From a virus, in the IMG/VR virus record IMGVR_UViG_3300044712_002690, positions 114,985-178,984 of that record: 64,000 nucleotides of DNA; one strand, 5' to 3'. A program made the position numbers and the translations under genes. The notes under the pieces were generated by a model. It searched no databases and was not told the origin of the DNA. It saw only the letters and a list, made by a program, of their open reading frames with translations. Positions within the stretch are counted from its first letter, which is position 1. Each line of letters starts with the position of its first letter. Positions 1 to 64,000 of this stretch are shown here, piece after piece.

Positions 1-285
1 TGGCCATTCAATGTCTTCTATAGCATCATAATGTTTTTCATAGAATTTAATGAAAACTTTAAATACTACTTCTGTTAATCTAGAATTATAGTTAGATAAG
101 ATATAGTAGAATAAAAATATACTGAGAGATACAGAATTACAGAAATGTCTTAATCCCTTCTTTACTTTTCCAATTTGTTGTCTAACAAAAGATTTACTTT
201 CTGTATAAAAAACTATTCCTAATGCAAATAAACCGAAACAAATAATAAGTAATACTATAACACGAGCAATGTTAGTACTTTCCAT
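1..285 (-). CDS. partial membrane protein, cut by the window edge
   Basis: The frame begins at an ATG preceded by AGAGAG and is still open at base 1, so the C-terminus is missing. The first 95 codons contain one strongly hydrophobic segment (about residues 7-27, VIVLLIICFGLFALGIVFY), then a basic stretch and a second aromatic hydrophobic segment near residues 57-65. A small inner-membrane protein is likely. No family is recognised. It lies just downstream of the tail-fibre block. Confidence 0.7.
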   Translation of the reverse strand, partial: MESTNIARVIVLLIICFGLFALGIVFYTESKSFVRQQIGKVKKGLRHFCNSVSLSIFLFYYILSNYNSRLTEVVFKVFIKFYEKHYDAIEDIEWP

Positions 286-341
286 GTTGTTCTCTCTATA
301 TTAATTTAATATTAATATATCAAGAACAATTTCTTTTCTAA

Positions 342-839
342 TTACCAATTAATACTATTTACTTCCGCTTCTGTTGTAGCAGCATCAATTTGAGCTTCAA
401 GTGTCCATCTTTTTTGATAAAGAAGAACACCATGTACTTGCATTTCGGTAATTAATTGTCTTAGCTCAGGTATAGTAACACCTGGTTTAGTTTCTGTATA
501 TCCTTTGTAGTCAGTAGATGTTAAACCTTGTAATTCCATGACAGCAATAAGACTATCAACATTCTGTAAGTCGTTTTTAATATCTGATCTTCTAAAATCT
601 ACTTCTATTCCTAAAGATGTAGACATAAAATGACCAGCTCTAAATTCATTTTCAAATGAAACTAAGATTTCTTTTTTCTTATTTTCTTTGAAAGGGTTTA
701 AATTAAGTACCCAATCAGTATAATCTTCATTAGGTATATGAAATTGTGACGGTCTTTGCTTTTTCATTTCTATATCAAGGTAATAACGTAGATCACCTTC
801 ATAATATTCGCCATCTTGTCTACTTATATAGAATCCCAT
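342..839 (-). CDS. DUF4376-like tail-associated protein
   Basis: 165 residues. The central and C-terminal part (about 75-165, with EVDFRRSDIKNDLQNVDSL and a terminal Trp) resembles the DUF4376 family, found in phage tail-fibre and fibre-assembly proteins. The start abuts the stop of the upstream fibre gene with no gap, and AGAGG in that gene's end serves as SD. This argues for co-expression with the fibre. The exact role, structural or chaperone, is not visible. Confidence 0.65.
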   Translation of the reverse strand: MGFYISRQDGEYYEGDLRYYLDIEMKKQRPSQFHIPNEDYTDWVLNLNPFKENKKKEILVSFENEFRAGHFMSTSLGIEVDFRRSDIKNDLQNVDSLIAVMELQGLTSTDYKGYTETKPGVTIPELRQLITEMQVHGVLLYQKRWTLEAQIDAATTEAEVNSINW

Positions 840-3059
840 TTAGAAACCTCTTTTTGCTATCATGAATATTTTCCATTTAGATGCTGTAGCGGCAGCAGCG
901 TTTCCAGTAGGGTCAAGAATATATGGAGTATTTGCTGCTGACCTATATTGAGCTGTTATTTTAGTTATTTTTACTGGACCTGTTGCAAATACACCTGCTG
1001 CACCAACAACTATAAATTTAGCTATATCACCAGGTACATGTCCTAATTCTGCTGAAATATTCCTGCCATATACTTCTACGTCAGTTATTAAAGAAGTACC
1101 CATGTTATGGCTAAAAGATTGGGTTACGTTTGCCGCTGGCATAATTACATCTGCTGATTTATAAGTTCCATTATAAGCATAAGTTCTTACATCTGAAACT
1201 GCTGCTGCTAAGTTTGTAGAATTATAGTAATTTACAGTTGTATTTGCTGCATTAAGTGCTGTCGTTGCTCCTACAAAGTTTCCATCAGATTTCATAACAG
1301 TAATATAACCTAACAGGATATGTGAAGCTGTGGGGGCTGGCTTAGCATTTATAGCGTCAGTTTCAGTTGTATATCCAGCAGCATTTCCTGCAGCATCCTT
1401 ACTATGTATAGTTCCATCAACGCCTATTTCCCAACCGAATAATCCCCATTTATTTTGAGGTACAGTAGTCGCTGTTAAAGCTTGCCCTGTTACAGCAGCC
1501 TTATAATATCCTAAAGAAGCTATCTGATAATAGAAAGCATCTGTCTGAACCTGTGTAGTAGTTCCACTTATTCTTAGATTAGGGCTGGAAATATTTCCAT
1601 CACTTGTGCTTCTTCCACTTTCACACTGACCAATATAAACTGTTTGATCTTCAGACCACGAAGCAGGATTTCCATAATACATTTTATAATCATTTGTATT
1701 AAGCCAATGCACCGAGGGTGTAGTTAATGTAGTAGGAGCAACAAAATCAGCTGTCCACAATGCATATGGTAGAAATTCATAGTTATCAATATACCCTGTC
1801 ATTGGATAACCAAAATCGGCATAATAACCAAGCTGGATATATTGTGTCATATACAATGTTGCACTACTACTAATAACTGCATCAATAGTACCATCAACAA
1901 ATACTCTATAACAAGTACCATCAAACACTAAAGCTAAGTGATACCATTGATTTTGAGTCCAAGAAGTTTTAGTTCCAGTTACTCCGTTAGCAATAGTCCA
2001 ACTACCAGTTGCACTTGTTAAATGAATAATTAATCTAGTTCCATTGTGATAAATAAGTGTACCAAATTGAAGATCATTTGATAGAATTGTTTGATTACCA
2101 CTAATAGCATCTAGTCTAAACCAGCAATGTTGTGTCCATTTCGTTGATGGGATAGGTTGATTAAATCTCACATATCCATTAGTTCCTTTCAATCTAAGCG
2201 ATGACGATCCTGATTTATATTGAGTAGTAGATATTTCAGCGTTAGCTGCTGAAAAAGTAGCTACATTATTCATTAAATCAGTATATGAAGTTGCTGTATT
2301 TAATCCTTCAAAAGTAGCACAAATAGAACCAATCTGTGAACCTATGAAAGTAGTATCTGCATGATATGGGTAACTAGAGCGACCGGCTGAAAAATTTCCT
2401 GCTGATACTCTCTGAAAAAATAAGTAGTGTGTTGTGAAAGAAGAATATAAATTAATAGTTTGGTCCGTTGAAACTGATTCAATATAATCAACAGCACCTC
2501 CATTATTATAACCACCAGCAAAACCAATAACTGCAGCGGTCGGGGTGTTATCCATATCAACAGCAAGACCACTACCAGCAGCAAGGGCTGAAGGTAATCC
2601 AGAAGTATCAACTTTTCCAATAAAAACAGTATTTCTTACAGTTGTATTAATTGGTTTTATTGTAGAGTACAATACTTTCTTTTTAGAATAGGTGTCTGCA
2701 CTATCTTCAATAACAAATACATCTGCATCAACTAAAGAAGTTTTTTCTGTTAATGTAGAAATTTCTCCAGAAGACGTTAAATGTATAGCATTTAGGTCTG
2801 ATGCTGAAACAACAGCCCACGTTCCATCACCTCTTAAATACATTGATGTGTCATTAGGAGCTTTAGGTGTATAACCATGTTTAGTTATTGAAACATCGTT
2901 AGTTGTGTTATTTGTAAAAGAAATTTCTGTTTCAGCAATACTATTTCCACCACTTAATACACCACTTCCATTATTTTTAACAATACCAGTAGAAGTAAAT
3001 GTAGTAATGATTAATCCAGTAGCTGTAGCATTACCTATTGATGGGTTATCAATAATCAT
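840..3059 (-). CDS. tail fibre / adhesin with LamG-like lectin domain
   Basis: 739 residues rich in Thr, Ser, Asn and Gly, typical of a trimeric fibre. A linker motif VIEDSADTYSKKK lies near residue 115. Residues about 245-440 read as a concanavalin A/LamG-like domain (HCWFRLD, WYHLALVFDGTCYRVFVDG, GYIDNYEFLPYALW), usually carbohydrate-binding. The C-terminal 230 residues, ending KWKIFMIAKRGF, closely match the C-terminus of the 1504-residue fibre at 8120-12634. It probably binds the host surface. Confidence 0.85.
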   Translation of the reverse strand: MIIDNPSIGNATATGLIITTFTSTGIVKNNGSGVLSGGNSIAETEISFTNNTTNDVSITKHGYTPKAPNDTSMYLRGDGTWAVVSASDLNAIHLTSSGEISTLTEKTSLVDADVFVIEDSADTYSKKKVLYSTIKPINTTVRNTVFIGKVDTSGLPSALAAGSGLAVDMDNTPTAAVIGFAGGYNNGGAVDYIESVSTDQTINLYSSFTTHYLFFQRVSAGNFSAGRSSYPYHADTTFIGSQIGSICATFEGLNTATSYTDLMNNVATFSAANAEISTTQYKSGSSSLRLKGTNGYVRFNQPIPSTKWTQHCWFRLDAISGNQTILSNDLQFGTLIYHNGTRLIIHLTSATGSWTIANGVTGTKTSWTQNQWYHLALVFDGTCYRVFVDGTIDAVISSSATLYMTQYIQLGYYADFGYPMTGYIDNYEFLPYALWTADFVAPTTLTTPSVHWLNTNDYKMYYGNPASWSEDQTVYIGQCESGRSTSDGNISSPNLRISGTTTQVQTDAFYYQIASLGYYKAAVTGQALTATTVPQNKWGLFGWEIGVDGTIHSKDAAGNAAGYTTETDAINAKPAPTASHILLGYITVMKSDGNFVGATTALNAANTTVNYYNSTNLAAAVSDVRTYAYNGTYKSADVIMPAANVTQSFSHNMGTSLITDVEVYGRNISAELGHVPGDIAKFIVVGAAGVFATGPVKITKITAQYRSAANTPYILDPTGNAAAATASKWKIFMIAKRGF

Positions 3060-3064
3060 ATTTA

Positions 3065-4453
3065 TTACTCATATATCAATGTAACATTTATATTATTAGA
3101 ACAAGTATAACATAAACCTGTATAGAACGGTAAATCTTGAAAATCAATACTAGCTACACCTGCTCCTGTTGCAATACCTAAAGATTGGTAAAGGATAGTC
3201 CCACCTGTTGTAGTACCATCGTATATAGTTAATACAGCAGAATTGTTTCCTGAATGCACAACAGCACCATGTAAATTCCCAGCACCATATTTGCAAATTA
3301 CAGCTGCAGTTTGAGTACCAGAAGTAAATTTAGATGTAGGTTGTGAAATAAGCGGACCTAATCTCCTAATTGAAGCAACACGACAAGTTAAAGTATTGTT
3401 ACTTGTAATACCACCTGAGTTAACATTATCCATATAAACATAATGACTCATAGTAGCAGACCATGTAGCAGATGAGGCGCTAACTGTATGTAAAATTTGG
3501 TCACTTACTATAAACCAAACTTTTGAATTAGTCCAATAAATTTCATATGTATGAACTGTTATACCAGGGTCATATGTTAAACCTAACTTTCCATTAAATG
3601 ATCCTGAACTAATTCTTGCTTCTGAAGTTCCCTTATTTGTTACAATACTAAAAGTTGATCCATCTAATTCAAAATATGCTCCATCAGTAATAGCAGGCAT
3701 TGTAGCTCCCCACGCTATCCCCCACCTTCTTTTGTTATTTGTAACTCCTGTTGATAATTGAACTACTACTCTAAAAACCATACCAGAAGCAGAAACATAT
3801 CTTCCTCTTCTTATCGATGTTAATACTGTAGCACCATTTGGAGAAGTAGTATTAGTAGCTAAAACAACTTGAGCATTAGCTTGTGTTGTTGTGCCACCAG
3901 CAGTATTTGTTACAGCCCAAAAGTTAGGGTCTACTGTAGTACCGTCAAATGAGGCTCCTACTAATCTAACGGGTTCAACTACTCTCATCTCCCCTATAGG
4001 AGTATTTTCAACTCCAAATCCATATAAATCTTGTATGCTTTTTATACCAACTTTGAAATTACTTTGTGCATCTAGTGTTCTAGGTACAGCTTCAACAATA
4101 GGGCATAAAATTGATGTTATTCTAAAAACTGTTGTAGCTGCAGAAGCATTATTATTTACAACTCGAACTCTAAAATAAGAATTAGTCGCTTGAACTGTAA
4201 TTCCAAAAGAAGAACTAGCATAATAAGTATATGAATCCGATATATCCCAATGAGGCCCAGTTGGTGTTGTGTCAGGTGATTGATCTACATATACAGTACA
4301 GTTTTGATCAGCATATAAGTTTACTTGTATTCCAGCTATTCCCAATGTACTATCTACAGTACCTGTATATGTACCACCAGCAGCCAAAATACCTGTTGAG
4401 GTATTAAGTGTCGAAACAACTATATTTTGTTGGAATTTACTAAAGTAACTCAT
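3065..4453 (-). CDS. beta-rich virion structural protein
   Basis: 462 residues, acidic to neutral, Thr/Ser/Val rich, with no signal peptide. The N-terminal 130 residues look like a beta-sandwich attachment domain. The middle (about 160-370) has a lectin-like beta pattern including GRYVSASGMVFR and YEIYWTNSKVWF. It sits between two fibre genes with short gaps, so it is probably a baseplate, tail-tip or decoration protein. No specific family is recognised. Confidence 0.7.
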   Translation of the reverse strand: MSYFSKFQQNIVVSTLNTSTGILAAGGTYTGTVDSTLGIAGIQVNLYADQNCTVYVDQSPDTTPTGPHWDISDSYTYYASSSFGITVQATNSYFRVRVVNNNASAATTVFRITSILCPIVEAVPRTLDAQSNFKVGIKSIQDLYGFGVENTPIGEMRVVEPVRLVGASFDGTTVDPNFWAVTNTAGGTTTQANAQVVLATNTTSPNGATVLTSIRRGRYVSASGMVFRVVVQLSTGVTNNKRRWGIAWGATMPAITDGAYFELDGSTFSIVTNKGTSEARISSGSFNGKLGLTYDPGITVHTYEIYWTNSKVWFIVSDQILHTVSASSATWSATMSHYVYMDNVNSGGITSNNTLTCRVASIRRLGPLISQPTSKFTSGTQTAAVICKYGAGNLHGAVVHSGNNSAVLTIYDGTTTGGTILYQSLGIATGAGVASIDFQDLPFYTGLCYTCSNNINVTLIYE

Positions 4454-4465
4454 TTAATTTAATCC

Positions 4466-7400
4466 TTAATATATTCTATATTTAGATCCAGTTGAATATA
4501 TATTCATTGCACTATTAGAAGGAATTGTTTGTGAAGTTTCGTCTTCAATTGTTTCAGCACCAGTGCAAATAACATATATATCTCCAGGTGAATTATTGTC
4601 AATTATAAATTCTCTTCCTGTGTTTCCAATAGCTGTAGGAAGTGTTAGAGTTTTTCCTGCAGCTGTAACTAATAAAATCCTATCAGTTATATTAATATTA
4701 TAATCTGTAGATATAGTTTTAAGTGCTTGAGGTTGTGGGGAACCTAATGATGCTATAATAGATCCAGATTGAGAAGCACTAAATGTTACTGTAAAAGCAT
4801 TAACTGTACTATGCGTTATGGTATATGGAATAAATACTACACCAGTAGAAGTAATAACTTGTACTATTGGATATGATCCAAAATTATGAGTTACTGTTAC
4901 AGATGTTTGAGTTGTAAATGTAGTTAATGAATAATCATTTTCGGATGCCCCAGTTGGAGTAGCCCAGTTTCCTGTTCCATCTAAAAATTGACTTGAATTA
5001 GCTGACAATCTGGGTAAAAACCCATGACCTGTACTTGTAGCATTCCATGTTGTAACATCATTTAAAAATAAATGAGTTTCTTGAATAGGAATAATATCAC
5101 TATAATGATACCCATCCCAATAATCAGCATTTAATAAAGTAACTACAGTGTTTGATGCTACAGTAAAAGGAGAAGTTCCAGGAGATACGTCACTTCTAAA
5201 TGTTTCAGCTCTTATTTGGAAGGAGCCTGCGTCCCAATTAGCTGATAAAGGTCTTGTTCCATTAGCTAATAAATATTGTGTATGATCATCACTAGTTAAT
5301 CCAGTTAATAAACTATGATTAGTTACTATTGCGGTATCTCTTGGGTGCACATGATCAGCTCTAGCAATTGTATCTAATGAACCTGTGCTAGATACACCGT
5401 TCATTTTTATATTACCAGAAGATGTTTCAAAATTTTGATTAAATGCAGTATTTTGAGATATACCCGTTATTGTAGTTGTTCCAGTAAATTGTGCAAATTG
5501 TCCAGTTGATCCAGTACCTGTAATAGGATTTGTTAAAGCTTCTTGTTTATTATTAAATGTTATATAACCAGCAGAAGTTAAATAACCGGCTTGTGTTGTA
5601 GAAGCAGGTTGAGTAGCTATTGTATATCCGGCTGATGTTAAATGATAATATTCATCAGTAGTTCCACCTTGTAGACCAGATAAACCATTGTGTATATAAG
5701 TAGAAGATAAAGATATTGACTCTGTTATACTATCAATTTGTGTAGCTGTAGAATCACCTTTTTTAACTATAATTCTTCCAATTAAAATACCAAAGGATGC
5801 AGTTAATGAAGGGAGTTGTGCTGGTGGTTTGCTATTAATAGCTTCAGCTAATACATAGTTTCCTTGTCCTAATACAATAACAGGTCTGTTATTTTGTTGT
5901 GATACACCTCTATAAACCCAGTTAACTGCATATCTATTTGGATTAAGAGCGACTCTATTTAATCCATTATCATAGTAAGTATTATCATACTGAGTAGTAG
6001 TTGTTCTTGTCCATACTCCTCCAACATGATACCAAAGAGCAATCTCTTGTCCAGGTGTAGAAGAATTTATAGGAACTAATGATGTGTAGCAAGCTCCGTA
6101 CCAAACATTACCACTTGTAATAGTAACATATCTTGTTGCAGCTTCGCCTAATTTTAAACCACCTTGTTCTGGACTAAATCTTTCTGTTTTAACTAAACGA
6201 TGACAAAGTTTATTTGCTAAACCATTTGCCATTTCATCCCAATCAAGATATAAAATAACTCCTGAAAGATTATAAACAGTAGCAATAGGAATAATATCAC
6301 TTTGGTTAATCGGGGCTACTGTATCAATCAATTCAATAATTGGATTTCCACTATTGTAATTAGCTACAACATAATGGGATATTCCATCATCTGGAACTAT
6401 AAAAGTATTTCCAGAAATAGTATATCTATTTAATGTTGCAGTTAAATAGTCACTAGTAGAATATATTAAATAGTCACCTTGACTAACAATGATAATACCA
6501 GTGCTAGTAGATATTGTTGGTTTAATTAAACCACCCGCATTATCGTAATAAATTGATTCAGGTAACTCATCTATATGGTCAAATTCAGGATGTACTACAC
6601 CGCTACTGGATAATTTTTCAACACAAACTCTACCAATGTATACACAATGATCTCTAAGAAGAATCGGTGTTGTAGGGGGTAATTCATTAAAAGACTCATC
6701 TTCATTGTAAAACTGTGTTCTGCCAAGAGTATAAAAAACTTGTTTAACATCTCCTATACTTCTATAAAAAAATCTATTTGCATATCTATGTTCAGTTAAT
6801 TCAATAGTACCAGTAGATCCTTGATAATTTGTATTACCATAAACAAGTCTATCTTCATAAACCCAACCAGTACTAGTATAAGTAACTCGAGTTAGTTGAT
6901 CAGTGCTAGAATTAAAATCTTGAACAACAATTGATGTAGCTCCTACATATACAAGACCACCAGAAACAAGAACAGTTCTTGGTGAAGGAGTCGATGTTAC
7001 AGATAAAATTAATCCACCATCAATAGATCTTCTGTAGGGTTCTGTATTATATAAAGATCTATTTGTTTTTGAAACAAGACCTAATCCAAATTCTCCTTGA
7101 TCAACAGAATGTATAGTATTACCTTGTCTCCAACAGACAAATATTGTAAAAATATTACTGCCATTAATTAGGGTCTTATCATTTTCTAATCTTATGATAG
7201 GAATACCTGAGTTATAATCAACGACTATATACTGCTCTATTCCATCAGTAAGAGTGAATGTACCACTTGCAATTGTATATTTGTGCAGTAATCCTGAAAA
7301 ATCTGTAGTTGAATATACATAAGCATCGAATGAATTTACTGTAGCAGTCCCATCTCCATTATCTGTTAATATAGTCGAAGTAACTGGTCCCGCATTTCTA

Positions 7401-8089
7401 TGAGAATAAGCTACTAAATTTTCTAATGTTATTTTTTTCTTAGAAAAAGAATCAATTGAATCTTCTAAAAGGACAATGTCTTCTTCATTTATATTTAATT
7501 TTTCTGTAAATGAATTAAAATCTCCTGAAGAAGTATTTAAAAAATAGGATTCATGGTGTCCATCAAGTGTATCAGCATTTCCGCTGGAAGTAGAATATCC
7601 AGAAGTTGTTGAATACCCTGATGAGGTTGAATAATTTGAAGTATTAGAGTTATTAGAATACCCAGAAGAAGTTGCAAAATCTGCAGTGGCCGAAGTTATT
7701 GAACTTAAAGCAAATCCAGAAGAAACTGCATATCCAGAAGAGGTAGAATAATCTGATGCATTTACAATACCATCATCATTGGTATCATAAACTAATTTGG
7801 TCATATCACCAGAACCTGCTCCTAATGAAGCATAAAGATGTTTACCTGTTGAAGTATTCCAAATTAAAATTCTTCCATTTGCTTTTGCAGAAGAATCAAC
7901 ATCAGAGAGATCAGATAAATTATGATTATGTCCAGTTGAACTAAAAAATGTAGAATCATATCCATCTAACTTATCAGAATTACCACTAGTCATCGAATAT
8001 CCGCTACTTGTAACAAAACCACTACTAGTAGTAACAGAGGAACCTCTTTGTAAAAAAAGTCTCTGTGTTGTATTATAAATAGATTTCAT
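4466..8089 (-). CDS. long tail fibre with Ser-Gly-Tyr repeats
   Basis: 1207 residues. Residues about 20-180 carry a low-complexity array of the hexapeptide TSSGYS and variants, interrupted by two SDKLDGYDSTFF / ADTLDGHHESYF modules typical of phage fibres. A linker LLEDSIDSFSKKK follows near residue 213. A fibre repeat ending ARADHVHPRDT lies near 913 and has a close counterpart in the 8120-12634 protein. The C-terminus (IEDETSQTIPSNSAMN) resembles tail-fibre tip domains. It is presumably a host-recognition fibre. The repeat array is a likely site of length variation. Confidence 0.85.
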   Translation of the reverse strand: MKSIYNTTQRLFLQRGSSVTTSSGFVTSSGYSMTSGNSDKLDGYDSTFFSSTGHNHNLSDLSDVDSSAKANGRILIWNTSTGKHLYASLGAGSGDMTKLVYDTNDDGIVNASDYSTSSGYAVSSGFALSSITSATADFATSSGYSNNSNTSNYSTSSGYSTTSGYSTSSGNADTLDGHHESYFLNTSSGDFNSFTEKLNINEEDIVLLEDSIDSFSKKKITLENLVAYSHRNAGPVTSTILTDNGDGTATVNSFDAYVYSTTDFSGLLHKYTIASGTFTLTDGIEQYIVVDYNSGIPIIRLENDKTLINGSNIFTIFVCWRQGNTIHSVDQGEFGLGLVSKTNRSLYNTEPYRRSIDGGLILSVTSTPSPRTVLVSGGLVYVGATSIVVQDFNSSTDQLTRVTYTSTGWVYEDRLVYGNTNYQGSTGTIELTEHRYANRFFYRSIGDVKQVFYTLGRTQFYNEDESFNELPPTTPILLRDHCVYIGRVCVEKLSSSGVVHPEFDHIDELPESIYYDNAGGLIKPTISTSTGIIIVSQGDYLIYSTSDYLTATLNRYTISGNTFIVPDDGISHYVVANYNSGNPIIELIDTVAPINQSDIIPIATVYNLSGVILYLDWDEMANGLANKLCHRLVKTERFSPEQGGLKLGEAATRYVTITSGNVWYGACYTSLVPINSSTPGQEIALWYHVGGVWTRTTTTQYDNTYYDNGLNRVALNPNRYAVNWVYRGVSQQNNRPVIVLGQGNYVLAEAINSKPPAQLPSLTASFGILIGRIIVKKGDSTATQIDSITESISLSSTYIHNGLSGLQGGTTDEYYHLTSAGYTIATQPASTTQAGYLTSAGYITFNNKQEALTNPITGTGSTGQFAQFTGTTTITGISQNTAFNQNFETSSGNIKMNGVSSTGSLDTIARADHVHPRDTAIVTNHSLLTGLTSDDHTQYLLANGTRPLSANWDAGSFQIRAETFRSDVSPGTSPFTVASNTVVTLLNADYWDGYHYSDIIPIQETHLFLNDVTTWNATSTGHGFLPRLSANSSQFLDGTGNWATPTGASENDYSLTTFTTQTSVTVTHNFGSYPIVQVITSTGVVFIPYTITHSTVNAFTVTFSASQSGSIIASLGSPQPQALKTISTDYNINITDRILLVTAAGKTLTLPTAIGNTGREFIIDNNSPGDIYVICTGAETIEDETSQTIPSNSAMNIYSTGSKYRIY

Positions 8090-8119
8090 TCAACTTAATC
8101 CTTACCAGGAACCTATATA

Positions 8120-11100
8120 TTAAAATGCCCTTTCAGCTGTAAATTGTACATTCCATTTAGATGCTGTAACATTACCATAACTGTTGGCATCTAGTCTTTG
8201 TATACTGAACGAAGTATTTACACCACCTTTGAATAAAAAAGTATTTCGTCTTAATTGTGTAGGAACAGGAACATTGACTGCTGATGTGCCGTCTGTCATT
8301 GTTAGTGGAGATTTATCACCGGGGAAATATCCATATTCACTACTAACATTAATTATGTAACCAGTAGGAAAATATTTTCTAGTTCCAAGATTATGAGAAA
8401 ATGATACAGTAGTATTTGCTGCTGGACAAGCTGTTTCTGCTGATTCATATCTTCCATTATAAGCATATGTTGTTACGGAATTAACAGTAGTCGCTAATAT
8501 TGTAGCAGTTGTTATATGGCATGTAACATTCGCTGCATTTAAAGCAGTTGTATTTCCTACAAAGTTTCCATCGCTCTTCATTACAGTTAGATAAGTAAAT
8601 AAAATATGCGATGCTGTAGGAGCAGGAACAGCAGCTAAAGCTAGTGCTTCGCTAGCGTAACCAGCAGCATTACCAGCAGCATCTTTTGAATGTACTGTAC
8701 CATCAACTCCTATTTCCCAACCAAATAATCCCCACTTACCACTTGGAACTGTTGTTGCTGTTAAGGTAGCAACTGCTGCTGCTTTATAATATCCAACTGA
8801 AGCAATTTGAAAGTAAAAGTTATTATGAACTACTCTTGCTGGTGTTATAACATCAATGATTGTTCCTGTACTAGTTATAACTCCATCTGTTGATACTCTT
8901 CCTGTTTGACATTCACCCATAAAAGTACGATATTTTTGTGTCCAACCAGCAGTAGGATTTCCTTCGTACATTTTATACTTAATTGTATCAAACCAATGTA
9001 CTGTTGGGGCAGTTAAATCAGTAGGAGGAGTAAATGTAGTAGTCCATCTTGCATAAGGTTCGAATTGGAAATTGTCTATATATCCTGTCGCAGGAACAGA
9101 ACCAGCCCCAGAATACCCAAGTCTGAAATATTGATGTGTAAATATTTGTAATGCAGAAGAAGCTATTTGATCTAAAACACCGTCAATGAAGAATCTATAA
9201 CAAGTTCCATCAAACACTATGGCGCTATGGTACCAAGTTGCATTACTGTAAGTTGTATCATAACCAGCAAGAGCATTAGCAATATTCCAAGTTGATGCGT
9301 CACTGGATAGATAATAAGTCAATCTATTGGTTGCAAAAGTAATACCTAAACTCACATCTGCACTGGCATTGATAAGAGATTGTGTTCCTGAAGCGGAATC
9401 TAGTCTCCACCAAAAATGAATTGTCCATTTTGAGGGTAAATTATATGGTACAGGTAACTGTACATATCCATTAGTTCCAGCCACTCTAATTGATGAAGAG
9501 CCAGATTTAAACTGAGCAGTTGAAATTGTACAGTTTGCCGCTGAAAATACAGCAGTATTACCCATTAAATCAGTGTAAGAGGTTGCTCCATTCGTACCTT
9601 CAAATGTAGCACAAATAGACTGACCTTTATATCCTATATAAGATTGATCATATACGGGAGGATATAAATTAAAATTAAATGTACCGTCTCCATAATCTGG
9701 ACGCAATTCATCAGTAGTATCGCAATAAATAAAAGGAGTAGCATATTCAGTTAGAGATCCTACACCATAATAATTAGGGAAATATCTAACAAAATCTACA
9801 GGACCGTTATAACTATTACCTCCAGCAAAAGTAATACCAAACGGTGTTGAACCACCAAGTCCCTCTACAAAATCATTATCTAATGTAATAGTTAGACCAC
9901 TTCCATATGTATACGCTGCTGTAGATAAAATACTTGGTACATTACTAGTATTTTTTCCATATATGACTGTTTGTCTTTTTATAGGAGCACAGGGAATAGC
10001 AATAGGTGACCAATATGTAGGTAAATCTATTTCAAAGTCAGAGCCCGATGTATGAGTAGAATACGCAATATATAATTGTTCTCCATACCTAACAAGAGAA
10101 TATGCAACATATTCTGTACTTGCTGCCCATTGTGGGAAACGAACACCTTGAGAAGTAATACCTAAAGTAAATCCATATATAAGTTTTTTACTATAAGAAT
10201 CTTCAGAATCCTCTATTAATAAAACATCAGTTTCTACTAATTTATTTTTATTTGTTAAATTTACAATTTCACTACTTACAGATTTATGAAAAGCATCAGC
10301 ATCACCTGTGCTACTAAAGAAATTACTTACAAGTATTTTCTTTTTGTTATATGAATCATTACTATCCTCTATTAAAAGAATGTCGTTGTTTTCTGGAGTA
10401 ACTTTTAAAGTTAAAGCATTAAGCTCGCTAGATATAGCTTTATGAAATACAGCTGTATCTGTTGCTTTAGTTGTGTCAGATGGGTGTCGGTGATCACCTC
10501 TAGTTACTGTATTTAAAGACCCTGCCCAACCTGCACCATCCATTTGCAGATTGCCATCTGTAATTTCAATCTGCAAATAATCATCTACTCTATCTAATGC
10601 ACTTTGTACAGTAGTTTGTGATGTTGTAAAAAATCCATTAAAGTTAGTAGTGTCAGTATTAACCATAGAAGCGGAAATAGTAGTAGTTGGTGAACCTAAT
10701 ACTGAACCTGATACTGTAGCTACACGAACATTTAAGAAAGTAGCATCTACTAATCTCATTCTATTTTGATTAAACCCAGCAGTAGTGTTATAATGAAAGG
10801 TAAGCCTATAGAATGGTACAACTTCTTGGATACTAAGTCCAGCTAATCCTACTAAATTTGCAAATTGAAATGCTGCTTCTCCGAGTGTAGTTGTTAATGT
10901 CGCACTAGTGGATTGACCTTGTCCTAATATAGCTATTACAGGTTCGCTAGTTGTATTAGTAGCACATAGATATATAGGAAAATATCTATTTGCTGTCATG
11001 GCAGAAAATCCGCCAGCAATAGCATTGTTAAATTGATAAGTTGCTGTAGCTATTGTTGCTGCAGTAATAGCAGCACCACCAGAAACACCAACAAAGTCAG

Positions 11101-12634
11101 TAGTAGTTAATTTTCTCCATGTATAATTTGAACCACTAACATTTGAAATGTAGTAAACAGGTATTCTGGCACCTACTACAATAGCATCACCAGAAGCTAA
11201 TCCTGTAACAGTAGAAACAGTAAATGAAGTTCCAGTTCCTCCTGCACTAATTGTAGTTGTACCTCTAACAGTAGTTGTATTACCTTGCATTACTGTTATA
11301 GCTTGGCCTGTAACTAACGTTCTACTTGTTGTAAATACTATAGTAGTTGTGTTTGTTCCAGTTGTAGCTAATGCAGTAAAGCCCAAAAATTGATTTACAG
11401 TTAGATTCCAATCTGTTGATGGTGTTGTTACTGTAGAAGATATTGATGCATCTGTATGTGCAATATTATTTAATATATCTTCGTCATAAAAAGCGCCACC
11501 AGAAATTTGAACTTGTGCTCTTCCAAAATTATTATCTGTGTTAGTTGAAAAAGCAGTTAATCCATTGTATTGACTAAAGAGTAAACCTGACTTATAGACA
11601 GCTCCTTGAGCATGATTACGAGCATGGTTAAAAATATCTCTACCAGCTGTATGCCTTTCTTCTCCTACCCAGGTAAAAGTAAGTGCATTTGCATTAAAAT
11701 ATGCGTCCCATAGCAACACATCAGGATCATAAATATTCCAAGCTTGTTGTGAAAGTGCTAAAACAGGAGAATCTGCATTTGTAGTTGATTGTGAAATATA
11801 AAAGAACCAAGTACCTTCCGCAGATGTTTCTGTCTTTGTGTATGCAGCTATATTTCCTGAAGTAACAGTAAACTTTTTACCATTGATGTAATAACTAAAT
11901 GAAGTGTTTGCACCTACAAATGAAATAGTAGCAGTAACATATCCAATAAGTGCTGGTTGTGAATAAGTAAATGCAACTTTAAATTTGCCTCTTTCGCTCC
12001 AGGGAATACCTGTAGCAAGTTTTGTATCTGAACCATATGTAACAAAATTTCTATTTAGATTTCCTATAGTAACATCAGCAAATGTAAGTTCTCCAGTACT
12101 AGTAAGATCCTGAGGTAAACTTACAGTCACATTGCTTCCGACTAAAACACCTGTACCACCAGAAACAATTAATCCTGTTGAACCAAGTAGATTTCCTTTA
12201 GAAAAACTAGGTTCACGTGAAGTATCAGTAGGATGTATATGATCTGATCTAGGAACATTACTTGAGGCCCCAATAGAAGCGGAGCCATTCATTTTTATAT
12301 TAGATACAGATGTTTCAAAGTTTTGATTAAATGCAGTACTTTTTGCACCACCAGTTATTGTATGTGTACCATTAAACTCTGCATACTGTCCAGATGTTCC
12401 TGAACCTGTAATTTGATTAACTACAGCACCTGTTATCTCACTCCATTGTGTATTACCAGTTCCGATTTTTTGATATAAAGTAGGATTACCAATTCCAGGC
12501 ACATAAATAAGTAATGATCCTACAGGTGCTATAAAACCAGATCCAGAAGTTGGGTCTGTGTCTGTATAAAGTATTCCAACAGTTTCGTTGATACTAAATC
12601 CGTGTTTACTATCAAATGCATTTGAATAGGACAT
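8120..12634 (-). CDS. largest tail fibre, LamG-like C-terminal module
   Basis: 1504 residues. The N-terminal 65 residues (DPTSGSGFIAPVGSLL, KIGTGNTQW) match the N-terminus of the 221-residue protein at 12644-13309, suggesting a shared virion-attachment domain. Two xRxDHxHPxDT repeats lie near 131 and 715. Two IEDSxDSYxKK linkers lie near 755 and 808. A LamG-like domain spans about 1008-1196, followed by a C-terminal domain shared with the 739-residue fibre. This is a modular host-binding fibre. Repeated modules at DNA level could allow recombination between fibre genes. Confidence 0.87.
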   Translation of the reverse strand: MSYSNAFDSKHGFSINETVGILYTDTDPTSGSGFIAPVGSLLIYVPGIGNPTLYQKIGTGNTQWSEITGAVVNQITGSGTSGQYAEFNGTHTITGGAKSTAFNQNFETSVSNIKMNGSASIGASSNVPRSDHIHPTDTSREPSFSKGNLLGSTGLIVSGGTGVLVGSNVTVSLPQDLTSTGELTFADVTIGNLNRNFVTYGSDTKLATGIPWSERGKFKVAFTYSQPALIGYVTATISFVGANTSFSYYINGKKFTVTSGNIAAYTKTETSAEGTWFFYISQSTTNADSPVLALSQQAWNIYDPDVLLWDAYFNANALTFTWVGEERHTAGRDIFNHARNHAQGAVYKSGLLFSQYNGLTAFSTNTDNNFGRAQVQISGGAFYDEDILNNIAHTDASISSTVTTPSTDWNLTVNQFLGFTALATTGTNTTTIVFTTSRTLVTGQAITVMQGNTTTVRGTTTISAGGTGTSFTVSTVTGLASGDAIVVGARIPVYYISNVSGSNYTWRKLTTTDFVGVSGGAAITAATIATATYQFNNAIAGGFSAMTANRYFPIYLCATNTTSEPVIAILGQGQSTSATLTTTLGEAAFQFANLVGLAGLSIQEVVPFYRLTFHYNTTAGFNQNRMRLVDATFLNVRVATVSGSVLGSPTTTISASMVNTDTTNFNGFFTTSQTTVQSALDRVDDYLQIEITDGNLQMDGAGWAGSLNTVTRGDHRHPSDTTKATDTAVFHKAISSELNALTLKVTPENNDILLIEDSNDSYNKKKILVSNFFSSTGDADAFHKSVSSEIVNLTNKNKLVETDVLLIEDSEDSYSKKLIYGFTLGITSQGVRFPQWAASTEYVAYSLVRYGEQLYIAYSTHTSGSDFEIDLPTYWSPIAIPCAPIKRQTVIYGKNTSNVPSILSTAAYTYGSGLTITLDNDFVEGLGGSTPFGITFAGGNSYNGPVDFVRYFPNYYGVGSLTEYATPFIYCDTTDELRPDYGDGTFNFNLYPPVYDQSYIGYKGQSICATFEGTNGATSYTDLMGNTAVFSAANCTISTAQFKSGSSSIRVAGTNGYVQLPVPYNLPSKWTIHFWWRLDSASGTQSLINASADVSLGITFATNRLTYYLSSDASTWNIANALAGYDTTYSNATWYHSAIVFDGTCYRFFIDGVLDQIASSALQIFTHQYFRLGYSGAGSVPATGYIDNFQFEPYARWTTTFTPPTDLTAPTVHWFDTIKYKMYEGNPTAGWTQKYRTFMGECQTGRVSTDGVITSTGTIIDVITPARVVHNNFYFQIASVGYYKAAAVATLTATTVPSGKWGLFGWEIGVDGTVHSKDAAGNAAGYASEALALAAVPAPTASHILFTYLTVMKSDGNFVGNTTALNAANVTCHITTATILATTVNSVTTYAYNGRYESAETACPAANTTVSFSHNLGTRKYFPTGYIINVSSEYGYFPGDKSPLTMTDGTSAVNVPVPTQLRRNTFLFKGGVNTSFSIQRLDANSYGNVTASKWNVQFTAERAF

Positions 12635-12643
12635 ATAAATACC

Positions 12644-13309
12644 TTAAAATGCTGTTGTCAATCTTGTTAATGAGTAGTCAATAATAGCAGAGCCTGTTAG
12701 TCTTAATCTAATTGTTCCACCGCTTATATCTACTGTAATATTTAAAGAAGAGATAGCTGTACCTAATGTATTTGCAGCAAATACTGTATAATCTAATAAT
12801 GAACCATCTGTAACTGCTATTACTTTTCTAGTAGAAATATTTGTAGGCGTGCTTGTTTGTCTGATTGTAACCATCCATTCAACACTATTAAGATCAGTAA
12901 CTGCAATAGTATCTGCTGTATATCCTGAACTTATATTTTTATTAGTTTCTTTCTTTTTATAAATTGCTACAGCATCTAATTTACCAATTGCAGCCCTTAA
13001 ATCATCACCATCACTAATTACAATCGAACTAGAGTAATCAGGAAGTTCACTACCAAGTGAAGTTTTTCCCATAAATGTATTTTGATAAGCATCATCTGTT
13101 GGAATACTTGACCCATCAGTAAATTTAGTCCAGGCAGTATCCCCAGTACCAGTTTTATGCCAAAGGTCACCATTTGATGTTTGTGCGTAGAGTGAACCTT
13201 TATTAGCTACAACACCCGTACTTGTAGTTGGATCAGTAGAGCCATATCTAACGATAACACTACCGTCGATACTTAATCCTAAGCCTACTCGAAATAATTC
13301 TAATGACAT
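12644..13309 (-). CDS. short tail-fibre / tip protein
   Basis: 221 residues. The first 65 residues resemble the N-terminus of the neighbouring 1504-residue fibre (DPTTSTGVVANKGSLY, KTGTGDTAW). The C-terminal 90 residues (VEWMVTIRQ, STRKVIAVTDGSLLDYTVFA) resemble the C-terminal part of the protein at 13311-13775. It looks like an attachment domain joined to a small beta-rich tip. Confidence 0.75.
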   Translation of the reverse strand: MSLELFRVGLGLSIDGSVIVRYGSTDPTTSTGVVANKGSLYAQTSNGDLWHKTGTGDTAWTKFTDGSSIPTDDAYQNTFMGKTSLGSELPDYSSSIVISDGDDLRAAIGKLDAVAIYKKKETNKNISSGYTADTIAVTDLNSVEWMVTIRQTSTPTNISTRKVIAVTDGSLLDYTVFAANTLGTAISSLNITVDISGGTIRLRLTGSAIIDYSLTRLTTAF

Positions 13310-13310
13310 A

Positions 13311-13775
13311 TTATACCAAGAACCTTCTGAATCTAATTAGTAATGTTGCTGCTTCATTATTTGTAACAGAAAGTTTTAACAATGTTTTTTCTAAAACGTG
13401 TGTTTCATCATTGTAAATATATTCTACAGATGCGGTTATATCATAATTTATTGTATCACCAACATACGCATAAGAAGAACCAGAAACTATTCCATTATTT
13501 TCCATAGCAATAAATTTCTGCATATTTTTTCTAGTATCAATAGTTCCTGTAATAAGCCATTCACAGAAATGTGTAACAGAAACATCAAGTGAACTGATAA
13601 CAACAGTTACACCTGCATTTATGCTAACAGAGACACCAGAGGATTCACTTCCTCCGGTACTTGTTCCAAAAACATAGTCTCTTATGCCTACAGCAACACC
13701 TGTAGCACAGTCATCCCATGTTTGTGCAGTGAACGCATATTGTAGTTGATCAATAAGTTCGTAGAAGTCGGACAT
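13311..13775 (-). CDS. small beta-rich tail tip protein
   Basis: 154 residues, first gene of the fibre transcript. Residues about 70-154 (CEWLITGTIDTRKNMQKFIAM, then alternating hydrophobic strands) resemble the C-terminal domain of the 221-residue protein that follows it. Probably a virion tip or baseplate component. The SD is AAAGGATAAC. Confidence 0.65.
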   Translation of the reverse strand: MSDFYELIDQLQYAFTAQTWDDCATGVAVGIRDYVFGTSTGGSESSGVSVSINAGVTVVISSLDVSVTHFCEWLITGTIDTRKNMQKFIAMENNGIVSGSSYAYVGDTINYDITASVEYIYNDETHVLEKTLLKLSVTNNEAATLLIRFRRFLV

Positions 13776-13870
13776 AGTTATCCTTTAAACAGTACTTGTG
13801 TGTACTTTATTCAATAATAGAAATTGTCATAGAGATTTTAATGATTATGGATAAATAAAAGAGAAGATTT

Positions 13871-14083
13871 TTAATCAGTTCTCCATTTACGAATTTTTAT
13901 CCAGCCAATACTTGTTTCCCAGTCAAAATGATAATGTAGATATCCTTCTTTTGATTCTAAACTCTTCTTCCAAAAAAATTGAGGTTTATTTATCATGATA
14001 CAAATTTGACTGTGATCTTCCTCATAATAAATTTCTCTGTAGATTGGCCAAATCCATAGAAACTGATAAGTTTTGCGTTCCAT
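13871..14083 (-). CDS. hypothetical protein, Trp-rich
   Basis: 70 residues, rich in aromatic residues (nine Trp). The SD is GGGGAGTTTA before ATG. It ends about 95 bases before the tail operon, and that gap holds no gene. No family is recognised. Confidence 0.65.
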   Translation of the reverse strand: MERKTYQFLWIWPIYREIYYEEDHSQICIMINKPQFFWKKSLESKEGYLHYHFDWETSIGWIKIRKWRTD

Positions 14084-14093
14084 TAAACTCCCC

Positions 14094-14501
14094 TTATTTG
14101 TTAATGTATATAATTATATCATTGTAATCATTTATATAATGAATATCAACATTATAAGAGCCATGGTCTCTTTTTTTATAACAATACGTATCTATTTTAA
14201 CACATTCGGGATCAATGTTCACAAAGTATTTAATAAATTGAATAGATGTAGATACACCGTTTCCAATATAAACCTCAAATATAGTTGTAGCTTTAAAACA
14301 AGGATATGACCAAGAATGAGAAACGTCAAACATTCTTGTCTCTTTAGGAAATATAATTATATGATTATCTCTAGAGGAGGAACAGTTTGCAGGATCAGAA
14401 AAAGTGATAGGTATTTCATCTTCTGTTTGATTTATAAACGAAAGTGTATGATTAGAGCAGCTAGTAATAAATAAACATAAAAAAAGAACGAACCGTTTCA
14501 C
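14094..14501 (-). CDS. putative lipoprotein
   Basis: 135 residues with an N-terminal lipoprotein signal: MKRF, a hydrophobic core, then ITSC with the lipidated Cys at about residue 15. The mature part contains several Cys (for example PANCSSS, SYPCFK, DPECVK) and aromatic strands. It is probably anchored on the outer face of a host membrane. The role is unknown; superinfection exclusion is one possibility. It abuts the metallophosphoesterase gene. Confidence 0.7.
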   Translation of the reverse strand: MKRFVLFLCLFITSCSNHTLSFINQTEDEIPITFSDPANCSSSRDNHIIIFPKETRMFDVSHSWSYPCFKATTIFEVYIGNGVSTSIQFIKYFVNIDPECVKIDTYCYKKRDHGSYNVDIHYINDYNDIIIYINK

Positions 14502-15161
14502 CTAAACCTCAATAATTTTCCACCAACAAGTAGAACCAGACATATTGAGCATTGTCCATTTTGTATTTAAATGTTGTCCTTTTTCTGTTGAATGGAAATG
14601 TCCAAAAAACCATTTACTTGGTTTATATCGATGTAATAAGTAGGATAGAGCTTTTTGAGTGGGATCATCAAATTTATCGTCATCATATCTTTTCTTATTT
14701 AATTTAAATTCATCTGGACAAGTATGACTGACAATGATATCAGCTCTATCTACGTTAGCTAAAATATAATCTAAATCAGTATTGTTTAAGGTTTCTTGTC
14801 TCCACCAAGTAATAAATTCTTGTCTTACAGCTTTGTCAATAGAGTCAGCCCCGCCTACAAATAATATTTTCTTTCCATTTACTTCAATAGAAGAACCAAT
14901 AGGACAATGATAAATATTTTGTTCAAGTAAAATAGGAGTCATACCTCTCCTACCTACTTGATCTATCATATCCCAATCCTCATGATTACCTGGAACAAGA
15001 TAAACAGGGCTGGCAGACTTAATTTTACCCATATAAGCTCTACCAGCCCAAAAGTACGCATTATCTCCTGCTTGGATAGTTATATCAGGTTTAGTTACAT
15101 TAATTAATGCATTAAGTTGACCAAACTCTTGATGTATATCTCCAGCAATAAGGATTTTCAT
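14502..15161 (-). CDS. calcineurin-like metallophosphoesterase
   Basis: 219 residues from the ATG at 15161 (MKILIAGDIHQEF). The metal-binding blocks are all visible: GDIH near 7-10, GDN near 38, GNHE near 60, the His of SHTCPDEF and GHFHS near the C-terminus. The family hydrolyses phosphodiesters or phosphomonoesters with two metal ions. The size fits a compact cytoplasmic enzyme; the substrate (nucleotide, RNA or phosphoprotein) is not evident. A longer in-frame start exists, but its extra residues overlap the small membrane-protein gene in another frame, and the ATGA overlap at 15158-15161 supports the shorter start. Confidence 0.88.
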   Translation of the reverse strand: MKILIAGDIHQEFGQLNALINVTKPDITIQAGDNAYFWAGRAYMGKIKSASPVYLVPGNHEDWDMIDQVGRRGMTPILLEQNIYHCPIGSSIEVNGKKILFVGGADSIDKAVRQEFITWWRQETLNNTDLDYILANVDRADIIVSHTCPDEFKLNKKRYDDDKFDDPTQKALSYLLHRYKPSKWFFGHFHSTEKGQHLNTKWTMLNMSGSTCWWKIIEV

Positions 15162-15241
15162 TTTAACAATACCATAAAAGCAGCAATTCCACAACATCCA
15201 CAAACAAATCCAATAAAGAAAGCTATAATTACATTTTTCAT
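15158..15241 (-). CDS. 27-residue membrane peptide
   Basis: The frame runs MKNVIIAFFIGFVCGCCGIA and ends in VLLK, a single hydrophobic helix. It overlaps the upstream nucleotidyltransferase stop and the downstream phosphoesterase start by 4 bases each (ATGA). AGGTAGG precedes its ATG. Both junctions look translationally coupled, so it is likely a real gene. Confidence 0.65.
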   Translation of the reverse strand: MKNVIIAFFIGFVCGCCGIAAFMVLLK

Positions 15242-16026
15242 AAACCAAACCTACCTTTAAGAATAGTTATGCATAGCTCATTTATTTCATTTAGGTTCGG
15301 TTCATCTGGTAAACTTGATTTATTCTTTTCTATTTCAGCTAATTTAATTAATTTATCTGCTTCTGCTTGTATTTGTTCTAAAGACCATTCTCCTTTTTTA
15401 ATACTAAGAAGTTCGTCAGCATCTATTCCTTTTCTATTTACATGAAACGTTTGATCTTTTAAAAACTCTATTCCCATGCGAAGAATACGTATTCCATGAG
15501 CACCATTTTTAGTATCGAAACCAAATTTATCTACAAGTGCTTTTCTCTTTTCACCCATATAGCCTTCGCACTTAAAATGGGTCATACGTTTTAATTGACC
15601 ATATGCGTATCCAATGAACGAAGGATAAACTCTTTTTGAAACAAATAAATCTCTGTTATCAACAAGTATTTGTCCTTCTTTCGTTTTCTTAAGGAACATG
15701 TCTTCATCAAGCCAAAGCATAGATAGAACATTTGGATTATTTTTTATTAAAAGATCTACAAACTTTAAAAATTCGTATGTAACAATATCCCATTCGTTTG
15801 TAGGGGAGGGATTAATTTCTTTAGTACCCTTAGAACCAAATTCATTTAATCCAAAATAATGATCAATACATGGAATAACAATAGCCATAGCATCTTTATC
15901 ATCTATTGAATTTGGATCTGTGTTAGGAATATACATTCCATGTGCAATAGATCCACGGTATCCAATAAGAATACTATCCTTCTCTAAATAAGGATGTTGG
16001 CTCAGAATAGTATTTGTTATACTCAT
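15238..16026 (-). CDS. RlaP-type nucleotidyltransferase (polymerase beta fold)
   Basis: 262 residues. The nucleotidyltransferase signature is visible at the N-terminus: GSIAHG (about 25-30) followed by the metal-binding acidic set DDKD (42-45). A helical C-terminal part (about 110-262) resembles the YcgL/RlaP family (predicted nucleotidyltransferase, PF10127). RlaP-like proteins occur in RNA-repair gene sets, and an RtcB ligase is encoded elsewhere in this window (58357-59496). Transfer of a nucleotide to RNA or another acceptor is the family expectation. The acceptor is unknown. Confidence 0.8.
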   Translation of the reverse strand: MSITNTILSQHPYLEKDSILIGYRGSIAHGMYIPNTDPNSIDDKDAMAIVIPCIDHYFGLNEFGSKGTKEINPSPTNEWDIVTYEFLKFVDLLIKNNPNVLSMLWLDEDMFLKKTKEGQILVDNRDLFVSKRVYPSFIGYAYGQLKRMTHFKCEGYMGEKRKALVDKFGFDTKNGAHGIRILRMGIEFLKDQTFHVNRKGIDADELLSIKKGEWSLEQIQAEADKLIKLAEIEKNKSSLPDEPNLNEINELCITILKGRFGL

Positions 16027-17183
16027 TTTTTATCTTTTGTTTTTGTAGATTGAATATCTTTTACATCTTCATATTTTACTGCATTAGTAGTAGAATCATA
16101 TTTAAAGTAATTAGGTATACTTGTAGAAGTAACTGCAGTAGTCCATGATCTAACTGCATAAGCTAGTACTAACATATCTTTAGGATCGTACTGTGGTCTT
16201 ACACCGTAATATATAACTATAGGTTCTTCTTGTTTCCAAGGCTGTACAGCATATACTGTTATAGTATGATCATTAGGGCTAAAAGGAGAAGAACCTTTGT
16301 CTGGTTCAATATAAGGTATATACTTTGCAATGTATTTATTATTAGTATGATCTTTGCAACATTTAAATTGACAGAATCTATAATTTTGGAATTTGTTTTC
16401 CCAAATAAACCTGAGACCCTTTTCTAGAATATTTCCTTGACTAACTTCTTTAATATCTCCTTGCCAAGATCTCATTGATAGACAAGGAACAATAGACCCA
16501 TCACTTAATATACCAAGAGATCTAGTCCCAGCAGGACATGCATTAGCATTCATATTATCAGCAATAACAATTTTAATCCCCTGTTTAATAGCTTCATCTA
16601 TTTTTTGAGCAAGGAAATTAAATGCATCATTATTGTTATAGATTGCTCTAATATCTTTAGGGTCATTAAAAATTGTATATTGTATTTGCCATGACAAATT
16701 ATGTTTGTTTACAAATTGTTTAATCTTCTCAAAATCAAAAATATTGTTGATGTTAAAGTTAGTTATTGCTACAAGCTTCCCACTAAAAAATTTAAACTGC
16801 TCTATTTTCCATTCTTCCATAAGTTCAATATCTGATGGATGATTAATTGAGATACCTATATAATCATAATGATTAAGGATTCCAATTTCTGTTCCACTTT
16901 TAATTGATTTAGGATTAACAATAATTTTACAACACGTTCCCACTTTTTTTAATGTTGTAACAATATACTTATGCAGAGTAATAGAAAGCAGAAGGGGGTC
17001 GCCTCCGCTAATATCAATTTCCTTTGGAGGGAATTCAGCAATTTGATCTGCAATTTGTTTAATCTTATGTTCATCTATTGGTTCATTCCAACCCTCTTTA
17101 GAACCACAATAGCTACAATGATTCCTACAAGCACCTGTTACTTCCCAGATTACTTCTTGTAGTTGGATATATGGATATTGCAT
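16023..17183 (-). CDS. radical SAM enzyme with repeated C-terminal tail
   Basis: 386 residues. The 4Fe-4S radical SAM cluster motif CxxxCxxC is at Cys19, Cys23 and Cys26, followed by the SAM-binding GGDP at about 60-63. A second Cys-rich region (ACPAGTRSLGILSDGSIVPC, then CQFKCCKDH) around 220-290 resembles the SPASM/twitch auxiliary-cluster region of peptide-modifying maturases. Residues about 307-351 contain three spaced copies of a short motif: VYAVQPW, YYGVRPQ and AYAVRSW. This tail is not part of the usual fold and looks like a fused substrate peptide. Overlaps the nucleotidyltransferase start by 4 bases. Assignment to radical SAM is firm; substrate is inferred. Confidence 0.85.
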   Translation of the reverse strand: MQYPYIQLQEVIWEVTGACRNHCSYCGSKEGWNEPIDEHKIKQIADQIAEFPPKEIDISGGDPLLLSITLHKYIVTTLKKVGTCCKIIVNPKSIKSGTEIGILNHYDYIGISINHPSDIELMEEWKIEQFKFFSGKLVAITNFNINNIFDFEKIKQFVNKHNLSWQIQYTIFNDPKDIRAIYNNNDAFNFLAQKIDEAIKQGIKIVIADNMNANACPAGTRSLGILSDGSIVPCLSMRSWQGDIKEVSQGNILEKGLRFIWENKFQNYRFCQFKCCKDHTNNKYIAKYIPYIEPDKGSSPFSPNDHTITVYAVQPWKQEEPIVIYYGVRPQYDPKDMLVLAYAVRSWTTAVTSTSIPNYFKYDSTTNAVKYEDVKDIQSTKTKDKK

Positions 17184-17185
17184 AC

Positions 17186-17347
17186 TTATTCCTCTTTATT
17201 TGTATCTTTAGTAACATCATCAATAGATTTATCTAATGACTTTTTTATAACTTCTTTAAAACAGGTATCAGAACAATACCACCAACCAGCAAAGGTAAAT
17301 TTTAAGTTTTCTTTTGATCCACAATTTCTACACACTTTTTTACTCAT
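17186..17347 (-). CDS. small zinc-ribbon protein
   Basis: 53 residues from MSKKVCRNCG. CxxC at the start and CSDTC further on form a four-Cys zinc site. The start at 17347 is chosen because GAGGAG in the end of the upstream gene is an ideal SD. A longer frame begins only at a non-ATG codon. Acidic C-terminus. Confidence 0.75.
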   Translation of the reverse strand: MSKKVCRNCGSKENLKFTFAGWWYCSDTCFKEVIKKSLDKSIDDVTKDTNKEE

Positions 17348-17705
17348 CTTTAATCTCCTCAATCCATTCAAGCTCACCATTAGTAAATCTAGCTTTGAAT
17401 TCTATTTCTGAATTATAAAAAATTATATCGCCATGGTAATTAGTATCTTTTAAACCAAGAACAACTCTTTTAATACTTCCTGCTATTCTACATACAGGTC
17501 TTTCATTCCATTCAGGTTTACCGTAGTAATATCTTTCCTCTTCAGGAATAGATATAAATTTAGCATTCTCTATTAATAGTCTTCCTTCTTGTGTAATAAT
17601 ATAATGATCTACTGCAGGATCAAAAGACTTAGTTTGAAATTCTTTATCAGAATAATCAATTTCATTGATAGGAATTCTAACTTGTATTGTATCAAATAGG
17701 CCCAT
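17340..17705 (-). CDS. conserved-looking hypothetical protein (MGLFDTI type)
   Basis: 121 residues, no membrane segment, mixed alpha/beta pattern. The opening MGLFDTIQV is seen in several phage hypothetical proteins; a related opening (FGTIQVP) occurs inside the protein at 18395-18802, so the two may be distant relatives. Its ATG shares one base with the upstream gene's TAA. No function is assigned. Confidence 0.7.
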   Translation of the reverse strand: MGLFDTIQVRIPINEIDYSDKEFQTKSFDPAVDHYIITQEGRLLIENAKFISIPEEERYYYGKPEWNERPVCRIAGSIKRVVLGLKDTNYHGDIIFYNSEIEFKARFTNGELEWIEEIKDE

Positions 17706-17881
17706 TAACTTTCCTCAAATACTTTAATCATAGAATTTATCTTTTTAAGAATAGCAGCAGTGTGTTTAATTTTTTCTGGTGAAGCAGTTCTAAGAAGTAA
17801 TGATTTATACTTTCTTAATAGTTTTACATTATCCTTTGCTACTCTTTCCCAATCTAGATCTTTTTCTCTAAAACTTCCCAT
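17705..17881 (-). CDS. 58-residue helical protein
   Basis: Found by translating the gap. Lys-rich and helical (VKLLRKYKSLLLRT, AAILKKINSMIKV). The ATG at 17881 overlaps the upstream TAA by one base and its TAA overlaps the next ATG by one base, the coupling style of this genome. Unknown function. Confidence 0.65.
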   Translation of the reverse strand: MGSFREKDLDWERVAKDNVKLLRKYKSLLLRTASPEKIKHTAAILKKINSMIKVFEES

Positions 17882-18192
17882 TACATATCACTCCCACAAT
17901 AAGTACATTTATCAATCTGACTAGGAGCACCACAATGATCACATTGTTTCTTTTTCTTTATATGTGTTTCAGTAGTATTAGTATATTTAAGAGCTTTTGC
18001 TAGTTTTTCTTGATTAGTTTCTCTACCATAATTAATCCATTCCCAATCAGAAACATAAATCATTCCAGAACTCGTTAACATATAATTAGCGCGTTTATAC
18101 TCTCCAACTTCTACTTTTGGAAAAACCATTTCAGTAAGTTTAATAGGATCTATCTTTTTTTTCTTACTAAAGAAGGGAATGGATAAAGTCAT
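17881..18192 (-). CDS. hypothetical protein with C-terminal zinc ribbon
   Basis: 103 residues. The C-terminal 20 residues hold CDHCG and CTYCG, a compact double-CxxC zinc ribbon. The N-terminal part is a mixed, basic domain with an aromatic patch (YVSDWEWINYG). Probably nucleic-acid or protein binding. Family not recognised. Confidence 0.7.
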   Translation of the reverse strand: MTLSIPFFSKKKKIDPIKLTEMVFPKVEVGEYKRANYMLTSSGMIYVSDWEWINYGRETNQEKLAKALKYTNTTETHIKKKKQCDHCGAPSQIDKCTYCGSDM

Positions 18193-18203
18193 TGTAGTTT
18201 TTC

Positions 18204-18398
18204 CTATTTAATTTTCTTTCTTGTAACTTTACCTGTACTATCAATAGAAACTCTAGTAATTTTAATTCCTTCTACTTCTTCGCCCTTAGCATGTTTAAGA
18301 GCTTGATTTAGTACTTCCATAACATCTTCATAGACATTAACTTTATCTTTGAGTTTCTTTTTAACTTCTTTCATCATCTTGCCTTCTTTCTTTTTCAT
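18204..18398 (-). CDS. hypothetical basic protein
   Basis: 64 residues, very Lys-rich (MKKKEGKMMKEVKKKLKDK). A second ATG nine bases further in would also be in frame. Overlaps the upstream gene end by 4 bases. Unknown function. Confidence 0.65.
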   Translation of the reverse strand: MKKKEGKMMKEVKKKLKDKVNVYEDVMEVLNQALKHAKGEEVEGIKITRVSIDSTGKVTRKKIK

Positions 18399-18802
18399 AT
18401 ATTCCTCACTTTTGGTTCACCGTTTTCATCTAAAGGAATATGACCATCCTCTATAGCATATTGAATAATACTAGCAGTATATTTATTTTCAGTATTTACA
18501 TAAATGTGTGCACTTTTGATATATCCAAAAGGTTCATCATTTTCGTCTCTAATACATAACTGATTAGAAGTAGCCATTTCAGGTTGTTCATGATTACAGG
18601 ATTTTTTTCCACATTCAGGACAAATAGTAAAAATATGAACTAATTTTCCTTTTGTTGTTGTGCAGTACATATCTAATTTAGATATTGGTACTTGAATTGT
18701 ACCAAATATTTCATCAGGTATACTACTATCAAAAGGACCTAGATTAAGAGAAAGAATATTTTTATCAGTAATAGTACAAGATTTATCTGAAACTATTTCC
18801 AT
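18395..18802 (-). CDS. hypothetical protein with Cys pair
   Basis: 135 residues. A CPECGKKSCNHE stretch in the middle suggests zinc binding. The surrounding sequence is strand-rich and includes FGTIQVPISKLD, reminiscent of the opening of the protein at 17340-17705. Function unknown. Confidence 0.65.
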   Translation of the reverse strand: MEIVSDKSCTITDKNILSLNLGPFDSSIPDEIFGTIQVPISKLDMYCTTTKGKLVHIFTICPECGKKSCNHEQPEMATSNQLCIRDENDEPFGYIKSAHIYVNTENKYTASIIQYAIEDGHIPLDENGEPKVRNI

Positions 18803-18813
18803 TTCATTTTACC

Positions 18814-19434
18814 TTAATCCCAAAGATATCCTCGAAGACCTATAAGTTTTTGAGCCATTTCTGTATCTACTTGTTCAATAGCATCTTCAAGTTTAAATAA
18901 ACAATCTGTTTTATAATCAACTTCTTTGTATGATGTAATATCAAGTCTACCATCTTCATCAAACTTCCAAGTCATTTTTATATTCTTAAAAGCACTTATC
19001 ATATCATTTATACTGACATTAGATTGTCTAACATCATTAAAACAATAAGTAAGAAGAGCATCAAAAATTTCTTTATTATATTTTCTATTTTCTAATACGT
19101 AATGAGCAATAGAAGTAATTTCCATATACTTTTGTATTGACTCATCGCATCCTTTTTTCCATTCTTGAATTTCTTTTTTAGTTGTAAATCCATAATCTTT
19201 GCATTTCTTTTTTTCTTCCTGTTGCCATTTAATTTGATTAGATGTTCGTTCAGGATCTATGCTCCATAGTATTTCAAATTGAGCAAAAAGGATATTAATT
19301 GATGAATCTGATATATCAAAAGATATGTAATCCTTTTCAATCTTTTTCCATAGCCTATACCACCACAATGGTTTTCTAATATAATTGTAGATTATATCAT
19401 CACAATAAGCTAAGATCATTTTAAAAATATTCAT
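18814..19434 (-). CDS. hypothetical helical protein
   Basis: 206 residues, predominantly helical and charged, with no signal or membrane segment. Trp/Tyr-rich near the N-terminus (IRKPLWWYRLWKKIEKDY). Its start directly abuts the thioredoxin stop on the other side. Not recognised. Confidence 0.65.
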   Translation of the reverse strand: MNIFKMILAYCDDIIYNYIRKPLWWYRLWKKIEKDYISFDISDSSINILFAQFEILWSIDPERTSNQIKWQQEEKKKCKDYGFTTKKEIQEWKKGCDESIQKYMEITSIAHYVLENRKYNKEIFDALLTYCFNDVRQSNVSINDMISAFKNIKMTWKFDEDGRLDITSYKEVDYKTDCLFKLEDAIEQVDTEMAQKLIGLRGYLWD

Positions 19435-19743
19435 TTACTGCTCTCCAATCATCTTCTTAATATTCTCTACAGATTGAACACCGATCATTCTATTAACTTC
19501 AATTCCTTCTTTAAGTAGAATAAGAGTTGGTACAGATGCAATTTTAAACTTAGTAGCTAGATCTGGTTCTTGATCTACATCAACCTTACCAAAGTAAATA
19601 CCTTTAGTATCTTTTTCAAGTTGATCAAGAATAGAAGATAATTGACGACAAGGTCCACACCAAGGAGCCCAAAAATCTATAAGTACTGGTACATCATTAA
19701 CAAGAACTTCTTCCTCAAAAGAGGAGGTGGTAAATACTTTCAT
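19435..19743 (-). CDS. trxA: thioredoxin
   Basis: 102 residues, the usual thioredoxin length. The redox motif WCGPC is at residues 28-32, with the following IxSVPTL cis-Pro loop and a C-terminal helix. It would reduce disulfides in the cytoplasm; phage thioredoxins commonly support ribonucleotide reductase or polymerase processivity, but neither partner is visible here. The ATG at 19743 is preferred to one four codons upstream because GGAGAA stands the right distance before it. It overlaps the end of a small membrane gene. Confidence 0.93.
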   Translation of the reverse strand: MKVFTTSSFEEEVLVNDVPVLIDFWAPWCGPCRQLSSILDQLEKDTKGIYFGKVDVDQEPDLATKFKIASVPTLILLKEGIEVNRMIGVQSVENIKKMIGEQ

Positions 19744-19828
19744 ATCTTTCTCCATTTAATAGTATAACTAAAAATAAAACAATACTCATAATAGCAATAG
19801 TTAAAAGAAGAAATTTTGTTTCACTCAT
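19715..19828 (-). CDS. 37-residue membrane protein
   Basis: A single hydrophobic helix (FLLLTIAIMSIVLFLVILL) follows a short polar N-terminus. The ATG overlaps the upstream TAA by one base and the 3' end runs into the thioredoxin coding region in another frame. Probably real because of the coupling, but short. Confidence 0.55.
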   Translation of the reverse strand: MSETKFLLLTIAIMSIVLFLVILLNGERYESIYHLLF

Positions 19829-20319
19829 TATATCTTACCTTTTCTAAGAAGAGAAAGACATTTATGGGTAAGAGCTTCTCTTGTATAAATTTTTTCTTCT
19901 TTCAACTTTTCAATTTTTCTTGAATTCTTATCATTTATAAAAGATACCATTTCCCCTATTGCTCTAGAAAAAGCAATTTCCTTTCCTATTTTTTCATCAA
20001 ATACATCACCTTCAGTTATATTACAATAGGATTTACCTTGAAAGTAATGAGGTTCACGAAGTACATCATAATCAACTACAATAGTACAAATTGTAACTGT
20101 GTTATTAAAACTTTGAAAGTATACTGTAAAGTCAGCACCAAGTATATTAATTGAAAATCCTTTCTTTTTTCTAGGTGGTGTTTTAATCAATTCTACTTCA
20201 TCAATACTAACAACGAAAGTAGCACCAGACAAATCAGAAGTACAAACAACTGTTGGTTTTCCTTCTTCATATTGTTTAATTTGAAATACTTGACCTGTTT
20301 CTTTTAATTTGGCTTTCAT
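19828..20319 (-). CDS. hypothetical protein
   Basis: 163 residues. The N-terminal 50 residues look like a small beta barrel (TGQVFQIKQYEEGKPTVV). A Lys/Arg patch PPRKKKG lies near 48-54 and a helical C-terminus ends with KCLSLLRKGKI. No family is recognised. Confidence 0.65.
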   Translation of the reverse strand: MKAKLKETGQVFQIKQYEEGKPTVVCTSDLSGATFVVSIDEVELIKTPPRKKKGFSINILGADFTVYFQSFNNTVTICTIVVDYDVLREPHYFQGKSYCNITEGDVFDEKIGKEIAFSRAIGEMVSFINDKNSRKIEKLKEEKIYTREALTHKCLSLLRKGKI

Positions 20320-20330
20320 TTTTCTGATCC

Positions 20331-20552
20331 TTACTTAAGAGATTTAAATTTAGCTATGATCGGATTGGCAAGAGCTTTACATGGTACAAATAGATCTATA
20401 AGAAAGTCTTTTTTACTTTCATACTTATTATCCATTAGATTCCAAAATGCTTTCAATATACTCCAAAAGAATGCTACCCCAAATGTTACTATGATAGCAA
20501 AAGTAAATGTAAGGAATATTGAAAACAACCCATCAGTAAATCTTTCAACCAT
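20331..20552 (-). CDS. small membrane protein
   Basis: 73 residues from MVERFTDG. One long hydrophobic helix (FSIFLTFTFAIIVTFGVAFF) and a basic C-terminal tail. GAGGAGAAACAG before the ATG decides this start over an upstream TTG. Overlaps the end of the upstream gene. Holin or accessory membrane roles are possible but unsupported. Confidence 0.65.
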   Translation of the reverse strand: MVERFTDGLFSIFLTFTFAIIVTFGVAFFWSILKAFWNLMDNKYESKKDFLIDLFVPCKALANPIIAKFKSLK

Positions 20553-20745
20553 TCTGTTTCTCCTCAAGTAATTTAATTAGATTATCTATTCTAGATAATG
20601 ATCTTTCTAAATAGTGAATGCTAGATTCAGCAGAACTACAAACCTCATTAGATTCGTCATCCATAAAAGGACTAAGGTCGCGTATCATATTTGTAATAGA
20701 CAAACTAACTGATTTAAGTTTACCTAAACTTAATTTGATACTCAT
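20545..20745 (-). CDS. hypothetical helical protein
   Basis: 66 residues, Ser- and Leu-rich with a predicted amphipathic C-terminal helix (IHYLERSLSRIDNLIKLLEE). No motifs recognised. Overlaps its neighbours on both sides. Confidence 0.6.
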   Translation of the reverse strand: MSIKLSLGKLKSVSLSITNMIRDLSPFMDDESNEVCSSAESSIHYLERSLSRIDNLIKLLEEKQNG

Positions 20746-20942
20746 TTTTTAGTTTCCTTTTTTATTTTCTTATGAGCGTAATCTGTTACTAATTGATCCA
20801 CACTATTAACTAGTGCATCTACTACTGCTTCTATATTAGGACAATGTGTTTTGTTAACAACAGGACCACATAAACTAGTTATATATGAATGTATAATATC
20901 TTTTTTAAACTTGTCTCTTCTGAAATGTGTATCGTTTGTCAT
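20742..20942 (-). CDS. hypothetical protein
   Basis: 66 residues from MTNDTHFRRDKF. AGGAGG lies about 11 bases before this ATG; a TTG nearer the SD would add three residues. Soluble, mixed composition with a basic C-terminus. Overlaps the downstream start by 4 bases. Confidence 0.6.
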   Translation of the reverse strand: MTNDTHFRRDKFKKDIIHSYITSLCGPVVNKTHCPNIEAVVDALVNSVDQLVTDYAHKKIKKETKK

Positions 20943-20957
20943 GAAACTCAATTCCTC

Positions 20958-21203
20958 CTAATCTACGAATAGTCCTCTTTTTTGTCTAAGTGATTTAATG
21001 CAAAAAGAAACGCATAATTGATCAGTATTAACAGTTTTCATTTCTTCCTCATTAAATTTTAATGTGTTTAAATTTTTTGTAAGTGATTCTTTACATTCTT
21101 CAAAGCAATCTTTCCATTCACTAGTAGTAAAAGGTTTTTCATAGTTCTGTGCACAGCACAAAAAAGAAAAACAAACAATACTAGTAGTTATTATCCACCT
21201 CAT
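20958..21203 (-). CDS. exported Cys-rich protein, possible lipoprotein
   Basis: 81 residues. The N-terminus is a signal sequence (ITTSIVCFSFLCCAQ) with a possible lipidation Cys at 16 or 17. The mature part has paired Cys (CFEEC, CVSFC), suggesting disulfides outside the cytoplasm. Neighbouring genes also encode exported or membrane proteins. Confidence 0.6.
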   Translation of the reverse strand: MRWIITTSIVCFSFLCCAQNYEKPFTTSEWKDCFEECKESLTKNLNTLKFNEEEMKTVNTDQLCVSFCIKSLRQKRGLFVD

Positions 21204-21210
21204 ACTGAAC

Positions 21211-21411
21211 CTATTTACAAGTAATATAGCTTATTTCATTGTTACAAGTTCTATGTATAACATATGTTCCTGTATACTTTTCGCAGTAGTATATAGTTTC
21301 TGCCCACTGCCGTGTTAATTTTTCACCATCACATGCTTGAGTCGATACACAAGTTGATTTAGCTGAGCACCCAATAATTAAAGTAGCTACTATACAAAGA
21401 AGATATTTCAT
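21211..21411 (-). CDS. putative small lipoprotein
   Basis: 66 residues. Lipobox LIIGC places the lipidated Cys at residue 15 after a short hydrophobic signal. Five further Cys in the mature 50 residues suggest disulfide bonds. Overlaps the upstream membrane gene by 4 bases. Unknown target. Confidence 0.7.
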   Translation of the reverse strand: MKYLLCIVATLIIGCSAKSTCVSTQACDGEKLTRQWAETIYYCEKYTGTYVIHRTCNNEISYITCK

Positions 21412-21689
21412 TTAATTTCTCCACTACTGATCTTTTTATTATAATAAAGAGATACAATTAAAGTAACTACGATTGTAACAGGAATAAAACTACAAGCAAA
21501 AGCAAAACCAATAACTAAACTTACAAGTAGTAAATTATTAAAAAAAGGTTCATTTGAAAAACATAATGCATGGCTACACATAAAGTCGGTATATGTAATA
21601 GCAAGAGTTAATAAAACAATTAAAACAAGACCAACAAGAAAAGCAATTCCTTCTATTTTTAAGACTTTAATAGCTATCTTTTTTAACAT
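21408..21689 (-). CDS. membrane protein, two helices
   Basis: 93 residues with two long hydrophobic segments (about 14-34 and 50-80) joined by a short Cys-containing loop (FMCSHALCF), and a basic tail. Lies in a run of envelope-directed genes (20958-21689). Not recognised. Confidence 0.65.
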   Translation of the reverse strand: MLKKIAIKVLKIEGIAFLVGLVLIVLLTLAITYTDFMCSHALCFSNEPFFNNLLLVSLVIGFAFACSFIPVTIVVTLIVSLYYNKKISSGEIK

Positions 21690-21836
21690 TTAATTCACCT
21701 GATTTTTATCATATTCTCTAATTAATTCAATAGCACGAAATACACCTGTAGCTTTTTGCTTCATTCCTGCTATTGTTAATTTTTTATAGTCTTCTTGTAG
21801 AATACTAATTATTTCTTTTATTATATCACTGTTCAT
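21690..21836 (-). CDS. 48-residue helical protein
   Basis: Found in a gap. Charged and helical (IIKEIISILQEDYKKLT). The stop abuts the next ATG exactly, and the start overlaps the upstream gene end. Unknown function. Confidence 0.6.
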   Translation of the reverse strand: MNSDIIKEIISILQEDYKKLTIAGMKQKATGVFRAIELIREYDKNQVN

Positions 21837-22113
21837 CTTTTTCCTTCCATTCGATTAAAATGTCATCACCTTTTTTATTTTTTACTTCAGTAAGTACAGG
21901 TTTTTTAAAAGCAGTCCCCATAAGTTTATATCCAAGTTTTAAATCCTTAACATTGTCCCCACCAAGTTCTTTGGGGTCAATAGTCCATCCTTCAACTTTA
22001 CCTTTTTTATTGTAATAAACTTCATGTATACCAAAAGTAATACAATCTTCTTTTGCAGAATCAGGAAATTGACTACTTAAATCTCGTCGAATAATTCTAT
22101 AATCCCAATTCAT
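21826..22113 (-). CDS. hypothetical protein (MNWDYRI type)
   Basis: 95 residues. It begins MNWDYRIIRRD and continues with YGIHEVYYN-like spacing (FGIHEVYYNKKGKVEGWT), a pattern I associate with small conserved phage and bacterial proteins of unknown function. Soluble and Lys-rich. Confidence 0.65.
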   Translation of the reverse strand: MNWDYRIIRRDLSSQFPDSAKEDCITFGIHEVYYNKKGKVEGWTIDPKELGGDNVKDLKLGYKLMGTAFKKPVLTEVKNKKGDDILIEWKEKDEQ

Positions 22114-22126
22114 TTCATATCCTTAG

Positions 22127-22327
22127 TTATTCAATTTTATCTACAATATTAGAAACACATTCTAACATTCTTTCGATTACATCCTCAGAACATTCCATTT
22201 TTTTATTGTAAACTTTAATTAGTATTTCTCTTAGAGTAACTAAAGTGCTATACATCTCTGAACTATTATTGAATATTTTATATTCTACTGCTTCTTCTGG
22301 CAAATTAAATTCTATTGTAGCTCTCAT
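22127..22327 (-). CDS. hypothetical protein
   Basis: 66 residues. An N-terminal strand (IEFNLPEEAVEY) followed by helices. ATGA overlap with the upstream ThyX-like gene implies coupled translation. No motif recognised. Confidence 0.6.
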   Translation of the reverse strand: MRATIEFNLPEEAVEYKIFNNSSEMYSTLVTLREILIKVYNKKMECSEDVIERMLECVSNIVDKIE

Positions 22328-22917
22328 TTCTTTATACCTGTTAATTCTATAAAATAAGGAAGTGTCTCAATCCATTTACAAAAGGTTCCCCAATCCTCTT
22401 TTAATTTATGAGTATGTCTTTGATTCCAAATAGTAAGTAATTGCATATAGTTTGTACTAACACGCATAGTTAATTCAATTCCCATTGGACAATTAGAAAG
22501 CAATCTCATATAATTTTCATAAGTAGGATTAGAATTATATTCATCTTGAAGAATTTGTAAATTTCTAATAACATCTTCTTGAACATATTTATTCATACAT
22601 TCTTCTAAATTCATTTTACTGAGCTTATGCATCTTACTCGAGCTAGACACGATTTGAGCGAAGTGATATCGTTGAAATTGCATAGACCAATAAGCAGGGT
22701 AAGTAACATCAAATTGAACTATAACTCCCGTAAGGAAATTTCCGTGCCCAGAATTAGAAGGAGTGTTTCCTAATTTTTGTGAACGTAAGAATCTTGGATC
22801 TGCACTTGATAGCTTTTCCTTTTCTACATCTACAGGAAATTCAGTACGCATTGGGTAGCCTGAAGCAATCATACTTTCATCTAATCCATATACATTTACA
22901 TTACTTATTGTTAGCAT
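22324..22917 (-). CDS. ThyX-like protein, degenerate motif
   Basis: 197 residues. The arrangement FQRYHFAQIVSSSSKMHKL (about 82-100) followed by STNYMQLLTIWNQRHTHKL (about 154-172) is reminiscent of flavin-dependent thymidylate synthase: the RHRxxSxNxxSxR block, then the Asn..Leu..Arg block. The canonical RHR signature is not intact, so catalysis is doubtful. If functional it would methylate dUMP for phage DNA. It could instead be a diverged relative with another substrate. Confidence 0.4.
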   Translation of the reverse strand: MLTISNVNVYGLDESMIASGYPMRTEFPVDVEKEKLSSADPRFLRSQKLGNTPSNSGHGNFLTGVIVQFDVTYPAYWSMQFQRYHFAQIVSSSSKMHKLSKMNLEECMNKYVQEDVIRNLQILQDEYNSNPTYENYMRLLSNCPMGIELTMRVSTNYMQLLTIWNQRHTHKLKEDWGTFCKWIETLPYFIELTGIKK

Positions 22918-23492
22918 TTTATATCCTTAGTCATTTCATCAATAATTTTGAGGTAAAATACGTATTCATTTACTTGTTCTGCTAAGTACTTATTATCCTT
23001 ACCTAAGTTCTGATGTTTTTCAATCCATTCTTTTACAGGATATTTTAAACAACCAATATCAACTATACCATCTGAATATAAAAGTGTGTGTCGTGTACCA
23101 TATATACAAATGATTGGAAGTTTAATGTTTTTAGCTTTAAACAGATTTGCTCCAAAAAGATTGGCACCAAATATATTAACTCCCTCTAAATCAGCTTCTC
23201 TTAAATCTGCTGCATATAGGTTAGCACCTGTAAAGTCTACATTTTTTAGACAAGCTCCTCTAAAGGTGGCACCAACTAAATTTGTACCCATCATAACGGA
23301 ACCAGTAAGATTAGAGCCTTGAAAATCTGCTTTAGATAAGTCATTACCAGAAGCAACAAGACCTTGTAGATTAAATCCTTTTAAATCAGCACCCTCAAGA
23401 TTTTTATTCTTTTCAATAGCTTCTCTTATTCCAGTATATTCACCTGAAAGGATAATTTTATTTTCAAGTCTACTTTTAATTTGTACTAACAT
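22911..23492 (-). CDS. pentapeptide-repeat protein
   Basis: 193 residues. Residues about 30-122 are consecutive A(D/N)LxG pentapeptides (for example DLKGF, NLQGL, DFQGS, NLTGS, ANLFG), forming a right-handed quadrilateral beta helix. The C-terminal 70 residues are a separate small domain. Some such proteins mimic DNA and protect gyrase; nothing here proves that. The stop overlaps the ThyX-like start. Confidence 0.85.
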   Translation of the reverse strand: MLVQIKSRLENKIILSGEYTGIREAIEKNKNLEGADLKGFNLQGLVASGNDLSKADFQGSNLTGSVMMGTNLVGATFRGACLKNVDFTGANLYAADLREADLEGVNIFGANLFGANLFKAKNIKLPIICIYGTRHTLLYSDGIVDIGCLKYPVKEWIEKHQNLGKDNKYLAEQVNEYVFYLKIIDEMTKDIKC

Positions 23493-23995
23493 TACTTAGT
23501 TCTCCTCATTATAACAAACTTCCAATTTCCATTATAGTGTCCTTCTGAATCAGAAATATAAAATAAAATATATTTAAAAGAAAACCAAGTATCTAATTGT
23601 TTACATAATGTAGATTCTTCTGCATGAAATACAACAAACTCAGGCAGGCTTTTAAGAGATCCTATCATTACAGCCATACCTTTATGTACAAAGGATACAA
23701 TATCAATGATATAATATACGTCATTAAATCTATTATAAAATTGATTAAATTGAATTGGAGAAGAAGTAGAAAATGTTTGATGATCGATTTCTCTAATAAA
23801 ATCAAAAAAATCATCACTAGGATAAGATAGTTTTCTTAAAATAAGAAATCCTTTATATTCTCCATTGATTTGAATATATTTTACAATATTAGGTTCTTTA
23901 CATTCATCTGAGAATTGTTCATAATCAAATTGTATATCCTCATCGAATGCTTGTTGTTCTAATTTGTATAGTTGTTTAACTATTTCTTCTTTCAT
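23492..23995 (-). CDS. hypothetical protein
   Basis: 167 residues, strand-rich and aromatic (GFLILRKLSYPSDDFFDF, DVYYIIDIVSFVHKG). The order of strands and helices would allow a diverged acetyltransferase-like fold, but the acyl-CoA loop is not seen, so no function is assigned. Confidence 0.6.
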   Translation of the reverse strand: MKEEIVKQLYKLEQQAFDEDIQFDYEQFSDECKEPNIVKYIQINGEYKGFLILRKLSYPSDDFFDFIREIDHQTFSTSSPIQFNQFYNRFNDVYYIIDIVSFVHKGMAVMIGSLKSLPEFVVFHAEESTLCKQLDTWFSFKYILFYISDSEGHYNGNWKFVIMRRTK

Positions 23996-23996
23996 A

Positions 23997-24212
23997 TTAT
24001 CTTCTTTTTCTACGTTTTTCTAATTTTTTGATTTTTTCTAAAAGTAGTCCATTTACTTTAATATGAAGACTAATAGTATCTTGCTGCAATTCATCGATTT
24101 TTTCCCAATAGGTTTTCTCCGCTTTTCTCTTTATATAGAAATAAATAGAAGCGATTGTAACACCTACATTTATACCAAGTAGACAAAATAGTATATTATA
24201 TAATATATCCAT
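23997..24212 (-). CDS. membrane protein with cytoplasmic coil
   Basis: 71 residues. One hydrophobic helix (ILFCLLGINVGVTIASIYF) then a charged helix ending KKLEKRRKRR. Topology suggests an N-terminal anchor with a basic cytoplasmic tail. Unknown function. Confidence 0.65.
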   Translation of the reverse strand: MDILYNILFCLLGINVGVTIASIYFYIKRKAEKTYWEKIDELQQDTISLHIKVNGLLLEKIKKLEKRRKRR

Positions 24213-24251
24213 TTTTAATTTCTCTCCTTATGAACTTAAAATTAATCAACT

Positions 24252-24347
24252 CTACCACATCTTTTCATGCCAAACTTTTAATACAATACCTAGAAAAATT
24301 AGAAGTGCTAGTAGACTTAGTATTGCTATTGCTTTAAGGATAATCAT
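24252..24347 (-). CDS. 31-residue membrane peptide
   Basis: MIILKAIAILSLLALLIFLG, then a polar tail ending WHEKMW. The ATG lies immediately after the upstream stop. One of several single-helix micro-proteins in this region. Confidence 0.55.
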   Translation of the reverse strand: MIILKAIAILSLLALLIFLGIVLKVWHEKMW

Positions 24348-24530
24348 TTATTTCCTACACCTTTCATGATTGATTTCGCAATAAATACAATTACAATGAT
24401 GTCCGAAATTATCCCACCAAATATAATGTTCTCTATTTCCTTCTTCTATAACATGAGGAATAATTATGTTACCACAAGTACAAATTTTATGTTTTTCAGA
24501 ATGCATAGTAATAGATATTGAGTCAAGCAT
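24348..24530 (-). CDS. small zinc-site protein
   Basis: 60 residues. CTCG near residue 17 and CNCIYC near 46, with several His (HHCNC), indicate metal binding. Overlaps the upstream gene's end by one base. Confidence 0.6.
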   Translation of the reverse strand: MLDSISITMHSEKHKICTCGNIIIPHVIEEGNREHYIWWDNFGHHCNCIYCEINHERCRK

Positions 24531-24997
24531 TAAATTTCATATCCTCCTCTTATTTCAATAGTCTTAAAAAACTCTCTTTCTGCTTCAAGTCCTTTAACAT
24601 AAATTTCAATTAGTTTCTGTAATCTAGCAATTTCTTTTTTGTCTTCTTTTGTATTATTGTCAACATATTTAAGAAAATCATACATTACACCAATAGCTTC
24701 CCATGCTGAATCATTATATAGCCATTCTTTAGGATCATCTAATAATTCGAGTTCCTCATTAAATTTTTCCATTTCATCATATGCAGTATTATATCCTTCT
24801 ATGAAATCAAGATATTGCTTACGCTTATTTTTAATATCTGTATAGGGATTCCATTCAACAAAATCTATCCAATTATCTTTTTTATACGGATTCAAATTAA
24901 ACTTCTTGAAATAAGCTTTAATTTCTTTGGTATTATCTCTACCAATCATGTACATATAATCATAACCTTCTTGATAGGCTTTACTTTTCTTTTTCAT
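24530..24997 (-). CDS. hypothetical helical protein
   Basis: 155 residues, charged and helical, opening MKKKSKAYQEGYDYMYMIGRD. Aromatic-rich first half and a coiled C-terminal segment (KEIARLQKLIEIYVKGLEAE). The motif AYQEGYD is common in small phage proteins of unknown function. Confidence 0.65.
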   Translation of the reverse strand: MKKKSKAYQEGYDYMYMIGRDNTKEIKAYFKKFNLNPYKKDNWIDFVEWNPYTDIKNKRKQYLDFIEGYNTAYDEMEKFNEELELLDDPKEWLYNDSAWEAIGVMYDFLKYVDNNTKEDKKEIARLQKLIEIYVKGLEAEREFFKTIEIRGGYEI

Positions 24998-25124
24998 TTA
25001 TTGTATTCTCACAACATTTTTTATTTTTTTCTGGAAACAAATTAGGGGGATTACTTGTTCCACTTTGCTGTTTATTTAAATACTCCATACAAGATTCTAA
25101 AAATTCATATAAATTGCTTTTCAT
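24981..25124 (-). CDS. 47-residue protein
   Basis: Translated from a gap. Opens MKSNLYEFLESCMEYLNK and has a CC pair near the end. SD AAGGGGG; ATGA overlap with the upstream gene and 17-base overlap with the downstream one. Confidence 0.55.
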   Translation of the reverse strand: MKSNLYEFLESCMEYLNKQQSGTSNPPNLFPEKNKKCCENTINEKEK

Positions 25125-25378
25125 ATATCCCCCTTAATCACATAAGGAAATCTAGGTATTCCTTCTTCATATTCAAGTTCTATACCTCTAATTATTTTAT
25201 ATTCTATTGATTCAGGTTCACCTGATTGTTCCATATCATTTTCACATTCTTCTCTTGTATCATATTCCCCAAAATAACGCCAATGATAATCACCCCCATG
25301 AGGATATTTAGAGAATAAGAAGTATGTTTCTTTTTGTTTTGGTATTTCAACTTCGACAAGATTACTTTTCTTTTTCAT
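25121..25378 (-). CDS. hypothetical acidic protein
   Basis: 85 residues, acidic, with a GGDYHWRYFGEYDTREECE segment. No motif recognised. It opens MKKKSNLVEVEIPKQKE, like its neighbours at 24530 and 25362, which also start with poly-Lys. Confidence 0.6.
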   Translation of the reverse strand: MKKKSNLVEVEIPKQKETYFLFSKYPHGGDYHWRYFGEYDTREECENDMEQSGEPESIEYKIIRGIELEYEEGIPRFPYVIKGDI

Positions 25379-25499
25379 TTTTACCTCTATGCTTATTATA
25401 TCGTCTATCTTCTCTTTTAATCTCTTCTTTTATTCCTTTGTCGATAATAGTTCCTTCATATTGTTTAAGAAATTTAATCTTCTTTTTATGTTTTTTCAT
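25362..25499 (-). CDS. 45-residue basic protein
   Basis: Found in a gap. Nearly half charged (MKKHKKKIKFLKQYEG, IKREDRRYNKHRGK). Possibly nucleic-acid binding. Overlaps the next gene's start by 17 bases. Confidence 0.55.
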   Translation of the reverse strand: MKKHKKKIKFLKQYEGTIIDKGIKEEIKREDRRYNKHRGKNEKEK

Positions 25500-25676
25500 T
25501 TAATTATGCCTCGTACTAAATGAGATTACAGCTTCCTTATATTCTTTTAATTCTTTTTTAACTTTATACAATTCTCTTTTCAATTGTCTATTCTGATATA
25601 AAGCAGATTCTAATTCTAATCTTAGTACTTCAGAATCCATATTATCTAGCCATTCTTTTTCTTGTTTTGCATTCAT
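25500..25676 (-). CDS. 58-residue coiled-coil protein
   Basis: A single long amphipathic helix (VLRLELESALYQNRQLKREL and following) with heptad Leu spacing. Its TAA joins the next ATG. Unknown partner. Confidence 0.6.
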   Translation of the reverse strand: MNAKQEKEWLDNMDSEVLRLELESALYQNRQLKRELYKVKKELKEYKEAVISFSTRHN

Positions 25677-25679
25677 AAT

Positions 25680-25868
25680 TTAATTACTCTCCGAACAAGA
25701 GGAACAATGCGGAATAATAATACCATCTTTTTCAGAAAAGAATTCTTTATGAAACTCACATCTTGCTCCATATTCTCGAGGATAAGAAGGATACCCTTTA
25801 TCTGAATCACCGCCCCAATTATAATAATAACAGGATGAACTAGTGTGATTTTTATTATCATCGTTCAT
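25680..25868 (-). CDS. hypothetical Cys/Tyr-rich protein
   Basis: 62 residues with a Tyr/Ser/Gly-rich N-terminus (SSSCYYYNWGGDSDKGYPSY) and a C-terminal CSSCSES; ARCEFH supplies another Cys. Probable zinc site. SD AAGGAAGAC, ATGA overlap with the upstream gene. Confidence 0.6.
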   Translation of the reverse strand: MNDDNKNHTSSSCYYYNWGGDSDKGYPSYPREYGARCEFHKEFFSEKDGIIIPHCSSCSESN

Positions 25869-26104
25869 TTGTCTTCTTTATACCTTGTTTTAATTATACG
25901 AATAATTTCTTTAATAAGTAACTGTCTATTATGATTACTATATCCTGTATTTCCTACATGGAACGTCCACCATTGATCTAATACACTCCCCAACTGTTCC
26001 TCTATAGGGATAAACTTCTCATTCTCTTGAACTATAAAGCCACCTTCAAATGAAATTTTATCGCTATCAATATTTTCTTGTGTAACATCTTTTAATGTTT
26101 TCAT
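25865..26104 (-). CDS. hypothetical protein
   Basis: 79 residues, soluble. Helical C-terminus (NRQLLIKEIIRIIKTRYKED). Part of a run with 4-base overlaps at both ends. No family recognised. Confidence 0.6.
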   Translation of the reverse strand: MKTLKDVTQENIDSDKISFEGGFIVQENEKFIPIEEQLGSVLDQWWTFHVGNTGYSNHNRQLLIKEIIRIIKTRYKEDK

Positions 26105-26316
26105 TTTTCGTCTTTCTTAATCCATCCTCTAAGTTTATCCTCTTCATCCATAGCATAAATCTTAAACCACATTAAAGTATCTATCATTTCATCATGCAAT
26201 TCTAGTGTTATAGTTCCATTCAAATATAAAAAGTGTATAAAATTGTATAACTTACGCCATTCATCCCACATACTTATAGATTCTCTTATTTTTTCCATAC
26301 AATTATCACATTTCAT
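26101..26316 (-). CDS. hypothetical protein with N-terminal CxxC
   Basis: 71 residues. MKCDNCMEKI gives one Cys pair; the rest is helical and Trp-rich. ATGA overlap with the next gene. Confidence 0.6.
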   Translation of the reverse strand: MKCDNCMEKIRESISMWDEWRKLYNFIHFLYLNGTITLELHDEMIDTLMWFKIYAMDEEDKLRGWIKKDEK

Positions 26317-26319
26317 TTT

Positions 26320-26520
26320 TTATTCCTCCTGATGAGGTACAGTTATAGTTATTCTTTTTCTTGTATACATATTCATTCGATAATCACAATCACTCATAGC
26401 CCATGCCAATATATCTTCAATTGGTTGATCCCTTGAAAATATTTTTGTTTCCTGCCATGCTTCACCAGTTTCAGAATTTCCAGCAGACATATCTTTAATT
26501 GCTATTACTGTTCTTATCAT
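26320..26520 (-). CDS. hypothetical protein
   Basis: 66 residues from MIRTVIAIKDMSAGNSETGE. GGGAGGAAGAAAA precedes this ATG, which overlaps the upstream stop (ATGA); a longer TTG start is less likely. Strand-rich ends suggest a small beta fold. Confidence 0.6.
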   Translation of the reverse strand: MIRTVIAIKDMSAGNSETGEAWQETKIFSRDQPIEDILAWAMSDCDYRMNMYTRKRITITVPHQEE

Positions 26521-26696
26521 TTTTCTTCCTCCCAATCTTCCCAATATTCACACGATCCCCATTTGTCAATTAAAAGATGAGAACCAATACCTTCAGGAAC
26601 AGGTTTATGACCACACCATGTTTCATTATGAAAAGAATCATAGTTTCTATGTTTACAATTCATACATGGTTTATCCTTACAAGGTTCTTCATACAT
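26517..26696 (-). CDS. Cys-rich zinc mini-protein
   Basis: 59 residues from MYEEPCKDKPC. The spacing CxxxxCxxCKHR, then WCGH and a C-terminal WGSCEYWE is a metal-binding pattern seen in small phage proteins. The ATG is chosen over a TTG because GGGAGAAAAATA provides the SD. Similar in style to 26689-26916 and 32386-32577. Confidence 0.65.
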   Translation of the reverse strand: MYEEPCKDKPCMNCKHRNYDSFHNETWCGHKPVPEGIGSHLLIDKWGSCEYWEDWEEEK

Positions 26697-26916
26697 TATT
26701 TTTCTCCCAATACTCACACTCAAAATCTTCAGCAGTTTCCTTTTCAGTTAAAGTCATACAACCATGCATTAAACAAATACCCATAAATCTATCATTTGCT
26801 TTACAGTTGAAACAACCCCTTTTACTTTTACATGTATGTATCTTAGAACCAAATATAGTTTTACCACATTGTTCACAAACATGATGACCTCCACCATATT
26901 TTACGTCTTTTTTCAT
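26689..26916 (-). CDS. zinc-finger-like mini-protein
   Basis: 75 residues. VCEQCGKTIFGSKIHTC and GCFNCKAND form two close Cys/His sets, followed by FECEYWEKN, which echoes the neighbouring gene's CEYWE end. Probable zinc binding; function unknown. Confidence 0.65.
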   Translation of the reverse strand: MKKDVKYGGGHHVCEQCGKTIFGSKIHTCKSKRGCFNCKANDRFMGICLMHGCMTLTEKETAEDFECEYWEKNNV

Positions 26917-27092
26917 TTCTTTTCTTCCTTATATAAAGGTAAAGGACACCAATCAGGTATTTCATTCTCATAATCGCCGGTAATTAATTTTCCTTCGTTA
27001 GATTCAAAAGTACATATATGAGTAGCTCCATATGAATCATTAGGACACATATCACTACACTGAAAACAATTAGATATTATTCTTTTAGTCAT
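26913..27092 (-). CDS. Cys-rich mini-protein
   Basis: 59 residues found in a gap. CFQCSDMC and a C-terminal DWCPLPLYK give a four-Cys set with one more Cys between. The ending resembles PPWCPL of the protein at 32386-32577. ATGA overlaps at both ends. Confidence 0.62.
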   Translation of the reverse strand: MTKRIISNCFQCSDMCPNDSYGATHICTFESNEGKLITGDYENEIPDWCPLPLYKEEKK

Positions 27093-27352
27093 AAGTTACC
27101 TTCAGACAATTTCTTTTTTAATGTGGAGAAATCTATTTCTGGTTCTGTTTTTACATGTTCTATAAATCGTTCTATTATGTATTTAGTTCCTTTACCCATT
27201 TCAATTAATATATTATCTCTTCTCATAAAAGAATTATAACAAGTTAAACATTTATAACTACTCATATCTATTTCATGAAAAAATGATTCTACTTTTGTCA
27301 AACCATATTCTCTGCAAATAGGACAAACAATATTTACTTTTTCAACGTTCAT
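27089..27352 (-). CDS. zinc-ribbon protein
   Basis: 87 residues. CPICREYG near residue 11 and CLTCYNSF near 35 make a classic four-Cys ribbon, then a helical C-terminus. ATGA overlap with the upstream gene. Confidence 0.65.
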   Translation of the reverse strand: MNVEKVNIVCPICREYGLTKVESFFHEIDMSSYKCLTCYNSFMRRDNILIEMGKGTKYIIERFIEHVKTEPEIDFSTLKKKLSEGNL

Positions 27353-27633
27353 AATGTTTTCTCATGCATCCTATTTCTTCTTTTTCTTAGATCAATTAAA
27401 TAAGCATCCTGCTCTTCTTTAGTCATTACCATCATAGCAAAAATATCCATATCTAATGATTTATGGAACTCATCATTACCATTATATTTTTTATCAATAG
27501 CAAGTTTAATATTCTTATTCCAAATTTTCCATTTAGTTCTTCGATAAAAATCTTTTACATTATAAAGAAAGATATCAGTAGCATAAATAGCTATATTAAT
27601 ATCTTTCCATATACCCCAATTATAATCACTCAT
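27349..27633 (-). CDS. hypothetical protein
   Basis: 94 residues, basic C-terminus (LRKRRNRMHEKTL), Trp/Tyr-rich N-terminus. Soluble; no motif recognised. Confidence 0.6.
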   Translation of the reverse strand: MSDYNWGIWKDINIAIYATDIFLYNVKDFYRRTKWKIWNKNIKLAIDKKYNGNDEFHKSLDMDIFAMMVMTKEEQDAYLIDLRKRRNRMHEKTL

Positions 27634-27952
27634 ACTTCTTTTTCAACCTGTTCTTTTTAAAAAATTCATGCAAAGTACAATCATCAATATCACACCCTTC
27701 ATTGCACAGTTCTAATTTCTCCGTAATAATTGTATGATATTCTTCCTTTTTGTTTACATAAGTTTCGATTACTTCATATACATACTTGCCACCTCGCCAT
27801 GCTTCTTCCGCACGACCAGAATCAATAGCTTTAGTTAGATTACTAAATATTCCTAGTAGATAACTATGATTCTCATGTGATCCCCAACGGTACATCATTA
27901 CTACATATAGTCTTTTATGAAAGAGTTTGTTTAGTTTGATTAGAAATTTCAT
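27626..27952 (-). CDS. hypothetical protein
   Basis: 108 residues. Basic N-terminus, a GRAEEAWRGGKYVYEVIETY segment and an acidic Cys cluster (CNEGCDIDDC) near 85-95. No family recognised. Confidence 0.6.
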   Translation of the reverse strand: MKFLIKLNKLFHKRLYVVMMYRWGSHENHSYLLGIFSNLTKAIDSGRAEEAWRGGKYVYEVIETYVNKKEEYHTIITEKLELCNEGCDIDDCTLHEFFKKNRLKKKYE

Positions 27953-28095
27953 CCTAAATCTCCTTTGGAAATTGCATACATTCCTGCACCTAATAAATTA
28001 GATAGAATTAAAACACCAAAAGAAATATTTCCATATATTTGATATATGAATAGGTCAACCAGCACTGCAAGTGTAAAACAAACAATAGTTCTCAT
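27949..28095 (-). CDS. 48-residue membrane protein, two helices
   Basis: Two hydrophobic segments (TIVCFTLAVLVDLFIY and ISFGVLILSNLLGAGMYAI) with a short polar turn. ATGA overlaps on both sides. Unknown function. Confidence 0.6.
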   Translation of the reverse strand: MRTIVCFTLAVLVDLFIYQIYGNISFGVLILSNLLGAGMYAISKGDLG

Positions 28096-28271
28096 TTCGC
28101 TAACCCTTTCTTTTTCCAATCTTTTAACATATTTGTTAAACTTTCAATATCTTTTCGTTGTTCCTCTACCGTCATCTTCATTTTCCAAACATCACAATCA
28201 CTACAAAAATCAAGCCCCTCTTCACTATGTTCTACATCAACAGGTTCGCAATCTGCACATTTGATTTTCAT
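28092..28271 (-). CDS. 59-residue zinc-site protein with helix
   Basis: CADCEP near the N-terminus and CSDCDVW around residue 23 form a four-Cys site, followed by an amphipathic helix. Found by translating the gap; ATGA overlap downstream. Confidence 0.6.
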   Translation of the reverse strand: MKIKCADCEPVDVEHSEEGLDFCSDCDVWKMKMTVEEQRKDIESLTNMLKDWKKKGLAK

Positions 28272-28292
28272 AATGTTTCCAATATGGGTTCA

Positions 28293-28451
28293 TTATTTGT
28301 CGGCATTTTCTTTCCTTTTCTCACTAACAAATCCTTTAGCAATATCCTTATGACCACAATCCAAACAAATACCAGTATCATCAAAATTACTTTTAAGATT
28401 CACACTATAACACTTCGGACATTGAACAATCATTTCAATTTTAGTTTCCAT
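28293..28451 (-). CDS. 52-residue zinc-ribbon protein
   Basis: CPKCYS (about 11-16) and CLDCGHKD (about 29-36) form a standard zinc ribbon. Ends in a charged tail. Not coupled downstream: about 20 bases separate it from the next ATG. Confidence 0.62.
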   Translation of the reverse strand: METKIEMIVQCPKCYSVNLKSNFDDTGICLDCGHKDIAKGFVSEKRKENADK

Positions 28452-28455
28452 TTTG

Positions 28456-28767
28456 TTACTCCTCTATCTCTTCAATTTGCATATCAGCATTAGACCAACC
28501 TTTATCATAATCAACTGAAGGAGGAATAGTTACTTCTTCAGCAAACTCTTTAATGTCTTCCCAATTTATATTATTATAGGCCCAATCAATTAATTCAGAA
28601 TTATCACTCAAGGAATATTCATACTCTTTTTTGTACTCTTCCGAATTGGTATCAAAACCATCTACATTACAAGCATAATAATAAGCTCTAGTTCTTGCTA
28701 TTATTTCTGCCGGTATTTTATAGGTTCTTCTGTCTGTAAAAGTAACAAACAAATATTTTATTTTCAT
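28456..28767 (-). CDS. hypothetical acidic protein
   Basis: 103 residues. An N-terminal strand block (KYLFVTFTDRRTYKIPAEII) then an acidic helical part with WAYNNINWEDIKEFAEEV. This layout recurs in small conserved phage proteins, but I cannot name the family. ATGA overlap upstream. Confidence 0.65.
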   Translation of the reverse strand: MKIKYLFVTFTDRRTYKIPAEIIARTRAYYYACNVDGFDTNSEEYKKEYEYSLSDNSELIDWAYNNINWEDIKEFAEEVTIPPSVDYDKGWSNADMQIEEIEE

Positions 28768-28973
28768 TTTTTATTATACCAATCCTTTATAGATTCTCTT
28801 AATTCAACACAACACTTGTAGCAAAGATCATCATATTTAACAGTATCTCCTGAACCACCACAATCCTTTCCCATTTTATATTTAAAATATAGTGATCCTT
28901 CTCCTTGCCAACCGTTATACATAGTGGTTATATCTTGTTTACATTTATCACAAATTACTTTGGTTGTTTTCAT
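28764..28973 (-). CDS. zinc-binding hypothetical protein
   Basis: 69 residues from MKTTKVICDKC. Two Cys pairs (CDKC, CYKCC) bracket a Gly-rich loop. A longer start exists only at TTG. Resembles phage ribbon proteins of unknown role. Confidence 0.62.
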   Translation of the reverse strand: MKTTKVICDKCKQDITTMYNGWQGEGSLYFKYKMGKDCGGSGDTVKYDDLCYKCCVELRESIKDWYNKK

Positions 28974-28975
28974 TT

Positions 28976-29350
28976 TTAGTATTCCGTCGAACAAATTATA
29001 TAAGGTTCAGTTTTTTGATCCAGAATTAGTGCATTTTGAAAAGAAAGAAATACAGATAAATAAAAACCTCTGCAATCAAACTTAACTTCCATTTTTAATG
29101 GAGTATTTTCAATGTCTTTTATATTTCTATCAGTTAAGATAAGTTTTTTTAAGGAATCCCATGTAGGTACTTCTTCTTCATTAAATCCGTACCACATTCC
29201 TTCTTTATTAACATCTACTTCTCTGCAAAAAGTAAGTTCAGCATCATCACCATATTCTTTAAAATAAAACTCTACTGCATCTTTTTTTGATTTAGCCGCT
29301 ACATGATCAGTAGTATTCATTTTAAATACTTTCATTTCATACGGATTCAT
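28976..29350 (-). CDS. conserved phage hypothetical protein
   Basis: 124 residues. After MNPYE comes MKVFKMNTTDHVAAKSKKDA, an opening shared with small phage proteins that couple a strand-helix unit with an acidic middle. The second Met at 29335 is a plausible start. The 5' end overlaps the Lar-like gene by 14 bases. Unknown function. Confidence 0.65.
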   Translation of the reverse strand: MNPYEMKVFKMNTTDHVAAKSKKDAVEFYFKEYGDDAELTFCREVDVNKEGMWYGFNEEEVPTWDSLKKLILTDRNIKDIENTPLKMEVKFDCRGFYLSVFLSFQNALILDQKTEPYIICSTEY

Positions 29351-29549
29351 GATTAGTTACCTTATTCCAAATTTTTTCTGCTGTCTTTATATCTTTGTAA
29401 TAACCTGTCCTTCCACCACATTTTTTACAATACACATATCTAAATGGGTTTCCTAATTGCTGTTCATGTGTATCATATGAAGAAAATATAGTACTAGGAT
29501 CATCATTTCCACAAAAAGGACAAGCACCTAACCTATATTTTGAATCCAT
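29337..29549 (-). CDS. Lar-like zinc-ribbon protein
   Basis: 70 residues. ACPFCGNDDP near the start and YCKKCGGRTGYYKD later, ending with a KTAEKIWNK helix, fit the Lar (restriction alleviation, PF14354) pattern. Family members were named for reducing host type I restriction, but many are uncharacterised. Length is typical. Confidence 0.6.
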   Translation of the reverse strand: MDSKYRLGACPFCGNDDPSTIFSSYDTHEQQLGNPFRYVYCKKCGGRTGYYKDIKTAEKIWNKVTNHESV

Positions 29550-29550
29550 T

Positions 29551-29721
29551 TTATTTCTCCTGTAATTCTTCTAAAAGAAATTTAATCATCTCCAAAGTAC
29601 TTTGTTCAGTATCACTTATCAGCATTCCACCAAATCCCCACTCATTTTCACACAGTCCTTCAGATTTTAACTTTATACAATACCTGATAAATTCTAATTC
29701 TTTTTTATAATCTGGTTTCAT
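29551..29721 (-). CDS. 56-residue hypothetical protein
   Basis: Found in a gap. Helical (YKKELEFIRYCIKLKSEGLC) with a WGFGGML loop and acidic C-terminus. SD AGGAGGG just before the ATG supports it. Confidence 0.62.
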   Translation of the reverse strand: MKPDYKKELEFIRYCIKLKSEGLCENEWGFGGMLISDTEQSTLEMIKFLLEELQEK

Positions 29722-29729
29722 TATCCCTC

Positions 29730-30032
29730 CTACGATAATAAATGATTATACTTTCTGTAATACTCAACAACTTTTTCTAAAAATTCTTCAGAGTCTTCTC
29801 TTTTCATTTTATAAAAAGATTCCATTGTATTTTCTACGGAGGTACCGGAATGAGTTAAGTTAAACATTAATGTATTTGAATAAGGATTCTCAATTCTTCC
29901 TCCACCACAATAAGCGTGATCTTTTTTACGCTTGTTTATTACATTTTTTATATAAAAAGAGTAAAAGACAATAAAACAAAAAAACAATGTAGTTAAAAAG
30001 GTTGTAAGAAAAATAAATACTTCTGTTGACAT
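29730..30032 (-). CDS. membrane-anchored hypothetical protein
   Basis: 100 residues. N-terminal hydrophobic helix (about 5-28, VFIFLTTFLTTLFFCFIVFY) and a charged helical cytoplasmic or exported domain. No motif recognised. Confidence 0.62.
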   Translation of the reverse strand: MSTEVFIFLTTFLTTLFFCFIVFYSFYIKNVINKRKKDHAYCGGGRIENPYSNTLMFNLTHSGTSVENTMESFYKMKREDSEEFLEKVVEYYRKYNHLLS

Positions 30033-30034
30033 AA

Positions 30035-30226
30035 TTAACCTATCCTTTTAATATCTGGATTTTCTTTCATTCCTTCTGCCATCCAATCCATAATGTCATA
30101 CAAATACAAATCCTCATCAACTTTATATAGTACCTGATTAACAAGCAATACAGGAGGTTTTATTGCTAACAGTTCAATTTTTGCTCTATCTGAAATAAGT
30201 AAATAAATCTTTTTAGGTGTGCTCAT
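30035..30226 (-). CDS. hypothetical protein
   Basis: 63 residues, mixed strands then an acidic helix (LYLYDIMDWMAEGMKENPD). ATGA overlap with the upstream gene. Confidence 0.6.
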   Translation of the reverse strand: MSTPKKIYLLISDRAKIELLAIKPPVLLVNQVLYKVDEDLYLYDIMDWMAEGMKENPDIKRIG

Positions 30227-30450
30227 ATTACTTCCTCCAAGTTAACCCAACAAGGTTCTTCCATATCACCTAAATCTTCTTTAGCATCATGATTAATACA
30301 ATCAGGATTAGAACAATACCATCTATAATCCCATTGTTTACCTTGAGTAACTACTACAGGATAACCACAAGATTTACAATGTCCGGTGAACCATGAGCAA
30401 GTTGGTTTAGGTTTACTTGGTAGATGGGCTATTATTTGCATTTTTTCCAC
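30223..30450 (-). CDS. zinc-ribbon protein
   Basis: 75 residues. GHCKSCGYPVVVTQG and WYCSNPDCINHD form a four-Cys ribbon with two His nearby. Overlaps the upstream gene end by 19 bases. Confidence 0.65.
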   Translation of the reverse strand: MEKMQIIAHLPSKPKPTCSWFTGHCKSCGYPVVVTQGKQWDYRWYCSNPDCINHDAKEDLGDMEEPCWVNLEEVI

Positions 30451-30896
30451 TCCTTCAATATCTCTTCAAACAAATAATCAGTCAATGTATGAATTTCTGC
30501 TTTACCTGATTCTGAATCAAGTTCTCCATTAGAGAGCATATCAACTAGAGGTCTTCCTACTTTATCATTATAACATCTATATTCTAAAAGCAAAGTTTCA
30601 ATTTTATCGCACAGTCTACTTACAACAGACTCTTTCCACAATCCACCCATAATAGCTTCTTCTTTGCAAAGCTTATTTATGGTGATAATATTATATCCTT
30701 TATTTATATACTTACCAGCATCTTCATTAATAGTATATTCAGTAGATAGAATGTATCTATTATACACATCTTTTTTATTACCAACAACATCGGTATTTTG
30801 ATTAGAATACCAAATTTCAAATAGATAAGCTTCTTCCATTTTCATTCCATCCTTTAAGTAGTATATAGGATCATCTATTGTTCTTGCTGTCCACAT
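30432..30896 (-). CDS. hypothetical protein
   Basis: 154 residues. Aromatic strand-rich first half, helical second half. No membrane segment or metal motif; not recognised. Confidence 0.6.
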   Translation of the reverse strand: MWTARTIDDPIYYLKDGMKMEEAYLFEIWYSNQNTDVVGNKKDVYNRYILSTEYTINEDAGKYINKGYNIITINKLCKEEAIMGGLWKESVVSRLCDKIETLLLEYRCYNDKVGRPLVDMLSNGELDSESGKAEIHTLTDYLFEEILKEWKKCK

Positions 30897-30908
30897 ATTA
30901 ATTCTTCT

Positions 30909-31199
30909 TTATAAATAACATGGTGAGTCATCAATAGTAAAATTTTCATCTAATGCTCTAATCCTTTCCCTATAACTTTCAATACCAGTATCACCAGACA
31001 TATACCACTCAAGCTCATAAGCACGTTTAGCATCTTCTCTTAAATCTTTAATGAGATTAATTACTTCTGCTTTTATCCATGCTTTATCTCTATTATCATT
31101 ACAATTATTATAAATTTCACCAGAATTAAGATCAGCTTCTATTTCATCAGCTAGATCATTTAAAATTTGATATTTATAATTATAATGTCCACCACTCAT
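30909..31199 (-). CDS. hypothetical protein (MSGGHYNYKY type)
   Basis: 96 residues opening MSGGHYNYKYQILNDLADEI, then a long helix with Arg/Glu pairs and a WYMSGDTGIESYRERI motif. This sequence type is common in phages and plasmids as a protein of unknown function. ATGA overlap with the downstream gene. Confidence 0.72.
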   Translation of the reverse strand: MSGGHYNYKYQILNDLADEIEADLNSGEIYNNCNDNRDKAWIKAEVINLIKDLREDAKRAYELEWYMSGDTGIESYRERIRALDENFTIDDSPCYL

Positions 31200-31411
31200 T
31201 TTGCTTCCTCACTAAAAAAGTATTCTCTATATCCTTTCAACCACTTTTCAATAACACACAAATAACAAGTATGAACCATATCTGTACAATCACCACAATG
31301 TTTTGCACTTAGTTTATCAGGATTAGGTAGAAAAGATAAAAAGGATGTTAGCCATTCTTCAGAACAATCTTCTTTTTGAATAATCCAATCTTTGAATGAT
31401 AGTTTATTCAT
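31196..31411 (-). CDS. hypothetical Cys-rich protein
   Basis: 71 residues. HCGDCTDMVHTCYLC around 39-53 gives four Cys. Flanking helices. Its ATG overlaps the stop of an open frame coming from an interrupted membrane gene (see 31408-31641). Confidence 0.6.
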   Translation of the reverse strand: MNKLSFKDWIIQKEDCSEEWLTSFLSFLPNPDKLSAKHCGDCTDMVHTCYLCVIEKWLKGYREYFFSEEAK

Positions 31412-31497
31412 TTACAAATATCCTGATAAAGCATTATTGAAAGTTTATAAATACTAAAACAACCTGCCCCAATAATAAAAGGCAGTAAACCAAATAC
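31408..31497 (-). other. open frame after an in-frame TAG
   Basis: These 29 sense codons plus TGA follow in frame after the TAG that ends the 31498-31641 gene. They encode another hydrophobic helix (VFGLLPFIIGAGCFSIYKLS) and end in the ATGA overlap usual for this genome. There is no ATG at the start of this part. It may be the broken or readthrough second half of one 77-codon membrane protein. Confidence 0.45.
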
Positions 31498-31641
31498 CTA
31501 ACGCATAAAATAGTTTGAATTAGTAAAACTATCATTACCTAATTTCATAATTATTTTATCCATGAGATATCCAACTAGATAAGGAATAAAAATAATTCCT
31601 ATCCAAAAACCAACTACACCAATAATTCCTGATATACACAT
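31498..31641 (-). CDS. 47-residue membrane protein ending at TAG
   Basis: MCISGIIGVVGFWIGIIFIP begins a hydrophobic helix; the product ends FMR then TAG. The frame stays open beyond the TAG to the next gene's start (31408-31497). A second membrane helix would be gained by readthrough. Confidence 0.5.
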   Translation of the reverse strand: MCISGIIGVVGFWIGIIFIPYLVGYLMDKIIMKLGNDSFTNSNYFMR

Positions 31642-31642
31642 G

Positions 31643-31921
31643 TTATTTATTCTCCTCTTTTTTCTTTTCTTCTATATAAGCATCAAATTGTTTACCAGCT
31701 TCTAACAATTCATTATAATGTTTGTACATTCTATCCATTGTCTCTTGATCTAATTTCTCAGGATTATTCATTCTGTCAAGAAACTTTTTTGCATCATCAC
31801 CGCTAATAATACCTAATTCAGTAAATTTCTTTTTATAGTATAAACTAGTTACCCACCATCCAAAAAACATTCCACAAAAGAAAAGTAAGATACTGTTTAT
31901 AATAAGCAACGGTATATTCAT
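31643..31921 (-). CDS. membrane-anchored helical protein
   Basis: 92 residues. N-terminal membrane helix (LLIINSILLFFCGMFFGWWV) and a charged helical tail with EKLDQETMDRMYKHYNELLE. Unknown function. Confidence 0.62.
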   Translation of the reverse strand: MNIPLLIINSILLFFCGMFFGWWVTSLYYKKKFTELGIISGDDAKKFLDRMNNPEKLDQETMDRMYKHYNELLEAGKQFDAYIEEKKKEENK

Positions 31922-31925
31922 TTAA

Positions 31926-32009
31926 TTAACCCCAATACATCATTTGAATCATTATAAATAATAGTATTCCTAATACTGCTCCACCGATGCAAAGATATTC
32001 AGTTTTCAT
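31926..32009 (-). CDS. 27-residue membrane peptide
   Basis: One helix, GGAVLGILLFIMIQMMYWG. GAGGG lies before the ATG, which overlaps the upstream gene's 3' end by 11 bases. Very short; probable. Confidence 0.5.
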   Translation of the reverse strand: MKTEYLCIGGAVLGILLFIMIQMMYWG

Positions 32010-32235
32010 TTTTGTCCCTCAATTCTAAATTATAACAATCTTTAGCTATAGCAATAAGCTCTTCTTTACTACTTAAACATTCATCGAATACAAGATGAGT
32101 TAAACCACCACTTTCACTGAAATAGCTCCATCCACCAGCTTCATTTTTAACTTTGTATAAAGATATGCCATTAGATAATTCACCTACTTTATGTAAGTCT
32201 TCTGGTACATGTATCATATCTTGTAGACTAGTCAT
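31999..32235 (-). CDS. hypothetical protein
   Basis: 78 residues, soluble, strand-rich centre (SNGISLYKVKNEAGGWSYFS). Acidic. The pattern EAGGWSYFSESGG is seen in phage hypothetical proteins. No function known to me. Confidence 0.62.
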   Translation of the reverse strand: MTSLQDMIHVPEDLHKVGELSNGISLYKVKNEAGGWSYFSESGGLTHLVFDECLSSKEELIAIAKDCYNLELRDKNEN

Positions 32236-32389
32236 TTTTAGTATTCCTATACGGTTCGGTTAATTCACCCGTTTCAGTATATATACCTGTAGACATAAGA
32301 AACCTTCTTGCTTCTTCTTTATCTACAGATACTCTTTTAGCATAAGCTTTTATTTCTTTAAGTAATTGTTTATATTCTTTATCAGTCAT
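32228..32389 (-). CDS. 53-residue hypothetical protein
   Basis: KEEARRFLMSTGIYTETGEL with a following PYR is a widespread short phage motif of unknown function. Found in a gap, with overlaps of 4 and 8 bases to its neighbours. Ends with TAG. Confidence 0.72.
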   Translation of the reverse strand: MTDKEYKQLLKEIKAYAKRVSVDKEEARRFLMSTGIYTETGELTEPYRNTKND

Positions 32390-32577
32390 TTATCATCCCC
32401 CAAAGGACACCAAGGCGGATAATCTATAACACTAAATAAATCAGTGTCCCTATATTCTTCACGATGTTCAATACCACAAGCCATTATTTCTGACCGATTA
32501 GTTCCATCACTAATTGCTTTACGAACAAAGCTTCTATGAGGGCAATGATGACAACTAGATACTTTAATTATTTTCAT
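32386..32577 (-). CDS. Cys-rich zinc mini-protein
   Basis: 63 residues from MKIIKVSSCHHCPHR. The CxxCPHR start and PPWCPL ending are typical of a family of small phage metal-binding proteins. An ATG 24 bases upstream would overlap the preceding gene; the nearer one has GGCAAAG before it. Confidence 0.65.
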   Translation of the reverse strand: MKIIKVSSCHHCPHRSFVRKAISDGTNRSEIMACGIEHREEYRDTDLFSVIDYPPWCPLGDDK

Positions 32578-33379
32578 TTCTTTGCCTTTTTTCAAATGCA
32601 TCTTTAATAAGAGCAGTAATACCTACAAGTTCAAGATATGTTAGTTTATCAATAGATTCTTTTGCATATTTTTTCATTTCTTCAATTTCAATCATTCTTT
32701 TAAACCCATCATCACTATTAAATTCATCCATCAATTTCTTTTCATATTTAAATGTAACAGGCTTTATAGGAGTCATTATTTGACCGATATTCATACCACA
32801 ATGTTTACATTTACCACCATCATTTTCAAAATCATGATTACAAGTATTTTGTAGAGCAATCAATTTTTCCTCAATAACTTTTATTCTATTTTCAATGCTT
32901 TTTCTATCAATAATTCTTTCTTCCAGTGTTTGAGCTAGTAGTGTTTCAAGTGTATATAATTCACACTCTAATCCTTCTTTTTCTTCCATATACAAAAAGT
33001 TAGCATCTTGCCCCATTGTTTTAACTGTTTCCGCCATAACTTTACCATCACTACATTCACATTCTACTATAAGATCAGGATCAGTAGGATGATCTACCCA
33101 ACCAGTACCGTTACAATAAGTACAGGTTGTTATGCTATATAAATCTTCTCTAATAAAATTAAAAACTTTATCTACTTCTTTATACGGATCAAATATATTT
33201 GCAAATCTAACTTTTAATTCTTCTAAGACTTCTTCTACATCAATTGTCTTAAATTGTTTTATTTTTGTTTTAACTTCAACTATATGTTTTGTGTATTGAC
33301 GTCTAGGGCCATCAATTGCAACAGCCATATGTTTTTCAAGTACATTTATAACTGCACTAGTATTAAGTAGAAATTTCAT
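32564..33379 (-). CDS. hypothetical protein with two zinc motifs
   Basis: 271 residues. A DnaJ-like CTYCNGTGW and ECECSDGK pair lies near residues 98-125. CNHDFENDGGKCKHCG lies near 182-197. Helical regions separate and follow them, including a possible coiled coil (about 135-180). It may be a scaffold binding protein or nucleic acid through its zinc sites. No named family. Confidence 0.68.
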   Translation of the reverse strand: MKFLLNTSAVINVLEKHMAVAIDGPRRQYTKHIVEVKTKIKQFKTIDVEEVLEELKVRFANIFDPYKEVDKVFNFIREDLYSITTCTYCNGTGWVDHPTDPDLIVECECSDGKVMAETVKTMGQDANFLYMEEKEGLECELYTLETLLAQTLEERIIDRKSIENRIKVIEEKLIALQNTCNHDFENDGGKCKHCGMNIGQIMTPIKPVTFKYEKKLMDEFNSDDGFKRMIEIEEMKKYAKESIDKLTYLELVGITALIKDAFEKRQRNENN

Positions 33380-33576
33380 TTTTCTTCCTCTTCAAATGTA
33401 AAGCAACTACAATATTTACAACCTACAGCTTCCATAACTTCATGATATATATTAGGATAGCTGTCAAAATGCCTATAATAAGGATGACCGCACTTACAAA
33501 TACGATCATCACCATATTTAGGATTATATTTCCTAACAATTATAGTTTCTTCAAGATAAGGCTTTTCGTTGTTCAT
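33376..33576 (-). CDS. Cys/His-rich small protein
   Basis: 66 residues from MNNEKPYLEE. ICKCGHPYYRH and GCKYCSCFTFEEE form a metal site of a type frequent in phage and bacterial mini-proteins. GGAGGAATTATA decides the ATG over an upstream TTG. Confidence 0.68.
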   Translation of the reverse strand: MNNEKPYLEETIIVRKYNPKYGDDRICKCGHPYYRHFDSYPNIYHEVMEAVGCKYCSCFTFEEEEK

Positions 33577-34286
33577 TATAATTCCTCCATATATTCCCAA
33601 CCATCAATAAGCCATTGCAAATATAATTCGTGTTGTTTACCATACCAACCACAAGCAAAAGGATGCTGTACTTCTATTAAAGCAAATTTATAAGGAATAC
33701 TTTCATTTACTTTCATCATTCCAAAATCTACTGCTCCACAAAATCCTTCAGGGAATTTAATATGATCTATATTTGGTGCGTCAGGAGTATTCACTTCATT
33801 ACCCCAATACCATTGTCCGCATAAAACTTTTCCATTACTTATATAATACCTCCATTCGTTTTCAAAAGTAACTATATCTGAACAAATGAAAGGAGGCTTC
33901 TTTTTCTTTTTATGTGTTCCTGTAGTACAAAAACCTGTGAACCTTTTATATCTATCCGATGGTTTAATAAATACTTTTTTACCTAAAGGCCATTTGTCTG
34001 TTTCCCAAACATTTCTATATAAATACTCATTTAACCACATCGGATAATAGTTTGGTTGAATATGAAAATTAGATTCTACTCCTAATATATTATATCCCAT
34101 ACTTAATTCACACCACTCTACTGATCCGCAAGGAATATATTCTTTAGGACATGGTTTATTCTTATCTACTCTAGCTAAAGGAATATCCCAAGTATTACAC
34201 ATCATAGAAATAACTTGAGATTCTCTTGATAAAAGGTCATTTTTCATCAAGGCAAATCCTTTGTAATGTTTTAAATCAATATTCAT
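33576..34286 (-). CDS. ATP-grasp protein, R2K clade (DUF4343-like)
   Basis: 236 residues. KKVFIKPSDRYKRFTG near 103-118 and the strand series FENEWRYYISNGKVLCGQWYW near 140-161 match the phage R2K ATP-grasp pattern. GAVDFGMM and ALIEVQ near the C-terminus supply the metal-binding acidic positions. ATP-grasp enzymes join a carboxylate to an amine or similar nucleophile using ATP. The substrate is unknown. It stands alone among zinc mini-genes. Confidence 0.72.
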   Translation of the reverse strand: MNIDLKHYKGFALMKNDLLSRESQVISMMCNTWDIPLARVDKNKPCPKEYIPCGSVEWCELSMGYNILGVESNFHIQPNYYPMWLNEYLYRNVWETDKWPLGKKVFIKPSDRYKRFTGFCTTGTHKKKKKPPFICSDIVTFENEWRYYISNGKVLCGQWYWGNEVNTPDAPNIDHIKFPEGFCGAVDFGMMKVNESIPYKFALIEVQHPFACGWYGKQHELYLQWLIDGWEYMEEL

Positions 34287-34480
34287 TTTTTCTTATTTTT
34301 ATTTATATCTACTTTCAAAGCTGATCCCATAAATTTTATAGATGATGTTCTTAGTCCTATATCCTTGTTAACTTCTTCTATTCTTTTTTCTAGTTTATTT
34401 AATTTTAGTAACAGATAAATACAGACAATAACTAATCCTATTATCTGACCAGTATGTATAGCAGACCAATTAATTTCCAT
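34283..34480 (-). CDS. membrane protein with coiled segment
   Basis: 65 residues. One helix (TGQIIGLVIVCIYLLLKLN) followed by a charged coiled segment (KLEKRIEEVNKDI). Its size could fit a holin-like or spanin-like protein, but there are no lysis genes nearby. ATGA overlap downstream. Confidence 0.6.
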   Translation of the reverse strand: MEINWSAIHTGQIIGLVIVCIYLLLKLNKLEKRIEEVNKDIGLRTSSIKFMGSALKVDINKNKKK

Positions 34481-34492
34481 TATTCTACTCTC

Positions 34493-34648
34493 CTAAGGAG
34501 CTACTCCTTCATCCCATTCATGACTTTGTTTTAGTTTTTTATACATTTCTTTTGAAGCAAGTTGTTTTAATGCTTCCTCTAACGCCCATTGTTTATGTTG
34601 AGCTCCATCAGTTAGTAGGCCTTGTATTAAAATTTCAACTACTTTCAT
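34493..34648 (-). CDS. 51-residue hypothetical protein
   Basis: DGAQHKQWALEEALKQL is a motif shared with phage hypothetical proteins. Found in a gap; its start overlaps the upstream gene end by 4 bases. Confidence 0.7.
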   Translation of the reverse strand: MKVVEILIQGLLTDGAQHKQWALEEALKQLASKEMYKKLKQSHEWDEGVAP

Positions 34649-34842
34649 TTTCTTTTTGCCTTTTTCTTATTCTGAGTATCAATACGATTTAACTTTTTAA
34701 GCATTGTTTCTGTGATGCCTTTATCAACAATTTTCTTACACATTTTACATTCAACTTCTTTCGCTTCTTTAGTAAGATAGATTTTATAGCCAGTGGCACC
34801 ACAAGCAGCATAAGGAGCATCTTCTTTCTTATAGTGTATCAT
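34645..34842 (-). CDS. zinc-site hypothetical protein
   Basis: 65 residues. CGATGY near residue 13 and CKMCKK near 37 suggest a zinc ribbon; strongly basic end (NKKKAKRK) could contact nucleic acid. Confidence 0.62.
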   Translation of the reverse strand: MIHYKKEDAPYAACGATGYKIYLTKEAKEVECKMCKKIVDKGITETMLKKLNRIDTQNKKKAKRK

Positions 34843-35279
34843 GATTTAACTTTCTCCCATGATTCTATATTACCTTCTATCCTATAAAAGATAGGATGAG
34901 GTTCAGGTTCAATTATATTAACTAATACTTCTCTAAAAAATCTAGGTTCACGTAGGGAAACTTTTTCTTTTAAATGTTTTGCTTCATATACTAATTGACC
35001 AATAGTAACAGGAATAGATTCAAATGCAACATTTCTTGTATTTATTTTACTTCTATCGAAGTTATAGTTTCTTTTAACCGATTCTAAATATAAGAAGTAT
35101 AAGTATACATTCATAATACCAACAGGATCTGGATGTTTATAGAATCTTTCTAATTGTGGATGGTGTTTATAGCCAGAAGTATCGCCCATAAGAACTTTTC
35201 TAGCTAAAAGAGCCTCACGCCAGCCACCACTCAATCCTTTAGCATCTAAGTACTTTGGATGTAATGACCAGAGCCTCAC
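34839..35279 (-). CDS. pyrimidine dimer DNA glycosylase
   Basis: 146 residues matching the Pyr_excise family (PF03013, includes T4 endonuclease V): opening MRLWSLHPKYLDAKGLSGGW, then REALLARKVL, GYKHHPQLERF and a C-terminal helical part. It would excise UV-induced cyclobutane dimers and nick the abasic site. Full family length, so likely active. It is followed by zinc mini-genes and preceded by an inverted repeat. Confidence 0.9.
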   Translation of the reverse strand: MRLWSLHPKYLDAKGLSGGWREALLARKVLMGDTSGYKHHPQLERFYKHPDPVGIMNVYLYFLYLESVKRNYNFDRSKINTRNVAFESIPVTIGQLVYEAKHLKEKVSLREPRFFREVLVNIIEPEPHPIFYRIEGNIESWEKVKS

Positions 35280-35299
35280 TGTCTTCTCCTTTAAATGTC

Positions 35300-35327
35300 A
35301 AAGGATTTAGACGAACCTAAATCCTTT
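35300..35327 (-). terminator. perfect 11-bp inverted repeat
   Basis: AAAGGATTTAG pairs with CTAAATCCTTT over a 6-base loop, between 35367-35543 and 34839-35279. On the minus strand no U-run follows, so it may be a weak terminator, a processing site or an mRNA-stabilising hairpin. Confidence 0.45.
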
Positions 35328-35366
35328 AATCTATTATAATATAATAACATTAGAAAAAATATGTAA

Positions 35367-35543
35367 CTAGTATGAGCCGTGAGCCCTCATATGTTCTGGT
35401 ATAATAATCTTTGCTTTACCAAAAACACGTTTACTAGTTTTACCACATTTCTCACATTTCACTTCTGTAGGAAAGTCTTCTCCATACGGTTTTTTATACT
35501 CTGTTATATGCTCGCATTCAATACATTTATAGTCTTCAAACAT
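35367..35543 (-). CDS. 58-residue FmdB-like zinc ribbon
   Basis: CIECEH near residue 7 and CEKCGKTSKRVF near 30 match the layout of FmdB-type regulatory ribbons, then a basic tail with HMRAHGSY. The first gene after a clear terminator; SD AGGAG. Confidence 0.65.
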   Translation of the reverse strand: MFEDYKCIECEHITEYKKPYGEDFPTEVKCEKCGKTSKRVFGKAKIIIPEHMRAHGSY

Positions 35544-35555
35544 TTAGAATCTCCT

Positions 35556-35589
35556 AAAAATAAAAATGGGTCTAACCTAATAGACCCAT
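35556..35589 (-). terminator. rho-independent terminator
   Basis: On the minus strand ATGGGTCT and AGACCCAT form an 8-bp stem with an 8-base loop, followed by TTTTTATTTTT. It closes the STAS/peptidase transcript after 35621-35827. The U-tract runs directly into the SD of 35367-35543, so it could also act as an attenuator. Confidence 0.85.
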
Positions 35590-35620
35590 ATATAAATATC
35601 TTACTCTTAATTCTTTCTAA

Positions 35621-35827
35621 CTAATACTTGATTTTTACTTCTTCGTAATCTTCTTTAAATCTTTCGAATATGATCTTTAGACATTGCTTAATATTTTCAG
35701 GATCAGCATGTTCATGTAAAGACACTGTGTAGTCAACAGCAAAATCAACACATCTATCAAAATCAAGGATAATACTCTTCTGTTTCTTATGTCGATAGAA
35801 ATCTATAAATTCAATATTTTCTTTCAT
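35621..35827 (-). CDS. hypothetical protein
   Basis: 68 residues, soluble, helical with acidic C-terminus (KIIFERFKEDYEEVK). Last gene of the STAS-cluster transcript, coupled to the peptidase by a 4-base overlap. Unknown. Confidence 0.62.
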   Translation of the reverse strand: MKENIEFIDFYRHKKQKSIILDFDRCVDFAVDYTVSLHEHADPENIKQCLKIIFERFKEDYEEVKIKY

Positions 35828-36525
35828 AAGTTTACATTTGAATATACTAATTGTGAAAGTAAAAGATTGTCTTGTACAAGTTGGGTTGGTGAAGGATTAA
35901 GAGATCTTGAAACAGGTCTACCATTTCTATAAAATACATTTGCTACCTGTTCACTACAATACCAAGCTCTTTCGTCATCAAAAGCTCTTTTCATCCACCA
36001 AAATGCTAATCCTGTAAAATCATAAATAGTACTCATTGATTTCTCAGAAAGAATATCACGTAATATTGCTTGTTGTTGTTCTTGTGTGCAAGGAACTTTA
36101 AATATAACTTGTCTACGTAATTGATACTGACTAAAATCAAAGTAGTTCATTCCATTAGCATCGGCACTACCTAATACTAATATATTGATAGTTGAAAGTA
36201 ACCAGTCTATATCATCTGTAGGGGATGTTATATAATATGATTTATATTTGTCTTTTAATCTAGCCCATTCCTCATCAGTAACTAGCTTTTTAATATTGTT
36301 AGCATGTAACATCATTATAGAATGTGAGTAAGGTCCTGAAATAGCAGCAATAGCTTTTGATACTATATTATTCATCTCACTTTTAAGACAAGAAATATAC
36401 AGACCCTCACCATGCATTTCAAATACCTGATCCATTCCCTCAAGAAGAGGTTTTCTATAACCAGGTTTATATTTCTTCTTTTCAATCTTATCAATGAACA
36501 AATTAAGTCTATGAGATAATGACAT
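35824..36525 (-). CDS. permuted papain-like hydrolase (YiiX/NlpC-P60 type)
   Basis: 233 residues. The circularly permuted NlpC/P60 order is visible: His68 in GPYSHSIMML comes first and Cys190 in AWYCSEQVANVFY later, preceded by YDFTGLAFWW. These enzymes cut amide bonds in peptidoglycan, lipids or proteins. The residues expected for catalysis are present. There is no signal peptide, so it acts inside the cell or needs a holin. Next to four STAS genes. Confidence 0.78.
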   Translation of the reverse strand: MSLSHRLNLFIDKIEKKKYKPGYRKPLLEGMDQVFEMHGEGLYISCLKSEMNNIVSKAIAAISGPYSHSIMMLHANNIKKLVTDEEWARLKDKYKSYYITSPTDDIDWLLSTINILVLGSADANGMNYFDFSQYQLRRQVIFKVPCTQEQQQAILRDILSEKSMSTIYDFTGLAFWWMKRAFDDERAWYCSEQVANVFYRNGRPVSRSLNPSPTQLVQDNLLLSQLVYSNVNL

Positions 36526-36527
36526 AT

Positions 36528-36965
36528 CTACCTTCCTCCCTTCCTTCTATCGTTGACCCAAACAAGTGTTCCAGACTCATCAATTTCTACAGGTATAAGT
36601 AAATGATCGGATTCATATTTTCTATTTAAATGATTAATAGCTTCTTCTTGTGTTGGAAAACATGTTACAAGTTTACAAATGTTATGTTGAAGAAGTTTAA
36701 GCAGTCGTTGTAGTTGATCCGTTTTTTGACAGATAACTAAATCAAAGTTATGTTTTTGTGCGTGGGAATAGAAGTTAAGAAAGAGACCTAAAACAGAAGA
36801 TGATACATCCTTTACATTTTCCAAATTAATAACTAAAGGAATATCATAGTTGAAGTTAATCTTATTTAAATTGTTAGATAAATGACAAGAAAATTCAAAG
36901 GTTAAGTGTGAAGGAAGTATTTTAAATACTTTTATCTCCGGAGTAGATGAGGGCCTGAATGACAT
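36528..36965 (-). CDS. STAS-domain protein 1, atypical phospho-site
   Basis: 145 residues. VINLENVKDVSSSVLGLFLNF (45-65) is the STAS strand-loop-helix, followed by LVICQKTDQLQRLLKLL. At the position of the SpoIIAA/RsbV DSSG motif it has SSSV (55-58). A 35-residue C-terminal extension is extra. STAS proteins antagonise anti-sigma kinases or carry signals in stressosomes. Confidence 0.72.
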   Translation of the reverse strand: MSFRPSSTPEIKVFKILPSHLTFEFSCHLSNNLNKINFNYDIPLVINLENVKDVSSSVLGLFLNFYSHAQKHNFDLVICQKTDQLQRLLKLLQHNICKLVTCFPTQEEAINHLNRKYESDHLLIPVEIDESGTLVWVNDRRKGGR

Positions 36966-36969
36966 AATA

Positions 36970-37287
36970 TTACACCATGCTTCTAATATTAAAGAGTTTA
37001 GTTAATTTGGTGTATTTCAGTGTGTCAAATATATCTTGATGCATATTGTCTAATGATATTAGTAGGTTTTTTCTATTTAAAGAAGTACGAATTGAAATAA
37101 GAAGTGCTAAACCAGAAGAATCAATTTTATTGACTTTTCCTAAATCTATTACTACATCCTTATCAATTTCTGGTATTCTGTTTTCCAAAAGAGATTTAAT
37201 TCTAAAAACATTCCCTATAGTTAAATCAATAAGGATAGCAATATTAATCTGATCTTCATCAGATTTAAATGTAATATAGTTATTCAA
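36970..37287 (-). CDS. STAS-domain protein 2 (anti-sigma antagonist-like)
   Basis: 105 residues, a stand-alone STAS domain of SpoIIAA/RsbV length. VVIDLGKVNKIDSSGLALL contains intact DSSG (56-59); the second Ser is the phosphorylated residue in the family. Overlaps the next upstream STAS gene by 8 bases. Confidence 0.85.
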   Translation of the reverse strand: MNNYITFKSDEDQINIAILIDLTIGNVFRIKSLLENRIPEIDKDVVIDLGKVNKIDSSGLALLISIRTSLNRKNLLISLDNMHQDIFDTLKYTKLTKLFNIRSMV

Positions 37288-37576
37288 TGTTAAATATCCT
37301 GTCGAATGAAGATAGTTTTAAGATATCTAGTATATGTTTGCTTGGTTGTATTGTTAATGTAAGATTCTTTTTAGTTAACTCTTTCTGAGCTGTTACTAGT
37401 AATCCTAAACCACTAGAATCCATATAATCTGTTTTAGTTAAATCGAGCAGGATATTTTTATCGGCTAGTTCAATTTCATGTAAAAGATATGTTTTCATTT
37501 TTCTAATAGATACAAGATCTATGTTCTGATAAACACAGATAATGATCTTGTCGTCTTCAATGAACTTAGTAATCAT
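37280..37576 (-). CDS. STAS-domain protein 3 (anti-sigma antagonist-like)
   Basis: 98 residues. NILLDLTKTDYMDSSGLGLL has DSSGLG (53-58), the most canonical SpoIIAA-like phospho-acceptor in the window. A Leu-rich helix follows. The sequence is close enough to its neighbour to suggest tandem duplication. ATGA overlap with the upstream gene. Confidence 0.87.
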   Translation of the reverse strand: MITKFIEDDKIIICVYQNIDLVSIRKMKTYLLHEIELADKNILLDLTKTDYMDSSGLGLLVTAQKELTKKNLTLTIQPSKHILDILKLSSFDRIFNIE

Positions 37577-37773
37577 GTTTTCTCTTTTACAGATAGTAAT
37601 GAAATATGAGCCGCTGTCATCTCAACATACTTATAGGCTTCTAAATCTTTATTGATTTTATCTACTGTTTTTTGTAAATACCACTCAATGTCATTTCTGA
37701 CACTGGGTGGTATTTCTTTTGTCTCAATATTGCACTTAATATCTATTGTAGCTGCAATTTCAAGTTTATTCAT
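37573..37773 (-). CDS. hypothetical protein in STAS cluster
   Basis: 66 residues, soluble, with no kinase or switch motifs. It sits between STAS genes with overlaps at both ends, so it is likely co-translated with them. Opening MNKLEIAATIDIKCNIETKE is strand-like. Confidence 0.62.
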   Translation of the reverse strand: MNKLEIAATIDIKCNIETKEIPPSVRNDIEWYLQKTVDKINKDLEAYKYVEMTAAHISLLSVKEKT

Positions 37774-38093
37774 TAGTCTGCTCGTTTAAAGTTTTTCTTT
37801 TCAAACTTCTCACTAGGACAAGCATACGTTTTCTTAGACTCTACATCTTGATAAACAACTAGAATATCAGAAGTAATAACTTGTGTTATTCCTTTTGTTA
37901 CTGCTATTACTGCGCCATCTTTATGAAGGAAGAGATCAAGAATCTCTCCTGTTTCTGTATGTTCTGCTTGACCTTTACGTTGATACTCATGAGCAAATTC
38001 ATCTTTGATTTTAAGTACGTGAAGAACTTCACCCATCATTATGTAGTAGTTGTCTTTGTCGTCACGATACATTCCACCAGCAAAAATATCCAT
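37773..38093 (-). CDS. hypothetical protein in STAS cluster
   Basis: 106 residues from MDIFAGGMYRDD. AAGGAGATTGCT gives this ATG the best SD; an ATG 15 bases upstream would place the SD inside the gene. The sequence is strand-rich with an acidic middle and Lys-rich end. First gene after a terminator, upstream of three STAS genes. Confidence 0.65.
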   Translation of the reverse strand: MDIFAGGMYRDDKDNYYIMMGEVLHVLKIKDEFAHEYQRKGQAEHTETGEILDLFLHKDGAVIAVTKGITQVITSDILVVYQDVESKKTYACPSEKFEKKNFKRAD

Positions 38094-38145
38094 AGCAATC
38101 TCCTTCATGTAATTTACTTAAATATTAGGTATTTTAAGTTCTTTT

Positions 38146-38178
38146 TAAGGAAAAAGCCCTAGGGTAACCTAGGGCTTT
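38146..38178 (-). terminator. rho-independent terminator
   Basis: AAAGCCCTAGG and CCTAGGGCTTT form a perfect stem with a 4-base loop, followed on the minus strand by TTCC. It ends the transcript of STAS gene 4 (38183-38545). Confidence 0.85.
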
Positions 38179-38182
38179 GATA

Positions 38183-38545
38183 TTATCTTCTGTAATATTG
38201 AAGAACCTCTTGAGTTCCTTCATATGAATCAACAACAAATATAATTTGAGTTAGACAAAGTAATTCAATAACTTTCTTTATATATGTTGTTAAACTAAGC
38301 AGCACTAACTTACCTCCCCTTCCTCTACAAATCATTGCTGCATCCATTATACACTTAATTGCAGTTGAATCTAATATATGTACTTCTTTAGCATCGAGTA
38401 TGAGATTTTTATATTGACTATTTTCATGCAGTTTTTCTTTTAATGATTTTGATACTTCAGAGACATTATCAATTGTAATCATTTTTTCTTTAAGTTCTAT
38501 CATGAGTGTATGTTCATTTATTTCAATTGAGTCGAGTGGTAACAT
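38183..38545 (-). CDS. STAS-domain protein 4, Thr at phospho-site
   Basis: 120 residues. NLILDAKEVHILDSTAIKCI aligns with the STAS core; DSTA (59-62) replaces DSSG, placing Thr at the phospho-position. It stands alone between two terminators, with GGGGGT as SD, so it may be controlled separately from the other three STAS genes. Confidence 0.75.
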   Translation of the reverse strand: MLPLDSIEINEHTLMIELKEKMITIDNVSEVSKSLKEKLHENSQYKNLILDAKEVHILDSTAIKCIMDAAMICRGRGGKLVLLSLTTYIKKVIELLCLTQIIFVVDSYEGTQEVLQYYRR

Positions 38546-38666
38546 ACACTACCCCCAAAAATTATACTTTACTCCATTAATATTAATTGATTTATATTAT
38601 GTTCTCCTTGTTATAGTTTATTATCAGTATTTAATTTAAGATAACTTAATTATCTTAATCTGTTTT

Positions 38667-38942
38667 CTAGTCAAGAAGATCATCAAATTCTATCCAGCCC
38701 TTTTCAATTAACAATAAAGCTGTGTACCCAAAAATATCAGCTAGATCATTTTTCTTTAAATCTGAGCTATTTTTAATCCTACTAAGTTTATCATCCAATC
38801 TATTACAAATTTGACTACCAGCATCTGATTTAGTAAAAATCTTGATAGGTGCTATTGCTGAATCACCATATCTACGATTTTTCTCTTTAAGAAAGTCTTT
38901 AAAATTATCAAATAATACTTCAATTTTTTCTTGTGTATTCAT
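38667..38942 (-). CDS. Nmad1-like protein (DUF1599)
   Basis: 91 residues from MNTQEKIEVLFDNF. RRYGDSAIAPIKIF, then RLDDKLSRIKNS and DLADIFGYTALLLIEKGW, match the nucleotide-modification-associated domain 1 (PF07659). The longer frame is rejected because its first 69 residues are the antisense of the next gene and terminator. Family members are linked to phages with modified DNA bases, perhaps acting on nucleotides. Confidence 0.68.
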   Translation of the reverse strand: MNTQEKIEVLFDNFKDFLKEKNRRYGDSAIAPIKIFTKSDAGSQICNRLDDKLSRIKNSSDLKKNDLADIFGYTALLLIEKGWIEFDDLLD

Positions 38943-38956
38943 ATATCCTCTTAAAA

Positions 38957-38983
38957 GATGAACCGAAGGGGCAACCTCCGGTT
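38957..38983 (-). terminator. probable rho-independent terminator
   Basis: Near-perfect stem TGAACCGGAGG with CCTTCGGTTCA (one bulge) and TTGCC loop, followed by TCTTTT on the minus strand. Ends the 39010-39225 gene. Confidence 0.75.
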
Positions 38984-39009
38984 CAAAAAAGTAGAACAAG
39001 GAGCATGTA

Positions 39010-39225
39010 TTATGCAGTGGGTGTTTTTGATTGGATATACTTGATAATACCGAACACCATACCAGCGACGATAACACCAACAATTCCAATACCAACAATC
39101 CATTTCCAATTAAGAGCAACAAAGGTAATAAGAGCAATAACCAAACCAAGAACCAATAAAGCTAGAACACCCATAATGATAGCATCTTTCTTATTAAGAT
39201 TGCTAAGCATGTTTTTAATATCCAT
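39010..39225 (-). CDS. membrane protein, two helices
   Basis: 71 residues. Two hydrophobic segments (IIMGVLALLVLGLVIALITF and WIVGIGIVGVIVAGMVFGII) with a short NWK turn, basic N-terminus. Small two-helix phage proteins are often holins or envelope proteins. It has its own terminator. No lysis enzyme is adjacent. Confidence 0.7.
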   Translation of the reverse strand: MDIKNMLSNLNKKDAIIMGVLALLVLGLVIALITFVALNWKWIVGIGIVGVIVAGMVFGIIKYIQSKTPTA

Positions 39226-39301
39226 TTTTAACTCCTAACTTATTATTTACTTAAATCCACACCCATGTGGGTGAAATTAACTAATATAATATCTATTATA
39301 T

Positions 39302-39730
39302 TCAGTTCTCTAGATTTTTTAGTTTAATCATATCACCTATACTGCATGTTGATTTAGGTGCTTCTAAGTTAACAGGTTTCTTTAAAAGAGTAAGTTCAAG
39401 TATCTTTAAAGAAGTTTGAAGTGTTTGTTCTGTAACATTATATCGTTTACAAAAATCATAAGCAACCTCATGAAAAGCATCAATAGCATCACCGGGTTGG
39501 TCGCTACCGTCACCATCTCTAGCAGCTATAGCTAGAGGAAGCATTTCTTGAAGTTCCTGAATTGCTTTATCCGTCATAGTATCAATATCAGCACGCATTT
39601 TGAATGTGTTACCTGATATGTTTTCAAAGACTGAGTCAAATTCCTCTTGGCTCACTTGAAATGTATAGCCATTATCAAATTTGACTATCATTTGTTGCCC
39701 TTGCTTTTCAAGGACTTCAACAGTATTCAT
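39302..39730 (-). CDS. hypothetical protein
   Basis: 142 residues. Opens like a small beta domain (QMIVKFDNGYTFQVSQEEFD), then a Met-rich helical part with a GDGSDQPGDAID loop. Monocistronic by spacing. Unknown function. Confidence 0.65.
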   Translation of the reverse strand: MNTVEVLEKQGQQMIVKFDNGYTFQVSQEEFDSVFENISGNTFKMRADIDTMTDKAIQELQEMLPLAIAARDGDGSDQPGDAIDAFHEVAYDFCKRYNVTEQTLQTSLKILELTLLKKPVNLEAPKSTCSIGDMIKLKNLEN

Positions 39731-39793
39731 TGAATAGACTCCTAGGATTAATATACTACTAAATATTATAGTTATATAATATAACTTAAGGTT

Positions 39794-40468
39794 CTATTTT
39801 CTAAAGAAAGGAATTGACCCCATGATGATTCGTCCCGTTTCATATTGGTAGGGTTCTCCAATTTTCCAGTCTCTGTTTAAGTAGACCGAAAGAAGTCTAT
39901 CTCTTTTAAATACCTCTATCGCTTCATTTAAAGTTAGCCTTTTGTTTCTCGTTCGTATAACTGTATTACAAATCACCAGAACCTCATGCGTATTTGCAGA
40001 GATAAGCAAAGAGAGTATTTCTCCGAGTGCATGAGAGATAGTTTGTGGCATTTTGCATGAGTCATAATGTATAATACTTGGATTAAAATTTCCTTGAATA
40101 GATGCAGATGTCATTGCTGATACTAAATCGTCATGAATCCAATTAATTCCTTTAATTGTAGAAATACTTTTAAAAATTTCTGGATTAATCTCAACACCAT
40201 AAATTTGTTCTTTTGTAACAAATCCACAATTAAGTAGTTGATCTAATTCTGTACCCGGATCTAAACGAGAATTACTACCGCACTTGCCGCATAGTGTCCA
40301 GTATTGTCTATCTTTTGGAATACTACTATAACCAAACAATTGACGATACTTTCCCACTATGCTTGCAAGGCGGTACATTTGCTTGACTGGAGTATCCCAA
40401 GGCTTATCCACAATTTTACGTGCATGCGCATAAGCTTCTTTTTTTATTGGAATACTCCGCTTAGTCAT
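39794..40468 (-). CDS. Rossmann-fold, methyltransferase-like protein
   Basis: 224 residues. CGKCGSNSRLDPGTELDQLL begins a Rossmann-like unit with YGVEINPEIF as the acidic end of strand 2 (E for the SAM ribose), and IIHYDSCKMP near a catalytic position. This resembles class I methyltransferase topology, though the Gly-rich loop is weak. It lies one base from the ParB-like gene, suggesting joint work on DNA or RNA. Could be an inactive relative. Confidence 0.45.
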   Translation of the reverse strand: MTKRSIPIKKEAYAHARKIVDKPWDTPVKQMYRLASIVGKYRQLFGYSSIPKDRQYWTLCGKCGSNSRLDPGTELDQLLNCGFVTKEQIYGVEINPEIFKSISTIKGINWIHDDLVSAMTSASIQGNFNPSIIHYDSCKMPQTISHALGEILSLLISANTHEVLVICNTVIRTRNKRLTLNEAIEVFKRDRLLSVYLNRDWKIGEPYQYETGRIIMGSIPFFRK

Positions 40469-41230
40469 CTACTTGCTCCTTTTTCTACGATTTTTTGTTT
40501 GCTCGGCATACAAGCTGTTTAATTGATCAAGACCATTTTCTACGATCCTAATAACTTGTTTTACTGTATCAGGTCTAGATGCAGTTTTCATTTCTCGATA
40601 TGTTGCATCCAAACGTTTTTTAGCACGAGTAGCAAGCTCAGAAGAAACATCTGTTGGTGTTTGACTCGCTTTCTTTACTTCTCTACGTGCCCTAGTAAGG
40701 TCAGACCGTACAAGACGTTCAGGAAGACCAAATCGTCTAGCAAGTTGTTTTGCAGTTTCCTTAAAAGTAAGAGTCCCTTTACTTCTTGCTGCAGGTCTTG
40801 AAATAATATCATTATAAGACGCTTCAAATCGTTTGTAAAGATCCATTCGTTGCTTTCGAGTCATTTGACGACGAATTAGATTATCTACAACAACAAGACC
40901 AAGTTCATCGGATTGATCTAAAACCTCTGCAGTTTGAATAACAGGAACTGTTTCCATACCTTCTTGTTCAGCTACAAGCCACCGATGGTGTCCACAATAA
41001 ATAGTACCTTCAGGACTGATTACAAGAGGTTGAAGAATACCATTAGCTTTTATAGACTTACGAAGTTCTTCAAATTTCTCTGTAGACTCAGGATTACTGA
41101 TATGATTGAACTTGGAAGGCACCAATTTTTTAACAGGGTATTGAATGACTTTAGAAGTCATCTTAACACTAATTTTAGGGCTAACTTGTTCAGGTGTTTC
41201 CACTACTTGTTTTTCCATACTACTTTCCAT
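40469..41230 (-). CDS. ParB/Spo0J-like protein
   Basis: 253 residues from MESSMEK. YPVKKLVPSKFN, ELRKSIKANGILQPLVIS and IYCGHHRWLVAEQ form the ParB N-terminal domain with its GHHR box; NLIRRQMTRKQR and a helix-turn-helix (ETAKQLARRFGLPERLV) follow. Phage members serve in DNA segregation or as CTP- or DNA-dependent regulators. AGAGGTACTT sets this start; a longer one is not supported. Confidence 0.8.
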   Translation of the reverse strand: MESSMEKQVVETPEQVSPKISVKMTSKVIQYPVKKLVPSKFNHISNPESTEKFEELRKSIKANGILQPLVISPEGTIYCGHHRWLVAEQEGMETVPVIQTAEVLDQSDELGLVVVDNLIRRQMTRKQRMDLYKRFEASYNDIISRPAARSKGTLTFKETAKQLARRFGLPERLVRSDLTRARREVKKASQTPTDVSSELATRAKKRLDATYREMKTASRPDTVKQVIRIVENGLDQLNSLYAEQTKNRRKRSK

Positions 41231-41393
41231 AAGTACCTCTCGTAATATGAGCAAGGACACCAGCTACTTGCATCTTTTTAAGATGGGTAAGCTTCCCCAC
41301 AATCTTTTTGGAGTTAGCTCCAAGTTTCCTTTCTTTAGTAATAAAAGAAAGATCCGACTTAGAAATCTTGTTCGCGTAGCGTTTTTTCTTCAT
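41220..41393 (-). CDS. small basic protein
   Basis: 57 residues from MKKKRYANKI. Strongly Lys/Arg rich, no hydrophobic segment. GGAGTAGGAGC precedes the ATG. Upstream of and overlapping the ParB-like gene by 11 bases, so a DNA-binding partner is possible. Confidence 0.6.
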   Translation of the reverse strand: MKKKRYANKISKSDLSFITKERKLGANSKKIVGKLTHLKKMQVAGVLAHITRGTYGK

Positions 41394-41512
41394 GCTCCTA
41401 CTCCTTGTTTTTATTATTTTCAATATAGTTAAATCTAGAAACAAAAGTAACTAGACTTAATTAATCATATCAATTCTTTATATTTTCTCTGACAATCACA
41501 TGGAGAGAAATT

Positions 41513-41956
41513 ATGTTTAGACTTAACTCTAATATATATGTTGCAGAAATCCGGGGAAGTCAGTACCTTTTTCGTGTCGCTGCTATAGGTGATGAAGGTT
41601 TTGTTGAAGTTCCAACTGAAGGAGATTCTCCTATAGAAGAAACCCCTATAGTACAAGAACCTCAACCCATGGGTCTAGATGTGGAAGGTGGGGAAGCCGT
41701 TAATAAAAGTTGGCCTGATTATGTTGTTGAAGCAGCTAAATTTATAGCAACTAATCCTGGATTGTTTACACAACCAGAAGGTGCTTCAAAAGCATTTGCT
41801 CAAAATATCATTGATCAAGTAGAAAAAGTAAGAGAAGAATACGAATATGCTAAAGAGAATGTACAATCATTAGAATTCCATTTTCAATCCTTATATCAAA
41901 ACATAGAAGACTTTTATAATAGCTACATGGTTGACGAACCTTCAGTTGTTGGATAG
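41513..41956 (+). CDS. hypothetical acidic protein, the only plus-strand gene
   Basis: 147 residues. N-terminal strand-rich part (MFRLNSNIYVAEIRGSQYLF), an acidic Pro-rich linker (GDSPIEETPIVQEPQPMG) and a helical C-terminal domain with coil character (VEKVREEYEYAKENVQSLEF). TGGAGAGAAATT is a good SD. It runs against all other genes and converges with 41942-42526, overlapping its end by 15 bases. No family recognised. Confidence 0.8.
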   Translation: MFRLNSNIYVAEIRGSQYLFRVAAIGDEGFVEVPTEGDSPIEETPIVQEPQPMGLDVEGGEAVNKSWPDYVVEAAKFIATNPGLFTQPEGASKAFAQNIIDQVEKVREEYEYAKENVQSLEFHFQSLYQNIEDFYNSYMVDEPSVVG

Positions 41957-42526
41957 CAACCGTAAATGTGGTTTCCTTCCTGGTAACATCCTTTCAATCA
42001 CTTCTACAAATTCATTCTTCGAGGGGGTATCCTCTACCTCCTCAAGATTTTTCATAAAGTTACTAAATATCTCTGCATTTTGAAGAAAAGTTCTATCCGG
42101 GTAGTCAGATAGAATATAGAAACCTCTAGGTTTGTTTCTAAAGATATTTAATAGCTTAAGAGTTTCTTCGATATTATTAACACGTATCTTTTTGTATTTA
42201 AGAGTTTGAGGATCGAATAGTCCAATCACATCAGATTCCTCTTCTTGTTCTCGTGTGTAAATAATAGGAAGATTCTTGTTAAAGGTTTTAGATGTATCGA
42301 AATCCTTTTTAACTTTTAATTCAAGCCAAGACTTCTTTTGATCATCAGTAAGAGAACGTTTAGTTACGGGAGTAGAAAGAGTATTAGGATCGTAGGTATT
42401 TCGATTTTCAATACATACTACAGGATTATATCCAGGAGGATATTCCTTTTGCTCATCAGGCTCTCGTTCTTTATAAAAGCAATCAAGAGCTTTAGCAATT
42501 CTAATTGCATGTTCTCTGGTTATCAT
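41942..42526 (-). CDS. hypothetical protein
   Basis: 194 residues, charged and helical, opening MITREHAIRIAKALDCFYKE. No metal or membrane motif. Its 3' end overlaps the plus-strand gene tail-to-tail by 15 bases. Confidence 0.65.
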   Translation of the reverse strand: MITREHAIRIAKALDCFYKEREPDEQKEYPPGYNPVVCIENRNTYDPNTLSTPVTKRSLTDDQKKSWLELKVKKDFDTSKTFNKNLPIIYTREQEEESDVIGLFDPQTLKYKKIRVNNIEETLKLLNIFRNKPRGFYILSDYPDRTFLQNAEIFSNFMKNLEEVEDTPSKNEFVEVIERMLPGRKPHLRLLSNN

Positions 42527-42546
42527 ATGACATCCTTTGTATGAAA

Positions 42547-43038
42547 TTAATCACTTCTAGTATTAGTACGTTTATATTGTTTCATTGGTTCTACTGCAGG
42601 AATAGGACCTATAGGTTTCTTTTTATCCCAAATAAATCTAATATCTGGTTCCTGATTTTTTGCCGGTGGAGGAGGCAATTCACCTGTTTGGATATAATGA
42701 TGTATTCCTCTTATTAATTCCATATATTCATCTTTTTCTAAAAAGCCAGAATACATAATAATATATTTATAACCTTCTTTAGATTTTTCTCTTATTATTC
42801 TTATGCCTGTAGAGAACTCATTTCCTTTTCCTGAAGCTATAGAAGTAATTACATATGGTGTAATTAAAAAAGGATTATAATAATGATATTGTGCGATAAA
42901 ACTATGTGCCCTATTCCACGCTAATTCTCCATCTTTTTCTGGTATTATGAATGAACCTTTATATCGAGTAGCACAACTGGAAAATGTAATTACAACTAGT
43001 AAAGGAATAGTAAAAACTTTTATTTTATTATATTTCAT
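42547..43038 (-). CDS. putative lipoprotein
   Basis: 163 residues. Signal peptide with lipobox FSSC, lipidated Cys at 22. The mature part has an aromatic alpha/beta domain and a Pro-rich stretch (GELPPPPAKNQEP) near the C-terminus. Probably displayed on a host membrane; role unknown. Confidence 0.72.
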   Translation of the reverse strand: MKYNKIKVFTIPLLVVITFSSCATRYKGSFIIPEKDGELAWNRAHSFIAQYHYYNPFLITPYVITSIASGKGNEFSTGIRIIREKSKEGYKYIIMYSGFLEKDEYMELIRGIHHYIQTGELPPPPAKNQEPDIRFIWDKKKPIGPIPAVEPMKQYKRTNTRSD

Positions 43039-43039
43039 A

Positions 43040-43204
43040 TCATTCCCCTTCCTTCAATGGTTCCAACTTACTTTGATCGACATAAGCATCGAAGTGATCA
43101 CAATTAGGCACAGCAGGAGTTAGCCACCGCCCAACTTTGCAACCGAGTAAACAATCGGCTTCACTTATAACCTCTCGTTTATATTTCATACAATATCCAA
43201 TCAT
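43040..43204 (-). CDS. 54-residue Cys-containing protein
   Basis: Found in a gap between two genes. CMKYK, ADCLLGCKVGRW and NCDHFDAY give four to five Cys with a His, suggesting metal binding. ATGA overlap with the DHH gene end and GGAGGGAG SD. Confidence 0.62.
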   Translation of the reverse strand: MIGYCMKYKREVISEADCLLGCKVGRWLTPAVPNCDHFDAYVDQSKLEPLKEGE

Positions 43205-44163
43205 TCTCCCTCCTTCAATCGCTCTTGTTTAAGAAGTTCTTTAATCTCATTTTGTATTCTAAGAGCGTCATCCATAGTTTCAACATGAACACCACCCACA
43301 GAAAAATGACCCCCTCCTCCAAACTTCTCACAAATTTCCTTAATGTTATGTTCTTTCTCACTAACATTCCAAGGATTGTGACCTACACCAATATGACAAC
43401 CTCGTTTCATCCAACTAAAATCTTTGATATAAACAGCGTACTTAGCTAATGGTTTCCATCTGAAAGCGAAATATCGATCTGTCCGAACATAAGGAGGATC
43501 AGTATAAAAAACTATTCCATCTTCTTCTTTAGCTACAGTAACGAACTTCTTATACCCTTCTTCGATTTTAACTTTACATCTATTATATCGCCAATCAATA
43601 CTCCAAGGAAGATGACCATCAAGCAACTTATAAAGTAGTGAGCGATCTTGCGTAAACATTCGTACTATCTCAGTCATAAAAGAATCATCTGCATTTTCGA
43701 GAAAAGCCATTCTCATTTTAGGTCCGAATGTAGTAGGATCATATACAGTATCCACAGTAGGATAAAGAGCGTAGTCAATCATGTTAACTTCATCCACGAT
43801 CTTCTTAACCATCCCCTCATCCAAAAATTTATCTCTACCGGGTGTGTCAAAGAAAACCTGGGCGCAGCTATAAGCACCCGGAACAAAATTCCCAGGAACG
43901 CCAGCCTCAGCGAATTTTCCTAAGCCACTAAGATGATGATCCCACCAGAAGTTAGCTGTTGGATTATAAGGATAATCCAATACAACTGTGGTTGTATCAG
44001 GTTCCCTAATATCTTTATCCTGCCAGTCTTTCTCATCGTAATTAATAAATTTATATCTAAAGTCAATTTTAGTATTTCCATTATCCACAAATAGCTTTCC
44101 ATATAATATAGCAGAGAAAACTCCATCAATATCATTATGAGTATAGACTTTAATTTTCATCAT
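43201..44163 (-). CDS. DHH-family phosphoesterase
   Basis: 320 residues. THNDIDGVFSA (about 8-18) is the DxD motif, LDYPYNPTANFWWDHH carries the DHH box near 65-77, and GGGGHFSVGGVHV near the C-terminus is the DHHA1 GGGH element. Such enzymes degrade short RNA, cyclic dinucleotides or pAp. An enzyme against host cyclic-dinucleotide signals or for nanoRNA turnover is plausible, but the substrate cannot be read from sequence. Confidence 0.85.
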   Translation of the reverse strand: MMKIKVYTHNDIDGVFSAILYGKLFVDNGNTKIDFRYKFINYDEKDWQDKDIREPDTTTVVLDYPYNPTANFWWDHHLSGLGKFAEAGVPGNFVPGAYSCAQVFFDTPGRDKFLDEGMVKKIVDEVNMIDYALYPTVDTVYDPTTFGPKMRMAFLENADDSFMTEIVRMFTQDRSLLYKLLDGHLPWSIDWRYNRCKVKIEEGYKKFVTVAKEEDGIVFYTDPPYVRTDRYFAFRWKPLAKYAVYIKDFSWMKRGCHIGVGHNPWNVSEKEHNIKEICEKFGGGGHFSVGGVHVETMDDALRIQNEIKELLKQERLKEGE

Positions 44164-44254
44164 TGTTCCTTACTTTAATTTTTACTATAATATAAAGAAT
44201 AGCTATCACAATAATAACTAGTATTTCAACCCAAATGAGAGCTAGGAATTTCAT
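44150..44254 (-). CDS. 34-residue membrane peptide
   Basis: Single helix (FLALIWVEILVIIVIAILYI) with basic tail. GGAGCTTAATT precedes the ATG; the 3' end overlaps the DHH gene start by 14 bases. Confidence 0.55.
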   Translation of the reverse strand: MKFLALIWVEILVIIVIAILYIIVKIKVRNNDEN

Positions 44255-44256
44255 AA

Positions 44257-44487
44257 TTAAGCTCCTTCTTGTATAGGTTCTTCAATAACAGTTCCTTCCT
44301 CAATCATTTCCTCTGCTGCAGTATCTACAAGAGGTTCTTCCGTTCCGTCATCTACCTCCCCCTTTTCAGCAGCTCTACTAATGTTAGCTTTACAACGAAA
44401 ACAAGTTACTGTTCGAGGCGGCTTGTAAAGGTGATCAACATTATAAACAATCTCACAACCACATTTACATCTGAATCTATAATGCAT
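44257..44487 (-). CDS. zinc-ribbon protein with acidic tail
   Basis: 76 residues from MHYRFRCKCGCEIV. Cys set RCKCGC and VTCFRCKAN bind one zinc; the last 30 residues are acidic (Glu-rich, ending EEPIQEGA). AAAGGAGAAAAAG sets the start; a longer frame is antisense-like. Confidence 0.68.
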   Translation of the reverse strand: MHYRFRCKCGCEIVYNVDHLYKPPRTVTCFRCKANISRAAEKGEVDDGTEEPLVDTAAEEMIEEGTVIEEPIQEGA

Positions 44488-44503
44488 CTTTTTCTCCTTT
44501 CTA

Positions 44504-44638
44504 TTATTTTGTGTTGGTGTCTTTCGGTTTCCATTGAGAGAAAAATCCACTAAAGTGACACAAGGAGCTCGGGTGTTTACAATAACCCTTTTTACCCCAA
44601 CCACAAGTAGTACAGTCTTTTTTAATCTTGGCTTTCAT
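44504..44638 (-). CDS. 44-residue Cys-rich protein
   Basis: CTTCGWGKKGYCKHPSSLC contains four Cys with tight spacing, a small zinc knuckle. Found by translating the gap. SD is weak, so coding status is probable only. Confidence 0.5.
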   Translation of the reverse strand: MKAKIKKDCTTCGWGKKGYCKHPSSLCHFSGFFSQWKPKDTNTK

Positions 44639-44655
44639 AAATTACTTCCTCTTTA

Positions 44656-44844
44656 TTAAAGTGAAGTTTGAATAGCTAATTTTTGAAGTCTCACTATTTC
44701 TTTTTCAAGCTCTCTAATATGCATTCTTAGTTCACCATAATCTCCACGACAAAGCATCCAAGCTGTTTTAGCATTTTCAATTTCGGATGCTTCAACTAGT
44801 TGACCAATTAAGTTCCATCGATCATCAATTTTATTAATGTCCAT
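44656..44844 (-). CDS. hypothetical helical protein
   Basis: 62 residues from MDINKIDDRW. Charged helices (MHIRELEKEIVRLQKLAIQ) suggest coiled coil. A GTG four codons upstream would also fit. Overlaps the upstream zinc gene by 37 bases. Confidence 0.55.
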   Translation of the reverse strand: MDINKIDDRWNLIGQLVEASEIENAKTAWMLCRGDYGELRMHIRELEKEIVRLQKLAIQTSL

Positions 44845-45059
44845 ATTATTAACCACCCATCAACAATTTTCATATTCCAATTCCATCTCTGTTGCCTAAT
44901 ATATTCTCTTTGATAGTCATATACAAATTCTTTTTTACATTTATTGCAAACTCTTATTTGAAGTGTTTTATTTAATTTTCCTGTTTGTGTTGATGTTCCT
45001 TCACAATCAGGACATCTTATTCTTTTATGTTTTAATCTTGATAATTCATGTCTTGGCAT
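44808..45059 (-). CDS. zinc-ribbon protein with basic flank
   Basis: 83 residues from MPRHELSRLKHKRI. CPDCEG and CNKCKKEF form a zinc ribbon, followed by YDYQREYIRQQRWNWNM. AGGTAGG before this ATG; an upstream GTG is less likely. Confidence 0.6.
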   Translation of the reverse strand: MPRHELSRLKHKRIRCPDCEGTSTQTGKLNKTLQIRVCNKCKKEFVYDYQREYIRQQRWNWNMKIVDGWLIIWTLIKLMIDGT

Positions 45060-45065
45060 ATACAC

Positions 45066-45677
45066 CTACCTTTTAAATTCTGTACCACAATAATCACATA
45101 AGTAATTATTTGTTTTGTTAGCTCCACAAGACGGACAAACTTTATTACTCTTTCTTATTAAAGGTAGGTCAGTAATTACTTGACCAAGCTGTTCTAGTGC
45201 AGCTGAAGTATTTTTTATAGCTTCTTCTACACTATCCGTTTCCTCATGAGGATCTCCCGACAATACATATTCTCTAAATTTTCTAGATTCCTCCTCATTA
45301 TAATAATTACAATTACAACAATACGGTCGGAAACCTTCAGTAGGGAAACCACAACTAGGACAGATAACAATATAATGCTCTTTCTTAATAGTATCCATTC
45401 TTTCATTAATATCGACAATCATCCAATGGTGAACAGCTCGATACTTATATGAAGTATGATTGTTTCTATCACCTATACAAATTATCGAATACCATATGGA
45501 TCGAGTAATATGCCATACCATAACAACAATACGTTTTAGAATATTTAAGTCATGATAGGACATAGTAAATTTACCAGAGATAGTTTTTTTATAATATCTT
45601 TTAATAGAGGAGAGAGATTTTTCAAAGAATACTTCTTCGTTATAATCAACAAGTTCCATTAACTTTTTAAGTTCCAT
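45066..45677 (-). CDS. hypothetical protein with two zinc ribbons
   Basis: 203 residues from MELKKLMELVDYN. The middle ribbon is CPSCGFPTEGFRPYCCNCN and the C-terminal one CPSCGANKTNNYLCDYCG, of the kind seen on membrane-associated or regulatory proteins. The N-terminal part is helical and aromatic. AAAGGAGGAGACA sets the start; a 54-base extension reads into a terminator. Confidence 0.65.
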   Translation of the reverse strand: MELKKLMELVDYNEEVFFEKSLSSIKRYYKKTISGKFTMSYHDLNILKRIVVMVWHITRSIWYSIICIGDRNNHTSYKYRAVHHWMIVDINERMDTIKKEHYIVICPSCGFPTEGFRPYCCNCNYYNEEESRKFREYVLSGDPHEETDSVEEAIKNTSAALEQLGQVITDLPLIRKSNKVCPSCGANKTNNYLCDYCGTEFKR

Positions 45678-45703
45678 TGTCTCCTCCTTTATTAAATAAC
45701 AAA

Positions 45704-45722
45704 AGGTGGAATTAATCCACCT
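45704..45722 (-). terminator. probable rho-independent terminator
   Basis: AGGTGGA and TCCACCT form a 7-bp stem with 5-base loop, followed on the minus strand by TTTGTTATTT. Ends the 45748-46032 gene and lies just before the SD of 45066-45677. Confidence 0.7.
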
Positions 45723-45747
45723 AAGATACATACAATATATAAAAAAG

Positions 45748-46032
45748 TTATCTTCTTTCTAACTCCTTAGCTGCTAGAAAGTCAAACAACTCTGAGTTGC
45801 TCTTCTTCATGCTAATTGGATCACCAGGTATTTCTATCTCATTTTTTCTAGCTGGTGTATAGGGTTTGTTTTGTTGTTTAGTAACAAAGATGATTGTAGC
45901 TACATACTTACTTGAGAAGTGTGTAATTCTTAAATCTAAAATTTCATGGTCAATCTCAATATGATTACAAAGTGAGGTAACAGCATAATCAAATTCATCT
46001 GGCTTAGTCATTTCAATAGTCTTGATTTCCAT
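45748..46032 (-). CDS. hypothetical protein
   Basis: 94 residues. Strand-rich with ITHFSSKYVATIIFVTKQ in the middle and a charged helical end. Single-gene unit closed by a terminator; AAGGAGATCC as SD. Confidence 0.65.
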   Translation of the reverse strand: MEIKTIEMTKPDEFDYAVTSLCNHIEIDHEILDLRITHFSSKYVATIIFVTKQQNKPYTPARKNEIEIPGDPISMKKSNSELFDFLAAKELERR

Positions 46033-46084
46033 AAGGATCTCCTTCTAATATATAGAAGAAGATATATCAATATATTGAATTAAT

Positions 46085-46267
46085 CTATCTAATTTCGCTT
46101 TCTCTAATATGTTTTAATATCTTTTCTATTCCTTCAAAATCATTAATTGTCTTTAAATGTTTTATTCTATCACAAACAGCTTTTTCAAAATGATTGTCTT
46201 CTTTAGTAATGTTAGATGTAGAAATAGAATTATACTTTCCAAACATTCCAGGCTTTGATTTTTTCAT
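46085..46267 (-). CDS. hypothetical protein
   Basis: 60 residues, Lys-rich, with a helical C-terminus (FEGIEKILKHIRESEIR). GGGAGGAG supplies an SD just after the structured RNA candidate at 46285-46390. Confidence 0.6.
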   Translation of the reverse strand: MKKSKPGMFGKYNSISTSNITKEDNHFEKAVCDRIKHLKTINDFEGIEKILKHIRESEIR

Positions 46268-46284
46268 TTTATTTCTCCTCCCAA

Positions 46285-46390
46285 TAAAAAAGAAAAAGGA
46301 AGGGTGTAGGGAGAGTAGAGAGTTGGAGGTTTACCACCACGGCAAAAGTGTCATGGAAAAGGGAGATGGTAACCCTACACCCTACTTTAT
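46285..46390 (-). ncRNA. structured RNA / elaborate terminator candidate
   Basis: A 200-base gap holds nested pairings on the minus strand. The outer 11-bp stem pairs AGGGTGTAGGG with CCCTACACCCT about 61 bases apart. Inside it GTTACCA faces TGGTAAAC, and CCATG pairs with CGTGG over a 10-base loop. The 3' arm runs into TTCCTTTTTCTTTTTTATT. TATAAA lies just upstream of the 5' arm. It could be a small RNA with its own terminator, or a leader element for 46085-46267. Confidence 0.5.
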
Positions 46391-46466
46391 ACTTAGAGAG
46401 GAAACACCAAAGGAGCTAAATATAAAGCTTAATAAACATAAAATATATCAATACAATTTTAAGTAT

Positions 46467-46991
46467 CTAGTGTACTAGATAATTTTTATAACCATTAATT
46501 TTACCTAAGTAAGTAGTTGTTACATTTGTTGTTGAAGTACTTATGTCTGTAAAAAAGAATACACAATCTTTATTAGCAAACATATTATACCTCTGACTAT
46601 GATAGGTGTACATATACAATACATACCTATCAAACTTTCCTTCTTGAATCATCTTAGCATTATTAGCTATAATTGTATTGATTGTATTCTTAATCACACC
46701 TGTCTGAACTAATTGCTTAACTCTAATACATGAAATATTTTTAGGCCAATGACAAACAGGAATGTTACTTGTTACAATATTATTACATTCTAACTTATTT
46801 TCAAATGTAGAACAAGTCACTACAGTTGTTTCTAAAAACATTTTATCTTCTCCCCCATCATTCACAATGAAATAAGGAGAAACATTAGTAAAGCTTTCTC
46901 CCTCTACTTCACCAGGAAAATAGGGTCCATTTGTAGCAGAAAGACAAAGCGAAGTAACTAATACAAAAAATATACTAAGTTTAGTTTTCAT
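46467..46991 (-). CDS. exported hypothetical protein
   Basis: 174 residues. N-terminal signal peptide (KLSIFFVLVTSLCLSA) with likely cleavage after LSA. The mature region is Asn/Thr-rich with several Cys (CSTFENKLECNN, VCHWPKNISC), suggesting disulfides in the periplasm or outside. Abuts the next exported protein gene. Unknown function. Confidence 0.65.
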   Translation of the reverse strand: MKTKLSIFFVLVTSLCLSATNGPYFPGEVEGESFTNVSPYFIVNDGGEDKMFLETTVVTCSTFENKLECNNIVTSNIPVCHWPKNISCIRVKQLVQTGVIKNTINTIIANNAKMIQEGKFDRYVLYMYTYHSQRYNMFANKDCVFFFTDISTSTTNVTTTYLGKINGYKNYLVH

Positions 46992-47300
46992 TTATTGACC
47001 TCTTTCTCTAAGTGTTTCTTCTATAAAAGCATTTCCTTTTTCACAACTTTGTTTTGTTTTAAAGAAATAAATCCAACCTGCCCCTTCACATTTAAGTGTC
47101 ATAAAAGGACCTATTCCTTCAAGCACACCTGTTCTATCGAGAGAGCAACCAAGCCTAATAAGATCTTCAATAGACTTTCCAAATTGTACAACGGTTAGAC
47201 ATCCTGAGTTACCAGCAATCCATTTGTACTCAAGGAAGTCAGCAGCATAACTAATACTTAGAGAAAAAATAATCACGCAAATAACAATTATCTTCTTCAT
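46992..47300 (-). CDS. exported hypothetical protein
   Basis: 102 residues. Clear signal peptide (MKKIIVICVIIFSLSISYA) with cleavage after SYA. The mature 82 residues contain four Cys (GCLTVV, LGCSLDR, LKCEGAGW, QSCEKG), likely two disulfides. Paired with 46467-46991 without a gap, so the two may act together. Confidence 0.7.
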   Translation of the reverse strand: MKKIIVICVIIFSLSISYAADFLEYKWIAGNSGCLTVVQFGKSIEDLIRLGCSLDRTGVLEGIGPFMTLKCEGAGWIYFFKTKQSCEKGNAFIEETLRERGQ

Positions 47301-47349
47301 GATAATCCCCCTATAAGTTTATAGTAGTTAAAATGTAATAGAAAAGTAA

Positions 47350-47559
47350 CTAACGAACGTGAGTTGAAATGTATTCTTGTAGCTGACTAGCAGTAGAGAA
47401 TGAAATTGATTCAGGAATACTAATATCAAAACTATTCTCAATAATCATGAATAGTTCTAGGAAATCTAATTCATCTGCTTCCAATTCAACAAAGGAAGTA
47501 GATGGTAGAACTGTACACTTGAAATAGCTTTCCAGTATTTCTTTTAGTTTTGTATCCAT
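47350..47559 (-). CDS. acyl-carrier-protein-like, modified Ser replaced
   Basis: 69 residues with the ACP helix layout: FVELEADELDFLELFMIIEN and SFDISIPESISFSTASQLQE fit helices II and III. In true ACPs the segment reads DSL, with the Ser carrying 4'-phosphopantetheine. Here codon 30 is GAA (Glu), giving DEL. It cannot be a standard acyl carrier; it could mimic a holo-ACP or bind an ACP partner. Confidence 0.7.
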   Translation of the reverse strand: MDTKLKEILESYFKCTVLPSTSFVELEADELDFLELFMIIENSFDISIPESISFSTASQLQEYISTHVR

Positions 47560-47573
47560 TAGTTTTAGTTATA

Positions 47574-47903
47574 TCACTTCTTCATATTTTTCTTAACGAT
47601 TCGTTTTTCTCCTCTCTCAAAAACAAATATTTTCTCTTTTAATATCTCATTAACAATTTCAAATTTCAAATCTCTATGTTCCATAGACATAATCTTAACT
47701 GTTTTATATGGATGAGAGATTTCAGAATTAAATTCAACTGTAATACTACCCTGATCAAGATTGTCTTTTTTAACTGTAATGTCCATAGCTAAATCTTCAT
47801 CAGTAAGCATAGGAGCATACATTTTATTAAAGACAGATAATAATCTACCTAAATGTAATACACTTCCAGTAATAGTTAATGTAAACATATACCATCCCAT
47901 CAT
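47574..47903 (-). CDS. hypothetical protein
   Basis: 109 residues. Strand-rich, with ITVEFNSEISHPYKTVKIMS and a strongly basic C-terminus (RGEKRIVKKNMKK). Directly follows the tRNA-like element in the transcript. No family recognised. Confidence 0.62.
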   Translation of the reverse strand: MMGWYMFTLTITGSVLHLGRLLSVFNKMYAPMLTDEDLAMDITVKKDNLDQGSITVEFNSEISHPYKTVKIMSMEHRDLKFEIVNEILKEKIFVFERGEKRIVKKNMKK

Positions 47904-47923
47904 ATTATCCTCCTTTTAATAAA

Positions 47924-48039
47924 TGGCTGGGTAGGGACTCGAACCCTACTTGATCTAACCAGACTACATTAGATCTGCGCTCTAGGGACCTGAGCAAGGA
48001 TCTGTCGTTTGCATTGGCGTAACCCTACCGCCTCCAGCC
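47924..48039 (-). tRNA. tRNA-like element, long and non-canonical
   Basis: About 116 nt between two genes. The 3' part is tRNA-like: D-arm GCTC..GAGC with a GG-containing loop, a 5-bp CAGAT/GTCTG arm with 8-base loop, and a T-arm TAGGG-TTCGAGT-CCCTA. GGCTGG (48034-48039) pairs with CCAGCC (47925-47930) as the acceptor stem. An extra segment of about 36 nt lies between the 5' acceptor strand and the D-arm, and no CCA is encoded. The anticodon cannot be assigned safely. It may be a degenerate tRNA, an intron-bearing tRNA or a tRNA mimic. Confidence 0.5.
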
Positions 48040-48046
48040 GAGTAAA

Positions 48047-48598
48047 CTAAACAGCTTTAAGAGCTTCTCTTCCATTATCCATTACACCTGTAAGGATAGC
48101 ATCGAGTTCCCATTCTACTTCAAGACTTTGTTTAAAATCATTTAAGTAACCATGAAGTTGTTGTAGACAAAAGATGCCTGTTGGCTCAGAACGAACTTCT
48201 GTTCCATCTTTAGTAGCATAGATAAGATAAGCAGGGTATGCTAAAGGAACACGACAAACAGAACATCTTTTACTCTCTTTAACTCTGACTTTCTCAATCC
48301 TAACAAATTCAATAGGAGCAACAAAGTTAATCATTTCATCAAGCTCAGTTAAGTAGTAAGGAATCTTATCAGGTCGCTGTTTAATGATATACATCTTAAA
48401 GTAAACAGCTAACTGTTTAACTACTTGAACAAGCTCAGGATAAAATAATTGTCTATTCTGCATCGAATAGTAAAGCTTGATTACTCGATTAAGAGCAAAG
48501 TTAAACTGCCTGTGTGTTTTAGGAACCTTCCATTTTGTAGATAGAAGAGAACCCTGATATGTTTTAAGCTTTTGTATAACTAATTCAGCGTTATTCAT
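48047..48598 (-). CDS. hypothetical protein with CxxC
   Basis: 183 residues. Basic helical N-terminal half, then RCSVCRVPLAYPAYLIY, with a later GIFCLQQLHG. A zinc site between two helical parts is likely. Ends just before the tRNA-like element. Not recognised. Confidence 0.65.
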   Translation of the reverse strand: MNNAELVIQKLKTYQGSLLSTKWKVPKTHRQFNFALNRVIKLYYSMQNRQLFYPELVQVVKQLAVYFKMYIIKQRPDKIPYYLTELDEMINFVAPIEFVRIEKVRVKESKRCSVCRVPLAYPAYLIYATKDGTEVRSEPTGIFCLQQLHGYLNDFKQSLEVEWELDAILTGVMDNGREALKAV

Positions 48599-48804
48599 AA
48601 CGGTATATCCTCCCCTAATTCTTTATTAAGGTAAGCAATGATTTCGTCTTCCTCTTCTCCTGATGGTACTTCGCTTTGCATTACCTCATCAAATATAATA
48701 TAACTAGGCTCAGAGTTCTCGATATGCTTTCGTACTGTTACAAGATAATCATTTCCTTTATAAGCCATTGCATAACGATGTGTGGTTTCAATTAGAACTA
48801 CCAT
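48595..48804 (-). CDS. hypothetical protein
   Basis: 69 residues, strand-rich start (VVLIETTHRYAMAYKGNDYL), acidic end (EEEDEIIAYLNKELGED). ATGA overlap downstream. Confidence 0.6.
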   Translation of the reverse strand: MVVLIETTHRYAMAYKGNDYLVTVRKHIENSEPSYIIFDEVMQSEVPSGEEEDEIIAYLNKELGEDIPL

Positions 48805-49012
48805 TTTCTATTCTCCTTATTTCTACAATAGTATTAGCTTCTTCTAAAACTCTGTCAATATTTTTTATACACTGATGACAGATAATCCATGATCCACTAA
48901 AGCTACCATGAACAGTTTTGAAGTGAACCATACCAGGACCTATCTTTTCTCTACAAATAGAACAGGTTCTTCCTCGAATAGACGTATCAAAGAATTCACT
49001 AAACGGTATCAC
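48788..49012 (-). CDS. zinc-binding hypothetical protein (GTG start)
   Basis: 74 residues. TCSICREKIGPGMVHF and ICHQCIKN form a zinc-ribbon pair similar to 56671-57168. The GTG at 49012 is preferred because AAGGAGCAAATCA precedes it; a longer frame would lie wholly inside the upstream gene. Confidence 0.6.
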   Translation of the reverse strand: MIPFSEFFDTSIRGRTCSICREKIGPGMVHFKTVHGSFSGSWIICHQCIKNIDRVLEEANTIVEIRRIENGSSN

Positions 49013-49346
49013 TGATTTGCTCCTTAAGATAAGAATCAATAAAGGAACGAAGATCCTCACCATATAGCCTATTTGCAGAAACAAAGAAAACAGGAATATC
49101 AGGATCAAGACTTTTCGGTCTTTTAAGTTCCTTTACTTGAGTGATTTCCTTTTCAGAAACTAAACCTGAAGAAGCATCTGGATCTTCTAATTCAAAATAC
49201 CAATCTTTGATAGTGTCGAAACTACTGCTAACATCTTTAAAGAAGTCTTTAGCATCTTTCCAACCATAAAACTTAATAAGGAGATCAAATGTTTCTTCAC
49301 TATCTATACAATAGAAGCACTTAGCATAGGTATTGATAGTACTCAT
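48999..49346 (-). CDS. hypothetical protein
   Basis: 115 residues, acidic, with Cys near the N-terminus (AKCFYCIDS) and Phe-rich helices (FYGWKDAKDFFKDVSSSF). ATGA overlap upstream. No family recognised. Confidence 0.62.
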   Translation of the reverse strand: MSTINTYAKCFYCIDSEETFDLLIKFYGWKDAKDFFKDVSSSFDTIKDWYFELEDPDASSGLVSEKEITQVKELKRPKSLDPDIPVFFVSANRLYGEDLRSFIDSYLKEQISDTV

Positions 49347-49756
49347 TTGATATTGCCCTCCAGTTTAAAGATAATTCTACCATTTTTCCTAATGGTAATT
49401 GATTTATTAAAGTCAGGATTGAAATGAGTATCAGAATACCATTCACACATCTCTTTTTGAGACACTTTATAAGGGTATTTACCTTCAATAATTTCACGGG
49501 CTGTTTCATAATCAAGATCATTTACAAGATATTCAGTTTGAGCTTCAACATAACTGTCATAGACTTCACTATAGTCTGCTGTAACTTCTGTTCCTTCATC
49601 TTCTTCTTTTTCTACTGCTCCTGCTTCTTGTATGAGAATATCCACTAATGCTGTTACTCTTGTAAATGTATCTTTTTCTTCTGTTTCAAGAGCAAACCGA
49701 TTAAGATAATCTACAATCTCGTGAATAGTTTCAACATCGATATTAATTGTTTTCAT
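49343..49756 (-). CDS. hypothetical acidic protein
   Basis: 137 residues, acidic in the middle (EKEEDEGTEV) and strand-rich at the C-terminus (ITIRKNGRIIFKLEGN). Soluble; unknown function. Confidence 0.62.
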   Translation of the reverse strand: MKTINIDVETIHEIVDYLNRFALETEEKDTFTRVTALVDILIQEAGAVEKEEDEGTEVTADYSEVYDSYVEAQTEYLVNDLDYETAREIIEGKYPYKVSQKEMCEWYSDTHFNPDFNKSITIRKNGRIIFKLEGNIK

Positions 49757-49758
49757 GA

Positions 49759-50250
49759 TTAAGCTCCTTTTGAAACAAGATTAATTTCAGGAAGTGGGTT
49801 ATTGAGAAATGCTACTACTTGCTTAACAGAACTGAAATAGAATTCAGGAAATTGACCATCAGGTTCTTTCTTATCCTCAAATCCTTTAACAACTGCTACC
49901 GTCCAAGTAGCTCCGTTAGAATGAGGACAACGATAAGCAATCCAAAACTTGACGTCCTGACTTTCCATCTCACAGATACTCATCGAATCATATGTTGGAC
50001 CAACACAAGGACAGTTGTTCTTAAAAAACACATAGTTGTTAATCAAATCAACATTAAGAGATGATTTAAGGTTCTTAATGATTGGAATAAACTTATTGGT
50101 TCTATTAAGAAGGCTACTATCTGTGCAAAACCAATCCCACCATCCTGCATTGCAAGCAGTACGAACATCCATCCTAGCATTATGACTAGAACGGAATGCT
50201 CCTTCTTCGTACTTCATAAGCCATTCTGCAATGTTAATCCTGTCTGCCAT
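49759..50250 (-). CDS. hypothetical protein
   Basis: 163 residues. Contains AGWWDWFCTDSSL near 35-47 and CPCVGPTYDSMSIC near 82-95, with a mixed alpha/beta second half. Similar sequences are common in phages as proteins of unknown function. GGAGGC before the ATG. Confidence 0.68.
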   Translation of the reverse strand: MADRINIAEWLMKYEEGAFRSSHNARMDVRTACNAGWWDWFCTDSSLLNRTNKFIPIIKNLKSSLNVDLINNYVFFKNNCPCVGPTYDSMSICEMESQDVKFWIAYRCPHSNGATWTVAVVKGFEDKKEPDGQFPEFYFSSVKQVVAFLNNPLPEINLVSKGA

Positions 50251-50359
50251 TTTGTAGCCTCCAAATCTTTATTTTTTGAATTCGATCAAGAAGACAAAAT
50301 CTAAATTCTCTTCACCACCCCCTCTTCCTTTTTTTCAAGAGTGAGTATTTACAGCGAAT

Positions 50360-50551
50360 TTAGAGTAGTTGTACAGTATCAACAGAATAAATTGGGATAC
50401 CATCTGAATCTTTTAACCAGTCAGTATCTTCAATTATATCCTGTTGATGTGTAGTAAAATAATTCATTACCTCTTCTAAACTTTTACTAGCAATAAAAGG
50501 ACGGTAGTATCCGTCCTTATCAACAAGTTGTAAAATATAAATGTTACTCAT
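50360..50551 (-). CDS. hypothetical protein
   Basis: 63 residues. Strands around an acidic helix (SLEEVMNYFTTHQQDIIED). ATGA overlap with the VWA gene end, so likely co-expressed with the MoxR-VWA pair. Confidence 0.62.
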   Translation of the reverse strand: MSNIYILQLVDKDGYYRPFIASKSLEEVMNYFTTHQQDIIEDTDWLKDSDGIPIYSVDTVQLL

Positions 50552-52230
50552 ACTTGTCTCCTTAATACTTGCTTACCATGATCTTTTATAACTTTCATAA
50601 TGTCTTTATACAAAAGATTAGGTAAACGAGAAAGCTGGTCATTATTATATTTCAAATAATAATCAACACAATCTTTAACATTACTCCCACCACTAGAAGA
50701 AAATTCAAGATAAAGTATCTTGACTCCATAGCTCCTAGCTTTCAAGAAAGCTTTTCTTGCTTCCTCAGTATTGTCAGGATGACCATCAGTAACAACTACA
50801 ATAAATTTGTCTCCATCCTGTTTAAGCAGATCAGGTAGCTCAAGATTAAGTGCTCCTGCTGTAGGAGTACCGCCTTGGTGATGAACCAATTGCTCTAATC
50901 TATTGAAGTGACCAATCTTATCATCCCAATCTCTTGCTACTTGACATCTATCAGTAAAGTACATAATCTTAGCTTTTACATTATTCTTTACACTACAAGC
51001 CTGATCAATTACAACTGACGTTTGGAGAACTTTATTCATTTGTGCTTTAGTCATTGATCCTGACTTATCAAGCAGAACAAGAACCCGAAGACCCTCAGCC
51101 AAACTTCTTTTAGTAGATTGATATACTCCTCTATCCTTACCTCTGAGTTTTCCTTTATAAAGGAACTCAGGATCAATCTCTCCTTCCTCTACTTCAGTTC
51201 TAACTACTTGCCTAGGTGCTCGCCACCCACCAGCAAATAGTTTGCTAAAGGCTTGAACGGATGAACGATAAGTTTTCAGTATCTCGTTTCGATAGGTAAT
51301 GTTCATTGAAGGTCTACTAATATCTTCTTTAACAGGAATACAATGTCCACCTGCTAAAGCTTTTTGAAGTTTATCTTTAAAATCTTCTCCAAGAAGAACT
51401 TCAGTACCTTCAAGCTCTTCCATATAAGGAGTAGACACAAGAGTTCCTTCTCCTTCAATAGGATTACCATCACCAGCAACTTTTTGTGCTTTCATTGCTT
51501 CTTCTTGAGCTTTCATTTGTTCAGTAATTTCTTTTACTTCCTCTGGGAACAACTGTTTAAGAACATTTACTACCTCAATCGTAATACCAATAGTATGCTC
51601 TGGACTAGAGAAGTTTCCTTTATACTTCGCTATAATAGGCAGTAAATGATTAGCAAAAATTGATTCCAGTTCAGTAGAAAGATCAAGCCTAACATCTATC
51701 AAAGAAAGCTGTGAACGGAAAAGCAATTTATTCACATCAGTCTTACCAATACCTAATTGAGAAAAAATCAGCCTCCTAAATTCTTTAAAGGATAAAGGAA
51801 GTAATTGAGATAAAATCTCATGGTGTTGTTTTTCAAGATGCTTTTCTATTCTTATATCTTCGAATAGATTAAGAACATTTTTAGTGAAAGGATCTCCTTT
51901 ACACTTAAACTGGAATTCAGTTAACTGAACGTTAGAATAAGTGTAAAGGATATGGGCTACCTCGTGCGCAGCAAACATCTTTATTTTCTGAAAGAATTCA
52001 AAAGACATATTCTTGATTAGAGGAAGATAAATAGTATATGTTCCTCTAACCTCTTTAAGATTCTTTTCATCATAAGGATGAAACTGCGTACAAGGCCAAT
52101 GACCCAATTCAATTTTAGTTGAACGCAAAAGGTGACCGGGAAGCACAGATGAGACAATAAAAGAAACTACATCTACAATTTCTTCTTCTCTAGTATATTT
52201 CAATTTATTTTTTCTCATTTGCTTCCTCAC
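50548..52230 (-). CDS. VWA-domain protein with HExxH peptidase-like N-terminus
   Basis: 560 residues. Residues about 77-100 contain FAAHEVAHILY, a zinc-metallopeptidase HExxH. The C-terminal VWA domain (about 380-545) shows the MIDAS: LVLLDKSGSM, then a conserved Thr/Gly region and VVTDGHPDN. An acidic linker (around 235-290) joins them. Together with the adjacent AAA+ ATPase it forms a MoxR-VWA (CobS/CobT-like) pair, in which the VWA protein presents a substrate to the ring ATPase. Substrate unknown. Confidence 0.83.
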   Translation of the reverse strand: MRKQMRKNKLKYTREEEIVDVVSFIVSSVLPGHLLRSTKIELGHWPCTQFHPYDEKNLKEVRGTYTIYLPLIKNMSFEFFQKIKMFAAHEVAHILYTYSNVQLTEFQFKCKGDPFTKNVLNLFEDIRIEKHLEKQHHEILSQLLPLSFKEFRRLIFSQLGIGKTDVNKLLFRSQLSLIDVRLDLSTELESIFANHLLPIIAKYKGNFSSPEHTIGITIEVVNVLKQLFPEEVKEITEQMKAQEEAMKAQKVAGDGNPIEGEGTLVSTPYMEELEGTEVLLGEDFKDKLQKALAGGHCIPVKEDISRPSMNITYRNEILKTYRSSVQAFSKLFAGGWRAPRQVVRTEVEEGEIDPEFLYKGKLRGKDRGVYQSTKRSLAEGLRVLVLLDKSGSMTKAQMNKVLQTSVVIDQACSVKNNVKAKIMYFTDRCQVARDWDDKIGHFNRLEQLVHHQGGTPTAGALNLELPDLLKQDGDKFIVVVTDGHPDNTEEARKAFLKARSYGVKILYLEFSSSGGSNVKDCVDYYLKYNNDQLSRLPNLLYKDIMKVIKDHGKQVLRRQV

Positions 52231-53192
52231 TTAATAAATTCTTCTTCAGTAACTCCTTCTTTATCTTCTACTCGATCTTCAAGATAAGGAGCAACCTCCT
52301 CCAACATGCCTTGCAGCTTATCAGTTACCAAGCAAGTTAAAGTAGTAACAAAGATACTTGTCTCTTGAGGAGACAGTAGCTTCGATACTTTGTCTATAAC
52401 TGCTTTTGGAGTATCGTCTTTGAAAGTCCAGACAGAAGATGAAGCACCAACATTCTTTTTAACAGCTTGAATACTTTTAGCTTCGTCTTCGGGAAGTCTA
52501 CTCAGGTAACCAATTTTAAATGCTTCCTCTAGACTCAATCCTACCCTAACCATTCGAGCGATAGAAATAAGACGTCGAGTAGAAGGAAGTATCGAATAGT
52601 TTCCTTTTCTAATAATTTTAGCAGAATCTAGAAGAGCTTTTGCATCCTCTTTAGTAAGCCCCTCTTCAATAAGAATGTCTGCCTCACGCTTAGTAAAGTT
52701 AAAGTGAACGAATTCAAAACGGTCAATAGATGCTAAGTCAAGTGCATTAGTATTATATTCAACCGAACCCTGCATGTCAGAGTTACCAGTAGCTATAATC
52801 CTAAAGTCCCCGCTAGCAGTAATAACTTCGTTAGTAGCTTCAACAAGAAGTTCTCCTGATTCAAGAACCTCATGAAGTTTAGAAGCTACATCCTCACTAA
52901 CCCTATCAAATTCATCAAGGATAAGAACTTTATTTTCCCTCATTGCTTTAACAAGAGGTCCATAAATGAATTTGGTTTGTTCATCAATCAATTCAAAGTG
53001 ACCGATTAGGTTAGAAGGTTTCATGTCATTAGAACATGAACAAAGAACGTAGTTACCAGGACCAGTCATAATACGAGCAAACGTAGTCTTACCACACCCA
53101 GCAGGGCCAAGCATATAAATGTTAAGTCCTGCCGAATAAAGTTTACGTGCAAGCGCATGTTCCTCTGTTTCATAATACTTATGCTCTTTCAT
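52227..53192 (-). CDS. MoxR/CobS-type AAA+ ATPase
   Basis: 321 residues. Walker A GPAGCGKT (29-36), Walker B VLILDEFDRV (89-98), then sensor 1 IIATGNSDMQG, the DRFEFV strand and C-terminal helical lid. The family builds hexameric rings that remodel protein complexes, usually with a VWA partner, here the next gene (ATGA overlap). Upstream of it is a terminator, so it starts the unit. Confidence 0.92.
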   Translation of the reverse strand: MKEHKYYETEEHALARKLYSAGLNIYMLGPAGCGKTTFARIMTGPGNYVLCSCSNDMKPSNLIGHFELIDEQTKFIYGPLVKAMRENKVLILDEFDRVSEDVASKLHEVLESGELLVEATNEVITASGDFRIIATGNSDMQGSVEYNTNALDLASIDRFEFVHFNFTKREADILIEEGLTKEDAKALLDSAKIIRKGNYSILPSTRRLISIARMVRVGLSLEEAFKIGYLSRLPEDEAKSIQAVKKNVGASSSVWTFKDDTPKAVIDKVSKLLSPQETSIFVTTLTCLVTDKLQGMLEEVAPYLEDRVEDKEGVTEEEFIK

Positions 53193-53238
53193 CTAAGTCC
53201 TCCTTTGTTAGTTTAAATATATGTATGATGAAAAGAAT

Positions 53239-53258
53239 GGGCTAGCGGATGCTAGCCC
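53239..53258 (-). terminator. terminator-like hairpin
   Basis: GGGCTAGC with GCTAGCCC forms an 8-bp stem with a 4-base loop, followed on the minus strand by ATTCTTTTC. It separates 53290-53511 from the MoxR gene. Confidence 0.65.
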
Positions 53259-53289
53259 TAGAGATAAAAAACGGAGGAAAAGATGATTA

Positions 53290-53511
53290 TTATGCCTCCC
53301 ATTGAATTGTAGCTATATTGCTTAATGACACTGCTCTCTTTGATTTAGTTACAATATCTCCTTTCTTATTCTTGACCCAGAAGGAGGAGAGAATAATCTT
53401 ATCCTCTTTGATTTTACTGTCTGCATAAACTCCACCACATCGAGATCCATTAACCATTCGGACTGCACATTGCTTACCAAGTTTGTCTTTTGAAAAGAAA
53501 GCTATATCCAT
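53290..53511 (-). CDS. hypothetical protein
   Basis: 73 residues from MDIAFFSKDKLG. Strand-rich with CGGVYADSK. TAGGAGGAACCAA supports this ATG. The longer frame lies inside the upstream coiled-coil gene and is rejected. Confidence 0.65.
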   Translation of the reverse strand: MDIAFFSKDKLGKQCAVRMVNGSRCGGVYADSKIKEDKIILSSFWVKNKKGDIVTKSKRAVSLSNIATIQWEA

Positions 53512-53521
53512 TTGGTTCCTC

Positions 53522-53890
53522 CTAGAGTTCTTCAATAAGAATTTCTTCTTTGGTTTTAGGGATAACAACCCCTTTAGCTTGAACAGCAGCATTTTCACCG
53601 ACAGCTTTAAAAGCGTCAGTAAGATTGATTTTAGCTGCTTCGTTGAATTTTTCTTGTCCGAATGTTTTAAGGAATTTGTCCTTATCTATCGAACGAGCAT
53701 ATTCAACAATTTTACTAACAAGTTTGTATCCCCTGTCAACAACAACTTGAGCTTCCTTAATGATGTTAATCAGAGCTGCAAGTTCTTTCTTGTCAGCTTC
53801 AATTTCACGACCGAGACGATTATACTCTTCTCGTTTCCTATCAATTTCACGTTGACGACGGAATGCTTCAGCAAGAAGATTTTTACTCAT
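53522..53890 (-). CDS. coiled-coil protein
   Basis: 122 residues. The first 60 residues are a long charged helix (RRQREIDRKREEYNRLGREI), then an Ala-rich region with a polar C-terminus. Possibly structural or an adaptor. An SD GGAGGC is present. Confidence 0.7.
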   Translation of the reverse strand: MSKNLLAEAFRRQREIDRKREEYNRLGREIEADKKELAALINIIKEAQVVVDRGYKLVSKIVEYARSIDKDKFLKTFGQEKFNEAAKINLTDAFKAVGENAAVQAKGVVIPKTKEEILIEEL

Positions 53891-53956
53891 TTGTAGCCTC
53901 CAATATTTTTATTTAGTCTACATATTAAATATATAATATGCCAATATAAAAAATAA

Positions 53957-54244
53957 CTAAATCTTTTTTACTAAGTCAGATGAAATAAAAAAAGATTCTA
54001 TTTGACTATTACCGCTTATTCTTAAGAAAAAACCATCTTTAAATAATTCTATCTTTTTAGAGGAAGGAATTTTTTGTCCTAAAGTTGCTATCATTCTATC
54101 AGGAATATAAACTTTATATTCAGTTTGAAATCCTTGTCCTTTTTCTTTAACTGCTTCTTCTAAAGTAATAAGTCTAAAGTCTACAAAAGGACTAATAACT
54201 AAATAGAACATATCTCTAATAAATTCTCTAAAGTTTCTAGTCAT
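53957..54244 (-). CDS. mini-protein family member 1 (diverged)
   Basis: 95 residues. The second half keeps the family core: MIATLGQKIP then a variable segment with FLRISG and an ending ISSDLVKK. The first half is replaced by a hydrophobic segment (DMFYLVISPFVDF). It is the most divergent and the last-transcribed copy of the array. Confidence 0.6.
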   Translation of the reverse strand: MTRNFREFIRDMFYLVISPFVDFRLITLEEAVKEKGQGFQTEYKVYIPDRMIATLGQKIPSSKKIELFKDGFFLRISGNSQIESFFISSDLVKKI

Positions 54245-54245
54245 A

Positions 54246-54470
54246 TTAATCCTCTGTTATTAGTTCTGGTGTTATTGTCCAGGATCCCCTAATTGTATCT
54301 GTTTGTGATCTTAATCTACTTTTACCATTAGCAAGCATTTCTAAGTAGAATTTGTTTGGGATATGTTGACCAAATAGATGATCTTTACTATTAGACCACG
54401 TCCAAGGTAGTTTATCTCTAAAATCTTCTCCGAATTCTTTTATAAGTTCTTCTTCTGTTTTAAATCTCAT
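54246..54470 (-). CDS. mini-protein family member 2
   Basis: 74 residues from MRFKTEEE. All family parts are present: KTEEEL, EFGEDF, LFGQHIP, RLRSQT and WTITPELITE. GAGGATTAAATAT lies before the ATG. Confidence 0.75.
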   Translation of the reverse strand: MRFKTEEELIKEFGEDFRDKLPWTWSNSKDHLFGQHIPNKFYLEMLANGKSRLRSQTDTIRGSWTITPELITED

Positions 54471-54474
54471 ATAT

Positions 54475-54687
54475 TTAATCCTCTGCAATAATAGACTTAT
54501 TAATCCACCACCTACCACGATTACATTTAATTTCTGTCTTACCTGTTTGTTGTAAACGACGTTCTATTACTTTTGGTACAGGTTGTCCTAGTAAATAATC
54601 CATTTCTCCATGTTGATTCATAATACTATATATTCTCCAATTTCTACCATGACTTTTTATCATTTCTTTTTCTGTTTTAAATCTCAT
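54475..54687 (-). CDS. mini-protein family member 3
   Basis: 70 residues. MRFKTEKEM, SHGRNWR, LLGQPVP, EIKCNRGRWWINKSIIAE. Gly-Arg-Trp replaces the usual RSQ..W, showing variation in the middle. GGAGTAAT before the ATG. Confidence 0.75.
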   Translation of the reverse strand: MRFKTEKEMIKSHGRNWRIYSIMNQHGEMDYLLGQPVPKVIERRLQQTGKTEIKCNRGRWWINKSIIAED

Positions 54688-54688
54688 A

Positions 54689-54904
54689 TTACTCCTCCGT
54701 TGTCATGTCACGTGAAATACTCCACGAACCTTCCATTTGTGATCTAATTGTTACCCAAGGAAATTTTTTAAGTACCTTTGCTTTTGAAGGAGGAAGTGTT
54801 TGACCAAGAAGATAATCCATTGCTTTAGGAAACGAACATTCTACTTTATTCCTCCAATTTCTGCCAAATTCTTTTTTCATTTCCTTTTCAGTCTTTACTC
54901 TCAT
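54689..54904 (-). CDS. mini-protein family member 4
   Basis: 71 residues. MRVKTEKEM, EFGRNWR, LLGQTLP, TIRSQMEGSWSISRDMTTE. Close to member 3 in its first 20 residues. Confidence 0.75.
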   Translation of the reverse strand: MRVKTEKEMKKEFGRNWRNKVECSFPKAMDYLLGQTLPPSKAKVLKKFPWVTIRSQMEGSWSISRDMTTEE

Positions 54905-55151
54905 CTTGTACCTCTTTTATAAAGTAGAATGGAAAAGCGTACCCATCCCTTCCTCCATTAGCATTAGTTTGATGTGAGATAATTTTATATTTGCCTTCCC
55001 TGTAAGTCTCTATGTCATGGTTAGCAATACGTTGTCCAAGAAAAACATCTTTTTCTGGTTTCCATCTAATTCCAACCCTGCTCTTAAACACTTCTCTCCA
55101 ATCTATTCCAAATTCTAATATAAGTTCTTCTTCAGATTTTATTATCCACAT
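54888..55151 (-). CDS. mini-protein family member 5
   Basis: 87 residues. IKSEEELILEFGIDWR, FLGQRIAN, then a longer variable loop (RDGYAFPF) before FIKEVQDE. Overlaps member 4 by 17 bases. Confidence 0.72.
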   Translation of the reverse strand: MWIIKSEEELILEFGIDWREVFKSRVGIRWKPEKDVFLGQRIANHDIETYREGKYKIISHQTNANGGRDGYAFPFYFIKEVQDESKD

Positions 55152-55392
55152 CTGATATCTCCTTTATCATATATCTTGGAATTAGCCACTCACCATTATC
55201 TATTCTCCATCTATTATTTACAAAAACTTGATGTCTAAATTGTATATATCTATCATCAGAATCTACTCTAAAATGATTTAATATTCGTTGACCAAGTAAC
55301 CATTCTTTATCTGGTTCCCAAAAGTGATCTTGATTTCTCCAATTCTTTCCAAATTCTTTAACCATCTCTTCATCTGTTTTTATGAATTTCAT
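55132..55392 (-). CDS. mini-protein family member 6
   Basis: 86 residues. KTDEEMVKEFGKNWRNQ, LLGQRILN, RHQVFVNNRW, GEWLIPRYMIKE. Similar to members 5 and 8 in its middle. Overlaps member 5 by 20 bases. Confidence 0.75.
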   Translation of the reverse strand: MKFIKTDEEMVKEFGKNWRNQDHFWEPDKEWLLGQRILNHFRVDSDDRYIQFRHQVFVNNRWRIDNGEWLIPRYMIKEISDVDNKI

Positions 55393-55437
55393 TTCTTTTT
55401 GCTCCTACATCTTTTCCTTTTTCGTAGGCATGTATTT

Positions 55438-55671
55438 CTAGCGTATTTCGTCATCCTTTACCATATATGGATAAATAGTCCACGACTCCCTCTCTTCCCA
55501 AGTTTGGCTTCTAAGTCTTATGGTGTTATTATTTATTAGAGATTGTGCAAATTTATCAGGAACTTTTATTCCAAAAAGATAATTCATTTCGGGTATTTTC
55601 CAATCAACACTATTTCTCCATTGTTCTCCATATTCGTTTATGAATTCTTCTTCAGTTTTGAACCTCAACAT
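55438..55671 (-). CDS. mini-protein family member 7
   Basis: 77 residues from MLRFKTEEE. NEYGEQWR, LFGIKVP (GQ replaced by GI), RLRSQTWEERESWTIYPYMV. The ATG has AAGGAGG before it; an upstream TTG is not needed. Confidence 0.75.
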   Translation of the reverse strand: MLRFKTEEEFINEYGEQWRNSVDWKIPEMNYLFGIKVPDKFAQSLINNNTIRLRSQTWEERESWTIYPYMVKDDEIR

Positions 55672-55936
55672 ATTCAACCTCCTTAATCATATATTTTGGA
55701 AGTAACCATTGACAAGCTTCTGAATTAGAAAAAATACCATTAAGACTAAGACCAAACATACGAAATCTAGCAACTATCCTATTTGGATCTGTTCTACTCG
55801 ATCCTATGCAATGGTTAGGTATCCTTTGACCAAGAATTATTTCTTTACTTGCTTTCCATTTAACATCTGCTTTGCGCCAATTTTCTCCAAATTCTTTTAC
55901 CATTTCCTCATTGGTCTTTACTATGTATATTTTCAT
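55652..55936 (-). CDS. mini-protein family member 8
   Basis: 94 residues. KTNEEMVKEFGENWRKA, ILGQRIPNH, a long variable middle and QWLLPKYMIKEVE. Resembles member 6. Overlaps member 7 by 20 bases. Confidence 0.75.
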   Translation of the reverse strand: MKIYIVKTNEEMVKEFGENWRKADVKWKASKEIILGQRIPNHCIGSSRTDPNRIVARFRMFGLSLNGIFSNSEACQWLLPKYMIKEVEYVEVQN

Positions 55937-55939
55937 ATA

Positions 55940-56194
55940 TTAATCCTCTACATCAACCTGAATGATTATTTTATTATTTACAAAACTTGCACAAGGAGAG
56001 GAGCTACATATCTGAGTATTCCAACCGCTTGAACCATACCTAAAAAATTTTGTAATAACTCGTTCCGGGATTCGTTGACCCAAATAGGAGGAAAGCATTT
56101 GTCGACTATGACTACATGAGAACGCACTAGTAGACCAATTGTCTCCAAATTCTGATATAAGTTCTTCTTTAGTTTTAAATCTATATATTTTCAT
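55940..56194 (-). CDS. mini-protein family member 9
   Basis: 84 residues. RFKTKEELISEFGDNW, YLGQRIPERV, then a Cys/Ser-rich divergent C-terminus (QICSSSPCASF). The end has lost the usual Trp. Confidence 0.72.
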   Translation of the reverse strand: MKIYRFKTKEELISEFGDNWSTSAFSCSHSRQMLSSYLGQRIPERVITKFFRYGSSGWNTQICSSSPCASFVNNKIIIQVDVED

Positions 56195-56418
56195 ATCTCC
56201 TCCTCTACAAGAAACGTTCTTCTAATAGCCCATAGATCCATTTGACTTCTCCAAGGTACCACACCCTGTTTCCCGTCTATAAGTAATTTTTTAATTCTAG
56301 ATGGGCACCTTTGTCCTAAAAGGTGATCTTTTAATATATTACTTCCCCAATTTCGTCTCCAACCTTCACCAAACTCTTTTTCAAATTCTTCCTTAGTTTT
56401 AATTCTATATATTTTCAT
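56191..56418 (-). CDS. mini-protein family member 10
   Basis: 75 residues. RIKTKEEFEKEFGEGWRR, LLGQRCPSR, WRSQMDLWAIRRTFLVEEE. Four-base overlaps with members 9 and 11. Confidence 0.76.
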   Translation of the reverse strand: MKIYRIKTKEEFEKEFGEGWRRNWGSNILKDHLLGQRCPSRIKKLLIDGKQGVVPWRSQMDLWAIRRTFLVEEEI

Positions 56419-56660
56419 ATGTTTTCCTCTACAAGGAGTTTTTTAACAACACACCAGCTTCCATCATGCCCTGGCATTGAAGTGTACTCTTTGGTTTTTA
56501 AATCTTCTACAATTCTTGGTGTAACACGTTGACCAAGTAGGTGATTTTTACCATCAGACAATATCCAACAAGCTGGATCATTTCTCCATAACACACGTTT
56601 CCAATCCTCTCCAAAATCCTTAATCATCTCTTCTTCAGTTTTAAATCTATATATTTTCAT
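56415..56660 (-). CDS. mini-protein family member 11
   Basis: 81 residues. RFKTEEEMIKDFGEDWKRV, LLGQRVTPRI, GSWCVVKKLLVEE. A representative member containing all the landmarks. Confidence 0.77.
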   Translation of the reverse strand: MKIYRFKTEEEMIKDFGEDWKRVLWRNDPACWILSDGKNHLLGQRVTPRIVEDLKTKEYTSMPGHDGSWCVVKKLLVEENI

Positions 56661-56670
56661 AACCTATTCC

Positions 56671-57168
56671 TTAATGAAGTTTTTCAAGAAGTTTCTTTAT
56701 CTTATGTATATCACCTGTCTTCTTGAGTTTGTTGATGTCATTAATCATTTTCGTAATACGTTTATCTTCAGGAATAATTTGTTTAGGTAATGGTGCTGCT
56801 ATTTGATATACTTTTTGTATACAAGACAAACAAATATTCATATAAAATCCACTAATACCTGATTCATAATGAAGAAATGCTTCACCTTTAAGTACAGGAG
56901 TATCACAACAGGAACAACTCCTTCTATTAGATTTAGCAAGAATAAAAGGTCTTATATCAACTGTAGTAGAAGGACTATGTGTCTGTAGATATCTACTATT
57001 TTCATTTAATTTACTTAAGCAACTAGAACAAATCGTTGCTCCTGATTTAGACTGTATGGGGTATCTAAGATATAGGCAAAGATCATTTTTCACTACAGGT
57101 TGGCTACAATGCCAACATTTAGTTTTCTTTGCAGAGTAAGTAACTAAGTTATTTAATATGATAGACAT
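56671..57168 (-). CDS. protein with two zinc-binding repeats
   Basis: 165 residues. Two similar units, each CxxC ... CxxC: CWHCSQP with ICSSCL, and CSCCDTP with ICLSCI, followed by a charged helical end. Interrupts the mini-protein array, so it may belong to the same system. Fold likely a zinc-binding repeat like small stress or signalling proteins. Confidence 0.7.
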   Translation of the reverse strand: MSIILNNLVTYSAKKTKCWHCSQPVVKNDLCLYLRYPIQSKSGATICSSCLSKLNENSRYLQTHSPSTTVDIRPFILAKSNRRSCSCCDTPVLKGEAFLHYESGISGFYMNICLSCIQKVYQIAAPLPKQIIPEDKRITKMINDINKLKKTGDIHKIKKLLEKLH

Positions 57169-57185
57169 ATATCACCTCCAGCTCT

Positions 57186-57386
57186 TTATACATCCTCTTC
57201 TACAATATCTTTATCAGTAAATGTATACATGTAAGGATGTTGACTCCTCCATCTATATACTCCGTAATTATCCTTAGTAGATAAAACATGATTAGGAATT
57301 CGTTGACCGAATAACCCGAACTCATGATTTGGATTACACATTTGATTCTTTTTCTCTTCCATTGTGACAAGTCTTTTTATTTTCAT
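57186..57386 (-). CDS. mini-protein family member 12
   Basis: 66 residues. Shortened N-terminal part (RLVTMEEKKNQ), then LFGQRIPNHV, YRWRSQHPYMY and DIVEED. The family ending and the GQRIP core identify it. Confidence 0.72.
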   Translation of the reverse strand: MKIKRLVTMEEKKNQMCNPNHEFGLFGQRIPNHVLSTKDNYGVYRWRSQHPYMYTFTDKDIVEEDV

Positions 57387-57595
57387 ATATCTTCCTCTTT
57401 CTTAAGAAAGTTCCTATGAATAATTACATTATGAGCATTCGTTCTAAGTACAAATTGACCACTGAGTGTAAGTAAGGAAAGAATTGGAATCCTTTGACCA
57501 GAACGTATAATAATCCAACTAGGTATTAGTATCTTCCAATTCTTTCCATAATCTTTTTCAAATTCTTCTTCTGTCTTAATTCGATACCATGGCAT
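57383..57595 (-). CDS. mini-protein family member 13
   Basis: 70 residues from MPWYRIKTEEEF. KDYGKNWK, SGQRIPIL, FVLRTNAHN and LKKEED. The ATG is preferred over a Met five codons upstream because GGGGGTTA stands before it. Confidence 0.73.
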   Translation of the reverse strand: MPWYRIKTEEEFEKDYGKNWKILIPSWIIIRSGQRIPILSLLTLSGQFVLRTNAHNVIIHRNFLKKEEDI

Positions 57596-57597
57596 AT

Positions 57598-57873
57598 CTA
57601 ACCCCCGCATCCAGTAGCAAAGTAGTTATACTTTTTAAACCCTTCCTCATGCGTCCAAGTAATTAGGAATCGTCCGATACCGAACATCGTTTCTCTACCA
57701 ACTTGAATAATAATTCCTGCGTCCGACTTACAATTAGGAAGAAGATGAATGTTCCACTCAACTCCTACATTCCCTCGTTCTTTTATAAGACGAGGAGCTT
57801 CCAAACGAATCGGCCAAGGTTTATTAAAAGTAAGATATACACAACCATTAGAATATTTGTTAATCATTTTCAT
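57598..57873 (-). CDS. hypothetical protein inside the array
   Basis: 91 residues. Strand-rich (GCVYLTFNKPWPIRLEAP, AGIIIQVGRETMFGIGRF). It lacks the LGQRIP core, so it is not counted as a family member, although its length and place suggest a relation to the array. Confidence 0.65.
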   Translation of the reverse strand: MKMINKYSNGCVYLTFNKPWPIRLEAPRLIKERGNVGVEWNIHLLPNCKSDAGIIIQVGRETMFGIGRFLITWTHEEGFKKYNYFATGCGG

Positions 57874-57933
57874 CCTCCCAAAATCTTTAATTTTATCATT
57901 AAGAGCTTTTCTTAAAAAGCTTCTTTCTGATTG

Positions 57934-58131
57934 CTACCTTTTTACTTTCCTAGCAGCCACTCCAGCCTTAGCGAAATTCATTCGCTTATATTCAATCCAT
58001 CCTTTTTTAATCAATACACCAACAAGATAATTAACTGAACGATCTTGCATTGATGCTTCTTGTTCAATCTCTTTTGCTATAGACTCTTCAATAGAACCAA
58101 AAAGTTGTTTTCGTTTTTCGGGTATAGGCAT
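57934..58131 (-). CDS. small DNA-binding-like protein
   Basis: 65 residues from MPIPEKRKQLF. Basic ends surround EQEASMQDRSVNYLVGVLIK, a pattern like ribbon-helix-helix or small helical regulators. The ATG is used because the longer frame starts at GTG without SD. Followed by a stem-loop (AGCTTTT..AAAAGCT). Confidence 0.55.
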   Translation of the reverse strand: MPIPEKRKQLFGSIEESIAKEIEQEASMQDRSVNYLVGVLIKKGWIEYKRMNFAKAGVAARKVKR

Positions 58132-58136
58132 AATTA

Positions 58137-58355
58137 TTACTCCTTTATTTCCTCTTCGATAATATCTCGTACATCTATCCACCACTTACCACCATTAACA
58201 TTAAACCAAATGCGCTGCAATGGTCCATATTCATGTTTAGTAGCCCACACTGCGTTAGATACTCTTTGTCCTACCCAAGGTGCTAAAGACAGATTACCAT
58301 GAGTATAACTTCTTTTTGTTAATTCCTCTCTTGTTTTAACTCTTCTAATTATCAT
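58137..58355 (-). CDS. mini-protein family member 14
   Basis: 72 residues from MIIRRVKTREEL. PWVGQRVSN, a WFNVNGGKWWIDVRDIIEEE ending. It is the first copy of the array in transcription order and is next to RtcB. Confidence 0.74.
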   Translation of the reverse strand: MIIRRVKTREELTKRSYTHGNLSLAPWVGQRVSNAVWATKHEYGPLQRIWFNVNGGKWWIDVRDIIEEEIKE

Positions 58356-58356
58356 T

Positions 58357-59496
58357 TTAATCTCCACCAGCTTTAAAGTTATAGATAGGCTTCATAACAA
58401 ACTCAATATCAACTGTATCCTGGATAGCAGAGATAATAAGTTCCTTATCTTTATATACCATAGGAGATTCATCTAATGTATCTTGATTAACACAAGAGGT
58501 ATAAATCCCATCCATAGACTTTTGAAAGTCTTCTAATACTATAACTTCTTTAGCTTTCTTTCTAGATAGAATACGACCTGCACCATGAGGAGCAGAATAA
58601 TTCCAATCTTTATTTCCTTTACCAGTTCCGATAATAACACCGTCACGCATGTTAAGGGGAATAATAACTCTTTCTCCCTCTTGTGCAGAAATAGCTCCTT
58701 TACGAATGATATTATCTTTTCCAATATAATTATGAACACATTCAATTGCAGGTGCAATAGATTTTATATTGAAGAACTTAGTAAGAATAGTACGTAGGAT
58801 CATATCTCGATTACGTTCAGCATACCATTGAGCAACACGCATGCTATTAAGATATTCGGTACCTCCATTATTAAGAGGTAGGAATTCAAGATTCTTATAA
58901 GCGTCTCCAATGAACATTTCATTCATTAGCGCCTTAGCTTTTTTTTGATAGTAATCACATACTTTCAATCCGAAGTTACGTGAACCAGTATGGATAACCA
59001 ACCAATTTTGTCCCTCATGATGATCAATCTCAATAAAGTGATTACCTCCACCAAGAGTTCCAAGCGACCTTTCGGCAAGGCCAGGAGTTTGTTCTACTCT
59101 ATTCGCTACTTGAATAACTTTACCTATTCCATATTCATACCCACTATTCTTTAAATACTCTTTTAACTCTTTCTCATTAGCATGAGTAGCGAACCCAGCA
59201 GGAATATTATTCTTAATAAACTCATCGAACTTCTCAAGATTAGTTTCAGGAATAGGATACATTAGCATACCACACCCAATATCAACTCCTACAATATTAG
59301 GTATGACATAGTTATTGAGAGTCATAGTAAAACCAATAACAGAACCTTTACCTGCATGAGTATCAGGCATAATACGAATACTAGTATTAGCAAAGGCAGG
59401 ATGATTCAAGAAGGAATAAATTTGTGAAACAGTTTCAGGATCAATTACATCTATGTAAACTTTAGCTACATTATACTTACCTTTGTATACTAGCAT
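58357..59496 (-). CDS. rtcB: RtcB RNA ligase
   Basis: 379 residues, compact for the family (often 400-480). Signatures visible: VGVDIGCGM near 69-77, GGGNHFIEID near 150-159, HTGSRNFG near 171-178, and SAQEGERVIIPLNMRDGVII with SAPHGAGR in the C-terminal half (guanylated His and metal site). RtcB joins 3'-phosphate or cyclic phosphate RNA ends to 5'-OH ends using GTP and Mn. In phages it repairs tRNAs cut by host defence nucleases. An RlaP-like gene is at 15238-16026. Confidence 0.95.
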   Translation of the reverse strand: MLVYKGKYNVAKVYIDVIDPETVSQIYSFLNHPAFANTSIRIMPDTHAGKGSVIGFTMTLNNYVIPNIVGVDIGCGMLMYPIPETNLEKFDEFIKNNIPAGFATHANEKELKEYLKNSGYEYGIGKVIQVANRVEQTPGLAERSLGTLGGGNHFIEIDHHEGQNWLVIHTGSRNFGLKVCDYYQKKAKALMNEMFIGDAYKNLEFLPLNNGGTEYLNSMRVAQWYAERNRDMILRTILTKFFNIKSIAPAIECVHNYIGKDNIIRKGAISAQEGERVIIPLNMRDGVIIGTGKGNKDWNYSAPHGAGRILSRKKAKEVIVLEDFQKSMDGIYTSCVNQDTLDESPMVYKDKELIISAIQDTVDIEFVMKPIYNFKAGGD

Positions 59497-59514
59497 GCTT
59501 CCTCCTGCTTTGTA

Positions 59515-59730
59515 TCAACTAATTTGAATTTTAACTTCCTTACCCTCATTCTTTTGATTCCTGCTAATCCATAAACAAAATTTCTCACCAAGAATAATTT
59601 CAATAGCTACCATTACTCTACTTTTAAACGATGACCTACTACATGTCAATATAGCAAAATTATATACAGACTTTTGTGTATCGCTATCAGCACTATCCAT
59701 AAACTTAATAAACTTATCTGTTATAATCAT
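59515..59730 (-). CDS. hypothetical protein
   Basis: 71 residues, mixed alpha/beta, with a SRSSFKSRVMVAIEIILGEK segment. Short gap from RtcB and from the ATP-grasp gene. No motif recognised. Confidence 0.6.
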   Translation of the reverse strand: MIITDKFIKFMDSADSDTQKSVYNFAILTCSRSSFKSRVMVAIEIILGEKFCLWISRNQKNEGKEVKIQIS

Positions 59731-59741
59731 CGTACTACCTC

Positions 59742-60488
59742 CTACAATACTTTAACATCGAATGTCTGGCAGACATATTCGATAAGAGCTTTTTGATAAG
59801 CTTCTCTTGTTTTTGTTCTTGCCATACCAGGAGCAGAGTTTACTTCGAATATCCACCATTCACCAGTAAAGTAATTAACCCCAAGATCAACAGCCCCAAA
59901 TACAAGACCACAAGCTTTAACTGCTCTTACACAATCTTCTGTAATGTCTTTACCAAACTCGATATTAGTATCTTCGTATTTATAACCATGATCAAGATTT
60001 CGTATCCATTCCCTTCCAGCAGATTTAGTTTTAGGAACTTTAACTGTCTTATAGAAAATCTTATCTCCTATAACATGAACACGAAATTCAAGATTACAAT
60101 GAATCATCTTCTCGAAATAAGCTCCACGATGTTTCTTTCTAAGATCCTTATACCTATTGATACGCTCCATTCCAACTCCGCAAGAATGTTCTCTCTTTTT
60201 TAATACTAAAGGACATTCTTGCTCACCAGGAAAATAATCGAAGAAAGCAGGAGAGGATACGCCAGCCTCTCCAAAAGCTTTCTTCATTTTAATCTTATCA
60301 ACACACATCTTAATTCCTTCGATAGGATTAAGATCAATTTCTTTTCTTTCATACTGTGTAGCTCCGAAACGGAAATACACTTGTTTATTAAGAAAAGGAA
60401 ATTGAAGCTGCTTATGTGTATCATGGGGACTTATTATGATTGGCGTATACATTTCTTGTTTTCTAGTAAACAATTTAAAGATATTCAT
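59742..60488 (-). CDS. RimK-like ATP-grasp ligase
   Basis: 248 residues. ATP-grasp elements in order: CPLVLKKREHSCGVGM near 92-107, the strand FRVHVIGDKIFYKTVKV near 144-160 and the metal-binding AVDLGVN / IFEVNSAPGM near 201-223. Such enzymes activate a carboxylate as acyl-phosphate and couple it to an amine. It stands with an amidotransferase and COOH-NH2 ligases, as in predicted phage peptide-modification clusters. Confidence 0.88.
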   Translation of the reverse strand: MNIFKLFTRKQEMYTPIIISPHDTHKQLQFPFLNKQVYFRFGATQYERKEIDLNPIEGIKMCVDKIKMKKAFGEAGVSSPAFFDYFPGEQECPLVLKKREHSCGVGMERINRYKDLRKKHRGAYFEKMIHCNLEFRVHVIGDKIFYKTVKVPKTKSAGREWIRNLDHGYKYEDTNIEFGKDITEDCVRAVKACGLVFGAVDLGVNYFTGEWWIFEVNSAPGMARTKTREAYQKALIEYVCQTFDVKVL

Positions 60489-60789
60489 AATATTCCTTCT
60501 TAATTTTATCTTCTAGATCTTTCCAGATCTGATTAAAAGATTCATTATGAAGAGCGTCCCCTTGAACAACATGAGCAGCTTCATGTGCAAGAGCTTTAAT
60601 CGTTTTATCTAATGTCTTAACTAGATGAGCATTAAGCAAAAATTCTGCATTGCTAGGGTTAAAGACAACCGATGATATTGCTTGCTCATCTGTCTTATAA
60701 AACTTGTGAGTTGTGAGAGTAATGAAACAAGGTCTCTCACAAATTGTATAAAGAATTGCTTCGAGCCTTGTCCATTTGATTTTAGTCAT
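60475..60789 (-). CDS. HExxH zinc metallopeptidase-like protein
   Basis: 104 residues. LAHEAAHVVQGD (HExxH at 69-73) and the following HNESFNQIWKDLE resemble minimal SprT/WLM-type zinc peptidases. Overlaps the ATP-grasp start by 14 bases. In the amidoligase cluster it may trim or release a modified peptide. Confidence 0.78.
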   Translation of the reverse strand: MTKIKWTRLEAILYTICERPCFITLTTHKFYKTDEQAISSVVFNPSNAEFLLNAHLVKTLDKTIKALAHEAAHVVQGDALHNESFNQIWKDLEDKIKKEYYEYL

Positions 60790-61444
60790 AATCCCACTCC
60801 TTCATTCCTGACCAAGGATCTAAATAAGTTCGAGGATCTTGCTTATCTCGTTTCCAAGTATCGCTATAAGCATAAGTGTAAGGTTTATATTTATAGTCGG
60901 TATTGGAAAACTCAATTCCATCCTCTTCCGTGAAATCACCATAAGTGATAATCTGCTTTGGAGTAATTACAGCGAATTTACCTTTGGCATACTTAAGAGC
61001 ATCAACTCCAAGTACTCCAACAAGCATAGCAAGCGCTCGAGTATCACTCATAGCTCCAACAGGCAAACGACCTTGACTAATGCTGATAGATAAAACAATG
61101 GATTCGTAATCCGGATGGGTTCCATTATGGAACACAATCGGCTTAGTGCCTGCATAAGCAAGCTTAATAGGACTCATCGGTTCTCCAATGAACGGATGAG
61201 TAAGTGCTTGACATACCTCACCAGCACTTTTCTTACGGAAGTGAACAACATGAGATCTTTTCCTGCGAGTAATTTTACGATAAGCATCCCATGCTTGTTC
61301 TTGTTCCATAAACCCTTTCACATAAACAATCTTTCCTGCTGGGGTAGCATAACCCATTCCAACTCCATCTGAGTTATTACCCCAGCAGTATTCAAATTCT
61401 TGATCCGTCATTTTACGATCATTGCATACTGCAATTATACACAT
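60782..61444 (-). CDS. class II glutamine amidotransferase (Ntn)
   Basis: 220 residues from MCIIAVCNDR. The catalytic Cys is residue 2 and would be exposed after Met removal, as in GATase II. WGNNSDGVGMGY near 22-33, HFRKKSAGEV and HNGTH near 104-108 are further family motifs. It would release ammonia from glutamine or act as an amidohydrolase. The longer frame hides the Cys internally, so the ATG at 61444 is chosen. Partner of the ATP-grasp and COOH-NH2 ligases. Confidence 0.88.
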   Translation of the reverse strand: MCIIAVCNDRKMTDQEFEYCWGNNSDGVGMGYATPAGKIVYVKGFMEQEQAWDAYRKITRRKRSHVVHFRKKSAGEVCQALTHPFIGEPMSPIKLAYAGTKPIVFHNGTHPDYESIVLSISISQGRLPVGAMSDTRALAMLVGVLGVDALKYAKGKFAVITPKQIITYGDFTEEDGIEFSNTDYKYKPYTYAYSDTWKRDKQDPRTYLDPWSGMKEWDYD

Positions 61445-61454
61445 TAGAAACCTC

Positions 61455-63305
61455 CTAGTTAGATTCTCCATCACGTTCACTGTCGTCACTTGGAACAGGG
61501 TCAACTTCTTCTCCGCACTGTTGCTCCACTGTATTATAATAGATAGGAGCACTACTGAAAGTAGCAGTAAACCTAGTTGTACTAGTGTCTTGAGACCAAG
61601 GTGGAGGAGTAGATACTCGTCCTAGCCTCAATGACTCTAAGACTCCTCTTGGTTCCCTTTCGCTGCTTTGATTTGAGAAATAACTTCTTACATCCATGGG
61701 ACAATCAGAAGGTAAAGAACGTAGACGAGAACGAATAGCTCTTTTTATATCCGAGATAATTTGTTCTACTTGACTACTTTCTAATCGACCCATCCTAAAG
61801 GCAAAAGGCAATCCAGCAAGGAGAAGGTATTGTGGATTACCTCCTTGAGGATAAGGAGTAGCAGAGAATCCTCTAATGTCCAAACCACAACAAACTAATC
61901 CTCTCTGTTCAGCAAGACCAAAGAACCTAACTGGTACGCTACGACGAGTTGTCCGAATACTTCTAACTGCTTCTGTAAGTCTAATCCTTATAACAGGTTC
62001 CCAATCATCACTAAACTGTATGTTAAAGTTAGGTGGAAGATTAGGAGCTGCCTTTTTAACTTTGGGGACAGTCTTCTTAAACTTTTTGTTGTCCCAATAA
62101 GAAGCAATGTTATACTTATACGGATCTTGTTCTTTAAACTTCTTGATATAATCAAGATAGTAAGAAGCTTCGCCTTCAGTTAAACCTACTTGCATTAATT
62201 CTTCTACACTAGGTTCGCCAGTAGGATTAACCCAGAAGCTATGTCTCTTGAAATACAACTGCATGATTTGTTGAGCAAGCTTCATCGTTACAAGAGTCAT
62301 TGTAGGGTGACCAAAGATTGCTGACGGGGGAGTACGATATTCAAAGCCATGAGGCTGAGTACGATACTGACCCAGTCGACAATATTGACCACGCGCTTCT
62401 CCACTAAGCTTTAGCGTAGGTTGACCAATAAAGTAATCGAAAAGAGTAATAAGATTTTTAGGAGGATCAATAGGATGACCAACTCCTATATGGATATGAC
62501 CACCAAGAGGAAAATATCTACCTCCTACACTAAAGACATCCTCTTTAGGAACCATACTAGAAAATATACTGCGCATATTTTCTACAAATTGCTTAGGGGA
62601 GTCAGCAGGATCAGGTCTCAGTTCTACCTGATGTCCTGAACCATCTACCCCAAGCTTTTCGTCCCTAAAGTAAGCAGAGACATCTCCATTGTCTTCGTCA
62701 CTACGAAGATCAACCGCGCAACCATTAGCCATCAATTCAAACTCAGGATCTGCTCCAAGAGTAATTTCAGGTATCTCATAATGTTCATTTACCGTATTTA
62801 CTTCTTCAAGCAATCCTTGGCTATGGAGAGCTTCAATTATCTTCCAGAGAAGGTCTACGCCTAAAAGCGTATGTGTTAGATCGCAGACATACAATACATT
62901 GATGTCAGGAAGAAGATAACCAATGTGCTTACCATTCATATCTGTTAGATGCAACAATTCAGAAGGAGCATCGTCAGACTTTTCTATCTCACAACGACTG
63001 AATTGTGCATAACCTCGATCCCTATAACGTTCAGGACGATGTTTATCTCCTGCATCCTCTAGATTAAAAGACAACTTTAATTGTCTTTCTTTTTTAACAG
63101 CAATCACTTCCTCATTAGTGCAGTTAATAAATAAAGCATTTGTCCAGTTATAACCATCGAACCAAATTTGGCAATGGTTATTAGCTGAGGAGAAATACTT
63201 TTTAGCTTCAGGATATTTTGAAACAAAGAGGGGAAGGTATTCCCTCCCCTCTTGTTCCCGGTCCTGCATGCTTCGAAGGTCTATGTCAGACATTTGTACA
63301 TGCAT
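61455..63305 (-). CDS. COOH-NH2 ligase (phage amidoligase type 2)
   Basis: 616 residues. The glutamine-synthetase-like core starts at TLGADPEFELMANG (about 180-193). GGRYFPLGGHIHIGVGHP (about 262-279) and GEARGQYCRLGQYRTQPHGFEYRTP (about 303-328, written in parts: GEARGQYCRLG and HGFEYRTP) are the active-site blocks. The last 100 residues are low-complexity and acidic. The N-terminal 175 residues are extra. Predicted to form amide bonds with ATP. AGGAGG precedes the ATG at 63305. Confidence 0.87.
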   Translation of the reverse strand: MHVQMSDIDLRSMQDREQEGREYLPLFVSKYPEAKKYFSSANNHCQIWFDGYNWTNALFINCTNEEVIAVKKERQLKLSFNLEDAGDKHRPERYRDRGYAQFSRCEIEKSDDAPSELLHLTDMNGKHIGYLLPDINVLYVCDLTHTLLGVDLLWKIIEALHSQGLLEEVNTVNEHYEIPEITLGADPEFELMANGCAVDLRSDEDNGDVSAYFRDEKLGVDGSGHQVELRPDPADSPKQFVENMRSIFSSMVPKEDVFSVGGRYFPLGGHIHIGVGHPIDPPKNLITLFDYFIGQPTLKLSGEARGQYCRLGQYRTQPHGFEYRTPPSAIFGHPTMTLVTMKLAQQIMQLYFKRHSFWVNPTGEPSVEELMQVGLTEGEASYYLDYIKKFKEQDPYKYNIASYWDNKKFKKTVPKVKKAAPNLPPNFNIQFSDDWEPVIRIRLTEAVRSIRTTRRSVPVRFFGLAEQRGLVCCGLDIRGFSATPYPQGGNPQYLLLAGLPFAFRMGRLESSQVEQIISDIKRAIRSRLRSLPSDCPMDVRSYFSNQSSEREPRGVLESLRLGRVSTPPPWSQDTSTTRFTATFSSAPIYYNTVEQQCGEEVDPVPSDDSERDGESN

Positions 63306-63313
63306 ACAGCCTC

Positions 63314-64000
63314 CTAATACGAAATACCTTGTCTAGCACGAACAACCAGAGCAGCGATAATATCGCTATTTTCTTCAGGAGAAAGTGCGCCAGTCCGGAA
63401 AGCATAAGGCAGACCGACGACGACAGTTTCATCATTGTCGCCATGATTCGGATGACCAACCGTCTCGAAGTTAGTTACCGAGATACCAGCGACAACACGA
63501 CCGCGTTTAGCAGCCAAGCCGTAGAGAAGGAAACGATACGAGTCACGAGCTTTAAGATCTTTAATCGCTGCCTTCACTTGAGCTTTAATTTCTTCACTCC
63601 AGTCATCGCTAAAGTCAACTCGAATAGGTTCGTCAGGAACAGCAGCCATTTCTGCTTCTTTGCTAAACCGTTCGGGTACCCAAGCGGCACAGACATTCTC
63701 GGAAGAATGAACCGAACGGAACGAACGAACGTACTCGACATAGAAGGTAGCTTCCTCAGCAGTCAGACCCAAGGCAATCAGATCAGCTTGATTAGCAGAC
63801 CCTTTTTCCTTGATAGTAAATTCTTCCTCGTCAATATACTTTTTCATGACAAGGTCAAGAATTTTATAAGTCAGATAAGTCATCTGAGGATTGCTGAACG
63901 TACCCGACGACGGCGTACGGTATTCGAAGCCATGGGGTTGACCACGATGCGCGCTCAACCGACCATAATCTCCACGAGCAGTACCATTCATTTTCATGCT
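63314..64000 (-). CDS. COOH-NH2 ligase paralog, partial
   Basis: 229 codons are seen; the frame is open at the right window edge, so the N-terminus is missing. TARGDYGRLSAHRGQPHGFE and the C-terminal part (FSDDWSEEIK, YGLAAKRGRVVAGISV, VGLPYAFRTG) align with the C-terminal half of the 61455-63305 protein, without its acidic tail. Codons are GC-richer than in all neighbours (many GTC, GAC, CGT). Confidence 0.85.
   Translation of the reverse strand, partial: SMKMNGTARGDYGRLSAHRGQPHGFEYRTPSSGTFSNPQMTYLTYKILDLVMKKYIDEEEFTIKEKGSANQADLIALGLTAEEATFYVEYVRSFRSVHSSENVCAAWVPERFSKEAEMAAVPDEPIRVDFSDDWSEEIKAQVKAAIKDLKARDSYRFLLYGLAAKRGRVVAGISVTNFETVGHPNHGDNDETVVVGLPYAFRTGALSPEENSDIIAALVVRARQGISY

What the first reader, a model, noticed from the sequence alone, without database searches (positions are those of the whole stretch)
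53957..58355. Fourteen-member array of related mini-proteins (KTEEE...EFGxxW...LGQRIP)
Fourteen consecutive or nearly consecutive genes of 65-95 residues share an N-terminal KTEEE and EFGxxWR, a central LGQRIP, and an Arg-x-Gln / Trp / acidic ending, with strongly variable segments between. They are joined by 4-20 base overlaps. Only a two-repeat zinc protein, a 91-residue protein and a small basic protein interrupt them. Retained core plus variable segments suggests diversifying selection, as in anti-defence, toxin-neutralising or receptor-blocking families. I recognise no named family.
Basis: partly seen in the sequence, partly recalled or inferred. Interest (0 to 1): 0.78.

Follow-up and report, generated by a model that had tools for sequence, protein, structure and literature searches.

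The report
Phage array of fourteen related mini-proteins
A large uncultured phage carries fourteen tandem copies of one small, previously unnamed protein domain that unrelated large phages have multiplied independently; it is probably a set of diversified binding proteins used against the host, but what they bind is unknown.

Summary
Fourteen adjacent or nearly adjacent minus-strand genes (53957-58355) encode one homologous 66-95 aa domain: leave-one-out HMM E-values run from 8e-23 to 7e-5, and a profile built only from other phages finds 12 of the 14. The family matches nothing in Pfam, PHROGs, PADLOC, the PDB by sequence or fold, or BFVD, and no isolate phage out of 50,697 records. It does occur in 13 other uncultivated phage contigs (15-281 kb). 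Four of these hold small arrays (6, 4, 3 and 2 copies); in others it is a module of a larger protein. Expansions are mostly lineage-specific, and truncated copies show birth-and-death turnover.

AlphaFold2 gives a confident fold (pLDDT 89) without known counterparts. Its C-terminal half resembles, by profile and secondary-structure order, SH3-like (Mib-repeat-type) phage mini-proteins, so I read it as an SH3-derived binding module. This link is suggestive, not proven.

The 'acidic ending' largely coincides with the Shine-Dalgarno sequence of the next gene. Diversifying selection could not be shown. Most likely these are accessory host-interaction or counter-defence binders in a co-transcribed operon. 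The family is new; tandem arrays of small phage proteins are a known kind.

The parts
53957..54244 (-). member 14 (last in the operon), 95 aa, divergent, N-terminal extension
   Evidence: leave-one-out E 6.1e-7; external-only profile E 0.002
54246..54470 (-). member 13, 74 aa; sequence modelled by AlphaFold2
   Evidence: leave-one-out E 8.4e-23; pLDDT 89.3, pTM 0.74
54475..54687 (-). member 12, 70 aa
   Evidence: leave-one-out E 1.6e-15
54689..54904 (-). member 11, 71 aa
   Evidence: leave-one-out E 1.7e-17
54888..55151 (-). member 10, 87 aa
   Evidence: leave-one-out E 5.2e-12
55132..55392 (-). member 9, 86 aa
   Evidence: leave-one-out E 1e-18
55438..55671 (-). member 8, 77 aa
   Evidence: leave-one-out E 9e-20; best hit of the external-only profile, E 1.7e-21
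55652..55936 (-). member 7, 94 aa
   Evidence: leave-one-out E 1.2e-22
55940..56194 (-). member 6, 84 aa
   Evidence: leave-one-out E 3e-15
56191..56418 (-). member 5, 75 aa
   Evidence: leave-one-out E 2.8e-19
56415..56660 (-). member 4, 81 aa
   Evidence: leave-one-out E 1e-18
56671..57168 (-). interrupting 165-aa protein with two CxxC/CxxC zinc-ribbon-like repeats
   Evidence: sequence; Pfam matches all below cut-off
57186..57386 (-). member 3, 66 aa, divergent (no EFGxxW)
   Evidence: leave-one-out E 7.7e-9
57383..57595 (-). member 2, about 70 aa (ATG at 57595; an upstream ATG at 57610 is also possible)
   Evidence: leave-one-out E 7.8e-10
57598..57873 (-). interrupting 91-aa protein of unknown family
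   Evidence: no Pfam or PHROG match
57934..58131 (-). interrupting small basic protein, possibly ribbon-helix-helix
   Evidence: sub-threshold Pfam RHH_5 match, E 0.03
58137..58355 (-). member 1, 72 aa, divergent; directly behind rtcB
   Evidence: leave-one-out E 6.7e-5
58357..59496 (-). RtcB-type RNA ligase directly upstream in the same orientation
   Evidence: Pfam RtcB E 3.2e-64

Best explanation
The array is a lineage-specific, diversified set of one small intracellular binding domain, translated gene by gene from one co-directional operon. Each copy is a compact alpha/beta module. An invariant scaffold (KT..E..G.W, a W/F-x3-M..L.G helix, W-I...M at the end) holds the fold. The parts that differ between copies are the loop before the M..L.G helix, the helix after LGQRIP, and the hairpin loop. 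The C-terminal half is probably derived from an SH3-like (Mib-repeat-type) barrel, a fold commonly used to bind peptides or proteins. Copies arise by tandem duplication at a repeated 44-77 nt junction (tail codons + Shine-Dalgarno + start + KTEEE), so a new copy brings the next gene's ribosome-binding site with it; they then diverge or decay. I infer that the different copies bind different host targets (defence or housekeeping proteins) during takeover. Shown: homology, absence from known families, confident predicted fold, recurrent expansion, self-contained junctions, decayed copies in relatives, use as a module in larger proteins, and absence from sampled cellular genomes. Inferred: duplication at the junction, the SH3 derivation (moderate), protein binding, and host or defence targets (weakest step).
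For: Homology. Fold pLDDT 89.3, pTM 0.74. Conserved scaffold with variable segment lengths: K4-G14 10-11 residues, G34 to the last hairpin strand 16-39. SH3 link: profile-profile p 0.0021 in the expected register, 0 of 150 column-shuffled profiles score as high; the SH3-type profile ranks members above background, Mann-Whitney p 3e-17 (members are related so this overstates it); the SH3-type family (pLDDT 96.7) has the same helix-G-strand-strand-strand-turn-strand order and matches Mind bomb Mib repeats, ribosomal L21e and KOW folds. Module use: fused to an isochorismatase-like domain (L023), to another phage mini-domain (L027, L069) and to a KOW-like stretch (L120). Net charge not conserved (pI 4.9-9.9), which speaks against a common nucleic-acid or DNA-mimic role. 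Expansions mostly group by phage (0 of 500 shuffles as low for the window; L107 copies one clade 99/91). Self-contained junctions. Decayed copies: L107 8814-9320, L027 1974-2120. Zero matches in 395 Bacteroidota and one weak partial match in 398 Bacillota genomes.
Against: No target, expression or toxicity data. No PADLOC similarity apart from one chance-level match. No local promoter above chance, so the strong private early promoters of classical takeover modules are not seen. Elevated pN/pS in variable segments is not significant on independent pairs. Foldseek with the model itself finds no SH3 structure, so the SH3 derivation rests on profile and secondary-structure order. Neighbours differ between phages, so no functional partner is implied.
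Confidence: 0.45

Rival explanations
1. The array is mostly a neutral or weakly selected gene accordion: tandem duplication at the repeated junction makes copies faster than they are lost, and they drift apart under relaxed constraint with little function per copy.
For: Repeated junction DNA in up to 10 copies; truncated copies in relatives; pN/pS near 1 in variable segments of L107 with no significant difference between segments.
Against: All 14 window copies are intact with start codons and mostly good Shine-Dalgarno sites despite strong divergence, which needs long purifying selection on each; the scaffold is strongly conserved across phages.
Confidence: 0.15
2. The domain is a virion-associated or packaged module: in relatives it sits in proteins whose modules are joined by P-x-Y-x-P-K/R-K/R linkers followed by (V/I)LE-like sites, which could be cut by a prohead protease, so the mini-proteins may be internal head or ejected proteins.
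For: Linker or tail motif PNYxPKK in L023, L118, L141, L055, L075 and L107.
Against: The motif is absent from the window; the window array lies with rtcB, MoxR/VWA and ATP-grasp genes and away from the probable tail genes at 0.8-13 kb; no structural family match.
Confidence: 0.12
3. The copies assemble with each other into a hetero-oligomer (a ring or scaffold with several subunit types).
For: Adjacent, individually translated paralogues of one fold; tight junctions would give similar amounts.
Against: Copy number varies from 1 to 14 between phages; single copies occur inside unrelated proteins.
Confidence: 0.1
4. They are RNA-repair accessory factors that work with RtcB (window) or the RNA 2'-phosphotransferase near the L107 array.
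For: rtcB lies directly upstream; an RNA 2'-phosphotransferase lies 3.1 kb upstream of the L107 array.
Against: In L141, L136 and L077 the neighbours are chaperones, a large unknown protein and other mini-proteins; charge is not conserved.
Confidence: 0.08

Closest known systems
SH3-like (Mib-repeat/KOW-type) phage mini-domains of the KVGD...DM..G...W.WTPEM type (Saphexavirus and other Firmicutes phages)
   Same: Similar size; conserved M-x-x-x-x-G helix end, W-x-W/I and E/D-M ending; same order of secondary structure in the C-terminal half; profile p 0.002. In phage G004 KTEEE and KVGD-type genes sit in one cluster and share a C-terminal tail.
   Different: The N-terminal KVGD strand pair is replaced by a KTEEE helix; an extra variable helix follows LGQRIP; whole-model Foldseek does not give SH3.
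SPO1 host-takeover module (26 mostly small early genes; PMC6873191)
   Same: A cluster of many small co-directional phage genes with good ribosome-binding sites.
   Different: As far as I know the SPO1 proteins are mostly unrelated to each other; they have strong promoters and several were shown to slow host growth; here the copies are paralogues without recognisable private promoters.
Anti-CRISPR / anti-defence islands
   Same: Small, variable accessory phage proteins; a small possible RHH protein inside the array could act like an anti-CRISPR-associated regulator.
   Different: No similarity to known families; no inhibitor activity known; the RHH match is below cut-off.

Membership tests
SH3-like / Mib-repeat phage mini-domain | Significant profile similarity over the domain | tested here: inconclusive
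   hhalign p 0.0021, probability 13%, 44 columns; 0 of 150 shuffles as high
SH3-like / Mib-repeat phage mini-domain | SH3-like barrel in the predicted structure | tested here: inconclusive
   Same strand/helix order in the C-terminal half, but Foldseek of the KTEEE model returns no SH3 structure
SH3-like / Mib-repeat phage mini-domain | N-terminal KVGD strand pair | tested here: not met
   Replaced by R-F/I-K-T + helix in the 36 aligned members
SPO1-type host-takeover module | Cluster of small co-directional genes with good ribosome-binding sites | tested here: met
SPO1-type host-takeover module | Strong private early promoters | tested here: not met
   Promoter-like sites not above shuffles (20 against 30.5 expected); other promoter types are not covered
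SPO1-type host-takeover module | Host growth inhibition on expression | not testable with these tools
   needs expression assays
Known anti-defence proteins | Similarity to catalogued families | tested here: not met
   No Pfam match; best PHROG E 0.0086 over 20 residues; PADLOC, which covers defence rather than anti-defence proteins, gives one chance-level match
Known anti-defence proteins | Inhibits a defence system | not testable with these tools
   needs plaque assays
Virion internal / packaged proteins | Cleavable targeting sequence or linker | tested here: not met
   P-x-Y-x-P-K/R linker present in relatives, absent in the window; other targeting sequences not tested

The most novel reading that the evidence does not exclude
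Large phages keep 'binding-domain cassette arrays': interchangeable mini-domains of a few small folds (KTEEE, KVGD/SH3, others) placed in front of a common 3' tail and translation signal, duplicated and swapped to generate a repertoire of binders against host targets, analogous in logic to variable immune repertoires but on the phage side.
Probability: 0.15. Interest if true: 0.85.

Novelty: new variant of a known kind. Interest (0 to 1): 0.5.

Why it matters
It adds a domain family that is absent from the standard libraries and from 50,697 isolate phage records at BLAST sensitivity, yet has been amplified independently in several large uncultivated phages. If the copies are distinct binders, each is a candidate host-target inhibitor, and the array becomes a ready panel for finding new defence or housekeeping targets. 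The junction design, in which the ribosome-binding site of the next gene is coded in the previous gene's tail, shows how such arrays can grow without breaking expression.

Tried and rejected
- tblastn of members or consensus sequences against isolate phages: only E >= 0.6 matches. The recurring Acinetobacter phage match (E 2) starts upstream of the annotated gene and lacks the second half of the domain; not accepted.
- PHROG 21045 (9 of 36 members, best E 0.0086): covers only about 20 residues of the KTEEE helix; not accepted.
- PDB by sequence: best E 0.41. PDB and BFVD by fold: nothing at E below 1.
- A nucleic-acid-binding or DNA-mimic role for the whole family: net charge runs from -3.6 to +5.5 among window copies.
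- Relatives of the window phage through its VWA protein: none found, so orthologous arrays could not be compared.
- Positive selection as a shown fact: rejected after the independent-pair test.
- Terminase search with phrog_2 in the 179-kb record: no match, so the phage could not be placed; RtcB is nearest to Clostridioides and Bacillus phages (44-51% identity).
- Literature searches for an already described array of this kind gave nothing relevant except the SPO1 precedent.
Full report
WHAT IS THERE. The window is bases 114985-178984 of a 178,984-base virus record. Between rtcB (58357-59496) and a pair of small unknown genes (53290-53890), followed by a MoxR/VWA pair (50548-53192), lie 14 minus-strand genes for one small domain, interrupted by three other small genes. 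Leave-one-out profiles recover every copy (E 8.4e-23 to 6.7e-5) and no non-member below E 0.024. A profile made only from other phages still finds 12 copies, 11 of them at E <= 1e-8. No other copy exists in the record. The array is therefore real and not a chance of low complexity or composition.

ANATOMY. In an alignment of 36 members E8 and G34 are invariant; K4, T5 and G14 are nearly so, and R2, W17, W/F25, M29, L32, W64, I66 and M70 are strongly conserved. Positions 19-24, 26-28, 38-48 and 50-63 vary most, and the segment from G34 to the last hairpin strand varies in length from 16 to 39 residues. AlphaFold2 on the 74-aa copy 54246-54470 with this alignment gives pLDDT 89.3 and pTM 0.74: short strand, helix, two short helices ending in L-x-G, a variable helix, a beta hairpin, a turn and a last strand. 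Foldseek finds no counterpart in the PDB or among predicted viral structures. Pfam, PHROGs, PADLOC and PDB sequence searches find no family.

THE ACIDIC ENDING. At 11 of 14 junctions behind a member, the Shine-Dalgarno sequence of the next gene lies inside the member's last codons (for example GAG GAG GAG = Glu-Glu-Glu directly before ATATG). For other window genes this is so in 38 of 110 (Fisher p 0.002; 0.02 if only genes with a recognisable site are counted) (the gene calls for this control are my own crude ones). The last six residues are 43% acidic in members against 17% elsewhere. I therefore read much of the acidic ending as translation signal, although relatives with other tails also often have T-E at this place. 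The most repeated DNA in the array is this junction plus the start of the next gene (families of 44-77 nt, up to 10 copies), a plausible substrate for tandem duplication.

RELATIVES. The family occurs in IMG/VR contigs of 15-281 kb. Arrays: L107 (six, one of them truncated), L136 (four), L141 (three), and phage G004 (two, 8.9 kb apart). Single or fused copies: L023 (behind an isochorismatase-like domain, by motif only), L027 and L069 (with another phage mini-domain), L120 (before a KOW-like stretch), L118 (in a protein with repeated linkers), L093, L055, L075 and a distant one in L147. Among isolate phages tblastn finds none. Among 793 cellular genomes of Bacteroidota and Bacillota one weak partial match appeared, which I take as chance; the phage records searched the same way are the positive control. 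A tree places copies mostly by phage: L107 copies are one clade (99/91), and one clade for the window copies is not rejected (AU p 0.21); the clustering of window copies exceeds all 500 shuffles. Expansion has thus been recurrent and mostly lineage-specific. Truncated copies in L107 and L027 show birth and death.

SELECTION. Window copies are too divergent for dN/dS. In the youngest array (L107) pooled pN/pS is 0.21 in the N-terminal helix, 1.1 and 1.4 in the two variable segments and 0.92 overall. Two independent pairs give no significant difference (p 0.39). Constraint on the scaffold is clear; positive selection is not shown.

FOLD ORIGIN. A set of phage mini-proteins (KVGD...DM..G...W.WTPEM) was chosen because of the similar end motif. 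Its profile aligns with the KTEEE profile in the expected register (p 0.0021; 0 of 150 column shuffles as high), members rank above background with it, and its confident model has the same element order from the M..G helix onwards. That model matches Mind bomb Mib repeats, ribosomal L21e, KOW and SH3 structures with Foldseek probabilities up to 1.0, though E-values stay at or above 0.01. I take SH3 derivation of the C-terminal half as likely but unproven: the comparison family was picked after seeing the motif, hhalign gives only 13% probability, and direct Foldseek of the KTEEE model gives no SH3 hit.

MECHANISM. A compact module with a rigid scaffold, variable loops and no conserved charge (pI 4.9-9.9), used alone in arrays and as a part of diverse proteins, fits a protein- or peptide-binding role. 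In a gene cluster with RtcB, a CxxC protein and AAA/VWA genes, outside the probable tail genes, the most economical reading is a set of accessory host-interaction or counter-defence factors. SPO1 provides the precedent of a cluster of small proteins that shut down host processes (PMC6873191). The host is not known; strong Shine-Dalgarno sites and the nearest RtcB relatives (Clostridioides and Bacillus phages, 44-51% identity) suggest Bacillota.

VERDICT. Observation confirmed with small corrections; interpretation partly supported. The family is new, recurrently expanded and worth testing; arrays of small paralogous phage proteins as such are not a new kind.

Noticed in passing
L353 (phage G004) 6019-6300, 6991-7281, 7724-8002, 8028-8234, 8218-8529, 8502-8756, 14885-15202: Small proteins of different domain types (KTEEE, KVGD/SH3-like, others) end in the same C-terminal tail, (E/D)xxQI(I/V)LNQ(D/E)(N/I). 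The codons differ synonymously, so the tail seems conserved as a peptide (a tag?), not only as DNA.
   Followed up: partly
L023 171-2420 and 2410-4872; L118 1037-2488: Long proteins made of repeated modules joined by P(N/S/D)Y-x-P(K/R)(K/R), often followed by R(V/I)LE-x-LNE. The same motif ends KTEEE proteins in L107, L141, L055 and L075. Possible polyproteins cut by a prohead protease, or a shared tag.
   Followed up: partly
L353 (phage G004): The 236-kb phage G004 carries further tandem mini-protein arrays of other families (for example 9244-10623, 10739-11444, 16724-17438, and IRIALN...CxEPGxxC genes at 4037-4943).
   Followed up: no
L027 2271-2576 and L077 4465-4791: A homologous coiled-coil-like protein (SAAYDDAENxKID, E 2e-23) lies next to KTEEE genes in two otherwise different phages; unknown in PHROGs and in isolate phages.
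   Followed up: partly
window 61455-63997: Two adjacent genes with phiEco32-like COOH-NH2 ligase domains, plus an ATP-grasp protein (59742-60488) related to a PHROG named ribosomal protein S6 glutaminyl transferase: a possible peptide-ligase cluster.
   Followed up: partly
window 840-13309: Four paralogous genes, two of them with laminin-G/concanavalin-like domains: probably receptor-binding or tail-fibre genes.
   Followed up: no
window 50548-53192: MoxR-type AAA ATPase and VWA protein pair downstream of the array region.
   Followed up: no
window 16023-17183 and 40469-41260: A radical SAM/SPASM protein and a ParB-N-domain protein in the phage.
   Followed up: no
L107 4384-4917 and 9972-10913: RNA 2'-phosphotransferase and a PRPP synthetase flank the relative array; DnaJ and ClpP follow about 5 kb later.
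   Followed up: no
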